47,625 nucleotides of DNA from NCBI RefSeq assembly GCF_016462415.1, contig NZ_JAEMTF010000011.1:16993-64617 (forward strand), in the 5' to 3' direction. The stretch comes from Williamsia sp. Lineage in GTDB: Bacteria > Actinomycetota > Actinomycetes > Mycobacteriales > Mycobacteriaceae. Shown here in pieces: positions 1 to 47,625 of this stretch (its first letter is position 1; each line of letters starts with the position of its first letter). Position numbers and translations under genes: made by a program. The notes under the pieces were generated by a model, which was given only the letters and a program-made list of their open reading frames with translations, did no database searches and was not told the origin of the DNA.

Positions 1-836
1 GCGTGATCGCAGGCGTTGGCGGTTCGTCCGGCGAGAGTGGGTCCACCCTTGTAGCCGAAGCGGCTGTCGATGCCGACGTAACTGCCCGGCGGGATCGGCT
101 CGCTGAGGCAGTAGAGGGTGGGGGCCGCGCCGGCGTCGATGTCGTTGGCGAAGCGGTTGGCGACCATCTGGACGCCCTTGTGGAAGGTCGACATCAACGG
201 GGTGTCGGACACGTTCGAGATGTTGGATGCGACCCAACCCGGATGCGTCAGCTGAGAGGCCACCGGCGACCCCGACTCCCGTAGTCGGCGATCGAGCTCG
301 AGCCCCCAGAGCATCACGGCCAGCTTCGACCGGGAGTAGGCGCCCATGATGTTCCACTTCTGCGACCGCAGGTGCAGGTCGTCGAGTCGGATGGTGGCCT
401 GCTTGTGTGCGTCGGAGCCGACGTTGACGATCTGCGAACGGACCCGGGGGAGAAGCAGGTTGGTGAGCGCGAACGGGCCGAGGAAGTTGGTGCCGATCGT
501 TTTCTCGAACCCGTCGGCGGTCTCCTCGCGGTGCTGCGAGACGAGACCGGCGTTGTTGATCAGGATGTCGACGTCGTCGTCGAGACGCTCGGCGAACGCC
601 CGGACCGATGCCAGGTTCGACAGATCGATGTGCGCGACCTCGGTGGACCCGCCGATCTCGGTGGCCCGACGAGCACCCAGTTCGGTGTTGCGGACCGCGA
701 GGATGACGTGTGCGCCCGCGTCGGCGAGGGCACGTGCGGTCGCGAGTCCGACGCCGTTCGTCGCGCCGGTGACGATGATGCGTTGACCGGTGCGGTCGCC
801 GAGGCGAGCCGGGGTCCAGTGCTGATCGGAGGCCAT
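1..836 (-). CDS. Short-chain dehydrogenase/reductase (SDR), 3' end cut by window edge
   Basis: This is an NAD(P)-dependent Rossmann-fold oxidoreductase with unknown substrate. Translating the minus strand from the ATG at 836 gives about 278 residues with no stop before the window edge. The cofactor motif TGATNGVG lies near residues 23-30, the structural NNAG follows, and the catalytic Tyr-Lys pair appears as YSRSK after a conserved Asn/Ser stretch. The C-terminal half (LTHPGWVASNIS) resembles the retinol-dehydrogenase/WW-domain-oxidoreductase-like SDRs common in actinomycetes. Most homologues have about 290-310 residues, so only a short C-terminal piece is missing. The family call is secure; the substrate is not known. 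Confidence 0.85.
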   Translation of the reverse strand, partial: MASDQHWTPARLGDRTGQRIIVTGATNGVGLATARALADAGAHVILAVRNTELGARRATEIGGSTEVAHIDLSNLASVRAFAERLDDDVDILINNAGLVSQHREETADGFEKTIGTNFLGPFALTNLLLPRVRSQIVNVGSDAHKQATIRLDDLHLRSQKWNIMGAYSRSKLAVMLWGLELDRRLRESGSPVASQLTHPGWVASNISNVSDTPLMSTFHKGVQMVANRFANDIDAGAAPTLYCLSEPIPPGSYVGIDSRFGYKGGPTLAGRTANACDH

Positions 837-868
837 CAGCCCAGGGTAGGGCAGCCGGTACGGCCGGC

Positions 869-1291
869 TCAGTCCTTCCAGGGGCCGACGCCGCCGACCT
901 TCTCGATCCGGATGCGGGTGATGTATCCGGGCGGCGCGTCCTGCGGCGGGAAGCCGGAGCCGGCAGGTGCGAGTGAGGCCGCGAGGTCGGACAGGAGCTC
1001 CGGCGCACCGCCCTCGAGGATGTCGGCTGTGCCGTTGATCGCCAGGTAGGGCGTCATGAGGGCCGCAGGGTCTGATCCCAGGATGGTGACCGCGACGCGC
1101 GGGTCGCGGCGGACGTTGCGCACCTTCTGATACACCCCCAGGTGGGCGGTGAGCAGCTCGTCGCCCTCGGGCGTCGAGCGCAGCGCCACCCAGACGACCG
1201 ACACCTGCGGGCCGCCGTCGGGGTTCACAGTCACCAGGGTCGCGTCGGCACCGGATCCGACCAGTGCGCGCGCTGAGTCGTTGAGTCGCAT
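869..1291 (-). CDS. PPOX-class F420-dependent/FMN-binding split-barrel protein
   Basis: A small 140-residue flavin-fold protein, full length for the family. The N-terminus contains LVGSGADATLVTVNPDG, followed by PQVSVVWVAL and then VRRDPRVAVTIL, the usual strand pattern of pyridoxamine-5'-phosphate-oxidase-like split barrels. In actinobacteria many such proteins bind deazaflavin F420 and reduce assorted substrates, but cofactor and substrate cannot be decided here. The ATG at 1291 gives the standard N-terminus (MRLNDSARAL). It lies 32 bp from the SDR gene on the same strand, so the two may be cotranscribed. Confidence 0.8.
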   Translation of the reverse strand: MRLNDSARALVGSGADATLVTVNPDGGPQVSVVWVALRSTPEGDELLTAHLGVYQKVRNVRRDPRVAVTILGSDPAALMTPYLAINGTADILEGGAPELLSDLAASLAPAGSGFPPQDAPPGYITRIRIEKVGGVGPWKD

Positions 1292-1337
1292 GGCACATCC
1301 AAGACCGTCCGACGAGCGGGTATTCCCAACCGTCGAC

Positions 1338-2108
1338 TCAGGTCTGGCAGCGGGTGCAGTGGTAGAGGACCCGTTCCTCGCTGTCGCCCTCGCCCAGGAA
1401 GTCCCGGCTGATCGGCGTACCGCATCGGAAGCATGGCTTACGTCCCCGCCCGTAGACGTAGTAGCGCTTGCCGTTCACGTTCACGCCGGTCGTGGTGCGG
1501 ATGCGTGAACGGTTGGCCTGTAGCAGCCGGTGGCACAAGTCGACCATCGCCGGGATGTCGACGTCGGCGACCTTCCTGCGCGGGTCCACCCCGCGTAGGA
1601 AACAGGCTTCGCAGCGGAAGACGTTGCCGACGCCCGCCATCAGATGCTGGTCGAGCAGCGCCAGGCCGATGGGTCGGTCGGGGTCACGCCTGAGGTTGGC
1701 GATGGCGACGTCGGTGTCCCAGGTCGGACCGAGCAGGTCGGGACCGATGTAGGCCAAGGCGCCGTCGGCGTCGGTGAGCATCTCGCAGATCCCCATCTCG
1801 AAGGCGACCGCCTCGTGGGTGTCGGTGCGCAGCACCAGACGTGCGTGGAACGCGGGTCGACGCCACTTCGTGCCGATCGGATGGACGTGCCACGCCCCCT
1901 CCATCTTCAGATGGGTGTGGATCGAGAGATCGTCGCCGACGTCGATGAGATGGTGCTTGCCCACCGATCGCACCGATTCGACCGTCCGCCCGCTCAGATC
2001 CACCGTGGCGTACCGCGGCACCCGGAACTGGCAGTGCTCGATCACTCTGCCCTCGAACGCCGTACGGACGCGAGCGGCGGCCTGATACACGGAGTCGCCC
2101 TCGGGCAC
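1338..2108 (-). CDS. nei2: Fpg/Nei family DNA glycosylase (endonuclease VIII-like, Nei2 type)
   Basis: A bifunctional base-excision-repair glycosylase/AP lyase that removes oxidised bases. The GTG start at 2108 gives MPEGDS. After Met removal, Pro is the catalytic N-terminal nucleophile and Glu the general acid, as in all Fpg/Nei enzymes. The helix-two-turn-helix region (QHLMAGVGNVFRCEACF) is present, and the C-terminus carries a four-cysteine zinc finger (CFRCGTPI ... YHCTRCQT). Length (256 aa) fits actinobacterial Nei2. The start lies one base after the lhr stop, so nei2 is translationally coupled to lhr. The same lhr-nei neighbourhood occurs in Mycobacterium (from memory, Rv3296-Rv3297). 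Confidence 0.92.
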   Translation of the reverse strand: MPEGDSVYQAAARVRTAFEGRVIEHCQFRVPRYATVDLSGRTVESVRSVGKHHLIDVGDDLSIHTHLKMEGAWHVHPIGTKWRRPAFHARLVLRTDTHEAVAFEMGICEMLTDADGALAYIGPDLLGPTWDTDVAIANLRRDPDRPIGLALLDQHLMAGVGNVFRCEACFLRGVDPRRKVADVDIPAMVDLCHRLLQANRSRIRTTTGVNVNGKRYYVYGRGRKPCFRCGTPISRDFLGEGDSEERVLYHCTRCQT

Positions 2109-2109
2109 C

Positions 2110-5100
2110 TCAGCGCACCATATGCCGCAGTCGGATGCCCCGGGGTGTCGCCGTGAACCCGGATTCGGTGAGTGCCGTGGCGAGATCGGTACCGAAGATC
2201 GCGTCGCCGTCGACCCGCTCGATCAACAGTCGGCTGACTCCACCGGATCGGACGGTGGCCGCGAGTGCGGTCGCGGCGGGGACGAGGTCGGCGGCACGGT
2301 CACCGAAGGTCAGGACCGTCTTGCCGCCACGCTCGACGAACAGCGTCAGACGGCCGTCCACGAGCACGACCAGAGCGCCCGGTTTGCGACCGGGGCGGTG
2401 CCCGGCGTTCTCGGTGTTCGTCGACTCCGGCCACGGCAACGCCGCACCGAACGGATTGGCGGGGTCGGTGGCGGCGAGCACGGTCGTGTTCTGCGGGCCG
2501 CCGCGATCATCGGTCGCGTCCTCGGTGTGCTCGCGCAACGCGTCCACGGTGCCGGTCGCCGCGAACTGTGCGCCGCCGAGACCGTCGATGTAGTACCCGC
2601 GCCGGACCTTCCCGCTGTCCTCGAAACCGCTGAGCGCTTTGTAGATTCGCGCGAACCCGCCCAGCACACCCTCGTTGCTCACCGAACCCTTGGTGACGAC
2701 GCCATACCGCTCGAGCAGCTGCTCGCAGATCCCGTGCGTCGACACCGTCGGGTCCTCGACCCGGGCGTCGAGTGCGAACCACCGGCCGGAGACGGTGGGA
2801 GGTGTCTGACGCAACGACATCTGCGACTCGCTGAGGTACCGGGTCGAGAGCCGGTGCCCACGCAGCCGCGGTGCCCGGCCGCGGCTGCGATGCGCGGGCG
2901 TACCGCGTGGTGTGCCCGGCGACTTCCGCGGGCTGAGCAACGCACGTACCGGCGCGAAGGTGTCGTTGCTGATCTGACCGGCCCACACCAGGTCCCACAG
3001 GGCGCGCTCGATGTCGGCGTCAGCGGGAACGGGACCGTCATCCGTGGTCGCGGGGACGAGCTGACGGAACTGGTACGCACCACCGTGTTCGAGGTGTCCG
3101 AGCAGTCCGCGGTGGACCTCGGTGACATCGATCTCGGCGGGTTCGGGGAGGGTCAGCGGCGCGAGGTCGGTGGGATGCAGGCTGATCCAGCCGTCGGCGG
3201 TGCCGAGTCGGCCGTGCCCGGCCCACGCCACCTCGCCGCTCGACATGAGCTCGTCGAGCATGCCCGGTCGGTAGTCGGCGACCCGGGCGGGCAGGATCAG
3301 CGACTCCCACGCCGAGGCCGGGATGGGCACACCCGCGAGCTGGTCGATCACGGTGGCCACACCGTCCGCGCCGCGCAGCGGCTTACGGGACCCGCTCGCC
3401 TGCGGGTCGGACGGCCGAAGGTGCTGCCAGTCGAGCAGGAAACGCGAGAACGCGTCCACCGAGACCGGGGCGATCTCGGCGCGACTCGCGGCGAGCGAGC
3501 CCCGGCGGATCTGTGCGAGCACCTCGGTGTTGCACCACTGCTGGGCGTCGGGTGTGGTGTCGGCCGGCTCCGGGCGGAAGTCACCCTCGATGACCCGACG
3601 CTCGGATGCCAACCGGCGCAGGGTGTCCCGGACGACGGCGACCGGGATGCCGATCGAGCTCGAGGCCTCGGCCACCGTGAACGGCCCGTGTGTACGGGCG
3701 AAGCGTGCGACGAGGTCACCGACCGGGTCGGGCACCGGTTCGCTGAACGCGGCCGGGACACCGAGGGGCGCCGGGATGCCGAGCGCGTCGCGCAGGCGGG
3801 CGGTGTCCTCGATGGCCGCCCACAGGACCGCTCCGGCGTGGTTGACCGAGATGACCCGGTTGGTCAGCTGCAGGTTCTCGACCAGCTCCCGCGGGCCGGC
3901 GGGGGAGTCCTCCGTCGTGAACCGCTCGGCGATCTGCTCGTCGGTGAGCGGTCCGAGCCATCGCAGCAGGTCGGCAATTCCCTCGGCGTCATGGGCGCGC
4001 CGATCCGGATGGATGCGTTGGAGTTTGGCCTCGACGTCGGCGATGACGGCGGGGTCGAGCAGTTCGCGAAGGTCGACACGTCCGAGGAGCTGGGCCAACA
4101 GGGCGGTGTCCAACGACAACGCCGCAGCACGCCGCTCGGCCAGCGGGGCGTCGTCGGCGTACATGAAGGCGCCGACGTAACCGAACAGCAGCGACGCCGC
4201 CAGCGGTGAGGGCGAGTCGGTCTCGGTCTCGACGATGCGGATCTTCCGGGTCGAGATCCCGGTGAGCAGGTCGGTGAGCGCGGGCAGGTCGTAGACATCC
4301 TGTAGGCACTCGCGCATGGTCTCGAGGATGATCGGGAACTGCGGGAACTTGGCTGCGACGGACAGCAACTGGGCGCTGCGCTGCCGCTGCTGCCACAGGG
4401 GCGCGCGCTTGCCGGGGTTGCGGCGGGGGAGCAGCAGCGCTCGTGCCGCGCACTCGCGGAATCGGCTGGCGAACATCGCCGACCCGCCGAGCTCCTCGGT
4501 GACGATGTCCTCGATCTCGTCGGGGTCGATCACGAACAGTGATGCGCCGGGCGGATCGTCGTCGGTGTCGGGCAGGCGCACGATGATGCCGTCGTCGGAG
4601 GCGGTGGTGGCGCCGTCGAGACCGAGACGATCGCGCAGCCGTGCACCGATGGCACTGGCCCACGGCGCGTGGACGCGCAGGCCGTAGGGGGAGTGCAGGA
4701 TTACCCGCCAGTCACCGAGTTCGTCGCGGAACCGCTCGACCACCAGGGTGCGGTCGGTGGGGAGATGGCCGGTCGCGTCGCGCTGTTCGGCGACGAGGGT
4801 GCGCAGGTTGTCCCGCGCGTACTCGGTCAGCCCGAGCTCGCGTGCACGGTCCTCGAGCACGGTGGACGTACCCGAACTGAGGTCGTCGGCTATCTCGCCC
4901 ATGAACTTGCCGATCGCGGCACCGAGCTCGCTGGGCCGACCGACCGCGTCGCCGATCCAGAACGGCAGCCGGCCGGGGGACCCGAACGCCGGTGACACCA
5001 GCACGCGGTCGTGGGTGATGTCCTCGATGCGCCAACTCGACGCGCCGAGCGCGAACACGTCGCCCACGCGGGACTCGTAGACCATCTCCTCGTCGAGTTC

Positions 5101-6816
5101 GCCGACGCGCGTTCCCTTCTCGCCGACCATGAACACGGCGAACATGCCGCGGTCGGGGATGGAACCGCCCGAGGTCACGGCGAGACGCTGCGCGCCGGGA
5201 CGACCGGTGATCGTCGACGCGTCGCGATCCCAGACGACGCGGGGCCGCAATTCGGCGAACTCGTCGGAGGGATAGCGCCCCGACAGCAGGTCGAGGGTTG
5301 CCTCGTATGCCGACCGGGGCAGCGTCTTGTACGGCGCGGAGCGGCGCACGGTCTCGAACCAGGCCTCGACATCGAGGACGTCGACGGCGCTGGCCGCCAC
5401 GGTGTGCTGGGCGAGGATGTCGAGCGGGTTGGCCGGCACCGCGATCTCCTCTATCAGCCCGTCGCGCATGCGGGAGACCGCGACCGTGCTGTGGATGAGG
5501 TCGGCGCGGTGTTTCGGGAAGAGCACGCCCTTGCTGATCTCACCGACCTGGTGACCGGCACGACCCACCCGCTGCAGGCCGCTGGCCACCGACGGCGGTG
5601 TCTCGACCTGGATGACGAGATCGACCGCCCCCATGTCGATGCCGAGTTCCAGCGAGCTGGTCGCCACGACACAGCGCAGCCGACCGGCCTTGAGGTCGTC
5701 CTCGATGAGCGCGCGCTGCTCCTTCGACACCGACCCGTGGTGGGCACGGGCGAGCAGCGGTTCGGCGCCGGAGCTGGCGCCGCTGCCCATCACGTAGGCG
5801 GGTGCCCCACCGGGGACCGCTGCGTTGGGGCCCTTCTCGACGGGGTCGCCGATCCGCTCGGCGTGGATCTCGTTGAGCCGGGCGGTGAGCCGCTCGGACA
5901 ATCGTCGTGAGTTGGTGAACACGATCGTGGACCGGTTCGTCTCGATCAGGTCGACGATGCCGTTCTCCACGTACGGCCACAGCGAGCCCGCCGTGGGTGC
6001 GGTCTCGTCGTCGAACTCACCCACCCCGGGCGGGGCGGGGATGTTGGCCATGTCCGGGACCGGGACGTCGACCCGCAGATCGAACGTCTTCGCCGCGGGT
6101 GGCGAGACGATGGTGCACGGAGCGGCGCCGGCCAGGAACCCGGCGACGCGGTCGGCGGGGCGGACCGTCGCGGAGAGACCGATGCGCTGGACGGGCGCGG
6201 GCAGCAGGTCGTCGAGACGTTCCAGCGACAACGCGAGATGCGTGCCCCGCTTCGTGGCCGCGACGGCGTGCACCTCGTCGACGATGACGGTGTGCACCGA
6301 CGTCAACGTCTCGCGCGCCGAGGACGTCAGCATCAGGAACAACGACTCCGGCGTCGTGATGAGGATGTCCGGCGGCGTCCGCAGCAGCAGCCGACGCTGC
6401 GCGGTGGGGGTGTCGCCGGACCGCACGCCCACGGTGATGTCGGGCGCGGGCAGGCCCAGCGCGACCGCCGACCGCGTGATCCCCGCCAACGGCGCCCGCA
6501 GGTTGCGCTCGACGTCGACCGCCAGCGCCTTCAGCGGCGAGATGTAGAGCACCGTGGTCCCGGTGCGGGACGGCGCGTCGGGCGCTCCCGGTGTCGGTGC
6601 GGCGTGTTCGGAGGCGAGGCGGTCGAGTGCCCAGAGGAACGCCGAGAGGGTCTTTCCGGAGCCGGTCGGCGCCACCACCAGCGTGTGGGCGCCGTCGGCG
6701 ATCGCGTTCCACGCCCCGATCTGCGCCGGGGTCGGCGCCGTGAACGCCCCGGTGAACCAGTCGCGGGTGGGCGCGCTGAACCGCGCGAGCACATCGGCAG
6801 CGACGGTGGTGGTCAT
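2110..6816 (-). CDS. lhr: ATP-dependent helicase Lhr (large helicase-related protein)
   Basis: A very large superfamily-2 DNA/RNA-DNA helicase of 1568 residues, the usual size of bacterial long-form Lhr. Walker A is APTGSGKT (residues 49-56), the DEAH-box variant is DEVH (180-183), and the second RecA domain carries VVATSSLELGIDMG and the QRVGRAGHQ motif VI. These are followed by the winged-helix/beta-barrel Lhr core and a long C-terminal domain. An in-frame start lies 14 codons upstream, but MTTTVAADVL at 6816 matches the expected N-terminus. The gene is cotranscribed with nei2, consistent with a DNA-repair role (family members are induced by DNA damage in mycobacteria). It is divergent from the cobalamin-riboswitch operon. 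Confidence 0.95.
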   Translation of the reverse strand: MTTTVAADVLARFSAPTRDWFTGAFTAPTPAQIGAWNAIADGAHTLVVAPTGSGKTLSAFLWALDRLASEHAAPTPGAPDAPSRTGTTVLYISPLKALAVDVERNLRAPLAGITRSAVALGLPAPDITVGVRSGDTPTAQRRLLLRTPPDILITTPESLFLMLTSSARETLTSVHTVIVDEVHAVAATKRGTHLALSLERLDDLLPAPVQRIGLSATVRPADRVAGFLAGAAPCTIVSPPAAKTFDLRVDVPVPDMANIPAPPGVGEFDDETAPTAGSLWPYVENGIVDLIETNRSTIVFTNSRRLSERLTARLNEIHAERIGDPVEKGPNAAVPGGAPAYVMGSGASSGAEPLLARAHHGSVSKEQRALIEDDLKAGRLRCVVATSSLELGIDMGAVDLVIQVETPPSVASGLQRVGRAGHQVGEISKGVLFPKHRADLIHSTVAVSRMRDGLIEEIAVPANPLDILAQHTVAASAVDVLDVEAWFETVRRSAPYKTLPRSAYEATLDLLSGRYPSDEFAELRPRVVWDRDASTITGRPGAQRLAVTSGGSIPDRGMFAVFMVGEKGTRVGELDEEMVYESRVGDVFALGASSWRIEDITHDRVLVSPAFGSPGRLPFWIGDAVGRPSELGAAIGKFMGEIADDLSSGTSTVLEDRARELGLTEYARDNLRTLVAEQRDATGHLPTDRTLVVERFRDELGDWRVILHSPYGLRVHAPWASAIGARLRDRLGLDGATTASDDGIIVRLPDTDDDPPGASLFVIDPDEIEDIVTEELGGSAMFASRFRECAARALLLPRRNPGKRAPLWQQRQRSAQLLSVAAKFPQFPIILETMRECLQDVYDLPALTDLLTGISTRKIRIVETETDSPSPLAASLLFGYVGAFMYADDAPLAERRAAALSLDTALLAQLLGRVDLRELLDPAVIADVEAKLQRIHPDRRAHDAEGIADLLRWLGPLTDEQIAERFTTEDSPAGPRELVENLQLTNRVISVNHAGAVLWAAIEDTARLRDALGIPAPLGVPAAFSEPVPDPVGDLVARFARTHGPFTVAEASSSIGIPVAVVRDTLRRLASERRVIEGDFRPEPADTTPDAQQWCNTEVLAQIRRGSLAASRAEIAPVSVDAFSRFLLDWQHLRPSDPQASGSRKPLRGADGVATVIDQLAGVPIPASAWESLILPARVADYRPGMLDELMSSGEVAWAGHGRLGTADGWISLHPTDLAPLTLPEPAEIDVTEVHRGLLGHLEHGGAYQFRQLVPATTDDGPVPADADIERALWDLVWAGQISNDTFAPVRALLSPRKSPGTPRGTPAHRSRGRAPRLRGHRLSTRYLSESQMSLRQTPPTVSGRWFALDARVEDPTVSTHGICEQLLERYGVVTKGSVSNEGVLGGFARIYKALSGFEDSGKVRRGYYIDGLGGAQFAATGTVDALREHTEDATDDRGGPQNTTVLAATDPANPFGAALPWPESTNTENAGHRPGRKPGALVVLVDGRLTLFVERGGKTVLTFGDRAADLVPAATALAATVRSGGVSRLLIERVDGDAIFGTDLATALTESGFTATPRGIRLRHMVR

Positions 6817-6889
6817 CGGTCCATGATCCACCACACCTCCGACAACTCTCCGTCTCACCGGGTGACGCGTATTGACCAGCGGTGATGGT

Positions 6890-7040
6890 CGGCAATACAG
6901 TCATGCGAGCTGTGCGCGGGGAACCCGGTGAGAATCCGGGACGGTCGCGCCACTGTGAGATCACCCGAGCGGTGAACGAGTCAGGTAACCGACGCACGGC
7001 ACACATCACCCCCACGACACGGGACGCGCAATCCCGTAGA
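6890..7040 (+). promoter_or_regulatory. Cobalamin (adenosylcobalamin-type) riboswitch
   Basis: The leader of cbtB holds the conserved cobalamin-riboswitch core. At 6918-6941 the GGGAA-GGTG-AA-CC pattern is followed by ACGG and GCCACTGT (6949-6956). Further down, GAGTCAGG-AACCGAC (6978-6993) is the conserved 3' element of the aptamer. Just before the ribosome binding site, 7019-7024 (ACGGGA) pairs with 7032-7037 (TCCCGT), a hairpin well placed to control access to GAGGAG at 7038-7043. This suggests cobalamin shuts off cobalt uptake by blocking translation. The 5' limit of the aptamer is approximate. Confidence 0.92.
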
Positions 7041-7048
7041 GGAGCTCC

Positions 7049-7291
7049 ATGTCGAACGCATCTGTCGCCACCGCGAACCGCCGGGCCGTCCCCGGCTCGC
7101 TGGTTCTCGACACCCCGGACATCTCGGTGGTCAACACCGCGCTGTGGCTCACCGCCACCACCGCCGTCGCGGCGCTGGCCTACTACTTCCTCGGGTACGA
7201 CCAGGGCGCCGTGTCGGTGTTCGGCGCCGACACCCACGTGCACGAGTTCGTCCACGACGCCCGTCACTTCCTCGGCTTCCCCTGCCACTGA
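7049..7291 (+). CDS. cbtB: CbtB, small subunit of cobalt transporter
   Basis: An 80-residue membrane protein with one hydrophobic helix (TALWLTATTAVAALAYYFLG) and a histidine-rich tail (HVHEFVHDARHFLGFPCH), the hallmark of CbtB. The tail probably binds Co2+ on the periplasmic side. It is preceded by a good Shine-Dalgarno (GAGGAG) and the cobalamin riboswitch, as expected for B12-regulated cobalt import, and is followed by cbtA 39 bp downstream. Family length is 60-80 residues, so it is complete. Confidence 0.92.
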   Translation: MSNASVATANRRAVPGSLVLDTPDISVVNTALWLTATTAVAALAYYFLGYDQGAVSVFGADTHVHEFVHDARHFLGFPCH

Positions 7292-7330
7292 GCACCTGAC
7301 CGCCTCACAGCGAAGGAAGTCGACAACTCC

Positions 7331-8140
7331 ATGGAGAAGAAATTCATCGGCGCCGGACTCATCTCGGGTCTGGTCGCCGGATTGTTCGCGTTCGTGTTCG
7401 CTCGGATCTTCATCGAGCCGCAGGTGGCCAAGGCCATCGATTACGAGGGTGGCCGCAGCGCCGCCGAGGAGATGCTCGCAGGGGAGCACGGAGCCCACGA
7501 GCACGGTGAGGTGTTCACCCGCTCGGTGCAGGAGAACATCGGTGCCGGCGTCGGCTCGATCGTCTTCGGACTGGCCATGGGCGCCGTCTTCGCGGTGATC
7601 TTCACCGTGCTGTGGGCCTACGTCGGTCGCCGGTACCCCTCGGTCGATCCCCGTCTCGTCGCCGGTCTGCTGGCGTTCGGCGGGTTCATCGCGGTGTACC
7701 TCGTGCCGTTCGGCAAGTACCCGGCCAACCCGCCCGCCGTCGGCAACGACGACACCATCGGTTCGCGCAGCGGGTCCTACCTGACGATGACGCTGGTGTC
7801 GTTGGTCGTCGCGATCGCCGCAGTGGTCCTGGCGTTCTGGCTTCTGCCCCGCATCGGCGGTCTCTACGCGCTGATCGTGTCGGCGGTCGGATATCTCGCC
7901 GTCGTCGGCGTCGCGATGGCGTTGCTGCCGAGCTTCGACGAGGTGCCCACGGCCCTGAAGTCCGCTGACGGCACGATCGTGTTCCCGGGCTTCCCCGGTG
8001 ACGTCGTCGGCACGTTCCGTTTCTACTCGATCGCCAACCAGATGATCCTGTGGACGGTGCTCGGACTGGTCTTCGCGGTCGTGCTCACGCGACTGGCGAC
8101 GCGCCGCACCACACAGGCGGCCGCGGAGTCGCTTCGCTGA
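7331..8140 (+). CDS. cbtA: CbtA, membrane component of cobalt transporter
   Basis: A 269-residue integral membrane protein with about five to six transmembrane segments. It opens with FIGAGLISGLVAGLFAFVFA, has a His/Glu-rich loop (EHGAHEHGE, near residues 56-64), and ends with a hydrophobic helix before LTRLATRRTT. This layout, together with the preceding cbtB and the cobalamin riboswitch, identifies CbtA of the CbtAB cobalt uptake system. The TGA at 8138-8140 overlaps the likely start of the following gene. Confidence 0.9.
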   Translation: MEKKFIGAGLISGLVAGLFAFVFARIFIEPQVAKAIDYEGGRSAAEEMLAGEHGAHEHGEVFTRSVQENIGAGVGSIVFGLAMGAVFAVIFTVLWAYVGRRYPSVDPRLVAGLLAFGGFIAVYLVPFGKYPANPPAVGNDDTIGSRSGSYLTMTLVSLVVAIAAVVLAFWLLPRIGGLYALIVSAVGYLAVVGVAMALLPSFDEVPTALKSADGTIVFPGFPGDVVGTFRFYSIANQMILWTVLGLVFAVVLTRLATRRTTQAAAESLR

Positions 8141-8697
8141 CCGTCCGGGTCATCGCCGCCGGACGGACGGGTCCCAATCGGGACCTGCGGTTCGGATCGG
8201 AACACCACGACCTCGACGAGACCGGCCGGCGCGACTGCCGCCGGCTCGTCGAGGCTCCGGCGGTCCAGTCGGAGGGTGGGCCGGCGTTCTGCGGTCCGGA
8301 GGCGTCGGTGGTACAGACCGCCGCCGTTCTCGGCATCGAGGCCACCGTCGACCCCGGTCTGCGGTCGCTGGATCTGGGGCGCTGGCACGGGCGAGCACCC
8401 GAGGACATCCCCGTCGGCGAACTGCGCGACTGGTTCACCGACATCACCTCGGTGCCCCACGGCGGCGAGAGCATCGCGGATTTCGTTGCGCGCATCGGTG
8501 ATTGGTTCGACGCGACCCGGGGATCGGAGATGGTTCTCGTGGTCTCGATGCCGGTTGCGCAGGCCGTCGTCGCGTACGCCCGGCACCGCGGCCCGGATGA
8601 TTACTGGTCCATCGAGGTGGAACCGGCCTCCGAGCGCACCGTGTCACTGCCACTGGACAGTGGCGGGGATCGGTGTCACTCTGATACACAGAAATGA
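8137..8697 (+). CDS. Degenerate histidine-phosphatase-fold protein (probable pseudoenzyme), CbtA-linked
   Basis: The frame matches the phosphoglycerate-mutase/histidine-phosphatase superfamily, but the catalytic residues are gone. The usual VRHGET reads IAAGRT, so the phospho-accepting His is Ala. The distal VSHGG reads VSMPV, so the second His is Met. The arginine of the SSPLxRAxxTA segment is also missing (CGPEASVVQTA). The flanking fold signatures LRSLDLGRWHG and PHGGESIADFVARIGDW remain. Known members such as CobC act in cobalamin synthesis, which fits the riboswitch operon, but this copy is unlikely to be a phosphatase. The start is uncertain. The domain begins at a CTG (8137) that overlaps the cbtA stop as CTGA; the nearest in-frame ATG/GTG/TTG is the ATG at 8050, inside cbtA. 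Confidence 0.75.
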   Translation: MTVRVIAAGRTGPNRDLRFGSEHHDLDETGRRDCRRLVEAPAVQSEGGPAFCGPEASVVQTAAVLGIEATVDPGLRSLDLGRWHGRAPEDIPVGELRDWFTDITSVPHGGESIADFVARIGDWFDATRGSEMVLVVSMPVAQAVVAYARHRGPDDYWSIEVEPASERTVSLPLDSGGDRCHSDTQK

Positions 8698-8720
8698 AGC
8701 AAGTTTCACTTTTTGTTTCA
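8649..8720 (+). promoter_or_regulatory. Putative regulatory region upstream of the acyl-CoA dehydrogenase
   Basis: A perfect 7-bp inverted repeat (GCCACTG at 8649-8655, CAGTGGC at 8658-8664) lies in the 3' end of the preceding gene. It is followed by a locally AT-rich stretch with the inverted repeat TGAA-N6-TTCA (8695-8708) and a second TTTCA copy near 8715. This could be an operator or promoter for the fatty-acid gene that follows. No regulator is encoded nearby, so this rests on pattern alone. Confidence 0.3.
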
Positions 8721-8763
8721 TCGATGCCCATCAGTGACGCCATCAGCGCCGGAGGAATGCCCC

Positions 8764-9987
8764 ATGTACGAATGGTCCGAAGAAGATCTCATGATCCGCG
8801 ATGCCCTCCGTGGGTTCATCGACAAAGAGGTCCGACCGCACCTCGATGAGCTCGAGACCGGCGTGCTCCCGCCCTACGACATCGCGCGGAAGCTGTACAC
8901 CACCTTCGGTGTGGACCAGATGGCCAGGGAAGGGCTGGAGAAGGAACTCGAGTCCGAGGCCACCGGAGAGGCCAAGCCCGGTGCCGTCAGCGGCGGCATG
9001 GGTGACAGCACGTTCATGTTGCTCAACACCGAGCTCGCTGGCGTCAGCCTCGGCATCATCGCGTCGCTGGGTGTCTGTCAGCTCACCGTCGGGACCATCC
9101 GATCCAAGGGCACGTTGGCGCAGAAGAAGCGCTGGCTGCCGGAGCTGGTGACGCTCGAGAAGATCGGGGCCTGGGCCATCACCGAACCCGACTCCGGGTC
9201 TGATGCGTTGGGCGGCATGAAGACCACCGTCAAGCGCGACGGTGAGGACTACATCCTCAAGGGCAACAAGACCTTCATCACGAACGGCCCCTACGCCGAC
9301 ACCATCGTCGTGTTCGCCAAGCTCGACGAGGGCGACGGCACCCCGATCCGCGACCGCAAGGTGCTGTCCTTCGTGCTCGACAAGGGTATGGAAGGGCTCA
9401 CCCAGGGCAAGCCGTTCAAGAAGATGGGCATGATGAGCTCGCCGACCGGCGAGCTGTTCTTCGACAACGTCCGCGTGTCGCCGGACCGTCTCCTGGGCGA
9501 GACCGAGGACACCGGTGCGGACAAGCGAGGCGGCGAGGGCGCGAAGGCCGGCTTCACCATGGAGCGTGTCGGTATCGCCGCGCTGTCGCTGGGCATCATC
9601 AACGAGTGCCTGCGCCTGTCGGTCGACTACGCCCGCAACCGCACGCTGTGGGGCAAGAACATCGGGCAGTTCCAGCTCATCCAGCTCAAGCTCGCCGAGA
9701 TGGAGATCGCGCGGATCAACGTGCAGAACATGATCTTCAGCGCGCTCGAGCGCGGCAAGGACCGGAAATCGATCAGCCTGTCGGAGGCGTCGGCGATGAA
9801 GCTGTACTCGTCGAAGGCGGCCACCGATGTCGCCATGGAGGCCGTGCAGCTGTTCGGCGGCAACGGCTACATGGCCGAGTACCGCGTGGAGCAGCTGGCC
9901 CGCGACGCCAAGTCGCTCATGATCTACGCAGGCAGCAACGAGATCCAAGTGACCCACGTCGCCAAGGGTCTGCTCGCGGCGAAGTAA
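8764..9987 (+). CDS. Acyl-CoA dehydrogenase
   Basis: An FAD-dependent flavoenzyme that forms the alpha-beta double bond of acyl-CoA in beta-oxidation. The 407-residue length is normal. Signatures are AWAITEPDSGSDA (first ACAD signature, near residue 138), the TFITNGPYADT segment, GRTLWGKNIGQFQ-like helices (RNRTLWGKNIGQFQ), and the C-terminal QLFGGNGYMAEYRVEQLARDAK with IYAGSNEIQ. The ATG at 8764 follows CGGAGGA with good spacing; the upstream in-frame extension has no homology. An insert-like segment (residues 55-85, rich in Glu/Gly) is seen in some actinobacterial ACADs. Chain-length specificity is not predictable here. Confidence 0.93.
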   Translation: MYEWSEEDLMIRDALRGFIDKEVRPHLDELETGVLPPYDIARKLYTTFGVDQMAREGLEKELESEATGEAKPGAVSGGMGDSTFMLLNTELAGVSLGIIASLGVCQLTVGTIRSKGTLAQKKRWLPELVTLEKIGAWAITEPDSGSDALGGMKTTVKRDGEDYILKGNKTFITNGPYADTIVVFAKLDEGDGTPIRDRKVLSFVLDKGMEGLTQGKPFKKMGMMSSPTGELFFDNVRVSPDRLLGETEDTGADKRGGEGAKAGFTMERVGIAALSLGIINECLRLSVDYARNRTLWGKNIGQFQLIQLKLAEMEIARINVQNMIFSALERGKDRKSISLSEASAMKLYSSKAATDVAMEAVQLFGGNGYMAEYRVEQLARDAKSLMIYAGSNEIQVTHVAKGLLAAK

Positions 9988-9996
9988 CCGAACAGA

Positions 9997-10039
9997 ACGC
10001 AACGACCGCCGTGCCCTCAGGGCCCGGCGGTCGTTGCGT
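9997..10039. terminator. Strong bidirectional hairpin terminator between convergent genes
   Basis: A perfect 15-bp stem (9997-10011 with 10025-10039) encloses a 13-base loop that itself contains GCCC/GGGC complementarity. Flanking AACAG and CTGTT can extend the structure. It lies between the stops of the acyl-CoA dehydrogenase (plus) and the mycolyltransferase (minus). There is no long U-tract, as is common for actinobacterial terminators. Confidence 0.85.
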
Positions 10040-10054
10040 CTGTAGCTGTTCTGT

Positions 10055-11095
10055 CTAGGCGCCGATGGCGCGACCGAGCTGCGGCCAGGACCGGTGCAGC
10101 TCGTCCTCCCAGTACCCCCACGAGTGCGTGCCACCGTCGGGGAAGTGGAACGTGGCGGGGATCTTCAACTGGCCCAGGCGCTCGGCGAGCTGGTGGGTAC
10201 ATGCGTTCGTGGCGGCCTCGATCGGACCACCCAGGATGATCTGCGACCCGAGGTCGGCACCCGGGCGCAGGTCCGCCTGGTTGTCGTACTTGCCGGGCAA
10301 CCCGCTACCGCTGGAGATGTAGAGGCTCGTCCCGCGGAGCTTGGGCGCGGTCACCAGCGCGTCGTGCGCGGACCAGTTCGGTCCGGGGTAGCGACCCCAC
10401 ATGTTGGTCACGTTCGCGCCACCGCGACTCTCGACCACGAGGCGGACGTAGGCCTGGCCCGCCGGGCTCGACGACGCGGCACAGCCGCTGTAAGCACCGA
10501 CCGCCCGGTACAGACCGGGGTGTTCGACGGCCAGGTTGAGCACCGACGACGCCGAGGACGAGATGCCCGCGATCGCGTTGCGACCGGTCGTCGAGAACGC
10601 CTGGTCGATGATCGTGGGCAGTTCCTTGCCGAGGAGCGTCGACCACAGGGGCTTGCCGAGCACCTTGTCGGTGCGTTCCCAGTCGGTGTAGTAGCTGTAC
10701 GCGCCCGCATTGGGCGTGATGACGTTGACGTTCTTGTCGGAGAAGAACTTCACGACATCGGTCTGTCGTTCCCAGGTCGCCGCGTCCTCGCCACCGCCTG
10801 CGCCGTTGAGCAGGTAGAGCGTGGGCCGCGGGGCGCTGCGATCCTTGGGCAGGATCACCGACAGCGGGATGATCTTGTTCATCGCGGCCGACCGGACCTC
10901 GATGTTCAACTGCCGGTCGCCGGTCTTGCTGACCGAGACGAGTTTCGAACCGTCCGGCGACGTGGCGCCGGGGACGGGGAGCGGGGCTGCGGTCGCGGTC
11001 GGGACGATGACGGTCCCCGCCATGACGACTGCGGCGGCCGCGGCTGCGGTCAGCAGGGCGGTGCGCACACGGGCAACCGGGGTCCGGTGAGACAA
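10055..11095 (-). CDS. Secreted mycolyltransferase (antigen 85/Cmyt-type esterase), copy 1
   Basis: An exported alpha/beta-hydrolase of the antigen-85 family, which transfers mycolic acids between trehalose esters and to arabinogalactan outside the membrane. The 346-residue precursor starts at a TTG (11095) preceded by AAAGG. It has a clear signal peptide (basic n-region, a long Ala/Val core, likely cleavage after ATAA near residue 36). The nucleophile elbow is GISSSASS (compare GLSMxxSS in Fbp proteins). NGAGGGEDAATWERQTD and NVITPNAGAYSYYTDW match the family, and the catalytic His lies in HSWGYWEDELHRSWP near the C-terminus. A paralogue lies at 32523-33578. Mycolates are expected only in Mycobacteriales. 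Confidence 0.88.
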   Translation of the reverse strand: MSHRTPVARVRTALLTAAAAAAVVMAGTVIVPTATAAPLPVPGATSPDGSKLVSVSKTGDRQLNIEVRSAAMNKIIPLSVILPKDRSAPRPTLYLLNGAGGGEDAATWERQTDVVKFFSDKNVNVITPNAGAYSYYTDWERTDKVLGKPLWSTLLGKELPTIIDQAFSTTGRNAIAGISSSASSVLNLAVEHPGLYRAVGAYSGCAASSSPAGQAYVRLVVESRGGANVTNMWGRYPGPNWSAHDALVTAPKLRGTSLYISSGSGLPGKYDNQADLRPGADLGSQIILGGPIEAATNACTHQLAERLGQLKIPATFHFPDGGTHSWGYWEDELHRSWPQLGRAIGA

Positions 11096-11162
11096 GGGTC
11101 CTGGCCTTTCGAAGGAGGTTGGTCGATCCTATCCTCGACTATCGCTCGCAGACGCCAAGGTC

Positions 11163-11540
11163 TTACAGTTCGGCCGAAGGGTCGACACTCAGACCCAGTG
11201 CACCCTCGACGAAACGGGTGACCGCCGCGCTGCCCACGGCGAGCGCCTCGGTGTGATCGGCGCGGTACGCCGAGGTCAGGTGGGCGTGATCCGGCCGCTG
11301 TCGATCCTTCGTCACCGCGATCAACGCGATGAGTTCCCCGGTGGTCGGTTCGCACACCGCCCAGGTGAACCGCGACTCGTCGGCCCACCACGACGCGGCG
11401 TCGGCGACGAACTGCGCCGGTGAGCCGCTCGAGGTCCCGAGCAGACCCGTCTCGTCGAGCGCGGGCACGTCGGTGACCCGGTCGTCGTCGCGCAGCGCGC
11501 GTAGATACCACGCCCCGGCGTTGATCTCCACGGGTTCCAT
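11163..11540 (-). CDS. Short GNAT-like protein, apparently lacking the acetyl-CoA loop
   Basis: A 125-residue product encoded 21 bp downstream of accA3 on the same strand. WYLRALRDDDRVTDVPAL and FTWAVCEPTTGELIALIAV resemble the first half of RimJ/RimL-type N-acetyltransferases. The region where the (Q/R)xxGx(G/A) acetyl-CoA loop should be reads AYRADHTEALAVGSAAV and has no match. The protein stops at the point where a full GNAT (about 170-190 aa) would continue with strand 5. It may be a shortened, non-catalytic relative or a decayed gene. The coding frame looks intact otherwise. Confidence 0.6.
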   Translation of the reverse strand: MEPVEINAGAWYLRALRDDDRVTDVPALDETGLLGTSSGSPAQFVADAASWWADESRFTWAVCEPTTGELIALIAVTKDRQRPDHAHLTSAYRADHTEALAVGSAAVTRFVEGALGLSVDPSAEL

Positions 11541-11561
11541 CGCGGAGACCGGGCCCGGCTC

Positions 11562-13355
11562 TTACTTGAGCTCGAGCAGGACGGTGCCCTGGGTGACGGC
11601 GGATCCGGGCTCGACGGACAGGCCGGTGACCGTGCCGTCCTTGTGCGCGGTGACCGGATTCTCCATCTTCATGGCCTCGAGCACCACGACGAGTTCACCG
11701 GCGGCGACCTCCTGGCCCTCGGTGACGGCGACCTTGACCACGGTGCCCTGCATCGGAGCGGCGACGGCGTCGCCGGAGACGGCTGCGGCCCCGCCCTTGG
11801 TGCGGGTGCGTGACTTGGGCTTCTTGCGGACGGCGCCGCCGCCGGAGCCGTTGGCGCCGACCAGGGCGAGGTCGCCGGGCAGGGAGACCTCCACGCGACG
11901 TCCACCGACCTCGACCACCACGTTGTGGCGCGGTGCGGCGTCGTCCTCCTCGATGGGCTGGCCACCGGTGTAGGGCTCGATCGGGTTGTCCCAGTCGGTT
12001 TCGATCCACTTGGTGTAGATGTCGAACTTCTCGCCGTCACCGATGAAGGCGGGGTTGGAGACGATGTGGCGGTGGAACGGCAGCACGGTGGCCAACCCCT
12101 CGACCTGGAACTCGGCCAGCGCGCGCCGCGACCGTTCGAGCGCCTGCTCGCGGTTCTCGCCGGTGACGATCAGCTTGGCGAGCATCGAGTCGAACCCGCC
12201 GCCGATGACGTCGCCCTGGACGACACCGGAGTCGACGCGGACACCGGGACCGGTCGGCTCCTTGTAGACGGTGATGGGGCCGGGGGCGGGCAGGAAGTTG
12301 CGTCCTGCGTCCTCGCCGTTGATGCGGAACTCGAAGGAGTGTCCGCGCGGCGTGGGGTCCTCGGTGATCTCGAGCTTCTCCCCGGCGGCGATGCGGAACT
12401 GCTGCCGGACGAGGTCGATGCCCGCGGTCTCCTCGGTGACGGGGTGTTCGACCTGCAGGCGGGTGTTGACCTCGAGGAACGACACGAGTCCGTCGGAGCC
12501 GACGAGGAACTCCACGGTCCCGGCGCCGTAGTAGCCGGCCTCGCGGCAGATGGCCTTGGCCGAGGAGTGGATCTTCTCGCGCTGCTCGGTGGTCAGGAAG
12601 GGGGCCGGGGCCTCCTCGACGAGTTTCTGGAAGCGTCGCTGCAGCGAGCAGTCACGGGTGCCGGCGACGATGACGTTGCCGTGCTGGTCGGCGATGACCT
12701 GCGCCTCGACGTGGCGCGCCTTGTCGAGGTAGCGCTCGACGAAGCACTCGCCGCGACCGAACGCCGAGACGGCCTCGCGGGTGGCCGAGTCGAACAGCTC
12801 GGGGATCTCGGCGATCGTGTACGCGACCTTCATGCCGCGGCCACCGCCACCGAACGCCGCCTTGATCGCGACGGGGACACCGTGTTCCTCGGCGAACGCG
12901 ACGATCTCGTCGGCGTTCTGCACGGGATCCTTGGTGCCCGGTGCCATCGGGGCGTTGGCCTTGAGCGCGATGTGGCGGGCGGTGACCTTGTCGCCGAGGT
13001 CGCGGATCGACTGCGGCGACGGCCCGATCCACACCAGGTCGGCATCGATCACGGCCTGGGCGAAGTCGGCGTTCTCCGACAGGAACCCGTATCCGGGGTG
13101 AATCGCGTCGGCGCCGGACTTGGCGGCGGCGTCGAGGATCTTGTCGAACACCAGGTACGACTCCGCCGAACTCTGCCCGCCCAGCGCGAAGGCCTCGTCG
13201 GCCAGCGTGACGAACAGCGCGTCGGCGTCGGGCTCGGCGTAGACCGCCACACTGCCCAGGCCCGCATCGCGAGCGGCGCGGATCACCCGGACGGCGATCT
13301 CACCGCGATTGGCGACGAGGACTTTGCTGATCACCGGACTGGCATGACTGGGCAC
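11562..13355 (-). CDS. accA3: Acetyl/propionyl-CoA carboxylase alpha subunit (biotin carboxylase + BCCP)
   Basis: This subunit carboxylates its own biotin with bicarbonate and ATP and donates CO2 to a carboxyltransferase beta subunit (AccD family), making malonyl-CoA or methylmalonyl-CoA for fatty and mycolic acids. The 597-residue chain begins with the biotin-carboxylase N-domain ([17 protein letters not shown]). It has an ATP-grasp domain with GGGGRGMK and [14 protein letters not shown], then ends in a biotinyl domain with EAMKMENPV, where Lys563 is the biotinylated residue. A GTG start at 13355 follows AGGAGA. The beta and epsilon subunits are encoded at 39332-40960 and 39078-39335, on the other side of the acyltransferase cluster. 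BirA (41078) would attach the biotin. Confidence 0.95.
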
Positions 13356-13407
13356 GTGTTCTCCTGTGGCGATGTGACGCGGATGTGAGGTGCTGGCACC
13401 GAAAAGT

Positions 13408-13413
13408 ACCCTA
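13408..13413 (-). promoter_or_regulatory. Possible -10 element of accA3
   Basis: In the 87-bp gap between the upstream acyltransferase gene and accA3, the minus strand reads TAGGGT, a TANNNT-type -10 box about 50 bp before the accA3 start codon. No convincing -35 was found. It would let accA3 be expressed independently of the upstream genes. Confidence 0.3.
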
Positions 13414-13442
13414 ACGCACCGAGCGATTGATCGGTTCGGCGG

Positions 13443-14855
13443 TCAAGTGTTGTGTGGCGCGAAGGTGCTCTGATCGCCGATACCGCGCACAATGTCGCCG
13501 AAGGTGACGAGGAATCGACTGACCTCACCGTGCGCCGGACCCGACGCCGGGAACCGGGCCGAGATGCGCACCCCGGACGGGGTGCGGTTGACCCAGATGA
13601 ACACCTCGTCGGTCGAGTAGCTGTGGCTGCGGAGCACGCGGGCGCCACCGGCGTCCGCCTCCGCGGCGTTGGGCGCGTGTCGGGTGTCGATGAACGACAC
13701 CACGAACTTCGGTTCCCCCTCGTAGCCCAGCAGTCCCGCCACCCGGAGGAACGGGATGCCCGCGGCCACCCGCGCCTGCCGCAGCTCGGCGGTGGCGCGG
13801 CCGATGAGCTGATCGAACGAGACGACGCCGGTGGTGTCGAGGTAGAGCGGCGACACGGCCACGAACCAGCCCAGGGCGCCGAGCCAGCGCCCTTCGGAGC
13901 GGGTGTGGCGCGGCGTGATGCAGCGGAACTCCTCGCCGCCGCCGACATCGCGATAGGCCAACGCCAACGCGGACAGGATGCCCGCGAACAGGTTCCCGCC
14001 TGCCGCCGAACACACCGCGGTGAAGCGGTTGGCCGCGTCGTCGTCGAGCAACTCCATCGTCACCGAGGACTGCGGCTGCGCCGGGGCGTCGGTGTCCTCC
14101 GCCGGAGTCGATGCCGAGGTCGCGAACCTGGGCATCTCGCGACCGGTCGAGAGCAGGTAGCTGTCCCAGGCGACGACCGCGGGGTGGTCACGGTCGGCGG
14201 CGTCGGCGACGCGACGTTCCTCGGCGCTGAAATCGACGTAGCTGCCCACCGGCGGCAGGTCCGGTTCCCGGCGTTCGCGGGCGGCGCGATAGAGCTCGAC
14301 GAGTTCGTGCTGGGCCAGGATCAGCGAGTAACCGTCGAGCAGGGAGTGGTCGCCGGCGAACAACAGCGTGAAGGTGCGTTCGCGTGCCACGGTGGCGAAC
14401 AGGTAGGCGGGCCACTGCAGGGGAGCGGTGGCCCGGTCGAAGGTGCCCGCGAGTTGATCGAGCAGCGGGCCGGCCTCGGCGTACCACCGGACACGCCCCA
14501 TCTTCAGCGCCACCGAGCCCGGTGGGGTCGACAGGCGCGCCATGCCGGTGTTCTTGATGATGACGTGGCTGCGCAGCACCTCGTGTCGATCGATCCACCG
14601 GGTCAACGCAGTGCGGATCGCCGGTATCGACATCGGTTCGTCGAACTCGATGGCCAGCCCCAGCCAGGACTCCCGACCGCCTTCACGCTGTGTGCGCCAT
14701 CGGTATTCGAGGGCACCCCGCAGGTGTAGTTCGTGGTTGTGCGACGTCGGACGGGGGTCGCTGTTCCAGTTCGCGAACCCGCCCGGGGTGTGCGGCGACC
14801 ACTCGACCAGTCCGCCGGGGTCGACGGGCTGGTCCATCATCTGGATGAACTTCAT
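13443..14855 (-). CDS. PapA-like condensation-domain acyltransferase (C0, stand-alone)
   Basis: A 470-residue single-domain member of the NRPS-condensation/PapA superfamily, which transfers acyl chains from thioesters to hydroxyls or amines. The catalytic HxxxDG motif is GDHSLLDGYS (His170, Asp174). The companion AIRTALTRWIDRHEVLRSH and the EFRCITPRHTRSEGRWLGALGWF segment match mycobacterial PapA-type proteins. It lies between sufE (stop 18 bp upstream) and accA3 (87 bp downstream), all on the minus strand. It resembles the six acyltransferases of the C1-C3 triads but is not part of either. The acyl donor and acceptor are unknown; a complex cell-envelope glycolipid is the most likely acceptor. 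Confidence 0.8.
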   Translation of the reverse strand: MKFIQMMDQPVDPGGLVEWSPHTPGGFANWNSDPRPTSHNHELHLRGALEYRWRTQREGGRESWLGLAIEFDEPMSIPAIRTALTRWIDRHEVLRSHVIIKNTGMARLSTPPGSVALKMGRVRWYAEAGPLLDQLAGTFDRATAPLQWPAYLFATVARERTFTLLFAGDHSLLDGYSLILAQHELVELYRAARERREPDLPPVGSYVDFSAEERRVADAADRDHPAVVAWDSYLLSTGREMPRFATSASTPAEDTDAPAQPQSSVTMELLDDDAANRFTAVCSAAGGNLFAGILSALALAYRDVGGGEEFRCITPRHTRSEGRWLGALGWFVAVSPLYLDTTGVVSFDQLIGRATAELRQARVAAGIPFLRVAGLLGYEGEPKFVVSFIDTRHAPNAAEADAGGARVLRSHSYSTDEVFIWVNRTPSGVRISARFPASGPAHGEVSRFLVTFGDIVRGIGDQSTFAPHNT

Positions 14856-14873
14856 GGTGGGCGGCGGTGCCGT

Positions 14874-15320
14874 CTACGGCTGTGATGCCGGGTCGGGGTC
14901 ACCGGCCTGGGCGGCGATCTGGTTCTTGATCCGGGCGAGCATCCCCGCCATCCCGCGCAACCGCAGCGGGCTCACGGCCGTGTCGAGCCCGAGGTCGTGA
15001 TAGAAATCCGCAGGCACGGAGAGGATCTCGGCGGCCGAGGCGCCGTTGAGCCCCTGGTGCAGGATGGACGCGAAACCGCGAGTGGTCGGCGCCTCGGGCG
15101 GTGCGCTGAAGAACAACTGCACCGACGACGGATCGGCGGCATCGACCGAGAGGAACACCGGGGACTGACATTCGGGCACCGGCTCCATGGCCGCGGTCAC
15201 CAGGGTGTCGGGCAGGTCCGGGAGCTCCGACGAGAACTCCAGCAGCAGCGTCACCTTGTCGGATTCGCCCAGCGCCTCGAAATCATCGACGATCTCGGCG
15301 AGCGCGGCGGGCAGCGTCAC
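14874..15320 (-). CDS. sufE: SufE family protein
   Basis: SufE proteins accept persulfide sulfur from a cysteine desulfurase on a conserved Cys for Fe-S or other sulfur transfer. The 148-residue protein shows the expected start ([20 protein letters not shown]), the acceptor cysteine in [10 protein letters not shown], and the terminal helix-rich part with FYHDLGL and [16 protein letters not shown]. Its start overlaps the sseA stop by four bases (positions 15317-15320), so the two sulfur-transfer genes are coupled. The same pair sits upstream of accA3 in mycobacteria (Rv3283-Rv3284, from memory). Confidence 0.9.
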
Positions 15321-16201
15321 AGCGTGCCGGGGTCGTCACCGGTGGCGATCGGTGCGCGCACCGCATTGCCCCACTCGGTCCACGAACCGTCGTAGTTGCG
15401 CACCCGGGAGAACCCGAGCAGATGGGTCAACACGAACCAGGTGTGCGACGACCGCTCACCGATGCGGCAGTAGGCGACGGTCGGTTGATCCGGGGCGAAC
15501 TCACCGTAGATATCGTCGAGTTCGGCCCGGCTGCGGAAGCGACCGTCCGGGGCGGCGGCCTTGGCCCACGGGATCGAGACGGCGGTCGGGATGTGGCCGC
15601 CACGCAGCGCACCCTCCTGCGGGTAGTCCGGCATGTGGGTGCGTTCGCCGGAGTATTCCTGCGGTGACCGGACGTCGATCAGCGGCTCGGAGCCGATGAT
15701 CTCGCGGACCTGGGGTGCGAACGCGCGGATCGTGCTGTCGTCGCGTGCGACCACCGGGTAGTCCGACCGTGGGTATTCCGGGACCTCGAAGCTGGTCTCC
15801 CGGTCCTCGGCGAACCAGGCCTGCCTGCCGCCGTCGAGCAGGCGCACGTCGGAATGGCCGAACAGGGTGAACACCCACAGGGCGTAGGCGGCCCACCAGT
15901 TCGACTTGTCGCCGTAGATGACGATGGTGTCGTCGCGACGGATCCCCTTGGCGCGCATCAGCTCCGCGAACTGCTCACCGTCGATGTAGTCACGGGTCAC
16001 CGGATCGTTGAGGTGCAGGTGCCAGTCGATCTTCTGTGCGCTGGGGATGTGGCCGATGTCGTAGAGGAGGACATCCTCGTCGGACTCGACGACCTTGAGT
16101 CCGGGGGTCCCGAGGTTGGCGCTGAGCCACTCGGTGCTGACCAGCCGCTCGGGGTGAGCGTAGGCGGCGAAGCCCGGATATGGGTCGGTCTGGACGGTCA
16201 C
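15317..16201 (-). CDS. sseA: Thiosulfate/3-mercaptopyruvate sulfurtransferase (rhodanese)
   Basis: A two-domain rhodanese of 294 residues. The N-terminal, catalytically inactive domain includes [17 protein letters not shown] and [17 protein letters not shown]. The C-terminal domain has [11 protein letters not shown] and the active-site loop with the sulfur-carrying Cys in [15 protein letters not shown]. It moves sulfane sulfur to cyanide or thiol acceptors and is coupled here to sufE. A 91-bp gap separates it from the stop of the C1 acyltransferase upstream, so read-through from the acyltransferase operon is possible. Confidence 0.92.
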
Positions 16202-16292
16202 GGCACGGCTCCCGGGGCTTGAGGTGGGCGGACGAGTACCCGTCCGAGCCTAGTGGTCACCGTGGCCTCGCGTCGCATCACCGCGGTCGAGA

Positions 16293-17648
16293 TCAGATGA
16301 TCGATCGAACGACGAACTCCAGCTCGGTGAAGAACGCATCCAGCTGTGTGTGGGCGGTCGGCGTGTCGGGGTACCGGCTCCGTAGGGCGACGCCGTCGTC
16401 GGTCCGTGAGATCCAGAACTGTGCGTCGTCTGCGGTGGTGACGTTGGAGATGTGGTGCGCGTCGATCGTGGCGTGAGCCGCGGCACCGGGGAGCCTGCGG
16501 TAGTCGATGTAGGACACCATGAAGATGTCGTCGCGCAGGCGGTTCAGACCCCCGATCGCCTCGAGCACATGGGGCACCGGGATCTCACCCAGCGCGACCG
16601 CCGCTCGCAGCGCCGGCCCCGTGGCGGCCAGCGTGTCGAGGACGTCGTCGGCGCATCGCACGGTCAGTGGGGCGTTGGTGGTGAACCAGCCCACGGCGTT
16701 CTGCCACAACCGCGAGCGACGGGTGTGCATCGGGAACAGCACCGACATCTCGCGTCCCGCACCGAGATTGTGCGCGGCCTGGGCCATCGCCGCCAGTACC
16801 CCTGCGAACACGCTGGCGCCGTGGTCTCGGCAGACGCGTTCGAAGGACTCCAGTCCCGCTCGATCGAGCACCTGTCTCAGGTCGACGGCCTGGGGGGCCT
16901 GCTCACCGGGGGCCAGCCCCAGGTCGAGGGGGAACGACGGCGGGGTGTTTCGGTGCCGCTCGAAGAACTCGAGCCACCGCGACATCGCCGGGTGGGTGCG
17001 GTAGTCGCGATCGTCGTCGGCCTCGGTGGCGCAGTAGTCGACGAAGCTCCCCGCCTGCGGGAGACGACGTGGGCAGAAGCCGCCGGGCTCGGCGAGGCAG
17101 CCCTCGTAGAGCTGGTGCAGGTCGTCGATGACGATCGCCATCGAATAGGCGTCGACGTGGGCGTGGTCGAACCCGCAGATGATCGTCGATCGATCGGTGC
17201 GGTCGACCGCACCGAGCAGGTAGCTCGGTGGCCCGAACACCGGGCAGGACGCGTTCAGCGCATCCCACAGATGCGTGCGGAGCCCGTCGGAGTCCAGTCC
17301 GACGACGGGCGCCGCGGCGTCGAGTCGCAACGTCGCCGGGTCGTGCAGGCGTCGGACGACGGCGCCGTTCTCGCGGACGAAACCGCTGTGCAGCGTCCCG
17401 TGCCGGGCGATGAGCATCGTGTACGCCTGCTCCATGGCCTTGAGATCGATGGATCCCTCGACGTCGAACGATGCCGCGAGCCAGGTACTCGGTGCGTCCG
17501 TGGACTCGCCGACCGCGGCGAGGTGGAAGCTCTGGTTGAACGACGGCGGGACCTTCGAGACGATCGGCCTGCTGTCGGAGGAGTTCACCGACCACGTGTG
17601 CAGGGTTCCGCCGACGGGGGTGTAGCGGTCAATCGTGGTGACGCGCAA
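16293..17648 (-). CDS. PapA-like acyltransferase, type C1 (module 1)
   Basis: A 451-residue condensation-fold acyltransferase. The active-site motif is FDHAHVDAYS (His162, Asp166); the residue after Asp is Ala rather than the usual Gly, a feature shared with C1' at 28009-29355. The two C1 proteins also share MRxTT at the N-terminus and TIICxFDH before the active site. Later landmarks are EMSVLFPMHTRRSRLWQNAVGWFTTNAPL and VSYIDYRRLPG. It starts at a TTG (17648) after GGGAG, 20 bp inside the end of C2, so C3, C2 and C1 form one coupled operon. It probably esterifies a sugar hydroxyl with a fatty acyl group; donor and acceptor are unknown. Confidence 0.8.
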   Translation of the reverse strand: MRVTTIDRYTPVGGTLHTWSVNSSDSRPIVSKVPPSFNQSFHLAAVGESTDAPSTWLAASFDVEGSIDLKAMEQAYTMLIARHGTLHSGFVRENGAVVRRLHDPATLRLDAAAPVVGLDSDGLRTHLWDALNASCPVFGPPSYLLGAVDRTDRSTIICGFDHAHVDAYSMAIVIDDLHQLYEGCLAEPGGFCPRRLPQAGSFVDYCATEADDDRDYRTHPAMSRWLEFFERHRNTPPSFPLDLGLAPGEQAPQAVDLRQVLDRAGLESFERVCRDHGASVFAGVLAAMAQAAHNLGAGREMSVLFPMHTRRSRLWQNAVGWFTTNAPLTVRCADDVLDTLAATGPALRAAVALGEIPVPHVLEAIGGLNRLRDDIFMVSYIDYRRLPGAAAHATIDAHHISNVTTADDAQFWISRTDDGVALRSRYPDTPTAHTQLDAFFTELEFVVRSII

Positions 17649-19143
17649 GGCTGGGCTCCCTCTCGCCGGCCGCGGCCGCGGCAGCGGCCGCGATCACGTG
17701 GTCGCCGTCGGCCGCGACCGCCGCGAACACCTCGCGCAGTCGGCGGTGATAGGGCGCCAGACGCCGCTGCGCGGTCGGGGTGTCCGGTGTCTGGGTTCCG
17801 ACGTAGACGCCGGAGTCGTCCCGGTTCACCCACATCGACGCGTTCGCGGTCCGCCCCTCGCCGGTGGTCTGCATGCCCCGGTCGTACACCCCGGTGCCGG
17901 CCATCGGGAACCGGCGGAAATCGATGTAGGAGAGCAACTGCGGGGTGAGGAGCACATCGCCGCTCTGGGCCCCGCCGGCCAGGAGTGCACCGAGCACGGT
18001 GTGCACCGGGACATCCGACAGCGACTTGCCGACCTCGCACCCCGCCTGGGCGGCGGACACCAGTTCGGTGAACGTCCGTGCGGGCGTGATCGGGAACGAC
18101 ACCGGGGCGAAACGGCAGAACCACCCCTGCGACAGCTCACTGCCCGCGAGGGCGCGATCGCTCAGCGCGGTGATGCCGAAATAGCTGTCGGCACCGGCCA
18201 TCTCGTGATCAACGATCGCCAGGGCCGCGATGATGCCGCCGATCATCCGGGCACCGTGTTCGCGACAGATCCGCTCGAAGGCCTCGGCGCCGGCGGCATC
18301 GAGGACGTCGAACTTGATGGGGGCGACCGGTGCGGTCTCCCCGGGGGCGAGGCCGAGGTCGAGGGGGAACTGCGGCATCCGGTTGCCGTGTCGCGCGACG
18401 ATGTCGACCCAGCCGCGCACCTCAGGCGATGTGTCGGTGAGCGTCTGCGCGCGGGCACGTTCGGCGACAACGTAGTCGAGCTGGGATCCCGCGGGTGCCG
18501 ACGTGAACGGTCCGACGTCGGTGCCGTCACGTTCGGACAGGTAGAGGTCGGCCACCTCGGCGAGGACGAGCGCCTGGGAGATGCCGTCGCTCAGAGCGTG
18601 ATCGCAGCCGTAGTACAGCGTGAAGCCGTCGGCGCGGACGACTGCTCCGGCGACGAAACCCGGCCAGCTCAGCGCGTTGGCGTTCCGGCTGAACTGCTGC
18701 TCGACGTGTTCGGAGAACCGGCGCGGCAACGGCGCCGCACCGTCGTCGGCGCTGAGGTATCCGTAGTCGTCGACCGACCCCACGGCCGTCGCCTCGAAGG
18801 CGATGTCGGACAGGGCCACCATGTGCCGGGTGACGGCCCCGTCGGTGACGTCGAACCACGACCGCAACCCGTCGTGTCGCGCGAGGAACCGGCGGAAGGC
18901 ACGCGCCAGGGCGTCGCCGTCGAACGCGCCCTCCACCTCGGTGGTGGCGGCCAGGTAGGCCTTGTGTGCATCACCCCGCGACGCCGTGGCCGACGACCCC
19001 CGCAGATGGTTCTCCTGCAGGAACGAGGCCGGTGTCGGGTGGGCGGGTGCCGAGGCGGCGGCGGTCACCGATGTGGCCGTCGCCGAGACCTCCACCAGGC
19101 GACCCCGTGCGGGCTGCCAGTGCGCGAGCATGTCGATCATCAT
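17629..19143 (-). CDS. PapA-like acyltransferase, type C2 (module 1)
   Basis: A 504-residue condensation-fold acyltransferase, the one most like mycobacterial PapA1/PapA2-type proteins. N-terminal MLAHWQPARGRLVEV and FLQENHLRG are matched in C2' (EWYPAAGELVEW, FLQRDHL). The catalytic motif is CDHALSDGIS (His182, Asp186) with the canonical Gly. ADSYFGITALSDRA and SQGWFCRFAPVSFPI correspond to the acceptor-channel region. PapA enzymes acylate trehalose in M. tuberculosis sulfolipid and acyltrehaloses, so a trehalose-like acceptor is possible. An Ala-rich stretch near the C-terminus (AAAAAAAG) is odd but in frame. It starts 5 bp after the C3 stop. Confidence 0.82.
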   Translation of the reverse strand: MMIDMLAHWQPARGRLVEVSATATSVTAAASAPAHPTPASFLQENHLRGSSATASRGDAHKAYLAATTEVEGAFDGDALARAFRRFLARHDGLRSWFDVTDGAVTRHMVALSDIAFEATAVGSVDDYGYLSADDGAAPLPRRFSEHVEQQFSRNANALSWPGFVAGAVVRADGFTLYYGCDHALSDGISQALVLAEVADLYLSERDGTDVGPFTSAPAGSQLDYVVAERARAQTLTDTSPEVRGWVDIVARHGNRMPQFPLDLGLAPGETAPVAPIKFDVLDAAGAEAFERICREHGARMIGGIIAALAIVDHEMAGADSYFGITALSDRALAGSELSQGWFCRFAPVSFPITPARTFTELVSAAQAGCEVGKSLSDVPVHTVLGALLAGGAQSGDVLLTPQLLSYIDFRRFPMAGTGVYDRGMQTTGEGRTANASMWVNRDDSGVYVGTQTPDTPTAQRRLAPYHRRLREVFAAVAADGDHVIAAAAAAAAGEREPSLARHHD

Positions 19144-19148
19144 CGCTA

Positions 19149-20597
19149 TCAGCTCGCAGCCATGAGGTCGTCGGCACGGAGGCGGACCTGATCGGCACCG
19201 GCCGCGGCGAGCCGTGCCATCACCGCCGTGAACGAGTTGAGGTAGTCGTGCACGCCTGCGGTCGCGACCGGGTTGCTCGGGAACCGCGCCGAGACCGAGA
19301 TTCCCTTGGGCGAGCGCACGATCCAGAGGTAGACCTCGTCATCGGACTCGGCCGCACCGCGCAGAGTCCGTGCACCCCATCGGGACCAGTCCTCCGCAGC
19401 GGGGATGAACCGCGCGTCGACGTAGGACACGACGAACCGGGGCACCTCCTCGACGCCGATGAGTTCGGCGATCCGTGGGTAGGGGAACTGAGCGAGATCC
19501 TTGTGCGCGGAGACCGCGCCCCCGGCCCGCGAGAGGCAGTCGTCGAACGACTCCACGCCGCGTAGGTCCATCTCGATCGGGATCATCCCGACGAACCACC
19601 CCACCGAGGACACGTACTGCGCCTGGTTGCGGGTGTGCATCGGCATCGCGAATCGGGTGATGTCCGAGCCGGCGACCGTCCGTGTGGTCAGGGCGAGCGC
19701 GGCGAGCACAGCGGACTGCATGGAGTGCCCGGACTCGCGGGCGCGTCGATTGATCGCGTCGGACTGCGCGGCCGACAGGACCCAGGACGACGTGCCGCTC
19801 TGGTGGCGGCGGTGCGATGAACTCGGGCCCGTCACCGGCAGCGGGAACGCGGGGAACCGCCCGCCGTCCCGCGCGAGGAAGCGACTCCACACGTCGACCG
19901 CCCGGTGTTCGGCGTCGAGGGCCTGACCGACCGCGCGCTCGTCCACGCTGAAATCGAGATGGCTGCCCGCCGTGGGGAGTTCGAGGTCACGTCCGGCCAG
20001 TTCGGACTCGTAGATGCGCTGGATCTCACCGATCGCCAACAGCATGGAGTAGGCGTCCATCACCGAGTGGTCGGCGCCGAAGACCAGGACGAAGGAGTCC
20101 TCGTCGTGGTCGGGCTGCGCGATCGTGACCGCCAGGCAGTGCGGCCAGCGAAGCGGGGAGAGTGCTTCGAAAAGCTCGACGAGGTGTTCGTGCACCCGTG
20201 TGCCGGTGCGCATCTGGCCGATGGGCGTCCCGGTCACCTCGACGTCGGAGGTCGACCGGCGGCACAGGCGGACACCGTCGTCGTCGCTTGTCTCGGTGAC
20301 CGTGGTCCGGAAGACCTCGTGCCTGCGCATCCACGCCGTGAGGGTGCGGGCGACCGCGTCGGGGTCGTAGCGGTGCGGGATCTCGAAAGCCGCGCCCAGC
20401 CAGGACCCCTGATGGTGCCCGTCCTCGGACGCCGCCGGTGGGTGGCACGTGCTGCCGCGGCCGCAGTAGTCCTCGTGCAGGTAGCTCAGTGGCCGGGTGT
20501 CGTGCACCCAGGTCTTCTCGTCGTCGACGAGTCGTGGAGTCCACTCCGTCAGATGTCCAGCCGGTAGGGGGTAGTCGGCCAATTCGGTGAATTCCAC
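19149..20597 (-). CDS. PapA-like acyltransferase, type C3 (module 1)
   Basis: First gene of the module 1 triad, 482 residues from a GTG at 20597 preceded by AAAGG. This start was chosen because VEFTELADYPLPAG aligns residue for residue with MEYTELADYPLPAG of C3'; an open frame continues 69 codons upstream without homology. The active site is ADHSVMDAYS (His177, Asp181), again with Ala after Asp, as in C3' (ADHTVMDAYT). Other shared blocks are SPLRWPHCLAVTI, RFAMPMHTRNQAQYVSSVGWFVGMIPI and RFVVSYVDARFI. The role is probably acyl transfer to a glycolipid core; the substrate is unknown. Confidence 0.8.
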   Translation of the reverse strand: MEFTELADYPLPAGHLTEWTPRLVDDEKTWVHDTRPLSYLHEDYCGRGSTCHPPAASEDGHHQGSWLGAAFEIPHRYDPDAVARTLTAWMRRHEVFRTTVTETSDDDGVRLCRRSTSDVEVTGTPIGQMRTGTRVHEHLVELFEALSPLRWPHCLAVTIAQPDHDEDSFVLVFGADHSVMDAYSMLLAIGEIQRIYESELAGRDLELPTAGSHLDFSVDERAVGQALDAEHRAVDVWSRFLARDGGRFPAFPLPVTGPSSSHRRHQSGTSSWVLSAAQSDAINRRARESGHSMQSAVLAALALTTRTVAGSDITRFAMPMHTRNQAQYVSSVGWFVGMIPIEMDLRGVESFDDCLSRAGGAVSAHKDLAQFPYPRIAELIGVEEVPRFVVSYVDARFIPAAEDWSRWGARTLRGAAESDDEVYLWIVRSPKGISVSARFPSNPVATAGVHDYLNSFTAVMARLAAAGADQVRLRADDLMAAS

Positions 20598-21148
20598 TTC
20601 AGCCTTTCCGATTTCGCGCCGATGGTGGGCCCGGGCACGAACGACGCGCGCCGGAGGTGTGGTTGCGGTCGATCCCGGCAACGTTGCCGGACCCGTCGGA
20701 TGCCCCGCTCTTTCGGAGATGACCGATTCGGGGAGTAGACAAATGGTAGGCAGACCGGGCCGATGTTGTTTACCTTGGTAACGAGTGTTCTTCATCACTG
20801 ACATCGTCGGCGAGCCGTACCGCGACGGCCGCGACGTCGCGGTCCACGGACGAAGTGTTGAGCGACAACAGTATTCGACGGTTGGTGAGCCTTGTCACCG
20901 ATTGTGTCTGCGGTGTGGCGACATCGGAAAACGCGCTCCCTTTGAGTCGTCGAGATCGCATCCAGGTTACGGCCGCGTGACATTGCGCCGTACAACCGAA
21001 CAAGTGCGCCCGGGGTGACGCACTCCGGGTCGCGACGCCGTTCCGACTCGGCTGATCGGCCCCTAGACTCGGCCCAGATCGCGGACACCACAGAGGATCT
21101 GACGGCGACACGCGACGATGTCGCGACGAATCGATCGAGGGGACAGAC
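20598..21148. promoter_or_regulatory. 551-bp divergent intergenic region of module 1 with operator-like site
   Basis: No gene is supported in this stretch; open frames here lack homology and coding bias. It separates the C3-C2-C1 operon (minus) from the ABC exporter operon (plus). It contains the inverted repeat TTACC-TT-GGTAA at 20770-20781, which looks like a binding site for a small dimeric repressor such as TetR. It also has base composition visibly lower in GC than the flanking genes around 20700-20950. No regulator gene is present in the cluster. Confidence 0.45.
21041..21069 (+). promoter_or_regulatory. Candidate promoter of the ABC exporter operon
   Basis: TTCCGA (21041-21046) and TAGACT (21064-21069), separated by 17 bp, resemble an actinobacterial housekeeping promoter (TTGACA/TANNNT). 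Transcription would begin near 21076, giving a leader of about 73 bases ending in GAGGGGACAG before the ATG at 21149. Confidence 0.35.
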
Positions 21149-22105
21149 ATGACACCGGGCGATCAGCCGGCAATCGAGACCCACGCACTGACCAAGACCT
21201 TCGGGTCGATGCGGGCGGTCGACGGGGTCGATCTCGTCGTGCCGCAGGGAACTGTGTACGCGGTGCTCGGCCCCAACGGGGCGGGCAAGACCACCACGGT
21301 GCGCATGCTCGCGACGCTGTTGCGTCCCGACGGGGGCAGTGCACGCGTCTTCGGTCGCGACGTGGTCACCGAGGCCACCGAGGTGCGATCGATGATCGGC
21401 GTCACCGGGCAGTACGCCTCGGTCGACGAAGACCTCACCGCGACCGAGAACCTGATGGTGTTCAGCCGGTTGCTGGGTCGCTCCCGCCGTCACTCGCGTG
21501 CTCGCGCGCACGACCTGCTGGAACAGTTCGGCCTACAGGAGGCCGCCTCGAAGACGTTGAAGAACTTCTCCGGCGGTATGCGACGACGTCTGGACCTCGC
21601 CGCCAGCCTGATCTCGCGTCCACCGCTGCTGTTCCTGGACGAACCGACCACCGGGCTCGACCCGCGGACACGAGCCCAGATGTGGGACACGGTGCGCCAA
21701 CTCGTCGCCGAGGGGTCGACGATCCTGCTGACCACCCAGTACCTGGAGGAGGCCGACCAACTCGCCGACCGCATCGCGGTCATCGATCGCGGGAAGGTGG
21801 TGGCCGAGGGGACGGCCGACGGTCTCAAGTCGTCGGTCGGCAGTTCGGCACTGGTGCTCACGCCGACCGACCCGACAGCCGTCACGCTCGCGTTCTCCGT
21901 CGCCGAGCGGCACGTCGGGCCCGGTGCGGTGACCACCGCCGGTGACGGCACGGTGACCGTGGCCCTGTCCGACCTGGCGGTGGTGGGCAGGGTTCTGGTC
22001 GCACTGGGCTCGGTGGGCATCGAGCTGGCCGAGGTGGACGTGGTCAAGCCCAGTCTCGACGATGTCTTCTTCTCGATCACCGGAGTCGGGGAGGACGCAG
22101 CATGA
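21149..22105 (+). CDS. ABC transporter ATP-binding protein (DrrA type)
   Basis: The ATPase of an ABC-2 exporter, 318 residues. Walker A is GPNGAGKTTT (near residue 43), Q-loop GVTGQYASVDEDLTATENL, signature NFSGGMRRRLD, Walker B LLFLDEPTTGLDPR, followed by the DrrA-type C-terminal domain ending DDVFFSITG. DrrA-like ATPases export lipids or drugs; in M. tuberculosis DrrABC moves phthiocerol dimycocerosates. The gene overlaps the permease gene by four bases (ATGA at 22102-22105). A paralogous pair lies at 36339-38302. In this neighbourhood the cargo is probably the acylated glycolipid. Confidence 0.9.
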   Translation: MTPGDQPAIETHALTKTFGSMRAVDGVDLVVPQGTVYAVLGPNGAGKTTTVRMLATLLRPDGGSARVFGRDVVTEATEVRSMIGVTGQYASVDEDLTATENLMVFSRLLGRSRRHSRARAHDLLEQFGLQEAASKTLKNFSGGMRRRLDLAASLISRPPLLFLDEPTTGLDPRTRAQMWDTVRQLVAEGSTILLTTQYLEEADQLADRIAVIDRGKVVAEGTADGLKSSVGSSALVLTPTDPTAVTLAFSVAERHVGPGAVTTAGDGTVTVALSDLAVVGRVLVALGSVGIELAEVDVVKPSLDDVFFSITGVGEDAA

Positions 22106-22917
22106 CCGCGATCTCGACGGTGGCGAACATCGACACGCGCACGCCCACCGCCCGTCAGGTGACCCCGCTCGAGGCCATCACCCAGTCGGCCACGATGGCC
22201 GGTCGGGGACTGCTCAAGATCAAGCACAACCCGCAGCATCTGTTCGACGTCATCGTCCTGCCGATCGTGTTCACCGTGATGTTCTCCAGCATCTTCGGCG
22301 GGGCGATCGCCGGTGACGTCACCGGCTATCTCCCGATCCTGATCCCGGGGGTTCTCGTGCAGGTCGCGCTCGCGGCCTCGGTCACGACCGGCGTGCAGCT
22401 ACGTGAGGACATGAACAAGGGTGTCTTCGACCGCTTCCGCTCGTTGCCCATCGCGCGTATCGCGCCACTCGCCGGTTCGCTGCTCGCCGACGTCCTGCGC
22501 TACGTGGTCGGCACCACGATCACCGTCATCGTCGGCGTCATCATGGGGTACCGACCGGCCAGCGTCGTCGGCGTCGTACTCGCGTGTGTGCTGGTCGTCG
22601 TGGTGGCATTCGCGCTCAGCTGGATCTTCGCGCTGATGGGTGTGGTCATGGAGAAGGCGTCCACGGTGCAGGGGGTGTCGATGCTGGTGCTGATGCCGTT
22701 GACGTTCATGTCCAACGCCCTGGTCCCGGTGGCCACGATGCCGGGGTGGATGCAGGCGTTCGCCGGGGTGAACCCGGTCTCGCACCTGGTCTCCGCGGTG
22801 CGGGAGATGGCCGACGGACGCTACGGGATGCAGATCGTGTGGTCGTTGCTCGGTGCGGCCGTCGTACTGATCGTGGTGGCCCCGTTGACGCTTCGGGTCT
22901 ACATGCGCCGCGCCTGA
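22102..22917 (+). CDS. ABC-2 type transporter permease (DrrB type)
   Basis: Membrane partner of the preceding ATPase, 271 residues with about six transmembrane helices. Typical ABC-2 features are the N-terminal KIKHNPQHLFDVIVLPIVF, the EDMNKGVFDRFRSLPIARIAPL coupling segment, and SNALVPVATMPGWMQAFAGVNPVSHL before the last helix. The same blocks recur in the second permease (KFKHSPQLLVDVIIVPIIY, EDIDKGMLDRFVSMPISRIAPL, SNAFVPTSTLPGW), showing common ancestry. It ends 14 bp from the converging GT2 gene. Confidence 0.9.
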   Translation: MTAISTVANIDTRTPTARQVTPLEAITQSATMAGRGLLKIKHNPQHLFDVIVLPIVFTVMFSSIFGGAIAGDVTGYLPILIPGVLVQVALAASVTTGVQLREDMNKGVFDRFRSLPIARIAPLAGSLLADVLRYVVGTTITVIVGVIMGYRPASVVGVVLACVLVVVVAFALSWIFALMGVVMEKASTVQGVSMLVLMPLTFMSNALVPVATMPGWMQAFAGVNPVSHLVSAVREMADGRYGMQIVWSLLGAAVVLIVVAPLTLRVYMRRA

Positions 22918-22936
22918 GGCGGCGGTGTCGCTCAGG
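22913..22936. terminator. Small hairpin spanning the stops of convergent permease and GT2 genes
   Basis: CCTGAG (22913-22918) pairs with CTCAGG (22931-22936) around a 12-base loop. The stem covers the permease stop codon and reaches into the 3' end of the oppositely oriented glycosyltransferase. It could terminate transcription from both sides, though it is short. Confidence 0.4.
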
Positions 22937-23816
22937 GCATGATGCGGTCGGTGGTCCGCCGCAGCAGGTGACGCGGTGCGAACGTCTGCGTCTCGGCGTC
23001 GTAGCTGCGGATGAGGATCAGCCGGGCGGAGTGCATCAGCGTCACCCACGGGACGTAGAGGGTGATCGAACCGAGCGCGAGTGCATACCGTTTGTGCAGC
23101 AGGAAGGTTCGGGGCAGGAAGCTCATGTAGCGGACGAACGAGCCGACGCTGCTCTCCATCCGACGCGGCGACACACCGACCCCGAGATGGGGCAGGAAGG
23201 CGTTGCGACCACCGATCTCGCCGACGCACAACCCCGTGTCGACGTCCTCGAAGATGTCGCGGCGCATGCTCACCGAGTCGCGGATGGCCAACCATGTGTC
23301 GCGTCGGAGCACCATGTTCGACCCGTACAACACGAAGACCGGCTTCACCTCGACCTGCTTGTCGTGTCTGCGTGCGGCGAAGGGCAGGAACGCGATCCGC
23401 TCCTTGAGCCGCGACATCGCGTCGCCGTAGGGGAGCCCGTAGGCCTCGCCGCGGCCACACAGAGCGGCCCAGTGGCAGTCGGTGTCGGCGTCGAGGAACT
23501 CGACGATGTCGGCGGCCCATCGCGGCCCGACCATGGTGTCGGAATCGATGCGGGCGATGGCCGTACCGGTCGCCGCGTCGAGACCTGCGTTGCGCGCGAA
23601 CACCAGTCCCTGTTGCTTCTCGGAGATCAACCGGATCACCGGGTACCGGTCGACGTACGTGGCGACGATGTCGACGGTCTTGTCACCGGAGTTGTTGTCC
23701 ACCACGACGATCTCGTGGATGTGATCGAGCTGGGGCAGGAGGCGATCGAGACAATCGGCGATCACGTCTTCCTCGTCATACGTGGGGATCACCACGGACA
23801 GTTGCGTCGTCGACAT
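22932..23816 (-). CDS. Family 2 glycosyltransferase (GT-A fold)
   Basis: A 294-residue GT2 enzyme. LSVVIPTYDEEDVIADCL and EIVVVDNNSGDKT form the nucleotide-binding half. RIDSDTMVGP supplies the metal-binding DxD (DSD). FEDVDTGLCVGEIGG is the acidic acceptor-site motif where the catalytic base lies. The C-terminus has hydrophobic helices (FLPRTFLLHKRYALALGSITLYVPW), suggesting membrane association and a lipid-linked acceptor. It has no counterpart in module 2. The ATG at 23816 follows GTAGGAAGAC. It probably adds a sugar to the glycolipid core on the cytoplasmic face; the sugar donor is unknown. Confidence 0.82.
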   Translation of the reverse strand: MSTTQLSVVIPTYDEEDVIADCLDRLLPQLDHIHEIVVVDNNSGDKTVDIVATYVDRYPVIRLISEKQQGLVFARNAGLDAATGTAIARIDSDTMVGPRWAADIVEFLDADTDCHWAALCGRGEAYGLPYGDAMSRLKERIAFLPFAARRHDKQVEVKPVFVLYGSNMVLRRDTWLAIRDSVSMRRDIFEDVDTGLCVGEIGGRNAFLPHLGVGVSPRRMESSVGSFVRYMSFLPRTFLLHKRYALALGSITLYVPWVTLMHSARLILIRSYDAETQTFAPRHLLRRTTDRIMP

Positions 23817-23943
23817 GTCTTCCTACCCCCGGCTCAGGCGTCGTGCGCGTGCGGCGAGAAGGTTCGCCGTGCACACGACACGTCATGACCCTAAGGGATC
23901 CCGGGCGCCGTGGCCCGGTGACGACCGGCGATCGTGGTGGCCA

Positions 23944-25212
23944 TCACCCTCCGGTCGGCAGGGCGGTCTCGATGATCTGCACGGCCGCCTCGACGGCCCG
24001 GGTCGGCTCGATGAGCCGACGGCTCAACGACTCTGCCGCGGCCCGCGACGCCGGTGCCAGGGCGGCGACGAGTGACTCGCGCAAGGATGCCGCGGTCAGT
24101 GCGGCGAGCGGACCGCTGACCCCGGCACCCGCACGCGCCACCCGCTGTCCCCACATGGGCTGATCGGCGCCCAGCCAGCACACGACGGCGGGCACCCCGG
24201 CGCGCAGACCGGCCGCGGTGGACCCGGCACCCCCGTGATGGACCGTGACCGCGCAGCGGGGCAGGACGGCGTCGTGGTCGACCGCGCCGACCACGTGGAT
24301 CCGGTCGTCGGAGACATCAGCCATGAAGTCGCTCCAGCCGGTCGCCACGAGCACACGATGTCCCTGCGTTCCGCGCACGATGGCGTCGGCGAGCCGTGCG
24401 GGATCGTCGACGGTCATGCTGCCGAACCCGACATAGACCGGCGGGTCGCCGGCATCGAGCCAGGTCAGGAGTTCGGTGGACGGCGCATCCGTCCCGACCA
24501 GGGCCCGCGTCGGCGCGGTGAGGTTGAGGAATCCAATCAGCGGGCGACCCGCGCCCCACTCGTCGGACAGCCCGGGGAACAGGCCCGGGTCGTAGGCCTG
24601 GATCTCGGGGACGCCCTGGTCGGCGATCCGACGCGCCGTGGACCTGCGCGTGGCCGGTAGATCGAGATCGGAACGCAGACGGTTCTCCCCGGCTCGGCTG
24701 GTCTGCCACAGGATCTGCTCGAGCAGTCGCCACGATGCACGGGACACCGTCGGGGGCGGGTGCAGACCCCACTGTGCGAGCGGTGAGGCCACCCCGTTGG
24801 TCCGCATGGGGCAGTAGTGGACCGGCAGGTAGGGCACACCGAGCGCCTCGGCCACGGTGAGCGAACGTTCCTGGCCGACGCTGCCCCCGATGATCGCGTC
24901 GGCGCCGACGCTGATCTCGGCGAGATCGGCCTGCGCCGCGCGACTGCCGAGGTGGGTCACCTCGGCCACGGCCCGCATGCGTACGACGGGATTGCGCGAC
25001 TTGAGGTCTCGGGTGACGAGCTCGGAACCCAACAGTGCCCTGGTGTCGGTTCCGCACGGTACGGCGTGTAGACCGGCGGCGCGGGCGAAGTCAACCAGAT
25101 TGGGTGGCACCGCCATTCGCACGGTGTGACCCCGAGCACCCAATGCGACCGCGAGCGCGACACCGGGCTGGACGTCGCCGCGGCTGCCGTTGAACGACAG
25201 GACCAGTTCCAT
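23944..25212 (-). CDS. GT1-family glycosyltransferase, module 1 (NGSRGDVQP type)
   Basis: A 422-residue UDP/TDP-sugar-dependent GT-B enzyme similar in layout to the glycosyltransferases of mycobacterial glycopeptidolipid and phenolic glycolipid loci. The N-terminal acceptor domain begins LSFNGSRGDVQPG. The C-terminal donor domain has PPVYVGFGSM, the HHGGAGST motif, and DQPMWGQRVA. ATG 25212 was chosen because it begins the conserved strand and because the minus-strand TACGGT lies exactly seven bases upstream, as for a leaderless mRNA. It is paired divergently with an acyltransferase-like gene. The paralogue at 33659-34921 shares the N-terminal GSRGDVQPG and the HHGGAG block. Confidence 0.88.
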   Translation of the reverse strand: MELVLSFNGSRGDVQPGVALAVALGARGHTVRMAVPPNLVDFARAAGLHAVPCGTDTRALLGSELVTRDLKSRNPVVRMRAVAEVTHLGSRAAQADLAEISVGADAIIGGSVGQERSLTVAEALGVPYLPVHYCPMRTNGVASPLAQWGLHPPPTVSRASWRLLEQILWQTSRAGENRLRSDLDLPATRRSTARRIADQGVPEIQAYDPGLFPGLSDEWGAGRPLIGFLNLTAPTRALVGTDAPSTELLTWLDAGDPPVYVGFGSMTVDDPARLADAIVRGTQGHRVLVATGWSDFMADVSDDRIHVVGAVDHDAVLPRCAVTVHHGGAGSTAAGLRAGVPAVVCWLGADQPMWGQRVARAGAGVSGPLAALTAASLRESLVAALAPASRAAAESLSRRLIEPTRAVEAAVQIIETALPTGG

Positions 25213-25251
25213 GGACAACACCGTAATGCGCCCGGCCCTATGCTCGAGACC
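25213..25251. promoter_or_regulatory. Compact divergent leaderless promoters of GT1 and acyltransferase A
   Basis: Only 39 bp separate the ATG at 25212 (minus) and the ATG at 25252 (plus). Minus strand: TACGGT (25225-25220), seven bases, ATG. Plus strand: TATGCT (25239-25244), seven bases, ATG. TANNNT followed by seven bases and a start codon is the typical geometry of leaderless actinobacterial genes, and neither start has a Shine-Dalgarno. The -35 regions must lie inside the opposite gene. Confidence 0.6.
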
Positions 25252-26577
25252 ATGCGGCGCCTCGAATCCCAGGACATGACTTACTGGTTCGTCAACCGTG
25301 CCTTCGACTGGTCGGTGGTGTTGCAGCTGGTGTGGACGTTCGACGAGGCGCTCGATGTCGCGGCTCTGGCGCAGATGAACGCCGAACTCGCCGCCGGTTC
25401 ACTCAACCGCCGGGTGGTGCTGCCGTCGGTGCCGATCGCCCGTCCACGGTGGTCGCACTCACCCGAGACGCCCGATGTGCTCGTCGACACGCGGCCGATC
25501 GCGCCCGACGAGATCGAGGCCTGGGCGGACGGAGAACTCGAGACCGTGCCGCTCGATCCGGTGGCAGGCTCCGCGTGGCGACTGCGCGGGGCCCCGACCG
25601 TCGACGGCGGGTTCGTCGTGTCGTTGACCGCCCTGCACCTGGTCGCCGACGGACGCGGGATGGTCGCCGCAGCGGCTTCGGCCGTGGCATCGGACGGTCC
25701 GGGCGACCCCATCCCGGTCGCCACGGGGCGGGCCCCCGTCGCCGACCTGGGCGACGTCCTCACGGTTCTGTCGCAGGCGGGTGCCGGAGTCGCCAGGGCG
25801 CTCGCCGGTGCCATCACCTCGACGACCGGCGACGACACCCCGGCGCCCCCGGCCCGCGCCGTGCGAGCGCCCATGCACGAACGGTCCCCCCTCGCCCGCA
25901 CCCGGTGGGCCATCGTGTCGGTGTCGGCGAAGGCCTGGGAGCAGGCGGCCCGGCGCCACCACGGAACGTCGAACATCTTGTTCGTCGCGGTCATCGCGGG
26001 TGCGCTGCGGGTCGCCGGGCACATCCCGGCGGACGAGCCCGTCAAGGTCGGCATACCGGTGAGCAGGCGTGTCGACGGCGACGACAGCGCGAACGCCACG
26101 GCCGGCGTCTCGGTGATGGTGCTCGACGAGGCCGCGGCGGGAGGAGACCTGACCGCGCTGCGGAGACTGTGCAAGCGCGCCTACGAACGGCTGGCCGCGG
26201 GACGCCGCCCCGCGATGATGCACCTACGGCCCCTGATGAACGTGCTCCCGGTGTCGGTGGTGGCGACGGTGGCGACCGCAGGCAACGGGATGCCCGACGT
26301 GATGACCTCCAATCTGGGTGTCTTCGGACCGGAGGTGGCCACGATCGGGGGTCAGACCGCCTCGGCGGTGGCGTTTCGGGGCGACGCCCAGGGGGTCGAC
26401 CCCGATCAGCACCACCGGTTCGGCGACGGTCTGCAGTCGTGGTCGGTGCAGGTGGGCGACACGCTCACGTTCTCGGTCGCCGCGTTCGACGAGTCCGCCT
26501 TCCCCGACGCCCCGGCGTTGCGGGCGGGGATCGCCGCCGAGCTCGACGCGTGGGGTGTCGTTCATCGCATCTGGTGA
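25252..26577 (+). CDS. Condensation/WS-DGAT-like acyltransferase A (module 1)
   Basis: A 441-residue protein related to the broad condensation/wax-ester-synthase acyltransferase superfamily. The presumed active site is LHLVADGRG (HxxxDG), and a second motif, TSNLGVFG, sits where WS/DGAT enzymes have SNxPGP. IPVSRRVDGDDSANATAGVSV is also shared with the genes at 26621 and 34926. I favour ATG 25252 over ATG 25240 because a TATGCT -10 box lies seven bases before it. It is transcribed divergently from GT1. Overall similarity to characterised enzymes is low, so acyl transfer is a fold-based inference. Confidence 0.65.
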   Translation: MRRLESQDMTYWFVNRAFDWSVVLQLVWTFDEALDVAALAQMNAELAAGSLNRRVVLPSVPIARPRWSHSPETPDVLVDTRPIAPDEIEAWADGELETVPLDPVAGSAWRLRGAPTVDGGFVVSLTALHLVADGRGMVAAAASAVASDGPGDPIPVATGRAPVADLGDVLTVLSQAGAGVARALAGAITSTTGDDTPAPPARAVRAPMHERSPLARTRWAIVSVSAKAWEQAARRHHGTSNILFVAVIAGALRVAGHIPADEPVKVGIPVSRRVDGDDSANATAGVSVMVLDEAAAGGDLTALRRLCKRAYERLAAGRRPAMMHLRPLMNVLPVSVVATVATAGNGMPDVMTSNLGVFGPEVATIGGQTASAVAFRGDAQGVDPDQHHRFGDGLQSWSVQVGDTLTFSVAAFDESAFPDAPALRAGIAAELDAWGVVHRIW

Positions 26578-26607
26578 TCTGGCGCTGCGGTGATACGCCA
26601 GGGCAAC

Positions 26608-26613
26608 TATTGT
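26608..26613 (+). promoter_or_regulatory. -10 box of a probable leaderless gene (acyltransferase B)
   Basis: TATTGT (26608-26613) is followed by exactly seven bases and the GTG at 26621. There is no Shine-Dalgarno. This is the same TANNNT-N7-start geometry as at the GT1/acyltransferase A start sites. Confidence 0.5.
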
Positions 26614-26620
26614 CGACGAC

Positions 26621-27979
26621 GTGTATCGCGTAACGGGCAACGACGAGTCATATCTGTTGGCACAGAAGCTCTTCGGGATGTCCGCGCCGATCCAGTACTG
26701 TTGGATCCTGCCCGAGGACCCCGGTGAGACGGCCCTGTTCGACCTGAACGACCAACTGGCACAGGGCATCCTCGCACGCCGGGTGGCCGACCCGCGGGTG
26801 CCGTTCGCGCGAGCCCGATGGGTGCGGTGTGACACCGCACCGCGGCCGCGACTCGAGACCGCCCCGGTGGACGACTCGTCCACCTCGGACTGGTTCGACG
26901 ACCGTGTCCGCTCAACCCGACTCGATCCGGTGTCGGGATACGGCTGGCAGCTCGATGCCGCACCCACCTCGGCCGGTCGGTACGCGGTCTCGCTCCTGGT
27001 CTCGCACATGACCTCGGATGGTCAGGGTATCTACCGGGCGCTTGCCGCGGCCCACGCACACAGCTCGCGCAATCCGTTGCCGCCCGCGTCGGCCGCGACC
27101 GGGATGACCGGTCTCCGTGCCGATCTGACGGATGCCGGCGGTCAGATCGCTGCTGCGGCGCGGTCGCTGCGTGTCCTTGCGGGGGCCGCTCTCGCCGCGC
27201 GTCGCGGTGCGGGCGCCCCGTCGTCGGCGGCACCCGAGCAGGTCGAGGGTCCGCCGGCGGTCGCATCGCGGGTTCCGGCCGACGACCCGGCCCCGGAACC
27301 GACGCTGGCGATCTACGATCTCGACCGCGGGGAGTGGGCCGCGCGGGCCGCCGAGTTCGGCGGGACGACGAACAGTCTGTTCACCGGTGTCATCGGAGGA
27401 CTCGTGCAGCGGGCCGGGGTCCGGTCCGCCGACGGGGTCATGCGGGTGTGCATCGCGGTGAGCAAACGCGAGGGGGACGACGACGATCGTGCGAATGCCT
27501 CCGGGGGAGTGTGGATCCGGGTCCCGGGTGCCATCGGGCCGGATGTGGGACTCGGCGGGATCCGCGCCCTGAGCAAGCAGGCCTTCGTCGACTACGCGAC
27601 CTCCGGCGACCGGCAGGTCGCCGACAACGTGCAGCCGATCGTGCGGCTGCTGCCGTCTGTGATCATCGGCCGTCTGATGGCGAAGCTCGCCGGGCCGGAC
27701 ACGACGGTGTCCAACCTGGGGGAGGCGCCGGCGACCGCTCTCGAGATCGGCGGCGTCACCGCGGAATCGTTCGTGATCCGTGCCCTCATGCAGGGACAGC
27801 CGGCGCAGGTCCGCAGGGAGAAGGGCCCCGCCCTGGCCGCGTGGGCGGTCGAGTACGCCGACAAGGTGAGTGTGGCCTTCTTCGGCATCGATCCCGACCA
27901 CTTCGGTGACCCCGACGCCCTGCACCGCGACATCAGAGCCGAACTCGACCGCTGGGGGTTGTCGCACTCGGCCTGGTGA
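26621..27979 (+). CDS. Condensation/WS-DGAT-like acyltransferase B (module 1)
   Basis: A 452-residue paralogue of acyltransferase A, in tandem 43 bp downstream. The active-site candidate is VSHMTSDGQG (HxxxDG), with TVSNLGEAP as the SNLG element and ISKxxxDDDRANASGG-type block (VSKREGDDDDRANASGG). The N-terminus (DESYLLAQKLFGMSAPIQYCW) corresponds to the DDDLFIRMDRALGVP region of the module 2 member. It starts at GTG 26621 and is probably leaderless. Its 3' end converges with the C1' gene. The tandem pair suggests two different acylation steps or a heterodimer; substrates are unknown. Confidence 0.65.
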   Translation: MYRVTGNDESYLLAQKLFGMSAPIQYCWILPEDPGETALFDLNDQLAQGILARRVADPRVPFARARWVRCDTAPRPRLETAPVDDSSTSDWFDDRVRSTRLDPVSGYGWQLDAAPTSAGRYAVSLLVSHMTSDGQGIYRALAAAHAHSSRNPLPPASAATGMTGLRADLTDAGGQIAAAARSLRVLAGAALAARRGAGAPSSAAPEQVEGPPAVASRVPADDPAPEPTLAIYDLDRGEWAARAAEFGGTTNSLFTGVIGGLVQRAGVRSADGVMRVCIAVSKREGDDDDRANASGGVWIRVPGAIGPDVGLGGIRALSKQAFVDYATSGDRQVADNVQPIVRLLPSVIIGRLMAKLAGPDTTVSNLGEAPATALEIGGVTAESFVIRALMQGQPAQVRREKGPALAAWAVEYADKVSVAFFGIDPDHFGDPDALHRDIRAELDRWGLSHSAW

Positions 27980-28008
27980 GGCCGGCTACGGGCGCGGTCG
28001 GCCGGTAC

Positions 28009-29355
28009 TCAGACGGGGGCGGTCAGCAGCGACGCGTGACCGTGCCGCAGCTGGTCTGACGCAATCCGGATGAGGTCGTCGACCAGGGTGTGCACCACCG
28101 TCGAGGCGGTCTCGGTGTCGGGGAAGCGGGTGCGCAGGTGCACGCCGTTCTCGTCCCTCCAGAACCACAGCTGCACCGTGTCGGCGCGGCCGTCGCTCGA
28201 CACGTGGTGCACGTTCATCGTCGGCAGCCCGTCGAATCGCCGGTAGTCCAGGTAGGACACCATGAACACGTCGTGTCGGGTCTTGCGCAACCGGTGACCG
28301 AATGTGCCGTAGACCGTGGTCAGGTCCACCTCGGCGAGCGGCAGGGCTGCCGCCAGGGCGTCGGTGGCCGATCGCATCGATGACACCAGGTCGTTCGAGG
28401 CGTCGAGGACGAGCGGCGCATTCGCGACGAACCAGCCGACCGAGCGCGACCAGGTGTCGGTGCGCCGGGTGTGGACCGGCAGGATCAGGGGCAACTTCTC
28501 CGGGCCGCCGAGATCGCGGGTGGCCATCGCCAGGCAGGCCAGCAGCGCGGGGTAGAAGCGGATCCCGCGGTCGGCGGCGGACGCCGAGAAGGTCGCGGCG
28601 TCCTGCGCCGACAGGACGGTCTCGACGTGGATGCGGGCGGGGGCGAACTCGCCCTCGGCGACCCCGAGGTCGATCGGGAACTCCGGGACGTGCCAGTCGG
28701 TGGCGGTCAGGAAGTCGTTCCAGCCGACGATCCGGGCGTCGGTGTCGGACAACTCCCCGCCCGCCTCGGCGGCCTGGTGCTCGAGGTAACTGCCTGCCGG
28801 TCGCAGGGTCTCGCCGCGGTAGGCGTCGGTGATGTCCTCGGCGATCACGGCGAGCGAGTGCGCATCGACGTAGCAGTGGTCGAACGCGCAGATGATCGTC
28901 GTGGTGTCGGCGTGTTCGAGCGCTGCGAGAACGTGCGACGCCGGCGACAGCGCGGTGCACCCGTCGACGATGGTCGTCCCGATGAGGTCCTTGCAGGTAG
29001 AGGCATCGACGTCGGAGATGGTCTCCGCGACCGACACCGCCAGGTCGCCGGGTGCGTGCAGCAGCCGGCGCACCGTACCGTCGCCGTCGGTGACGAAGTG
29101 GGCGCGCAGCACCTCGTGGTGGTCGAGAACTGCTTCGAAGGCGCGCTGCATCGCCACGAGATCGATTGTGGGCGAATCGATGTCGAACGTGACGGCCAGC
29201 CATCCCGATGCGCCGTCGGCGACGGCGTCGAGGTGGAACCGCTCGTTCTCCGACGGGCCGGTGGTGTGGGGGGCCGCGACACCCGCGGCGGTCGTCGTCC
29301 ACCGGTGCAGACGGCCGCCCGGCACGTCGAGGTTGGCGAAGGTCGTCAGTCTCAT
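28009..29355 (-). CDS. PapA-like acyltransferase, type C1' (module 2)
   Basis: A 448-residue counterpart of C1. Active site FDHCYVDAHS (His160, Asp164), with Ala after Asp as in C1. MRLTTFANLD and TTTIICAFDH align with C1, and LPLILPVHTRRTDTWSRSVGWFVANAPL and VSYLDYRRFDG give the later conserved blocks. Its ATG overlaps the C2' stop by four bases (29352-29355). It is the last gene of the module 2 triad. Confidence 0.8.
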   Translation of the reverse strand: MRLTTFANLDVPGGRLHRWTTTAAGVAAPHTTGPSENERFHLDAVADGASGWLAVTFDIDSPTIDLVAMQRAFEAVLDHHEVLRAHFVTDGDGTVRRLLHAPGDLAVSVAETISDVDASTCKDLIGTTIVDGCTALSPASHVLAALEHADTTTIICAFDHCYVDAHSLAVIAEDITDAYRGETLRPAGSYLEHQAAEAGGELSDTDARIVGWNDFLTATDWHVPEFPIDLGVAEGEFAPARIHVETVLSAQDAATFSASAADRGIRFYPALLACLAMATRDLGGPEKLPLILPVHTRRTDTWSRSVGWFVANAPLVLDASNDLVSSMRSATDALAAALPLAEVDLTTVYGTFGHRLRKTRHDVFMVSYLDYRRFDGLPTMNVHHVSSDGRADTVQLWFWRDENGVHLRTRFPDTETASTVVHTLVDDLIRIASDQLRHGHASLLTAPV

Positions 29356-30767
29356 CGGTCACCCCCTGAGGTCGGGACGAGGTCGGCGCGTGCGGCGTGC
29401 TCGGCCAGAATGGCGCCGACCCGGTCGTGGAGCTCGGTCACCGAGGCGCGTGCGGCGACGGTGTCGGGCAGGTGTGACAACAGTCGGAGGCCATCGTCGT
29501 TGCGGTTGATCCAGAGGTTGGCGTTGCGGGTGCGACCCACGCCCGGGATGACCTGACCGCCCGCGATCTCCGGCGAGGTCTCGTCGGCGAGTCGTCGGAA
29601 GTCGAGGTAGGACACCATCTGTGGGCTCCCGTCGTCCGGGACGAAATCGCCCTGCGCGGCCAGCAGTCCGAGAACCGCATGCACCGGGACGGCTTTGAGG
29701 TCACGGGTGCGGCGCAGTGCGTCGGACGCGATCAGCACGAGGTCGTCGAAGTCGTCGCCGGCATCGGCCCGGAAGGCCACCGGCGCGAAGGTGCACAGCC
29801 ATCCCTGCGTCCCGGGCAGTTCCGGATCGCGGGTCGAGAGGACCGTCGAGGTGAAGTAGGCGGGGTCACCGGTGATCTCGTACTCCGCCCTGGCCAGAGC
29901 GGCGAAGAGCGCGCCGAGCAACGAGCCTCCGAGTGCCCGCGCACGTCGCTCGCACGCGGCGGTCGCCTCGGCGGAGGCGAGAGGGCGGTCGATCGCGATC
30001 GCGTCTAGGGTGTCCGGTCCTGTTAGCCCCAGGTCGAGTTTGGAACGTGGAACGGTCCGACCGTGATCGGCGAGAATCGATCGCCACGTCTCCACGCGCG
30101 GGTCGTCGGGCGAGACCAGAGCAGCCCTGCGGTATTCGTCGGCGATGTAGTCGAGGTGACTGCCGGCGGCGAGAACGTCTGCCGCGGTGCCGGATCGGTG
30201 GGCCCGATACCGCGCGAAGAGCTCGCCGAGAGCCCCGATGGAAGCGGTCCCGTCGGTGTGCGAGTGATCGGACACGACGTAGAAGCCGAACGACTCGCCC
30301 GCGTCGATCGCACCGAAGGCGACCCCGGGCAGCCGGTCGTGGACCGCCTCGGAATCGATGCGGGTGTGCAGGCGGTCGATCAGTGTGGCGTGGTCGCCGG
30401 ACGGGCCCGTGGCAACGGTGTCGAACTCGATTCCGTCGGGGGCGGCAACCCGTCGCACGATGGCGTCGGACGACACCTCGAAGAAGCTGCGGACCTCGTC
30501 ATGGGCGCGGACGAAATCGGTGATCGCCACCCGCATCGCCTCGCGGTCCAACGGCTCGTCGATGTCGGTGGCCATCATCACCACGGCTCGATGCGGCGCA
30601 CCGGTGGCGCGCTTGGCCGTTGCCGCGACGAGGTGGTCACGCTGGAGAAAGGACGGACCCACCGGATGCACAGGAGCACCCTCGGTGACGGCGGAACCGT
30701 CCCGGAGTCGCCATTCGACGAGTTCTCCTGCCGCGGGATACCACTCCCGCAGCGTGCCCGCGATCAC
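29352..30767 (-). CDS. PapA-like acyltransferase, type C2' (module 2)
   Basis: A 471-residue counterpart of C2. The true start is the GTG at 30767, which overlaps the C3' stop by four bases (GTGA at 30764-30767) and gives MIAGTLREWYPAAGELVEW, alignable with the C2 N-terminus. An open frame runs much farther upstream inside C3' but is antisense-free noise. Active site SDHSHTDGTA (His168, Asp172) has the canonical Gly, as in C2. Shared blocks: FLQRDHL, DPAYFTSTVLSTRDPELPGTQGWLCTFAPVAF, and LNLWINRNDDG-like ending (NANLWINRNDDG). Confidence 0.8.
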   Translation of the reverse strand: MIAGTLREWYPAAGELVEWRLRDGSAVTEGAPVHPVGPSFLQRDHLVAATAKRATGAPHRAVVMMATDIDEPLDREAMRVAITDFVRAHDEVRSFFEVSSDAIVRRVAAPDGIEFDTVATGPSGDHATLIDRLHTRIDSEAVHDRLPGVAFGAIDAGESFGFYVVSDHSHTDGTASIGALGELFARYRAHRSGTAADVLAAGSHLDYIADEYRRAALVSPDDPRVETWRSILADHGRTVPRSKLDLGLTGPDTLDAIAIDRPLASAEATAACERRARALGGSLLGALFAALARAEYEITGDPAYFTSTVLSTRDPELPGTQGWLCTFAPVAFRADAGDDFDDLVLIASDALRRTRDLKAVPVHAVLGLLAAQGDFVPDDGSPQMVSYLDFRRLADETSPEIAGGQVIPGVGRTRNANLWINRNDDGLRLLSHLPDTVAARASVTELHDRVGAILAEHAARADLVPTSGGDR

Positions 30768-32278
30768 GACGTGCGGCCGCCCGGTTGCGCTCCAGGGGCG
30801 GACATCGCGGTCTCGACGTCGAACGCGGTGTCGCCGGCTTCGACGATCTCGAGGAGCACATCGTTGAAGGTGCGCAGGAACCGGTGCACGTCGTCGGCGC
30901 CGGGGTGGTGGCTCGGGAAACGGGCCGAGAGGTTGGTCCCGGTCGGGATCCGGTTGATCCAGAAGTAGACCTCGTCCGACGACGCGGACGCGCTGCGCAG
31001 CACGCGGGCGTCGTGGGTGTCCCACTGATCGGCGCCCTCGGCGCCGCGGAGGTCGATGTAGGAGACGACGAACTGCGGCGGGGTGCGGTGCCCGATCAGG
31101 TCGGCGATCGGGTGGAACGGGACGGTGCCCAGATCCTTGTACTCGCGTGCGCACTCGGCGACCGGCCCGATGGCCTCGGAGAAGGTGCGTGCGCCGCCCG
31201 GCCGCAGATGCACGGGGATCAGCCCGACGAACCATCCGGCGGCCTCGCCCCACTGCAGCTCGGTGCGGGTGTGGACGGGGCTGATGAAACGCAGGTCCCC
31301 GGTACCCGAGAGTCGGTGCGTGGTGATCGAGAGGGCGGTGTAGATCCCCGCGGCCATGTTCGCGCCCGCCGCCTTCGAGGCACGGTGGAACCGTTCGGTC
31401 TGCTCGGCGTCGAGCAGCCAGGTCGACAGGCTGCCCTGGAAGCGGGAGTGGGTGGTCTCGACGCGCGAGAGCGGACCGACCTGGGATTCCGACGCGGGCA
31501 GCGCGCGCGGGAACGCGGGCATCGGGTCCGGCTGGGTCACCGCAGTGGCATCGGAGTGTGCCTGCAGGAAGTTGGCCCACCGGGTCACCTCGACGGTGTC
31601 GGCGGCCAGACGGGCGCCGTGGGCTCGCTCGGCGTGGCTGAAGTCGAGGTAGCTGCCGAAGGTGGCGAGGGAGTCGTCGTGTCCCAGCAGGGCCGACTCG
31701 TAGAGCCGCGTGAGCTCCTTGATCGCGAACACCTGCGTGTAGGCGTCCATCACGGTGTGATCGGCGCCGAAGACCAGCAGGAACGACCCCGGGGTGTCTT
31801 CGGGCTCGACCGTCGTGACCAGGCAGTGTGGCCACGCCAACGGACTGATACGGGTGTTGAACAGCTCATTGATGCGTTCGTAGACCGCGCTGCTGGTCGA
31901 GGGCTCCTCGTCCCGCGCGATCGCGATGCTCACCTTGTCGGCCGCGATGATGCGGCGTCCGAACTCGTCCTCGACGTGATCGGCGGCCACATCGGGGTGA
32001 CGGGTCACCGTCGAGCGGAAGGCCTCGTGCCTGGCGAACCACCGCTGCAGGGTCGCCGCCATGGCATCGGCGCAGAGCGGGTGATCGATCGTGAACGCGG
32101 TGCCGATCCACTGGCTGTACCACTCGTCGCCGACCGCGTGGGCGCGACGAGCGTGCTCGAGGTGGACGTAGGACAGGCGTCGTTCGTCGTCGGCCCAATC
32201 GTGGTCATCGGCGGTCGGTGTCCACTCGGTGACCGTTCCGGCCGGAAGCGGATAGTCGGCGAGCTCGGTGTACTCCAT
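30764..32278 (-). CDS. PapA-like acyltransferase, type C3' (module 2)
   Basis: First gene of the second triad, 504 residues. The ATG at 32278 is preceded by AAGGAGATCTCCTC, a strong Shine-Dalgarno. MEYTELADYPLPAG, SPLAWPHCLVTTV, FGADHTVMDAYT (His174, Asp178) and RFISPVHTRTELQWGEAAGWFVGLIPV align with C3. The Ala following the catalytic Asp is conserved between C3 and C3'. Together C3'-C2'-C1' form an operon in which each junction is a four-base overlap, implying fixed stoichiometry of the three products. Confidence 0.82.
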   Translation of the reverse strand: MEYTELADYPLPAGTVTEWTPTADDHDWADDERRLSYVHLEHARRAHAVGDEWYSQWIGTAFTIDHPLCADAMAATLQRWFARHEAFRSTVTRHPDVAADHVEDEFGRRIIAADKVSIAIARDEEPSTSSAVYERINELFNTRISPLAWPHCLVTTVEPEDTPGSFLLVFGADHTVMDAYTQVFAIKELTRLYESALLGHDDSLATFGSYLDFSHAERAHGARLAADTVEVTRWANFLQAHSDATAVTQPDPMPAFPRALPASESQVGPLSRVETTHSRFQGSLSTWLLDAEQTERFHRASKAAGANMAAGIYTALSITTHRLSGTGDLRFISPVHTRTELQWGEAAGWFVGLIPVHLRPGGARTFSEAIGPVAECAREYKDLGTVPFHPIADLIGHRTPPQFVVSYIDLRGAEGADQWDTHDARVLRSASASSDEVYFWINRIPTGTNLSARFPSHHPGADDVHRFLRTFNDVLLEIVEAGDTAFDVETAMSAPGAQPGGRTS

Positions 32279-32522
32279 GAGGAGATCTCCTTACTGTCCT
32301 GGCACATATGTGACCTGGCGCATTGACGGTCCCCCAGAGCCCCCGCTCCGTAGCCCTGTCGAAGGGCTCCACTCCACACCAGACACTAATGCGATCGCCG
32401 CTGATTTTTTCGTGTCGAGTGAGTATTTAGCCTGTGAAAGTCTCAGTGCGCAAGTGCCTGTGACCGTTCGGCGCCGAATGTTGTCAACTATTACGTATCC
32501 GTCAACAGATCTTTGTTTATTG
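32279..32522. promoter_or_regulatory. AT-rich control region upstream of the C3'-C2'-C1' operon
   Basis: This 244-bp gap has noticeably lower GC than its surroundings, especially 32395-32522. On the minus strand TTGCGC (32453-32448) and TAAATA (32429-32424), 18 bp apart, are a plausible -35/-10 pair. Perfect palindromes GGAGATCTCC (32281-32290, including the ribosome binding site) and CACATATGTG (32303-32312) lie in the leader and could be operator half-sites. No gene is seen. Confidence 0.4.
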
Positions 32523-33578
32523 TTATCCGGTTACGCCCAAACCGCGCGAAAGCGTCGGCCAGCTGCGATGCAATTGATCGTTCCAGTAGGGCCACGAATG
32601 TGATCCCCGCGCCTCGAAGTCGAAGGTCGCCGGAATCCGCTTGGCGGCGAGCGTGTCGGCGAGTCTGTGGGTGCAGAAGTTCGCACCCGCCTCGATGGCG
32701 CCGCCCACGATCAACCGGTCGGCGGGGTTGGTGTTGCCGGGGTAGTTGGGTGCGTCGTAGGGGCCGGGCAGGCCACTGCCGACCGACACGTAGACCGCGG
32801 AGCCGCGGAGTCCGTCGGCGTGCAGGAGCACGTCGTGGGCGGCCCAGGCCGGGTTGTTCGGTGCGCCCCACATGTTGGTCGCGTCGCCGCCGAATGCGGC
32901 GACGATGGCGCGCGGGATGCCCTGCGAGACGATGTCGGCGGTCGAATAGCACCCGCTGTAGGAGCCGACCGCCTGGAAGAACCCGGGCTTGCGGGCGGCC
33001 AGGGTGAGAGCGGAACCCGCACCCATCGAGAGGCCGGCGACACCGTGAATCCCGTTACCCGAGAACTGCTTGTCGAGCAGCGGTGGCAGCTCGCGGGTCA
33101 GGAAGGTCTCCCAGCGGTAGCGTCCGAGCTTCGGATCGTCCCGCTGCCAGTCGGTGTAGAAGCTGCCGTTGCCCGCCAGCGGGAGGGCCACCGTGACGTT
33201 CTTGTCGCGGAAGAACGTCGCCGCGTCGGACTTGCGCAGCCACATGCTGTTGGTGGGGTCCTCCTCGCCGAGCCCGCTCAGCATCGTCAGCACCGGCCGC
33301 GGTCCCGACTGCGTGCGCGGGACGAGAACCTGCACCTTGATCGTCTTCGCCATCGACGCCGAGTACACGTACACGCCGAACTGGGTCGGGCCCTCGGACA
33401 CGACGCGTTCGATGGAGGAGACCGATGGCGCGGCCGCCGCGGTTGCCGACAAGGATGTGGCGATACACAATGAAGTCAGCGCCGCGATGAGAAATGTCAC
33501 AGATCTCCGTGAACGCAACGGCCGAGTGGGGCGCATCATCGGAGATGTCCTCGTTACGCGGCTGATTTCTGAGTGCAT
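32523..33578 (-). CDS. Secreted mycolyltransferase (antigen 85/Cmyt-type esterase), copy 2, inside the cluster
   Basis: A 351-residue antigen-85-like enzyme. The ATG at 33578 has AAGGA six bases upstream; a second good start (ATG 33539 after GAGGA) would give a shorter leader. A basic n-region and hydrophobic core (FLIAALTSLCIATSLSATAA) form the signal peptide. The nucleophile elbow is GLSMGAGSA; VALPLAGNGSFYTDWQRDD and the His-containing HSWPYWNDQLHRSWP complete the family signature. Its position within module 2 suggests it acts on, or adds a mycolyl chain to, the glycolipid after export. The gap to the upstream GT1' gene is 80 bp. Confidence 0.88.
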   Translation of the reverse strand: MHSEISRVTRTSPMMRPTRPLRSRRSVTFLIAALTSLCIATSLSATAAAAPSVSSIERVVSEGPTQFGVYVYSASMAKTIKVQVLVPRTQSGPRPVLTMLSGLGEEDPTNSMWLRKSDAATFFRDKNVTVALPLAGNGSFYTDWQRDDPKLGRYRWETFLTRELPPLLDKQFSGNGIHGVAGLSMGAGSALTLAARKPGFFQAVGSYSGCYSTADIVSQGIPRAIVAAFGGDATNMWGAPNNPAWAAHDVLLHADGLRGSAVYVSVGSGLPGPYDAPNYPGNTNPADRLIVGGAIEAGANFCTHRLADTLAAKRIPATFDFEARGSHSWPYWNDQLHRSWPTLSRGLGVTG

Positions 33579-33658
33579 CAATTGTCCTTACGTGAGTTGA
33601 GGCACAGTCTTTCATAAACGATGCGAACGCACGATCCGAGGTGAGCGGAGACGTCAGG

Positions 33659-34921
33659 TCACGCGGTTCGCTCGAGTATTTCCGCGACCGAGGTGATGGC
33701 GCGGAAAGGCTCGATCATTTGCTGTGCAAATGTACGACTTCTGAGCGCGGTATCGGGGTCGAGAATTCTGCGGATGAGATCCGGCAGCGCGGTCCCGTCG
33801 ACCTGTGAGACGCCGCATGTGGCCCCCAGTCCGGTCTCGCTGATCGCGCGTCCCCACAACGGCTGATCGGCGCTGAACGCCGCGATCAGGCTCGGTACCC
33901 CGGCCCGCGCGCAGGCCCCGGTGGTCCCGGCACCCCCGTGGTGGACGGCAGCGACGCAGCGGGGCAGTACGAGCCGGTGGTCCACAGCTCCGACCACCAT
34001 CACCTCGGGGTTCGCGAGACGCCCGGCGATCGCGTCGGAGTTGGGTCCGGCGCACACCAGGACGCGGTGTCCCTGTGCGCGGATCGTCTCGGCGATGTGG
34101 GTGAACGTGGTCGCGGCGTCGGCGAGCGGCATGCTGCCGAACCCGACGTACACCGGCGGCGAGCCCGCGTCGAGCCACGTCGAGACCTCGTCGGACGGGT
34201 GATCGCCCTCGGATGCGGGCAACGTCACGAAGCCGGTGAGCGGCCGCTGTGGCCCCCACTCGGCGGCGAGCGTCGGGAACAGTCCGGGGTCGTAGGCCTG
34301 GATCTCCGCGGTGCCGGCGCTGCGGAGTCGTCCGCCGAGGGGCCCGGAGGCGGCGGCCATGCCCAGACGCTGTCGCAGCGCGACGTCGCCGCGCCGCGCC
34401 GAGCCCAACCAGAAGGCGTGGTCGACCAGCCGCCACACCGCCTTGCTGAGCGGTGGCACCGCCCGCAGGGCGGCCAGCGGACCGAGCGGCACCGGGACAC
34501 TTCGGCTCGGCCGGACGGGGCAGTAGTGCAGGGGCACGAACGCCGCGTCGCGGAACTCGGCCACCGTCGCGCCACGCTCCTGGCCCATCAGGCCGGTGAC
34601 GACGAGGTCGGCGCCGTCGGCCATCTCGAGCAGCCGCTCGTCCATCGTGGCCGCGCCGAACTCGGTCACCTCGCGGATGGCCCGCGCGCGCGTACGGGGG
34701 TTCGACGACTTCAGGTCACGCTTGATCAGCGGGGACCTCAGCAGGTCGTCGGTGTCCGGGGCGAACATCTGCGCATCGACTCCGTGTCCCCGGGCGAAGT
34801 CGACGAGGTTCTCCGGGACACCGACGACCACGTCGTGTCCCCGGTCGGCCATCTCCAGCGCGACGGCGATGCCCGGCTGCACGTCGCCCCGGCTGCCGTT
34901 GAGGGCCAGTGCGAGCCTCAT
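33659..34921 (-). CDS. GT1-family glycosyltransferase, module 2
   Basis: A 420-residue GT-B enzyme paralogous to the one at 23944-25212. The start MRLALALNGSRGDVQPG, central YDPGLFPTLAAEWG (YDPGLFPGLSDEWG in the paralogue), VYVGFGSMP, HHGGAGTTGACARAGVP and FSADQPLWG are shared. It starts 4 bp after the stop of the acyltransferase-like gene upstream, so it is translated with it. Its last 30 codons are less GC-rich than the rest. It probably glycosylates the same class of acceptor as its paralogue with a different sugar or position. Confidence 0.88.
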   Translation of the reverse strand: MRLALALNGSRGDVQPGIAVALEMADRGHDVVVGVPENLVDFARGHGVDAQMFAPDTDDLLRSPLIKRDLKSSNPRTRARAIREVTEFGAATMDERLLEMADGADLVVTGLMGQERGATVAEFRDAAFVPLHYCPVRPSRSVPVPLGPLAALRAVPPLSKAVWRLVDHAFWLGSARRGDVALRQRLGMAAASGPLGGRLRSAGTAEIQAYDPGLFPTLAAEWGPQRPLTGFVTLPASEGDHPSDEVSTWLDAGSPPVYVGFGSMPLADAATTFTHIAETIRAQGHRVLVCAGPNSDAIAGRLANPEVMVVGAVDHRLVLPRCVAAVHHGGAGTTGACARAGVPSLIAAFSADQPLWGRAISETGLGATCGVSQVDGTALPDLIRRILDPDTALRSRTFAQQMIEPFRAITSVAEILERTA

Positions 34922-34925
34922 CCGT

Positions 34926-36299
34926 TCACCACTCCCGTGGCGTCAGGGACCAGCGGGCCAGTTCGGCGTGCAGGATCGACGACAACGACGTGCGGCCCAG
35001 GGCGTCGGGGTCGAGGCCGATCACCGACACGGTCGTCATCTGACCGGTGTCGTTGACCCACGCGGCGAGTCCGCCACGCAGTTCGCGCAGGCGGGCGGTG
35101 CTGATCGCCTGAGTCGTCGACCGCGTGACGATCCCGCCGACCCGGGTGGGGTCTCCGAGCCCGGCCAGGTGGTCGTCGAGGGTGCCGAGGTTCGAGGCCA
35201 GTGCCAGCGGGGTGGTGGCCCCCTTGCTCAGTGCGGCCACGGCGCGGTCCCCGAGCGCCTGCATCATCGGCTGGAGCCGCACGAACGTGCCCGGCCGGGC
35301 GGTACGCTGGGCGTACACGTCCTTCGACAGCGCCCGGATGGTCGCCAGGTCCTGCTCACGGGCGGCCGATGCGGGTACGTCGAGCGAGAGCCCCAACGTG
35401 GCGTTCGCCCGGTCGTCGGGGACGCCACCGCGCAACGACATCGGGATCGAGATCCGCACGATGTCGTCGTCGCCGGCGCGGCCGCCCGCGACGAGCATGC
35501 CGACCACGACGGCGATGAAGAGGGTGTTCGACGAGCCGCCCGCGGCGGCGGCAGCGGCCGCCCATTGTTCGGTCGGGATGCTCACGATGGCGACCGGGGC
35601 CAACCCGAGGTCGTCGTCGGGTGCGGCTTCGGGATCCCGGGGGACGACCCGGCTGCTCCGTGCCGACAGGGGGGCCTTCTCGTCGCCGTCGCCGTCGGTC
35701 GATGTCCTGGCGCGCGCGGAGATCGCCCCACGGGCCAGGGCGACGAGGTTGCGGGTGATGGCGCCGGCCTGTGTCGCGGCGTCGGCGGCCTGGTCGATCA
35801 GCCCCGGCGACCGCGCCGCGAACGTCGAGGAGGTCGTGGTGTCGAGGGCGGCCCGGACGGCGTCGAGTACCGCCGAGCCGTCGCCGGCCGCGTGGGCGAC
35901 GCACAGCGAGACGACCGCGCCTCCGGAGACCAGCGGCGCCGAGCGCAGTTCCCACACCGGGCCCTCGGTCAGATCGAGTGGACGGGACGCGGCCGCGTCG
36001 ATCCACGCGACGATCGCATCATCGGCCACGGCCTCGGGGTCGGCGACCAGTCGGCCCGACGCGGGGCCGGCACCGACCCAGTGATCTCGCACCAGGGGCA
36101 GGCCGGTCCGGCGCAGCAGCCGCCCGAGACGCCCTGCCGCCAGCCGACCGAAGAGCGCTTCGAGCTCGCGTTCACCCGGTGCCGACGTCAGCCGCCAGAC
36201 CATCTGGTTGACGACGGGCACACCCAGGGCGCGGTCCATCCTGATGAAAAGGTCGTCGTCGGCGGTGGTGCGCAGCACGGGTGGTGTGCGGTCGGGCAC
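34926..36299 (-). CDS. Condensation/WS-DGAT-like acyltransferase (module 2)
   Basis: A 457-residue relative of the tandem genes at 25252 and 26621. Motifs: CVAHAAGDGSAV (HxxxDG), ISIPMSLRGGVPDDRANATLGLSL and LASNLGTLDD (SNLG). The GTG start at 36299 follows a perfect AGGAGG. It lies between the permease gene (39 bp upstream) and GT1' (4 bp downstream), all on the minus strand, so it belongs to one long operon. Pairing of this family with a GT1 gene in both modules argues for a shared step. Acyl transfer is inferred from the fold motifs only. Confidence 0.65.
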   Translation of the reverse strand: MPDRTPPVLRTTADDDLFIRMDRALGVPVVNQMVWRLTSAPGERELEALFGRLAAGRLGRLLRRTGLPLVRDHWVGAGPASGRLVADPEAVADDAIVAWIDAAASRPLDLTEGPVWELRSAPLVSGGAVVSLCVAHAAGDGSAVLDAVRAALDTTTSSTFAARSPGLIDQAADAATQAGAITRNLVALARGAISARARTSTDGDGDEKAPLSARSSRVVPRDPEAAPDDDLGLAPVAIVSIPTEQWAAAAAAAGGSSNTLFIAVVVGMLVAGGRAGDDDIVRISIPMSLRGGVPDDRANATLGLSLDVPASAAREQDLATIRALSKDVYAQRTARPGTFVRLQPMMQALGDRAVAALSKGATTPLALASNLGTLDDHLAGLGDPTRVGGIVTRSTTQAISTARLRELRGGLAAWVNDTGQMTTVSVIGLDPDALGRTSLSSILHAELARWSLTPREW

Positions 36300-36338
36300 G
36301 TCGTTCCTCCTGCGTCGAGCCGTGGGTGAGCGCGCTCG

Positions 36339-37157
36339 TCAGAGCTTGCGCAGATAGATGCGCACGGTGAGCGGCGTCGCGATCGCCATGATCAGCAACG
36401 AACCGACCACCGAGTAGACGAGATGGTGGTCGACCTGTCCCTCGTTGGAGAGCAGGCGTACCGCGGAGATCAGCTGGGACAGCGGATTGACCTCGGCGAT
36501 GGGCCGCAACCACCCCGGTAACGTGCTGGTGGGCACGAACGCATTCGAGGTGAAACCCAGGATGGTCAGCAGCAGTGCCGAGAACCCCTGCACGGCCGAA
36601 GCTTTCGTCAGGACGACTCCCATGAGCGCGAACACCCAACTCAACGCGAACGCGGAGAACACGACGAGGGCCGCCGACGCGAGCACGCCGAGCGGGCTCG
36701 CCGGGCGGTATCCCATCGCCACGCCGGCGGCGACGGTGATGACGACCGCGATCAGGTACCGCAGGTTCGCGGCGACGAGTCCGCCCGCCAACGGTGCGAT
36801 ACGTGAGATCGGCATCGACACGAAGCGGTCGAGCATGCCCTTGTCGATGTCCTCCCGCAGTTGGATGCCGACGACGACGGTCGAGGTTATCGCCACGTTG
36901 ACCAGCACGCCGGGGATCAGGGTGGGCAGGTACGTCGTCACGTCCCCGGCGATGACACCGCCGAAGATGCTGCCGAACAACACGGTGTAGATGATCGGCA
37001 CGATGATGACGTCGACCAGCAGCTGCGGGGAGTGCTTGAACTTGAGCAATCCCCGTCGCGCCAACGTGGCGGTGTCGCGGATCGCCTTGCCCGCACTGAT
37101 GTTCTCGGTGACCGTCGCCGTGGGGATCGCCGCGAAGACGTTCTCGGTCGAGGTCAT
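36339..37157 (-). CDS. ABC-2 type transporter permease (DrrB type), module 2
   Basis: A 272-residue membrane protein with about six helices, paralogous to the permease at 22102. The ATG at 37157 overlaps the ATPase stop by four bases (ATGA), and gives MTSTENVFAAIPT; the open frame continues upstream in the ATPase gene without homology. Shared blocks include LLKFKHSPQLLVDVIIVPII, REDIDKGMLDRFVSMPISRI and GFTSNAFVPTSTLPGW. It probably flips or exports the acylated product. Confidence 0.9.
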   Translation of the reverse strand: MTSTENVFAAIPTATVTENISAGKAIRDTATLARRGLLKFKHSPQLLVDVIIVPIIYTVLFGSIFGGVIAGDVTTYLPTLIPGVLVNVAITSTVVVGIQLREDIDKGMLDRFVSMPISRIAPLAGGLVAANLRYLIAVVITVAAGVAMGYRPASPLGVLASAALVVFSAFALSWVFALMGVVLTKASAVQGFSALLLTILGFTSNAFVPTSTLPGWLRPIAEVNPLSQLISAVRLLSNEGQVDHHLVYSVVGSLLIMAIATPLTVRIYLRKL

Positions 37158-38302
37158 TTCTTGCTCCGGTCTTCGGTGAGGGCGAGGAAGACCTCGTCGA
37201 GCGAGGGCGAGTGGACGCCGAACTCTCCCACGGTGATCCGTCGGGAGGACAGGGCCGCGATGACCTGTGCCGCACGGGCGGAGTCGGGGACCGGCGCGGT
37301 CAGCTCGCCGGTACGGCGGTCGATGTCCACCGAGTGGCCGAGGAGCTCCTCGATCGTCGCGGCCGCGGCCTGGGTGCTGCCGGGATCGGCAAGACGGATG
37401 GACAGGGAGAAGCTGCCGACGGACCTCTTGAGAGTCTCGGGGGTACCGCGACCGACCACGCGCCCGTGGTCGATGACGACGAGGTGGTCGGCGAGGGCGT
37501 CTGCCTCGTCGAGGTACTGGGTGGTCAGGACGACGGTGGTCCCGGCCGCGACGACATCGCGCACGATCTCCCACAGCTGCGTACGCGTGCGGGGATCGAG
37601 TCCGGTCGTCGGTTCGTCGAGGAACAACAGGGCCGGACGATGGATCATGCTCGCCGCGAGATCGAGGCGTCGGCGCATGCCGCCGGAGAAACCCTGGACC
37701 GGACGGTTCGCCGCGTCGGCCAGTCCGAACTGGTCGACCAGTTCTCGGGCCCGTCGGCGCGCCTGCGACCCCTTGAGACCGAGCAGTCGGCCGTAGATGT
37801 CGAGGTTCTCCAGAGCCGTCAGGTCGTTGTCCACCGACGCATACTGTCCGGTGAGCGAGATCAGGGAGCGGACCGCGGTGGAATCCTTGGCCACGTCGCG
37901 ACCCAGGATCCGCACCGATCCGGCGTCGGGTCGAAGCAGGGTCGCGAGCATCCGCACGATCGTCGTCTTGCCGGCGCCGTTGGGACCCAGCAGGCCCAGA
38001 ACCGTGCCCTCGGGGACGACGAATTCGACGTCGTCGACCACCTTCTGGTCGCCGTAGGTCTTGCTCAGGCCCGACACCTCGACGGCCAGAGGGCCGACAG
38101 GTCGGGGCCGGTTCGGCGGTGGCTGCCGCGGTGGTGCCTGCCGTGGCGGCGGTGGTGGCTGTCGCCGTGGTGGCGGTGGTGCCTGCCGCGGAGGCGCAAC
38201 CGAGCGCGCGGACGTCTCCTGACCGGCGAACACGAAACCGTCCGGGTCGCCCGCCGTGTCGTCGTCGCGCCGTGAATGTCGTCCGAGACGCTCTTCGGTC
38301 AT
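37154..38302 (-). CDS. ABC transporter ATP-binding protein (DrrA type) with proline-rich N-terminal extension, module 2
   Basis: A 382-residue ATPase. The ATG at 38302 follows GGGGGAAAG, a good ribosome binding site. Residues 1-35 are hydrophilic, and residues 36-71 are a Pro/Arg/Gln-rich low-complexity segment (APPRQAPPPPRRQPPPPP and similar). The ABC domain starts near residue 72 with VSGLSKTYGDQKVVDDVEF. Walker A GPNGAGKTT, signature GFSGGMRRRLD and Walker B LLFLDEPTTGLDPR are intact. The extension is absent from the module 1 ATPase and could be a protein-interaction tether. It is 123 bp downstream of maf on the same strand. Confidence 0.9.
   Translation of the reverse strand: MTEERLGRHSRRDDDTAGDPDGFVFAGQETSARSVAPPRQAPPPPRRQPPPPPRQAPPRQPPPNRPRPVGPLAVEVSGLSKTYGDQKVVDDVEFVVPEGTVLGLLGPNGAGKTTIVRMLATLLRPDAGSVRILGRDVAKDSTAVRSLISLTGQYASVDNDLTALENLDIYGRLLGLKGSQARRRARELVDQFGLADAANRPVQGFSGGMRRRLDLAASMIHRPALLFLDEPTTGLDPRTRTQLWEIVRDVVAAGTTVVLTTQYLDEADALADHLVVIDHGRVVGRGTPETLKRSVGSFSLSIRLADPGSTQAAAATIEELLGHSVDIDRRTGELTAPVPDSARAAQVIAALSSRRITVGEFGVHSPSLDEVFLALTEDRSKK
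38090..38197 (-). repeat. Low-complexity DNA encoding the proline-rich linker of the module 2 ATPase
   Basis: Imperfect tandem copies of short units built on GGTGGxxGxCG encode repeated PPRQ/PPPP blocks. The repetition could expand or contract by slippage, so length may vary among strains. Confidence 0.6.
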
Positions 38303-38425
38303 GATCCGCTTTCCCCCGCGATGGTCGGCATCGGGCCGAAGTGTGCGCTCGCCGCTGATCTCACCGACACAGGCTAGCGGCCCACGCCCGGGCGCACCGT
38401 GCGCCACATCACCGACGAGGTCGGG

Positions 38426-39064
38426 TCACACTCGATGGACCCAGAGCTCGGACAGATGTACGCCGAGTTCGGCGAGCAACCGCCGAACAAGCGGGAGCCC
38501 GATACCGATGACGGCCGAGGGGTCGCCGTCGATGCCCTCGATCAGCCACCCGCCGAGGCCGTCGAGGGTGAATGCTCCTGCGACCTCGAGCGGTTCACCC
38601 GAGCTGATGTAGGCGTCGATCGTGGCCTCGTCGACGTCGGCGAACCGCACCACCGTCGATGACACCGCGTGCGCCGCCACATCGGGTGATCCCGGGGTGA
38701 CCCTGATGACGCAGTGTCCGGTGAGCAGGTGCGCCGTTCGCCCGCGTACCGACATCCAGTGCGCGCGGGCCACGTCGGCGGTGTGCGGCTTGCCGGTCAG
38801 GCGACCGTCCACGAGAAGCATCGAATCGCACCCGATGACGACGACATCATCGGTGATCTCCGCGTCGTCTGGGAACGTCTCGCGGACCGCCCGCGCCTTG
38901 GCCGAGGCCAGGGCGGAGACGACCTCGTCGGGTCGCGCATCGACATGCAGCGCTGCGGCGACTGCGTCCTCGTCGACGTCGGACACCCGCACGAGAGGTG
39001 CGATCCCGGCCGCCCGCAACACCTTCAGTCGGGCCGGCGACGCCGATCCGAGAACGACCTGGAT
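38426..39064 (-). CDS. maf: Maf-like nucleotide pyrophosphatase, start codon unclear
   Basis: Maf proteins hydrolyse non-canonical nucleoside triphosphates (dTTP/UTP/m7GTP types). The frame contains VVLGSASPARLKVLRAAG (the substrate-binding motif), VVIGCDSMLLVDGRLTGKP with the catalytic Asp, and FTLDGLGGWLIEGIDGDPSAVIGI. The first standard start, GTG at 39022, would delete the essential GSASPAR motif. The frame is open upstream to a TGA at 39094-39092 and holds no ATG, GTG or TTG before 39022. ATC at 39064 (M-QVVLGSASP) would give the usual N-terminus; translation may instead begin at GTT (39085), next to the accE5 stop. The gene is downstream of accE5 on the same strand. Confidence 0.8.
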   Translation of the reverse strand: MQVVLGSASPARLKVLRAAGIAPLVRVSDVDEDAVAAALHVDARPDEVVSALASAKARAVRETFPDDAEITDDVVVIGCDSMLLVDGRLTGKPHTADVARAHWMSVRGRTAHLLTGHCVIRVTPGSPDVAAHAVSSTVVRFADVDEATIDAYISSGEPLEVAGAFTLDGLGGWLIEGIDGDPSAVIGIGLPLVRRLLAELGVHLSELWVHRV

Positions 39065-39077
39065 CGGCGTCGACGAC

Positions 39078-39335
39078 TCAGTAACCGAACCTCAGGTTGA
39101 CGAAGTTCAGGGGTGCGAGCGGCTCCGCGGGACGGAGTCGGTCGGTAGGGGTGCCCCACAGGTCGCGGGGGCCGGACGGGGCCGCCTCGCCCGAGCCGGT
39201 CGCGGCGGCCAACACGGCCACGATGCTCGCGACGTCCTCGTCGGAGGGATTGCCCTTCACGATCCGGAACACCGGCGCGGCCTGCGCCGTCGCGTCAGCG
39301 TCATGCGGGGTGCTCTGGTCGTCCGCGGCGCTCAC
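39078..39335 (-). CDS. accE5: Acyl-CoA carboxylase epsilon subunit
   Basis: A small 85-residue protein that stabilises or activates the AccA3-AccD5 complex in mycolata. GTG 39335 overlaps the accD5 stop as GTGA, giving [12 protein letters not shown]. The diagnostic segment is [20 protein letters not shown], found in epsilon subunits, and the tail [16 protein letters not shown] is the usual ending (W-x(4)-R). Coupling to accD5 supports the assignment. Confidence 0.9.
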
Positions 39336-40960
39336 AGCGGGATGTTCCCGTGCTTCTTGGGCGGGACGGTGACCATCTTGCGCTCGAGCAGCTTGAGCGC
39401 GGTCGCGATCTGTCCGCGGGTGTGTGAGGGCGGGATGACCGCGTCGACGTAGCCGCGCTCGGCGGCGACGTACGGGTTGACCAACGTGTCCTCGTACTCC
39501 TGCTGCAGCTCGAGGCGCAGGGCGTCGACGTCCTCGCCGTTGGCGGCGGCTTCCTTGAGCTTGCCGCGATAGACGAAGCCGACGGCACCGGATGCGCCCA
39601 TCACGGCGATCTGGGCGGTGGGCCACGCCAGGTTGACGTCGGCGCCCATGTGCTTGGACCCCATGACGTCGTACGCGCCGCCGTACGCCTTACGGGTGAT
39701 GACGGTGATCTTGCCGACGGTGGCCTCGCCGTAGGCGTACAGGAGCTTGGCGCCGCGTCGGATGATGCCGTTGTATTCCTGCTCGGTGCCGGGCAGGAAG
39801 CCGGGTACGTCGACCAGGGTGATGATCGGGATGTTGAAGCAGTCGCAGGTGCGGACGAACCGAGCGGCCTTCTCCGAGGCGTTGATGTCCAGACATCCGG
39901 CGAACTGCGTGGGCTGGTTGGCCACGATGCCGACGCTGCGACCGTCGACGCGACCGAATCCGACGATGACGTTGCCGGCGTAGCCGGACTGCACCTCGAG
40001 GAACTCGTCGTCGTCGAGGATCCGCGCGATGACCTCGTGCATGTCGTAGGGCTGGTTCGGCGAATCCGGGATGAGGGTGTCGAGCTCGAGGTCCTCGTCG
40101 GTCAGGGTGTCCTCGATCGAGCCGGCGGCGGGAACGGCGACCGGGAGTCGGGGTGCCTCGGCGCGGTTGTTGCTGGGCAGGTATCCGAGGAGGTCCTTGA
40201 CGTAGTCGAGGGCGTCCTCCTCGTCGGTGGCGACGTAGTGCGCGGTGCCGGACTTCGACATGTGCGTCTGTGCGCCGCCGAGATCCTCCATCGTGACGTC
40301 CTCGCCGGTGACCGTCTTGATCACGTCGGGACCGGTGATGAACATCTGACTGGTCTTGTCGACCATCACGACGAAGTCGGTGAGGGCGGGGGAGTAGACG
40401 TGTCCACCGGCCGCGGCACCGAGGATGAGCGAGATCTGCGGGATGACGCCCGAGGCGCGGACGTTGCGGTGGAAGATCTCGCCGTACAGCCCGAGCGAGA
40501 CGACGCCCTCCTGGATGCGGGCGCCCGCGCCGTCGTTGATGCCGATCAGCGGGCGACCGGTCTTGATCGCCAGATCCATCACCTTGACGATCTTCTCGCC
40601 GTAGACCTCGCCGAGGCTGCCGCCGAAGACCGTGGAGTCCTGGCTGAAGACGCAGACCTCCCGGCCGTCGACGGTGCCGTATCCGGTGACCACACCGTCA
40701 CCGACCGGTCGGCGCTCGGCCAACCCGAAGTTGGTGCTGCGGTGGCGGGCGAGTGCGTCGAGTTCGACGAACGATCCCTCGTCGAGCAGGTGCGTGATCC
40801 GCTCGCGCGCGGTCAGCTTGCCCTTCGCGTGGGTCTTCTCGACGGCGCCCTCGCCGACGGGGTGCTCTGCCTCGGCCAGGCGACCACGCAGGTCAGCGAG
40901 CTTTCCGGCGGTGGTGTGGATGTCGGGCGCGCTGTCTGCGTCGCGCGAGGCTGTTGTCAT
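39332..40960 (-). CDS. accD5: Propionyl/acyl-CoA carboxylase beta subunit (carboxyltransferase)
   Basis: Transfers CO2 from biotin on AccA3 to propionyl-CoA or acetyl-CoA. The 542-residue chain carries the crotonase-like double domain. [20 protein letters not shown] and [21 protein letters not shown] form the N-half oxyanion region. [33 protein letters not shown] and [14 protein letters not shown] form the C-half. It ends KKHGNIPL, typical for AccD5. ATG 40960 ([10 protein letters not shown]) is preferred; a GTG at 40993 is possible. The partner accA3 lies over 26 kb away, beyond the inserted cluster. Confidence 0.93.
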
Positions 40961-41077
40961 GGCATCGATGCTAACGAGCGTGCGCTCGGTCACGTGTACC
41001 GGCCCAACCTGAGTGTTGTCTCATGTTTGCCGATCCGGGGCCGAGGGGGCCGTCGCGGACGGCCCTACGCTGACCGC

Positions 41078-41890
41078 ATGACGTCGCATCCCGACCCCCG
41101 CGCCCTCGACCCGCAACTGATCGGCCAGGCCGCGGGCCCGTTCTGGCGCTCGGTCGAGGTGGTGGCGCAGACGGGGTCCACCAATGCCGATCTGGTGGCT
41201 CGATGTGCGGATCGCGACGCGGTGGGGCACGTGTTGATCGCCGATCACCAGGTGGCGGGGAGGGGACGTCATGGACGCGTCTGGTCGTCCCCGCCGGGAG
41301 CGCAGCTGGCGATGTCGGCGGCGGTGGGTTCCGGCGGCGTGGCGGCGGCCGGAGTCCTCGGATGGCTCCCGCTGCTGACCGGTGTGGCCGCGGTGCGTGC
41401 GATCCGCACGGTCACCGGGGTGGACGCGGTGCTGAAGTGGCCGAACGACGTCCTCGTCGACGGGGCGAAGGTGGCGGGCATCCTCGCCGAACTGGCCCAC
41501 GGCACACATCCGGCGGTGGTCATCGGGCTCGGCATCAACACCGGCCTGCAGGTGGCCGAGCTGCCGGTACCCACGGCCACGTCGCTGAACCTGCACACCG
41601 ACCGCCCGGTGGACCGATCCGCGCTCGCCGGTGCGGTCCTCGCCGAACTCGCCGAGGGTGTGCGGTCGTGGCCGCAGGACATCGACGCCCTGACCGCGTC
41701 CTACCGCGAGGTGTGCTCCACCATCGGTGCCCGCGTCCGGATGGAGCTACCGGGGGATCGGTCGATCGTCGGGACCGCGCGCGACGTCGACGAATTCGGT
41801 CGAATCGTCGTGCTGGCCGACGGGGCGGATTCCCCCACGGCGCTCGCCGCCGGTGACGTCACGCATCTGCGCGCGATTCCGGCCGGCTGA
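41078..41890 (+). CDS. birA: Biotin--[acetyl-CoA-carboxylase] ligase
   Basis: A 270-residue class I (non-DNA-binding) biotin protein ligase. It attaches biotin to the AccA3 biotinyl lysine. TGSTNADLVARC, the GRGRHGRVWSSPPGAQL motif (biotinyl-AMP binding), LKWPNDVLVDGAKVAGIL and GLGINTGL are all intact, followed by a C-terminal SH3-like domain. There is no N-terminal helix-turn-helix. ATG 41078 gives MTSHPDPRALDPQ; the frame upstream is antisense to accD5. It is divergent from accD5, the usual arrangement in mycobacteria. Confidence 0.93.
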   Translation: MTSHPDPRALDPQLIGQAAGPFWRSVEVVAQTGSTNADLVARCADRDAVGHVLIADHQVAGRGRHGRVWSSPPGAQLAMSAAVGSGGVAAAGVLGWLPLLTGVAAVRAIRTVTGVDAVLKWPNDVLVDGAKVAGILAELAHGTHPAVVIGLGINTGLQVAELPVPTATSLNLHTDRPVDRSALAGAVLAELAEGVRSWPQDIDALTASYREVCSTIGARVRMELPGDRSIVGTARDVDEFGRIVVLADGADSPTALAAGDVTHLRAIPAG

Positions 41891-41901
41891 CACCCGCGCG
41901 C

Positions 41902-42552
41902 CTAGAACTCCAGGCTCTTCGCGCCCATGGCCCGGATGAGGAAGAAGATCGGTAGCCCGATGACCAGGTGCATCACGGCCGTCCCGATGGCCGAGGTCCA
42001 CTCCTGGGACAACAGCAACGGCAACAGCACGGCGGCGGCGATCAACAACCCCACGATCCCGGCGAAGAAGCTGTCCGGCGACGGTGTCGTCATGTGCAGG
42101 ACGTACCAGAGGGCACCGGCCAGGATGGCGCACAGGACACCGACGACGGCGAACCAGTACTCGTCCTGGGCGACGGGGTTCCACACCCCGAACTTGCCGG
42201 TCTCGGTGATCCGTTGGCTGATGACCCGGATGATCCAGGCGGCCAGCCAGGCCGCGAGGGCGGTCACGACCGCGGTGGCCAACACACCGCCCGCGAACAG
42301 GCCGGCGTTGACACGGGGCCCGCGACGCGGCGCCTTGGGCGCGCGCGTGCGGGAGCGGTCGGCGGCCGGCGGCTGATAGGGCTCGGCGGTCCGGCGACGG
42401 TCGTCGTAGTAGTTGTCGGCCGCATAGTGGTCGCCGGCGTAGGGGTCTTGGCCGTACTGGTCCTTGCCGTACTGGTCCTGTCCGTACTGGTCTTGGTAGG
42501 GCTGCTGTTCGTACGCTCGTGTGCGCGGGTCTCGAGGATCGTTCGGGTACAT
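41902..42552 (-). CDS. Four-helix membrane protein with Tyr/Gln/Asp-rich N-terminus (DUF6069-like)
   Basis: A 216-residue protein with a disordered N-terminal third (residues 1-85) containing YGQDQYGKDQYGQDPY repeats and an Arg/Pro segment. Four hydrophobic helices follow (LFAGGVLATAVVTALAAWLA, YWFAVVGVLCAILAGALWYV, FAGIVGLLIAAAVLLPLLL, VMHLVIGLPIFFLI), which fit the DUF6069 family. The ATG at 42552 follows GGGAGGTG. Function unknown. It converges on birA and is divergent from the PH-domain gene. Confidence 0.75.
   Translation of the reverse strand: MYPNDPRDPRTRAYEQQPYQDQYGQDQYGKDQYGQDPYAGDHYAADNYYDDRRRTAEPYQPPAADRSRTRAPKAPRRGPRVNAGLFAGGVLATAVVTALAAWLAAWIIRVISQRITETGKFGVWNPVAQDEYWFAVVGVLCAILAGALWYVLHMTTPSPDSFFAGIVGLLIAAAVLLPLLLSQEWTSAIGTAVMHLVIGLPIFFLIRAMGAKSLEF
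42452..42496. repeat. Three tandem 15-bp units in the DUF6069-like gene
   Basis: Units 42452-42466, 42467-42481 and 42482-42496 share CCGTACTGGTC and encode the pentapeptide (Q/K)DQYG on the minus strand. Perfect in-frame units suggest recent slippage and possible length variation. Confidence 0.75.
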
Positions 42553-42624
42553 CGGCACCTCCCTTTGACGCAAAGTGTAGCGAGTCACACCCGGACGTCC
42601 CGACCTCTCGACTAACTTCTACGC

Positions 42625-43140
42625 ATGGGGTATCCGGAGAACATCCTCGCCGACGGCGAACACGTGGTGCTGCACCGTCACCCGCACTGGAAGTGTCTGG
42701 TCCTCCCCACGATCGTGTTCCTGCTGGTCACGGCCGCCGCCGGTGTCGCGGGCGGGTACACCACCTCGTCCTCGCTGAGCGGCACCGGTGAGCTCGTGGT
42801 GTGGGTCGTCATCGCCGCGGTGTGGCTGGCTCTGGTCGTCTGGTTCTTCCTGCGTCCGCTGATCTCCTGGCGCACAACGCACTTCGTGCTCACCGACCGT
42901 CGGGTGACGTTCCGCAACGGCATCCTCACCCGCTCGGGCATCGACATCCCGCTGCAGCGCATCAACTCGGTCGAGTTCCGCCACGGACTCGTCGACCGCA
43001 TGCTCCGCACCGGGACGCTCATCATCGAGTCCGCGTCGGACGACCCGCTGTCCTTCGACGACATCCCGCAGGTCGAGAAGGTGCACTCGTTGCTATACCA
43101 CGAGGTCTTCGACAGAGGCGACGGTAACGTGAACACGTGA
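42625..43140 (+). CDS. PH-domain membrane protein (bPH2, YdbS-like)
   Basis: A 171-residue protein with two transmembrane helices (LVLPTIVFLLVTAAAGVAGG and LVVWVVIAAVWLALVVWFFL) followed by a bacterial PH domain (TTHFVLTDRRVTFRNGIL, IPLQRINSVEFRHGLVDRM, GTLIIESASDDPLSFDDIP). Mycobacteria have an orthologue next to birA (Rv3278c, from memory). Its TGA overlaps the GTG of the response regulator gene, so the membrane protein is made together with the two-component system and may be part of its signal sensing. Confidence 0.85.
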   Translation: MGYPENILADGEHVVLHRHPHWKCLVLPTIVFLLVTAAAGVAGGYTTSSSLSGTGELVVWVVIAAVWLALVVWFFLRPLISWRTTHFVLTDRRVTFRNGILTRSGIDIPLQRINSVEFRHGLVDRMLRTGTLIIESASDDPLSFDDIPQVEKVHSLLYHEVFDRGDGNVNT

Positions 43141-43814
43141 CGGACGTACTGCTGGCCGAAGACGACGAGGCGATCGCCGGACCCCTGGCCCGGGCGCTCA
43201 CCCGTGAGGGCTACGGCTGCGAGATCGTGACGACCGGGCCCGACGCACTCGAGCGGTCCAAGGACACCCGGTTCGAGTTGCTCGTCCTCGACCTCGGTCT
43301 GCCCGAGATGGACGGCCTCGAGGTCTGCCGTCGGGTACGTGCCGCCCGCCCCCAACTCGCGGTGCTGATGCTCACCGCCCGCACCGACGAGGTCGACTTC
43401 GTGGTCGGTCTCGACGCGGGCGCCGACGACTACGTCGGCAAGCCGTTCCGACTCGCCGAGTTGCTGGCCCGTGTCCGTGCTCTGTTGCGGCGCAAGCAGG
43501 GCGTCGACCTCGTCCTCGAGGCCGGCGACATCCACCTCGACGCGCGGGGACGCAGGGTGCTCGTCGGCGGCAAGGACGCGACCCTGGCCAACCGTGAGTT
43601 CGACCTGCTGCGTTTCCTGATGGAACGCGGCGGTGAGGTGGTCAGCCGCGAGGAGATCCTCACCGAGGTGTGGGGATCGGCCGATCTGCGGTCGTCGAAG
43701 ACCCTGGACATGCACGTGTCGTGGTTGCGCCGCAAGATCGGTGACGACCAGTCGGGCCGCAAGAAGCGCATCGTCACCGTCCGCGGTGTCGGCTTCCGAT
43801 TCGATCCGGACTAG
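43137..43814 (+). CDS. OmpR/PhoB-family response regulator
   Basis: A 225-residue regulator with a receiver domain (acidic Glu8-Asp9-Asp10, phospho-acceptor Asp52 in VLDLGLPEMDG, Thr80, Lys102 in GKPF) and a winged-helix DNA-binding domain (REILTEVWGSADLRSSKTLDMHVSWLRRKIG, ending TVRGVGFRFDPD). GTG 43137 overlaps the upstream stop by four bases. It is followed 7 bp later by a sensor kinase. Target genes are unknown. Confidence 0.92.
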   Translation: MTDVLLAEDDEAIAGPLARALTREGYGCEIVTTGPDALERSKDTRFELLVLDLGLPEMDGLEVCRRVRAARPQLAVLMLTARTDEVDFVVGLDAGADDYVGKPFRLAELLARVRALLRRKQGVDLVLEAGDIHLDARGRRVLVGGKDATLANREFDLLRFLMERGGEVVSREEILTEVWGSADLRSSKTLDMHVSWLRRKIGDDQSGRKKRIVTVRGVGFRFDPD

Positions 43815-43821
43815 AGCGGCC

Positions 43822-45138
43822 GTGCGCAGGCGAATCCTGCTGTCGATGATCGCGATGGTGGTCGGGATCGGCCTGCTCCTGGGCCTGCCGCTGATGTTCA
43901 CCGCCTGGTGGTGGGTCGACGACCTGGCCCACCAGGACCTCGATCAACGACTCAAGCGGGTCTCGAGCGAGCTCATCGATCAGGAGGTCGCGGGCCGGGA
44001 GGGCCCGGCCTCGATCGACAGTGCCCCGTTCCGCCTGCTGCTGCCTGCGAACGGGCGGCTCGAACTGCAGTACCCGGCGGCGCCGGGGGAGACCGACCGG
44101 ACCGAGGTCGGTGCGGCCATCGGCGATTCCACGGTGAGCGAGTCGGTGAGCCTGGGCGATGCCGGCGCCATCACGATGGAGATTCCGCTGTCCCAGGTGC
44201 GCAGCAACCAGTGGACCGCAGTCGGTGTCGTCGCTCTGGTGCTGACGATGTCGGTGGCCGCGGGTACCGCTGTCGCCGCCTTCACCGCCAAACGTCTCGC
44301 CGATCCGCTCGAGGAACTGGCCGAGCGCGCGTCGAGCATGGCCCAGGGCGACTTCCACTCGGCGTGGAAGACCCACGGCATCATCGAGCTCGACCGTGTC
44401 TCCAGCGCGCTGGAGGTCGCGAACCGGGAGATCGCGCTGCGACTCGAACGGGAGGGCGAGATCGTCGGCGAGGTGTCGCATCAGCTGCGAAGCAGGCTCA
44501 CCGCCATCCAGCTCCGACTCGACGAGCTGTCCCTGCACGACGACGCCGACGTGGTCACCGAGGCCGAGGCCGCCCACGAGCAGGTCGAACGCCTCAACCG
44601 CGAACTCGACGAACTGATCGCGGTGTCCCGCGACTCCGCCGTGGTGCCCAAGGGGCCCATCCCGGTGCAGTCGGCCATCGATCCGCTCGTCCGCGACTTC
44701 TCCGATTCCTTCGCCCAGGAGGGCCGGGCGCTGTCGGTCACCTACACCGGTGACACCACGGCGTGGTCCACACCGAGTCGTCTGCGTGAGGCGGTCAGCG
44801 TGCTCATCGACAATGCGCTGCGCCACGGTGACGGCGACACCCTCGTCGATGTCGCCGAGCTGTCCGGGGCAGGGATGCTTCGGGTGTCGGTGTCCGACGA
44901 GGGGCCCGGTGTCCCCGACGAACTCGTCCCGCACATCTTCCGTCGCGGCTATTCCGCCGGGGGATCGAGCGGGGTGGGATTGTCGCTGGCGCGGGCTCTC
45001 ATCGAGGCCGACGGCGGCCGACTCGACCTGGCCGCACGACGTCCGGCCACCTTCACCATCGTGGTGCCGACCGGGGAGTCGGGTCCGTTGTCCGGGCCGC
45101 GCGAGCGTCCCGTCGGGGCCGTACGCGAGCCCCGCTGA
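43822..45138 (+). CDS. Two-component sensor histidine kinase
   Basis: A 438-residue membrane kinase. A first transmembrane helix (ILLSMIAMVVGIGLLLGLPLM), a short extracellular domain of about 100 residues, a second helix (WTAVGVVALVLTMSVAAGTAV) and a HAMP linker precede the HisKA domain with His220 in EVSHQLRSRLTAI. The ATPase domain has LIDNALRHGDGD (N box), DEGPGVPDEL (G1) and GVGLSLARALI (G2). The usual Pro after the H-box (HQLRTPL) is Arg here. The GTG at 43822 gives MRRRILLS. It is cotranscribed with the regulator and PH-domain genes. Confidence 0.92.
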   Translation: MRRRILLSMIAMVVGIGLLLGLPLMFTAWWWVDDLAHQDLDQRLKRVSSELIDQEVAGREGPASIDSAPFRLLLPANGRLELQYPAAPGETDRTEVGAAIGDSTVSESVSLGDAGAITMEIPLSQVRSNQWTAVGVVALVLTMSVAAGTAVAAFTAKRLADPLEELAERASSMAQGDFHSAWKTHGIIELDRVSSALEVANREIALRLEREGEIVGEVSHQLRSRLTAIQLRLDELSLHDDADVVTEAEAAHEQVERLNRELDELIAVSRDSAVVPKGPIPVQSAIDPLVRDFSDSFAQEGRALSVTYTGDTTAWSTPSRLREAVSVLIDNALRHGDGDTLVDVAELSGAGMLRVSVSDEGPGVPDELVPHIFRRGYSAGGSSGVGLSLARALIEADGGRLDLAARRPATFTIVVPTGESGPLSGPRERPVGAVREPR

Positions 45139-45141
45139 GGT

Positions 45142-45714
45142 CTACGAGACGGAGTCGGACTGCGAGGCGGGTTTGTTGTCCGACAGGGTGACCTGGCCGG
45201 TGGCCAACGCCTCGATCTCCTGGTCCTCGTGGCCCTGCGTCTCCGGGAACGCGAACTTGCGCAGCGCCCAGAACCGGAACGCGAGCTGCAGTACGTTGCC
45301 GATGACGTAACCGAGCACGAAGTCGATGATCACCAACTGGGCCACGCTGGCGTGGTTGCGCACGTCGAACAGGTTGTTGGCGATGAACAGCGGCGCCGCC
45401 TGCAGGATGACACCCATCCCGCTGATGACGAAGAACAGCAGGACCTCGTGGTGCGTCTGCCGCCCACCGCGGTTCTTGAACGCCCACTCACGGTTGAGGA
45501 AGTAGCTCAGGACGGTGGCGAGGGTGCTGGCGATGACCTTCGCGACGACCGGCTTCTGCTCGAGAACCGACAGGCTCAGGCTGTAGAAGATCGCCATGTC
45601 GAAGACCATCGTGGACCCACCGACGAGCGCGAACTTGATCAGTTCGTGATGACGGAGCGCCAGCCGCTGGATCGGCGCTGGGGTACGGGCCATCAACCCG
45701 TCGATGAACGACAC
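45142..45714 (-). CDS. GtrA family membrane protein
   Basis: A 190-residue protein with four predicted transmembrane helices. FALVGGSTMVFDMAIFYSLS, KVIASTLATVLSYFLNREWAFK (the GtrA signature FxxNRxWxF) and FALGYVIGN-type final helix (DFVLGYVIGNVLQLAFRFW) are seen. GtrA proteins help flip or transfer polyprenyl-linked sugars; in mycobacteria a homologue takes part in arabinogalactan synthesis. It lies next to purK, as in Mycobacterium (Rv3277, from memory), and its stop is 3 bp from the kinase stop. Confidence 0.9.
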   Translation of the reverse strand: MSFIDGLMARTPAPIQRLALRHHELIKFALVGGSTMVFDMAIFYSLSLSVLEQKPVVAKVIASTLATVLSYFLNREWAFKNRGGRQTHHEVLLFFVISGMGVILQAAPLFIANNLFDVRNHASVAQLVIIDFVLGYVIGNVLQLAFRFWALRKFAFPETQGHEDQEIEALATGQVTLSDNKPASQSDSVS

Positions 45715-45813
45715 AAGTCCAGAGTGTACGAAACGAACGCGTATTCACCCCCATCGAACGGCTGACCGGGCGCTTTGGGTGTGTTGTGCGGTGGTCATGA
45801 CACCATTACCGCC

Positions 45814-47106
45814 GTGAGCAGTGAGACCCCTGAGACCCGGCGTCCGTCCCCGAGCAGCGGCGGTATGCCCGTCGTGGCGATGGTGGGCGGCGGACAGTTG
45901 GCGCGGATGACCCACCAGGCCGCGGTCGCGCTGGGCCAGCGCCTGCGCGTACTCGCCGCCTCCCACGACGAGCCGGCCGCACTGGTGACCCCCGACGTCG
46001 TCCTGGGCACCCACACCGAACTCGCCGACCTGCGTCGCCTGGCCGACGGCGCCACCGTGGTGACCTTCGACCACGAGGGCGTCCCCACCGAGCACCTCCA
46101 CGAGCTGGTCGCGCAGGGGGTCACGGTGTCGCCACCGCCGCAGGCCCTGCTCTACGCGCAGGACAAGCTGGCCATGCGCCGCCGGCTGTCGGAGATGGGT
46201 CTACCCATCCCGGACTTCGCCGACCTGGCGCCCGCCGCCGATGCCGGGGTGGACGCGCGCACGCTTCTCGACGACTTCTGGACTCGTCACGACGGTCGGA
46301 TCGTCCTCAAGGCCATCCGCGGCGGATACGACGGTCGCGGGGTCTGGATGCCCGACAGTCTCGACGAGGCCCGGCAGATCCTCCTCGACGCGCAGTCCTC
46401 CGACTCGGCGCTGATCGCCGAGCAGAAGGTGTCGATGCGTCGCGAGTTGTCGGCGATGGTGGCCCGCTCGGAGTTCGGGCAGGGTGCGGTGTGGCCGGTC
46501 GTCGAGACCGTGCAGCGCAACGGACAGTGCGCAGTGGTCATCGCCCCCGCCCCCGACCTGTCCGACGATCTCGCCGAAGCGGCGGAGCGGATCGCGCTGC
46601 GGCTCGCCGCCGACCTCGGCGTGGTCGGTGTGATGGCCGTCGAGCTGTTCGAGACCACCACGCCCGGGCCCGACGGCGGTCGCCTGCTGATCAACGAGCT
46701 CGCGATGCGTCCGCACAACAGTGGCCACTGGAGCATGGACGGTGCCGTTACCGGCCAGTTCGAACAGCACCTGCGGGCGGTCCTGGACTATCCGCTGGGC
46801 GACACCCGAAGTCGTGCGCCGGTGACCGTCATGGGCAACATCCTGGGTGCGGCGCAGGCGCCGACGATGTCGATGGACGAACGCCTGCACCACCTGATGG
46901 CGCGCATGCCCGACGCCAAGGTGCACCTCTACGCCAAGGGGGAGCGTCCGGACCGGAAGATCGGTCACGTCAACGTCGTCGGTGGCCCCGGCTCGATCTC
47001 CGACCCCGACTACGTGGCCGCCGTGCGTGAGCGCGCCGAGCGGGCCGCACACTGGATGTCGACCGCGGTATGGACCGATGGATGGGATGAACACAGCGAT
47101 GGCTGA
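45814..47106 (+). CDS. purK: 5-(carboxyamino)imidazole ribonucleotide synthase
   Basis: ATP-grasp enzyme that carboxylates AIR to N5-CAIR in purine synthesis. From the GTG at 45814 the protein has 430 residues. [20 protein letters not shown] is the N-terminal nucleotide fold, [21 protein letters not shown] and [14 protein letters not shown] the ATP-grasp core, and [29 protein letters not shown] the diagnostic active-site region. GTG 45814 ([10 protein letters not shown]) is preferred; an ATG at 45775 would add 13 residues, and the ATG of [10 protein letters not shown] would remove the variable tail. purE overlaps its end. Confidence 0.94.
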
Positions 47107-47625
47107 ATCGACGGGACCCGCCCCCGCGGGCGATCCGATGGGCACCAGCCCGTCGGGACCACGGGTGGGTCTGATCATGGGCAGCGACTCCGACTGGCCC
47201 ACGATGGAGGCCGCGGCGCAGGCCCTCGCCGAGTTCGAGGTGCCGTTCGAGGTCGGTGTGGTGTCCGCGCATCGCACCCCGCAACGCATGCTCGACTACG
47301 CCGCGGGTGCCGCCGATCGCGGTGTCTCGGTGATCATCGCCGGCGCCGGTGGTGCCGCCCACCTGCCGGGCATGGTGGCCTCGGCCACGCCGCTCCCGGT
47401 GATCGGTGTGCCGGTTCCGTTGAAGTACCTCGACGGGATGGACTCGCTGCTGTCGATCGTGCAGATGCCCGCGGGCGTCCCGGTCGCGACCGTCTCCATC
47501 GGCGGGGCCCGCAACGCCGGGCTGCTGGCGGTGCGGATCCTCGCGACCGGTGATCGTGTCCTGTTGGCACGGATGCAGGCGTTCCAACGCGAACTCGAGG
47601 CGATGGTGTTGGAGAAGGACGTCGC
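47099..47625 (+). CDS. purE: N5-carboxyaminoimidazole ribonucleotide mutase, 3' end cut by window edge
   Basis: Class I PurE converts N5-CAIR to CAIR, the step after PurK. The visible part (about 175 residues) has [28 protein letters not shown] with the catalytic His, [12 protein letters not shown] and [22 protein letters not shown], all diagnostic. ATG 47099 overlaps the purK stop by eight bases; ATG 47087 in frame is an alternative. The window ends just before the expected stop. Confidence 0.93.

Follow-up and report, generated by a model that had tools for sequence, protein, structure and literature searches.

A MytC-like mycoloyltransferase gene next to a row of PapA-type acyltransferase genes in Williamsia and Gordonia

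Mycoloyltransferases of the Corynebacteriales occur as paralogues whose exact in vivo specificity is termed still elusive, and the acceptors named for mycolate are trehalose monomycolate (TMM), arabinogalactan and protein (PMC11927696). MytC is mycoloylated on its serine to give the acyl-enzyme, and it modifies the porin PorA; when TDM formation from TMM was followed, a very small peak was obtained with MytC and a clear peak with MytA (PMC11927696). In Mycobacterium tuberculosis, PapA3 helps to build diacyltrehalose inside, and on the outside Chp2 attaches further chains through transesterification (PMC4183827). Chp2 (Rv1184c) and Chp1 (Rv3822) are serine enzymes with an alpha/beta-hydrolase fold encoded in the acyltrehalose and sulfolipid clusters; Chp2 acts on the periplasmic side, and the enzymes have a cutinase-like motif, a Ser/Asp/His triad, an N-terminal membrane anchor and the glycolipid itself as donor (PMC4183827). 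In Rhodococcus, TlsA and the papA3-papA1 genes, a row of PapA-type genes, are proposed for succinoyl trehalose lipids, and in strain I2R the papA genes (contig 9) and the listed mycolyltransferase (contig 5) are on different contigs (PMC8396431).

Here we describe a mycoloyltransferase gene, called MycT in the following, in a stretch of 47,625 nucleotides from Williamsia sp. (the window). PapA-type genes are likewise arranged in a row in the window and, unlike in strain I2R, the mycoloyltransferase gene adjoins them. MycT resembles Chp1 and Chp2 in being a serine enzyme of the alpha/beta-hydrolase-fold encoded with a PapA pathway, but PF00756 (Esterase, 2.8e-31) is its sole Pfam match and its triad is Ser-Glu-His, which places it outside the Chp1/Chp2 type. 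The mycoloyltransferase family is well known; the linkage of one of its subfamilies to a PapA row is apparently new. We recognised no such arrangement among open-access papers, considered by title and beginning of the abstract and, for PMC8396431, PMC9009618, PMC11927696 and PMC4183827, by passages of the text.

The MycT gene, its neighbours and its predicted protein

The nearest named relative found was Williamsia maris DSM 44693 (94%). Along the window, accA3 (11562) is followed by a PapA-type gene, SufE, SseA, an island of about 22 kb, Maf and accD5. The island contains acyltransferases, glycosyltransferases (two GT28, one GT2) and two ABC-exporter sets. The features are as follows.

10055–11095, minus strand: second mycoloyltransferase of the window, with a GISSSASS elbow, triad and Cys pair kept, near MytC in the tree
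13443–14855, minus strand: PapA-type acyltransferase between accA3 and SufE
16293–20804, minus strand: three further PapA-type acyltransferases (16293–17648, 17629–19143, 19149–20804)
21149–22917, plus strand: second ABC ATPase and permease pair
22932–23816, minus strand: GT2 glycosyltransferase
23944–25212, minus strand: second GT28 glycosyltransferase
25291–26577, plus strand: putative acyltransferase of the 34926 family (start chosen by us)
26621–27979, plus strand: putative acyltransferase of the 34926 family
28009–29355, minus strand: third PapA-type acyltransferase of the row (Pfam Condensation 1.7e-18; 4-nt overlap)
29352–30767, minus strand: second PapA-like acyltransferase (4-nt overlap with the 30764 gene; homology to the Pap profile)
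30764–32278, minus strand: PapA-type acyltransferase, Pap_30764 (HxxxD at residue 174; Pfam Condensation 1.2e-19)
32523–33578, minus strand: MycT, mycoloyltransferase by sequence (signal-like N-terminus; Antigen-85/Myt fold in the predicted model; triad Ser171-Glu283-His314)
33659–34921, minus strand: GT28 / EryCIII-like glycosyltransferase (PF06722 1e-14, PF03033 6.2e-07)
34926–36299, minus strand: putative acyltransferase (HxxxD at 136; WS_DGAT 0.0022, below cut-off)
36339–37148, minus strand: ABC-2 type permease, DrrB-like (start approximate)
37154–38302, minus strand: ABC transporter ATPase, DrrA-like (start approximate)

Condensation matches were found in six genes of the window (13443, 16293, 17629, 19149, 28009 and 30764), and HxxxD, a loose pattern, is present in all ten acyltransferase-type proteins. 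The best solved match of the Pap profile is PapA2 (6.6e-69). The 29352–30767 protein has no Pfam match and was assigned by comparison with the Pap profile (hhalign E 2.8e-69).

The initial annotation had placed an open frame at 32523–33578 without naming a strand. The frame is present on the minus strand; a plus-strand gene in it is ruled out by three internal stops. Translation could start at an ATG at 33578, preceded by AAGGA, or at an ATGATG at 33539, preceded by GAGGA, and residues are numbered here from the ATG at 33539. MycT is located between the GT28/acyltransferase pair and the PapA-type acyltransferase operon; the GT28 gene upstream of it and the PapA-like gene downstream share its strand, just as described in the annotation. 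The gap between MycT and Pap_30764 is 244 nt in Williamsia. Scans for promoters and terminators returned 0 and 1 sites, respectively, which is the chance level.

Among solved structures, the MycT sequence matches Cmt1/MytC (9.4e-54, the best match), PS1/MytA (1.5e-42) and Ag85A (1.3e-30). The AlphaFold2 model of MycT has a mean pLDDT of 87.7, with values below 50 nearly throughout residues 1–34, and its predicted fold is of the Antigen 85 type: it superposes on Ag85A (1sfr_A) with Z 37.0 and an rmsd of 1.6 over 277 aligned residues, on MytA with Z 36.0 and on MytC with Z 34.6. No variation at S171, E283 or H314 was seen across 40 aligned rows. By eye, the N-terminus consists of a basic start, a hydrophobic stretch and an A-x-A-like end, and the same is seen in eight orthologues. 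Judged by its sequence, MycT is a mycoloyltransferase-type enzyme of the Antigen-85/Myt family, and it is putatively exported.

Linkage of MycT to the PapA operon

Co-occurrence of MycT and the PapA operon was analysed in 401 genomes sampled from the family, the window genome included. Cut-offs of E <= 1e-104 for MycT and E <= 1e-112 for Pap_30764 were used, both picked after the first match lists, and at most five MycT or three Pap first-look candidates were scored per genome. The MycT query matches 50 of the 401 genomes and the Pap_30764 query 31; below the Pap cut-off are paralogues of about 40–44%, for instance in genomes G042, G061 and G066. In 28 of the 31 Pap genomes MycT is located directly upstream of the Pap ortholog on the same strand, with a gap of 37–376 nt. 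The association is far above chance (Fisher p 3.5e-26, a descriptive value, with related species counted as independent).

Three Gordonia genomes (G407, G411 and G431) have the Pap operon without MycT. When they were rechecked with every candidate scored, the best matches were 43–45% identical and thus paralogues. The 34926-like gene and the Pap match are 816–885 nt apart in these genomes, compared with 1.4–3.3 kb in the 12 MycT-containing loci of this setting, and tblastn at 1e-8 detected no MycT remnant in the three loci. Since these Gordonia keep the PapA operon, MycT seems dispensable for the rest of the pathway. The other 22 genomes with MycT belong to one Rhodococcoides-type genus, and a Pap match at the cut-off was found in none of them. 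No other gene of the window was present in six stretches of that genus (L120–L125) and in 12 named Rhodococcus/Rhodococcoides loci (L026–L036, L052).

Gene order was read in 29 of the 31 Pap loci, that is, all except the window itself (G000) and G001. A 34926-like gene and a 29352-like gene are present in all 29, a 28009-like gene in 27 and MycT in 26. Three genomic settings were found. Seven loci (L091, L114–L119) are at the acc locus together with GT28 and ABC genes; for some of them the acc genes were seen in named copies (L014–L016). Another seven (L092–L098, of which L093 ends at a contig end) are at the acc locus and contain no GT28 or ABC match. The remaining 15 (L099–L113) are at a different place in Gordonia, where the GT28 and 34926-like genes point the opposite way and MycT heads the row MycT-Pap-Pap-Pap in 12 loci and is missing in three. 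The linkage of MycT and Pap thus persists in Gordonia although the genes are located elsewhere in the genome. From the gene order over the three settings we conclude that MycT is kept with the Pap genes and not with the glycosyltransferases. The annotation had suggested looking in other genomes for co-occurrence of the gene with the glycosyltransferase/exporter triads. A non-random distribution was indeed found, with the PapA genes as partner; the tie to the triads does not hold, and they are ruled out as the core of the linkage, because 7 of the 29 loci have no GT28 or ABC match and GT28 is divergent in the Gordonia setting.

Catalytic site, family tree and proposed function

An alignment of 128 rows, four references included, was used to compare the catalytic site across the family. 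The Ser-Glu-His triad is kept in every row, and we can therefore rule out that MycT is an inactive homologue. The elbows GLSMGAGSA in MycT and GISSSASS in the 10055 copy, which the initial annotation had set against each other, were read correctly; with the triad intact in all rows, this difference is ruled out as a mark of a broken site. Position numbers in the following refer to Ag85B, where we take Asp40 and Arg43 to be trehalose contacts. A Cys pair without an Arg at position 43 was found in 111 rows, MycT and MytC among them, and Asp40 plus Arg43 without the Cys pair in 16, comprising Ag85A, Ag85C, PS1 and 13 further rows; one row has neither. The 11 mycoloyltransferase matches in the Williamsia genome fall into five of the Cys-pair kind and six of the Asp40/Arg43 kind.

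The MycT family, delimited by a minimum identity to the protein encoded in the window, comprises 45 rows. All 45 carry the MytC-like Cys pair. Position 40 is occupied by Ser or Gly in the family and by Asp, Asn or Glu in the remaining 83 rows; at position 43 the family has Gly or Asn and never Arg. The Asp40/Arg43 pair of the TDM-forming type (Ag85, MytA) is thus absent from the whole family, and MycT has the MytC-type pattern of a Cys pair without the Asp/Arg pair, a pattern that we infer to define the type. The loop reads SGLGEED or close to it where others read DGLRAQD, and the 28 PapA-linked rows have the elbow SMGAG, the 17 Rhodococcoides-type rows SMGAQ. Corynebacterium glutamicum MytC (Cmt1; PDB 4H18, 8QHF) is like MycT in fold, triad and Cys pair and in having no Asp40/Arg43 pair, but has an Asn at position 40 and acts on the porin PorA. 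Ag85A/B/C and PS1/MytA share family, fold (best Z 37.0, 36.2, 35.9 and 36.0) and triad with MycT, whereas the loop of Ag85A, Ag85C and PS1 is DGLRA, with Asp40/Arg43, and these proteins lack the Cys pair. In MycT, the Cys pair together with the replacement of Asp/Asn/Glu at position 40 may point to an acceptor different from trehalose monomycolate.

A quick tree without bootstrap was calculated from 68 of the 128 rows, after removal of near-copies and of rows below 43% identity, references and the genome's own copies excepted. The 27 PapA-linked MycT rows in it form one clade (SH-aLRT 99) whose sister consists of 16 Rhodococcoides-type rows (SH-aLRT 98–99); the linkage label needs one change. 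MytC, a long branch, groups outside the MycT clade with the 10055 copy and a further copy of this genome on contig C138 (SH-aLRT 96–97).

The gene linkage suggests a dedicated finishing step of a surface glycolipid. We favour, at slightly less than even confidence, the reading that MycT is an exported MytC-like mycoloyltransferase with what the adjacent PapA operon makes as its dedicated acceptor. By analogy with MytC, it would carry mycolate from trehalose monomycolate, which is expected in these genera, to another acceptor, and since the PapA row adjoins MycT, the glycolipid is the likeliest one. MycT would then acylate the exported PapA-made glycolipid, probably with a mycoloyl group, and the principle is illustrated by Chp2, which acylates diacyltrehalose in M. 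tuberculosis. Cytoplasmic PapA enzymes would acylate a sugar, perhaps also glycosylated in Williamsia by the GT28/GT2 genes, and an exporter would bring the glycolipid to the outer side of the membrane. There, a covalent acyl-enzyme would form on Ser171 of MycT with the mycoloyl group of trehalose monomycolate, and this group would be handed to a free hydroxyl of the glycolipid. Export, donor, acceptor and the order of the steps are what we infer in this scheme, and mycolate as the moved group is assumed from the family membership of MycT. Several observations speak against a dedicated role: the absence of a Pap ortholog from all 22 genomes of the sister clade indicates an enzyme type independent of the cluster, MytC, to which MycT is closest in sequence among solved structures, acts on protein, three Gordonia keep the Pap operon without MycT, and the 244-nt gap makes co-transcription of MycT and Pap in Williamsia uncertain.

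The moved group might be a different one. MycT could transfer an ordinary or PapA-attached acyl chain between exported glycolipid molecules, as Chp2 does on the outer side of the membrane when it converts DAT to PAT within a PapA pathway (PMC4183827). The first place of MycT in the Gordonia row and the family's own loop and elbow would be in line with such a transacylation. However, every solved close relative of MycT is a mycoloyltransferase, and the cutinase-like motif and triad of Chp2 are unlike MycT. With trehalose monomycolate expected in these genera as well, we consider transacylation rather unlikely. An esterase that trims or recycles the cluster glycolipid instead of building it would be compatible with the breadth of the Pfam family, which includes esterases and S-formylglutathione hydrolases, but the nearest solved enzymes being mycoloyltransferases makes this the faintest of the candidates.

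The acceptor might be a different one, too. MycT could be a MytC-like protein O-mycoloyltransferase that is linked to Pap through co-regulation of envelope genes: MytC is its best solved match by sequence, the Cys pair and the GG-IEA region are common to both, and TMM is an inefficient acceptor for MytC (PMC11927696). We regard this as improbable, since MytC groups with other copies in the tree, albeit on a long branch, and since it leaves unexplained why 28 of 31 genomes have the link to one PapA gene, even where the locus has moved. It is highly improbable that MycT is a general TDM/arabinogalactan mycolyltransferase paralogue that came into the cluster by chance. The genome does have eleven matches, and sister copies exist without the cluster, but the linkage is conserved over genera and two places, and MycT does not have the Asp/Arg pair kept by six of the eleven genome copies, Ag85 and PS1/MytA.

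For the dedicated mycoloyltransferase we propose further, with somewhat more reserve, that in Williamsia and Gordonia the MycT subfamily adds mycolate to complete an as yet undescribed surface glycolipid, an acceptor that would be neither trehalose monomycolate, arabinogalactan nor protein. If true, a glycolipid class would be added to the mycolate acceptors named in PMC11927696, and a Gordonia missing only MycT from its PapA row should make an unfinished lipid. The three Gordonia with the PapA row and without MycT are natural knock-outs. The conserved gene order ties the subfamily with loop SGLGEED and elbow SMGAG to one PapA row, and the acceptor can therefore be sought in one lipid.

Further mycoloyltransferase copies, the acc locus and the 34926 family

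The statement in the annotation that Antigen-85-type genes usually stand alone is roughly right for this genome. Nine copies are located outside the window, two of them in tandem (C233). Near these nine, with 9–18 kb read and three stretches ending at contig ends, no Pap, GT28 or GT2 match was found beyond a divergent Pap-like gene (32%) about 0.5 kb from the C138 copy (L138:8127-10994); two weak ABC-ATPase matches are 5–6 kb from the C189 copy. The 10055 copy is on the accA3 side of the island. Copies 45–47% identical to MycT are present 18–23 kb from it in genomes G001, G002, G005 and G006, and a Rhodococcus marinonascens locus (L056) contains seven 10055-type matches on one strand within 12.3 kb.

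In more than one genus the accA3-SufE-SseA-Maf-accD5 region resembles a PapA gene hotspot (window 13443–38302; L127, L130, L131). Other Pap genes are present at the acc locus in L127, L130 and L131; in L132, Maf, SseA, SufE and accA3 are found within 3.9 kb, with no Pap genes in the stretch read. Two records have a questionable origin. The mycoloyltransferases of one named Kitasatospora arboriphila (L051, L085) closely resemble the Williamsia muralis enzymes, and the assembly is probably mislabelled or contaminated; the other (L047) is a metagenome-assembled Rhodococcus record that the origin table places in Cyanobacteriota.

Proteins 25291, 26621 and 34926 form a family of their own with HxxxD and no Pfam match above the cut-off. 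When this family was compared with the PapA profile, the match was not usable (probability 3.3), and the 34926 protein matches the Txo1 condensation domain weakly (0.0012 over about 90 residues). They are labelled acyltransferases because of the loose HxxxD pattern and the weak matches, and judging from these features they possibly represent an undescribed acyltransferase family.
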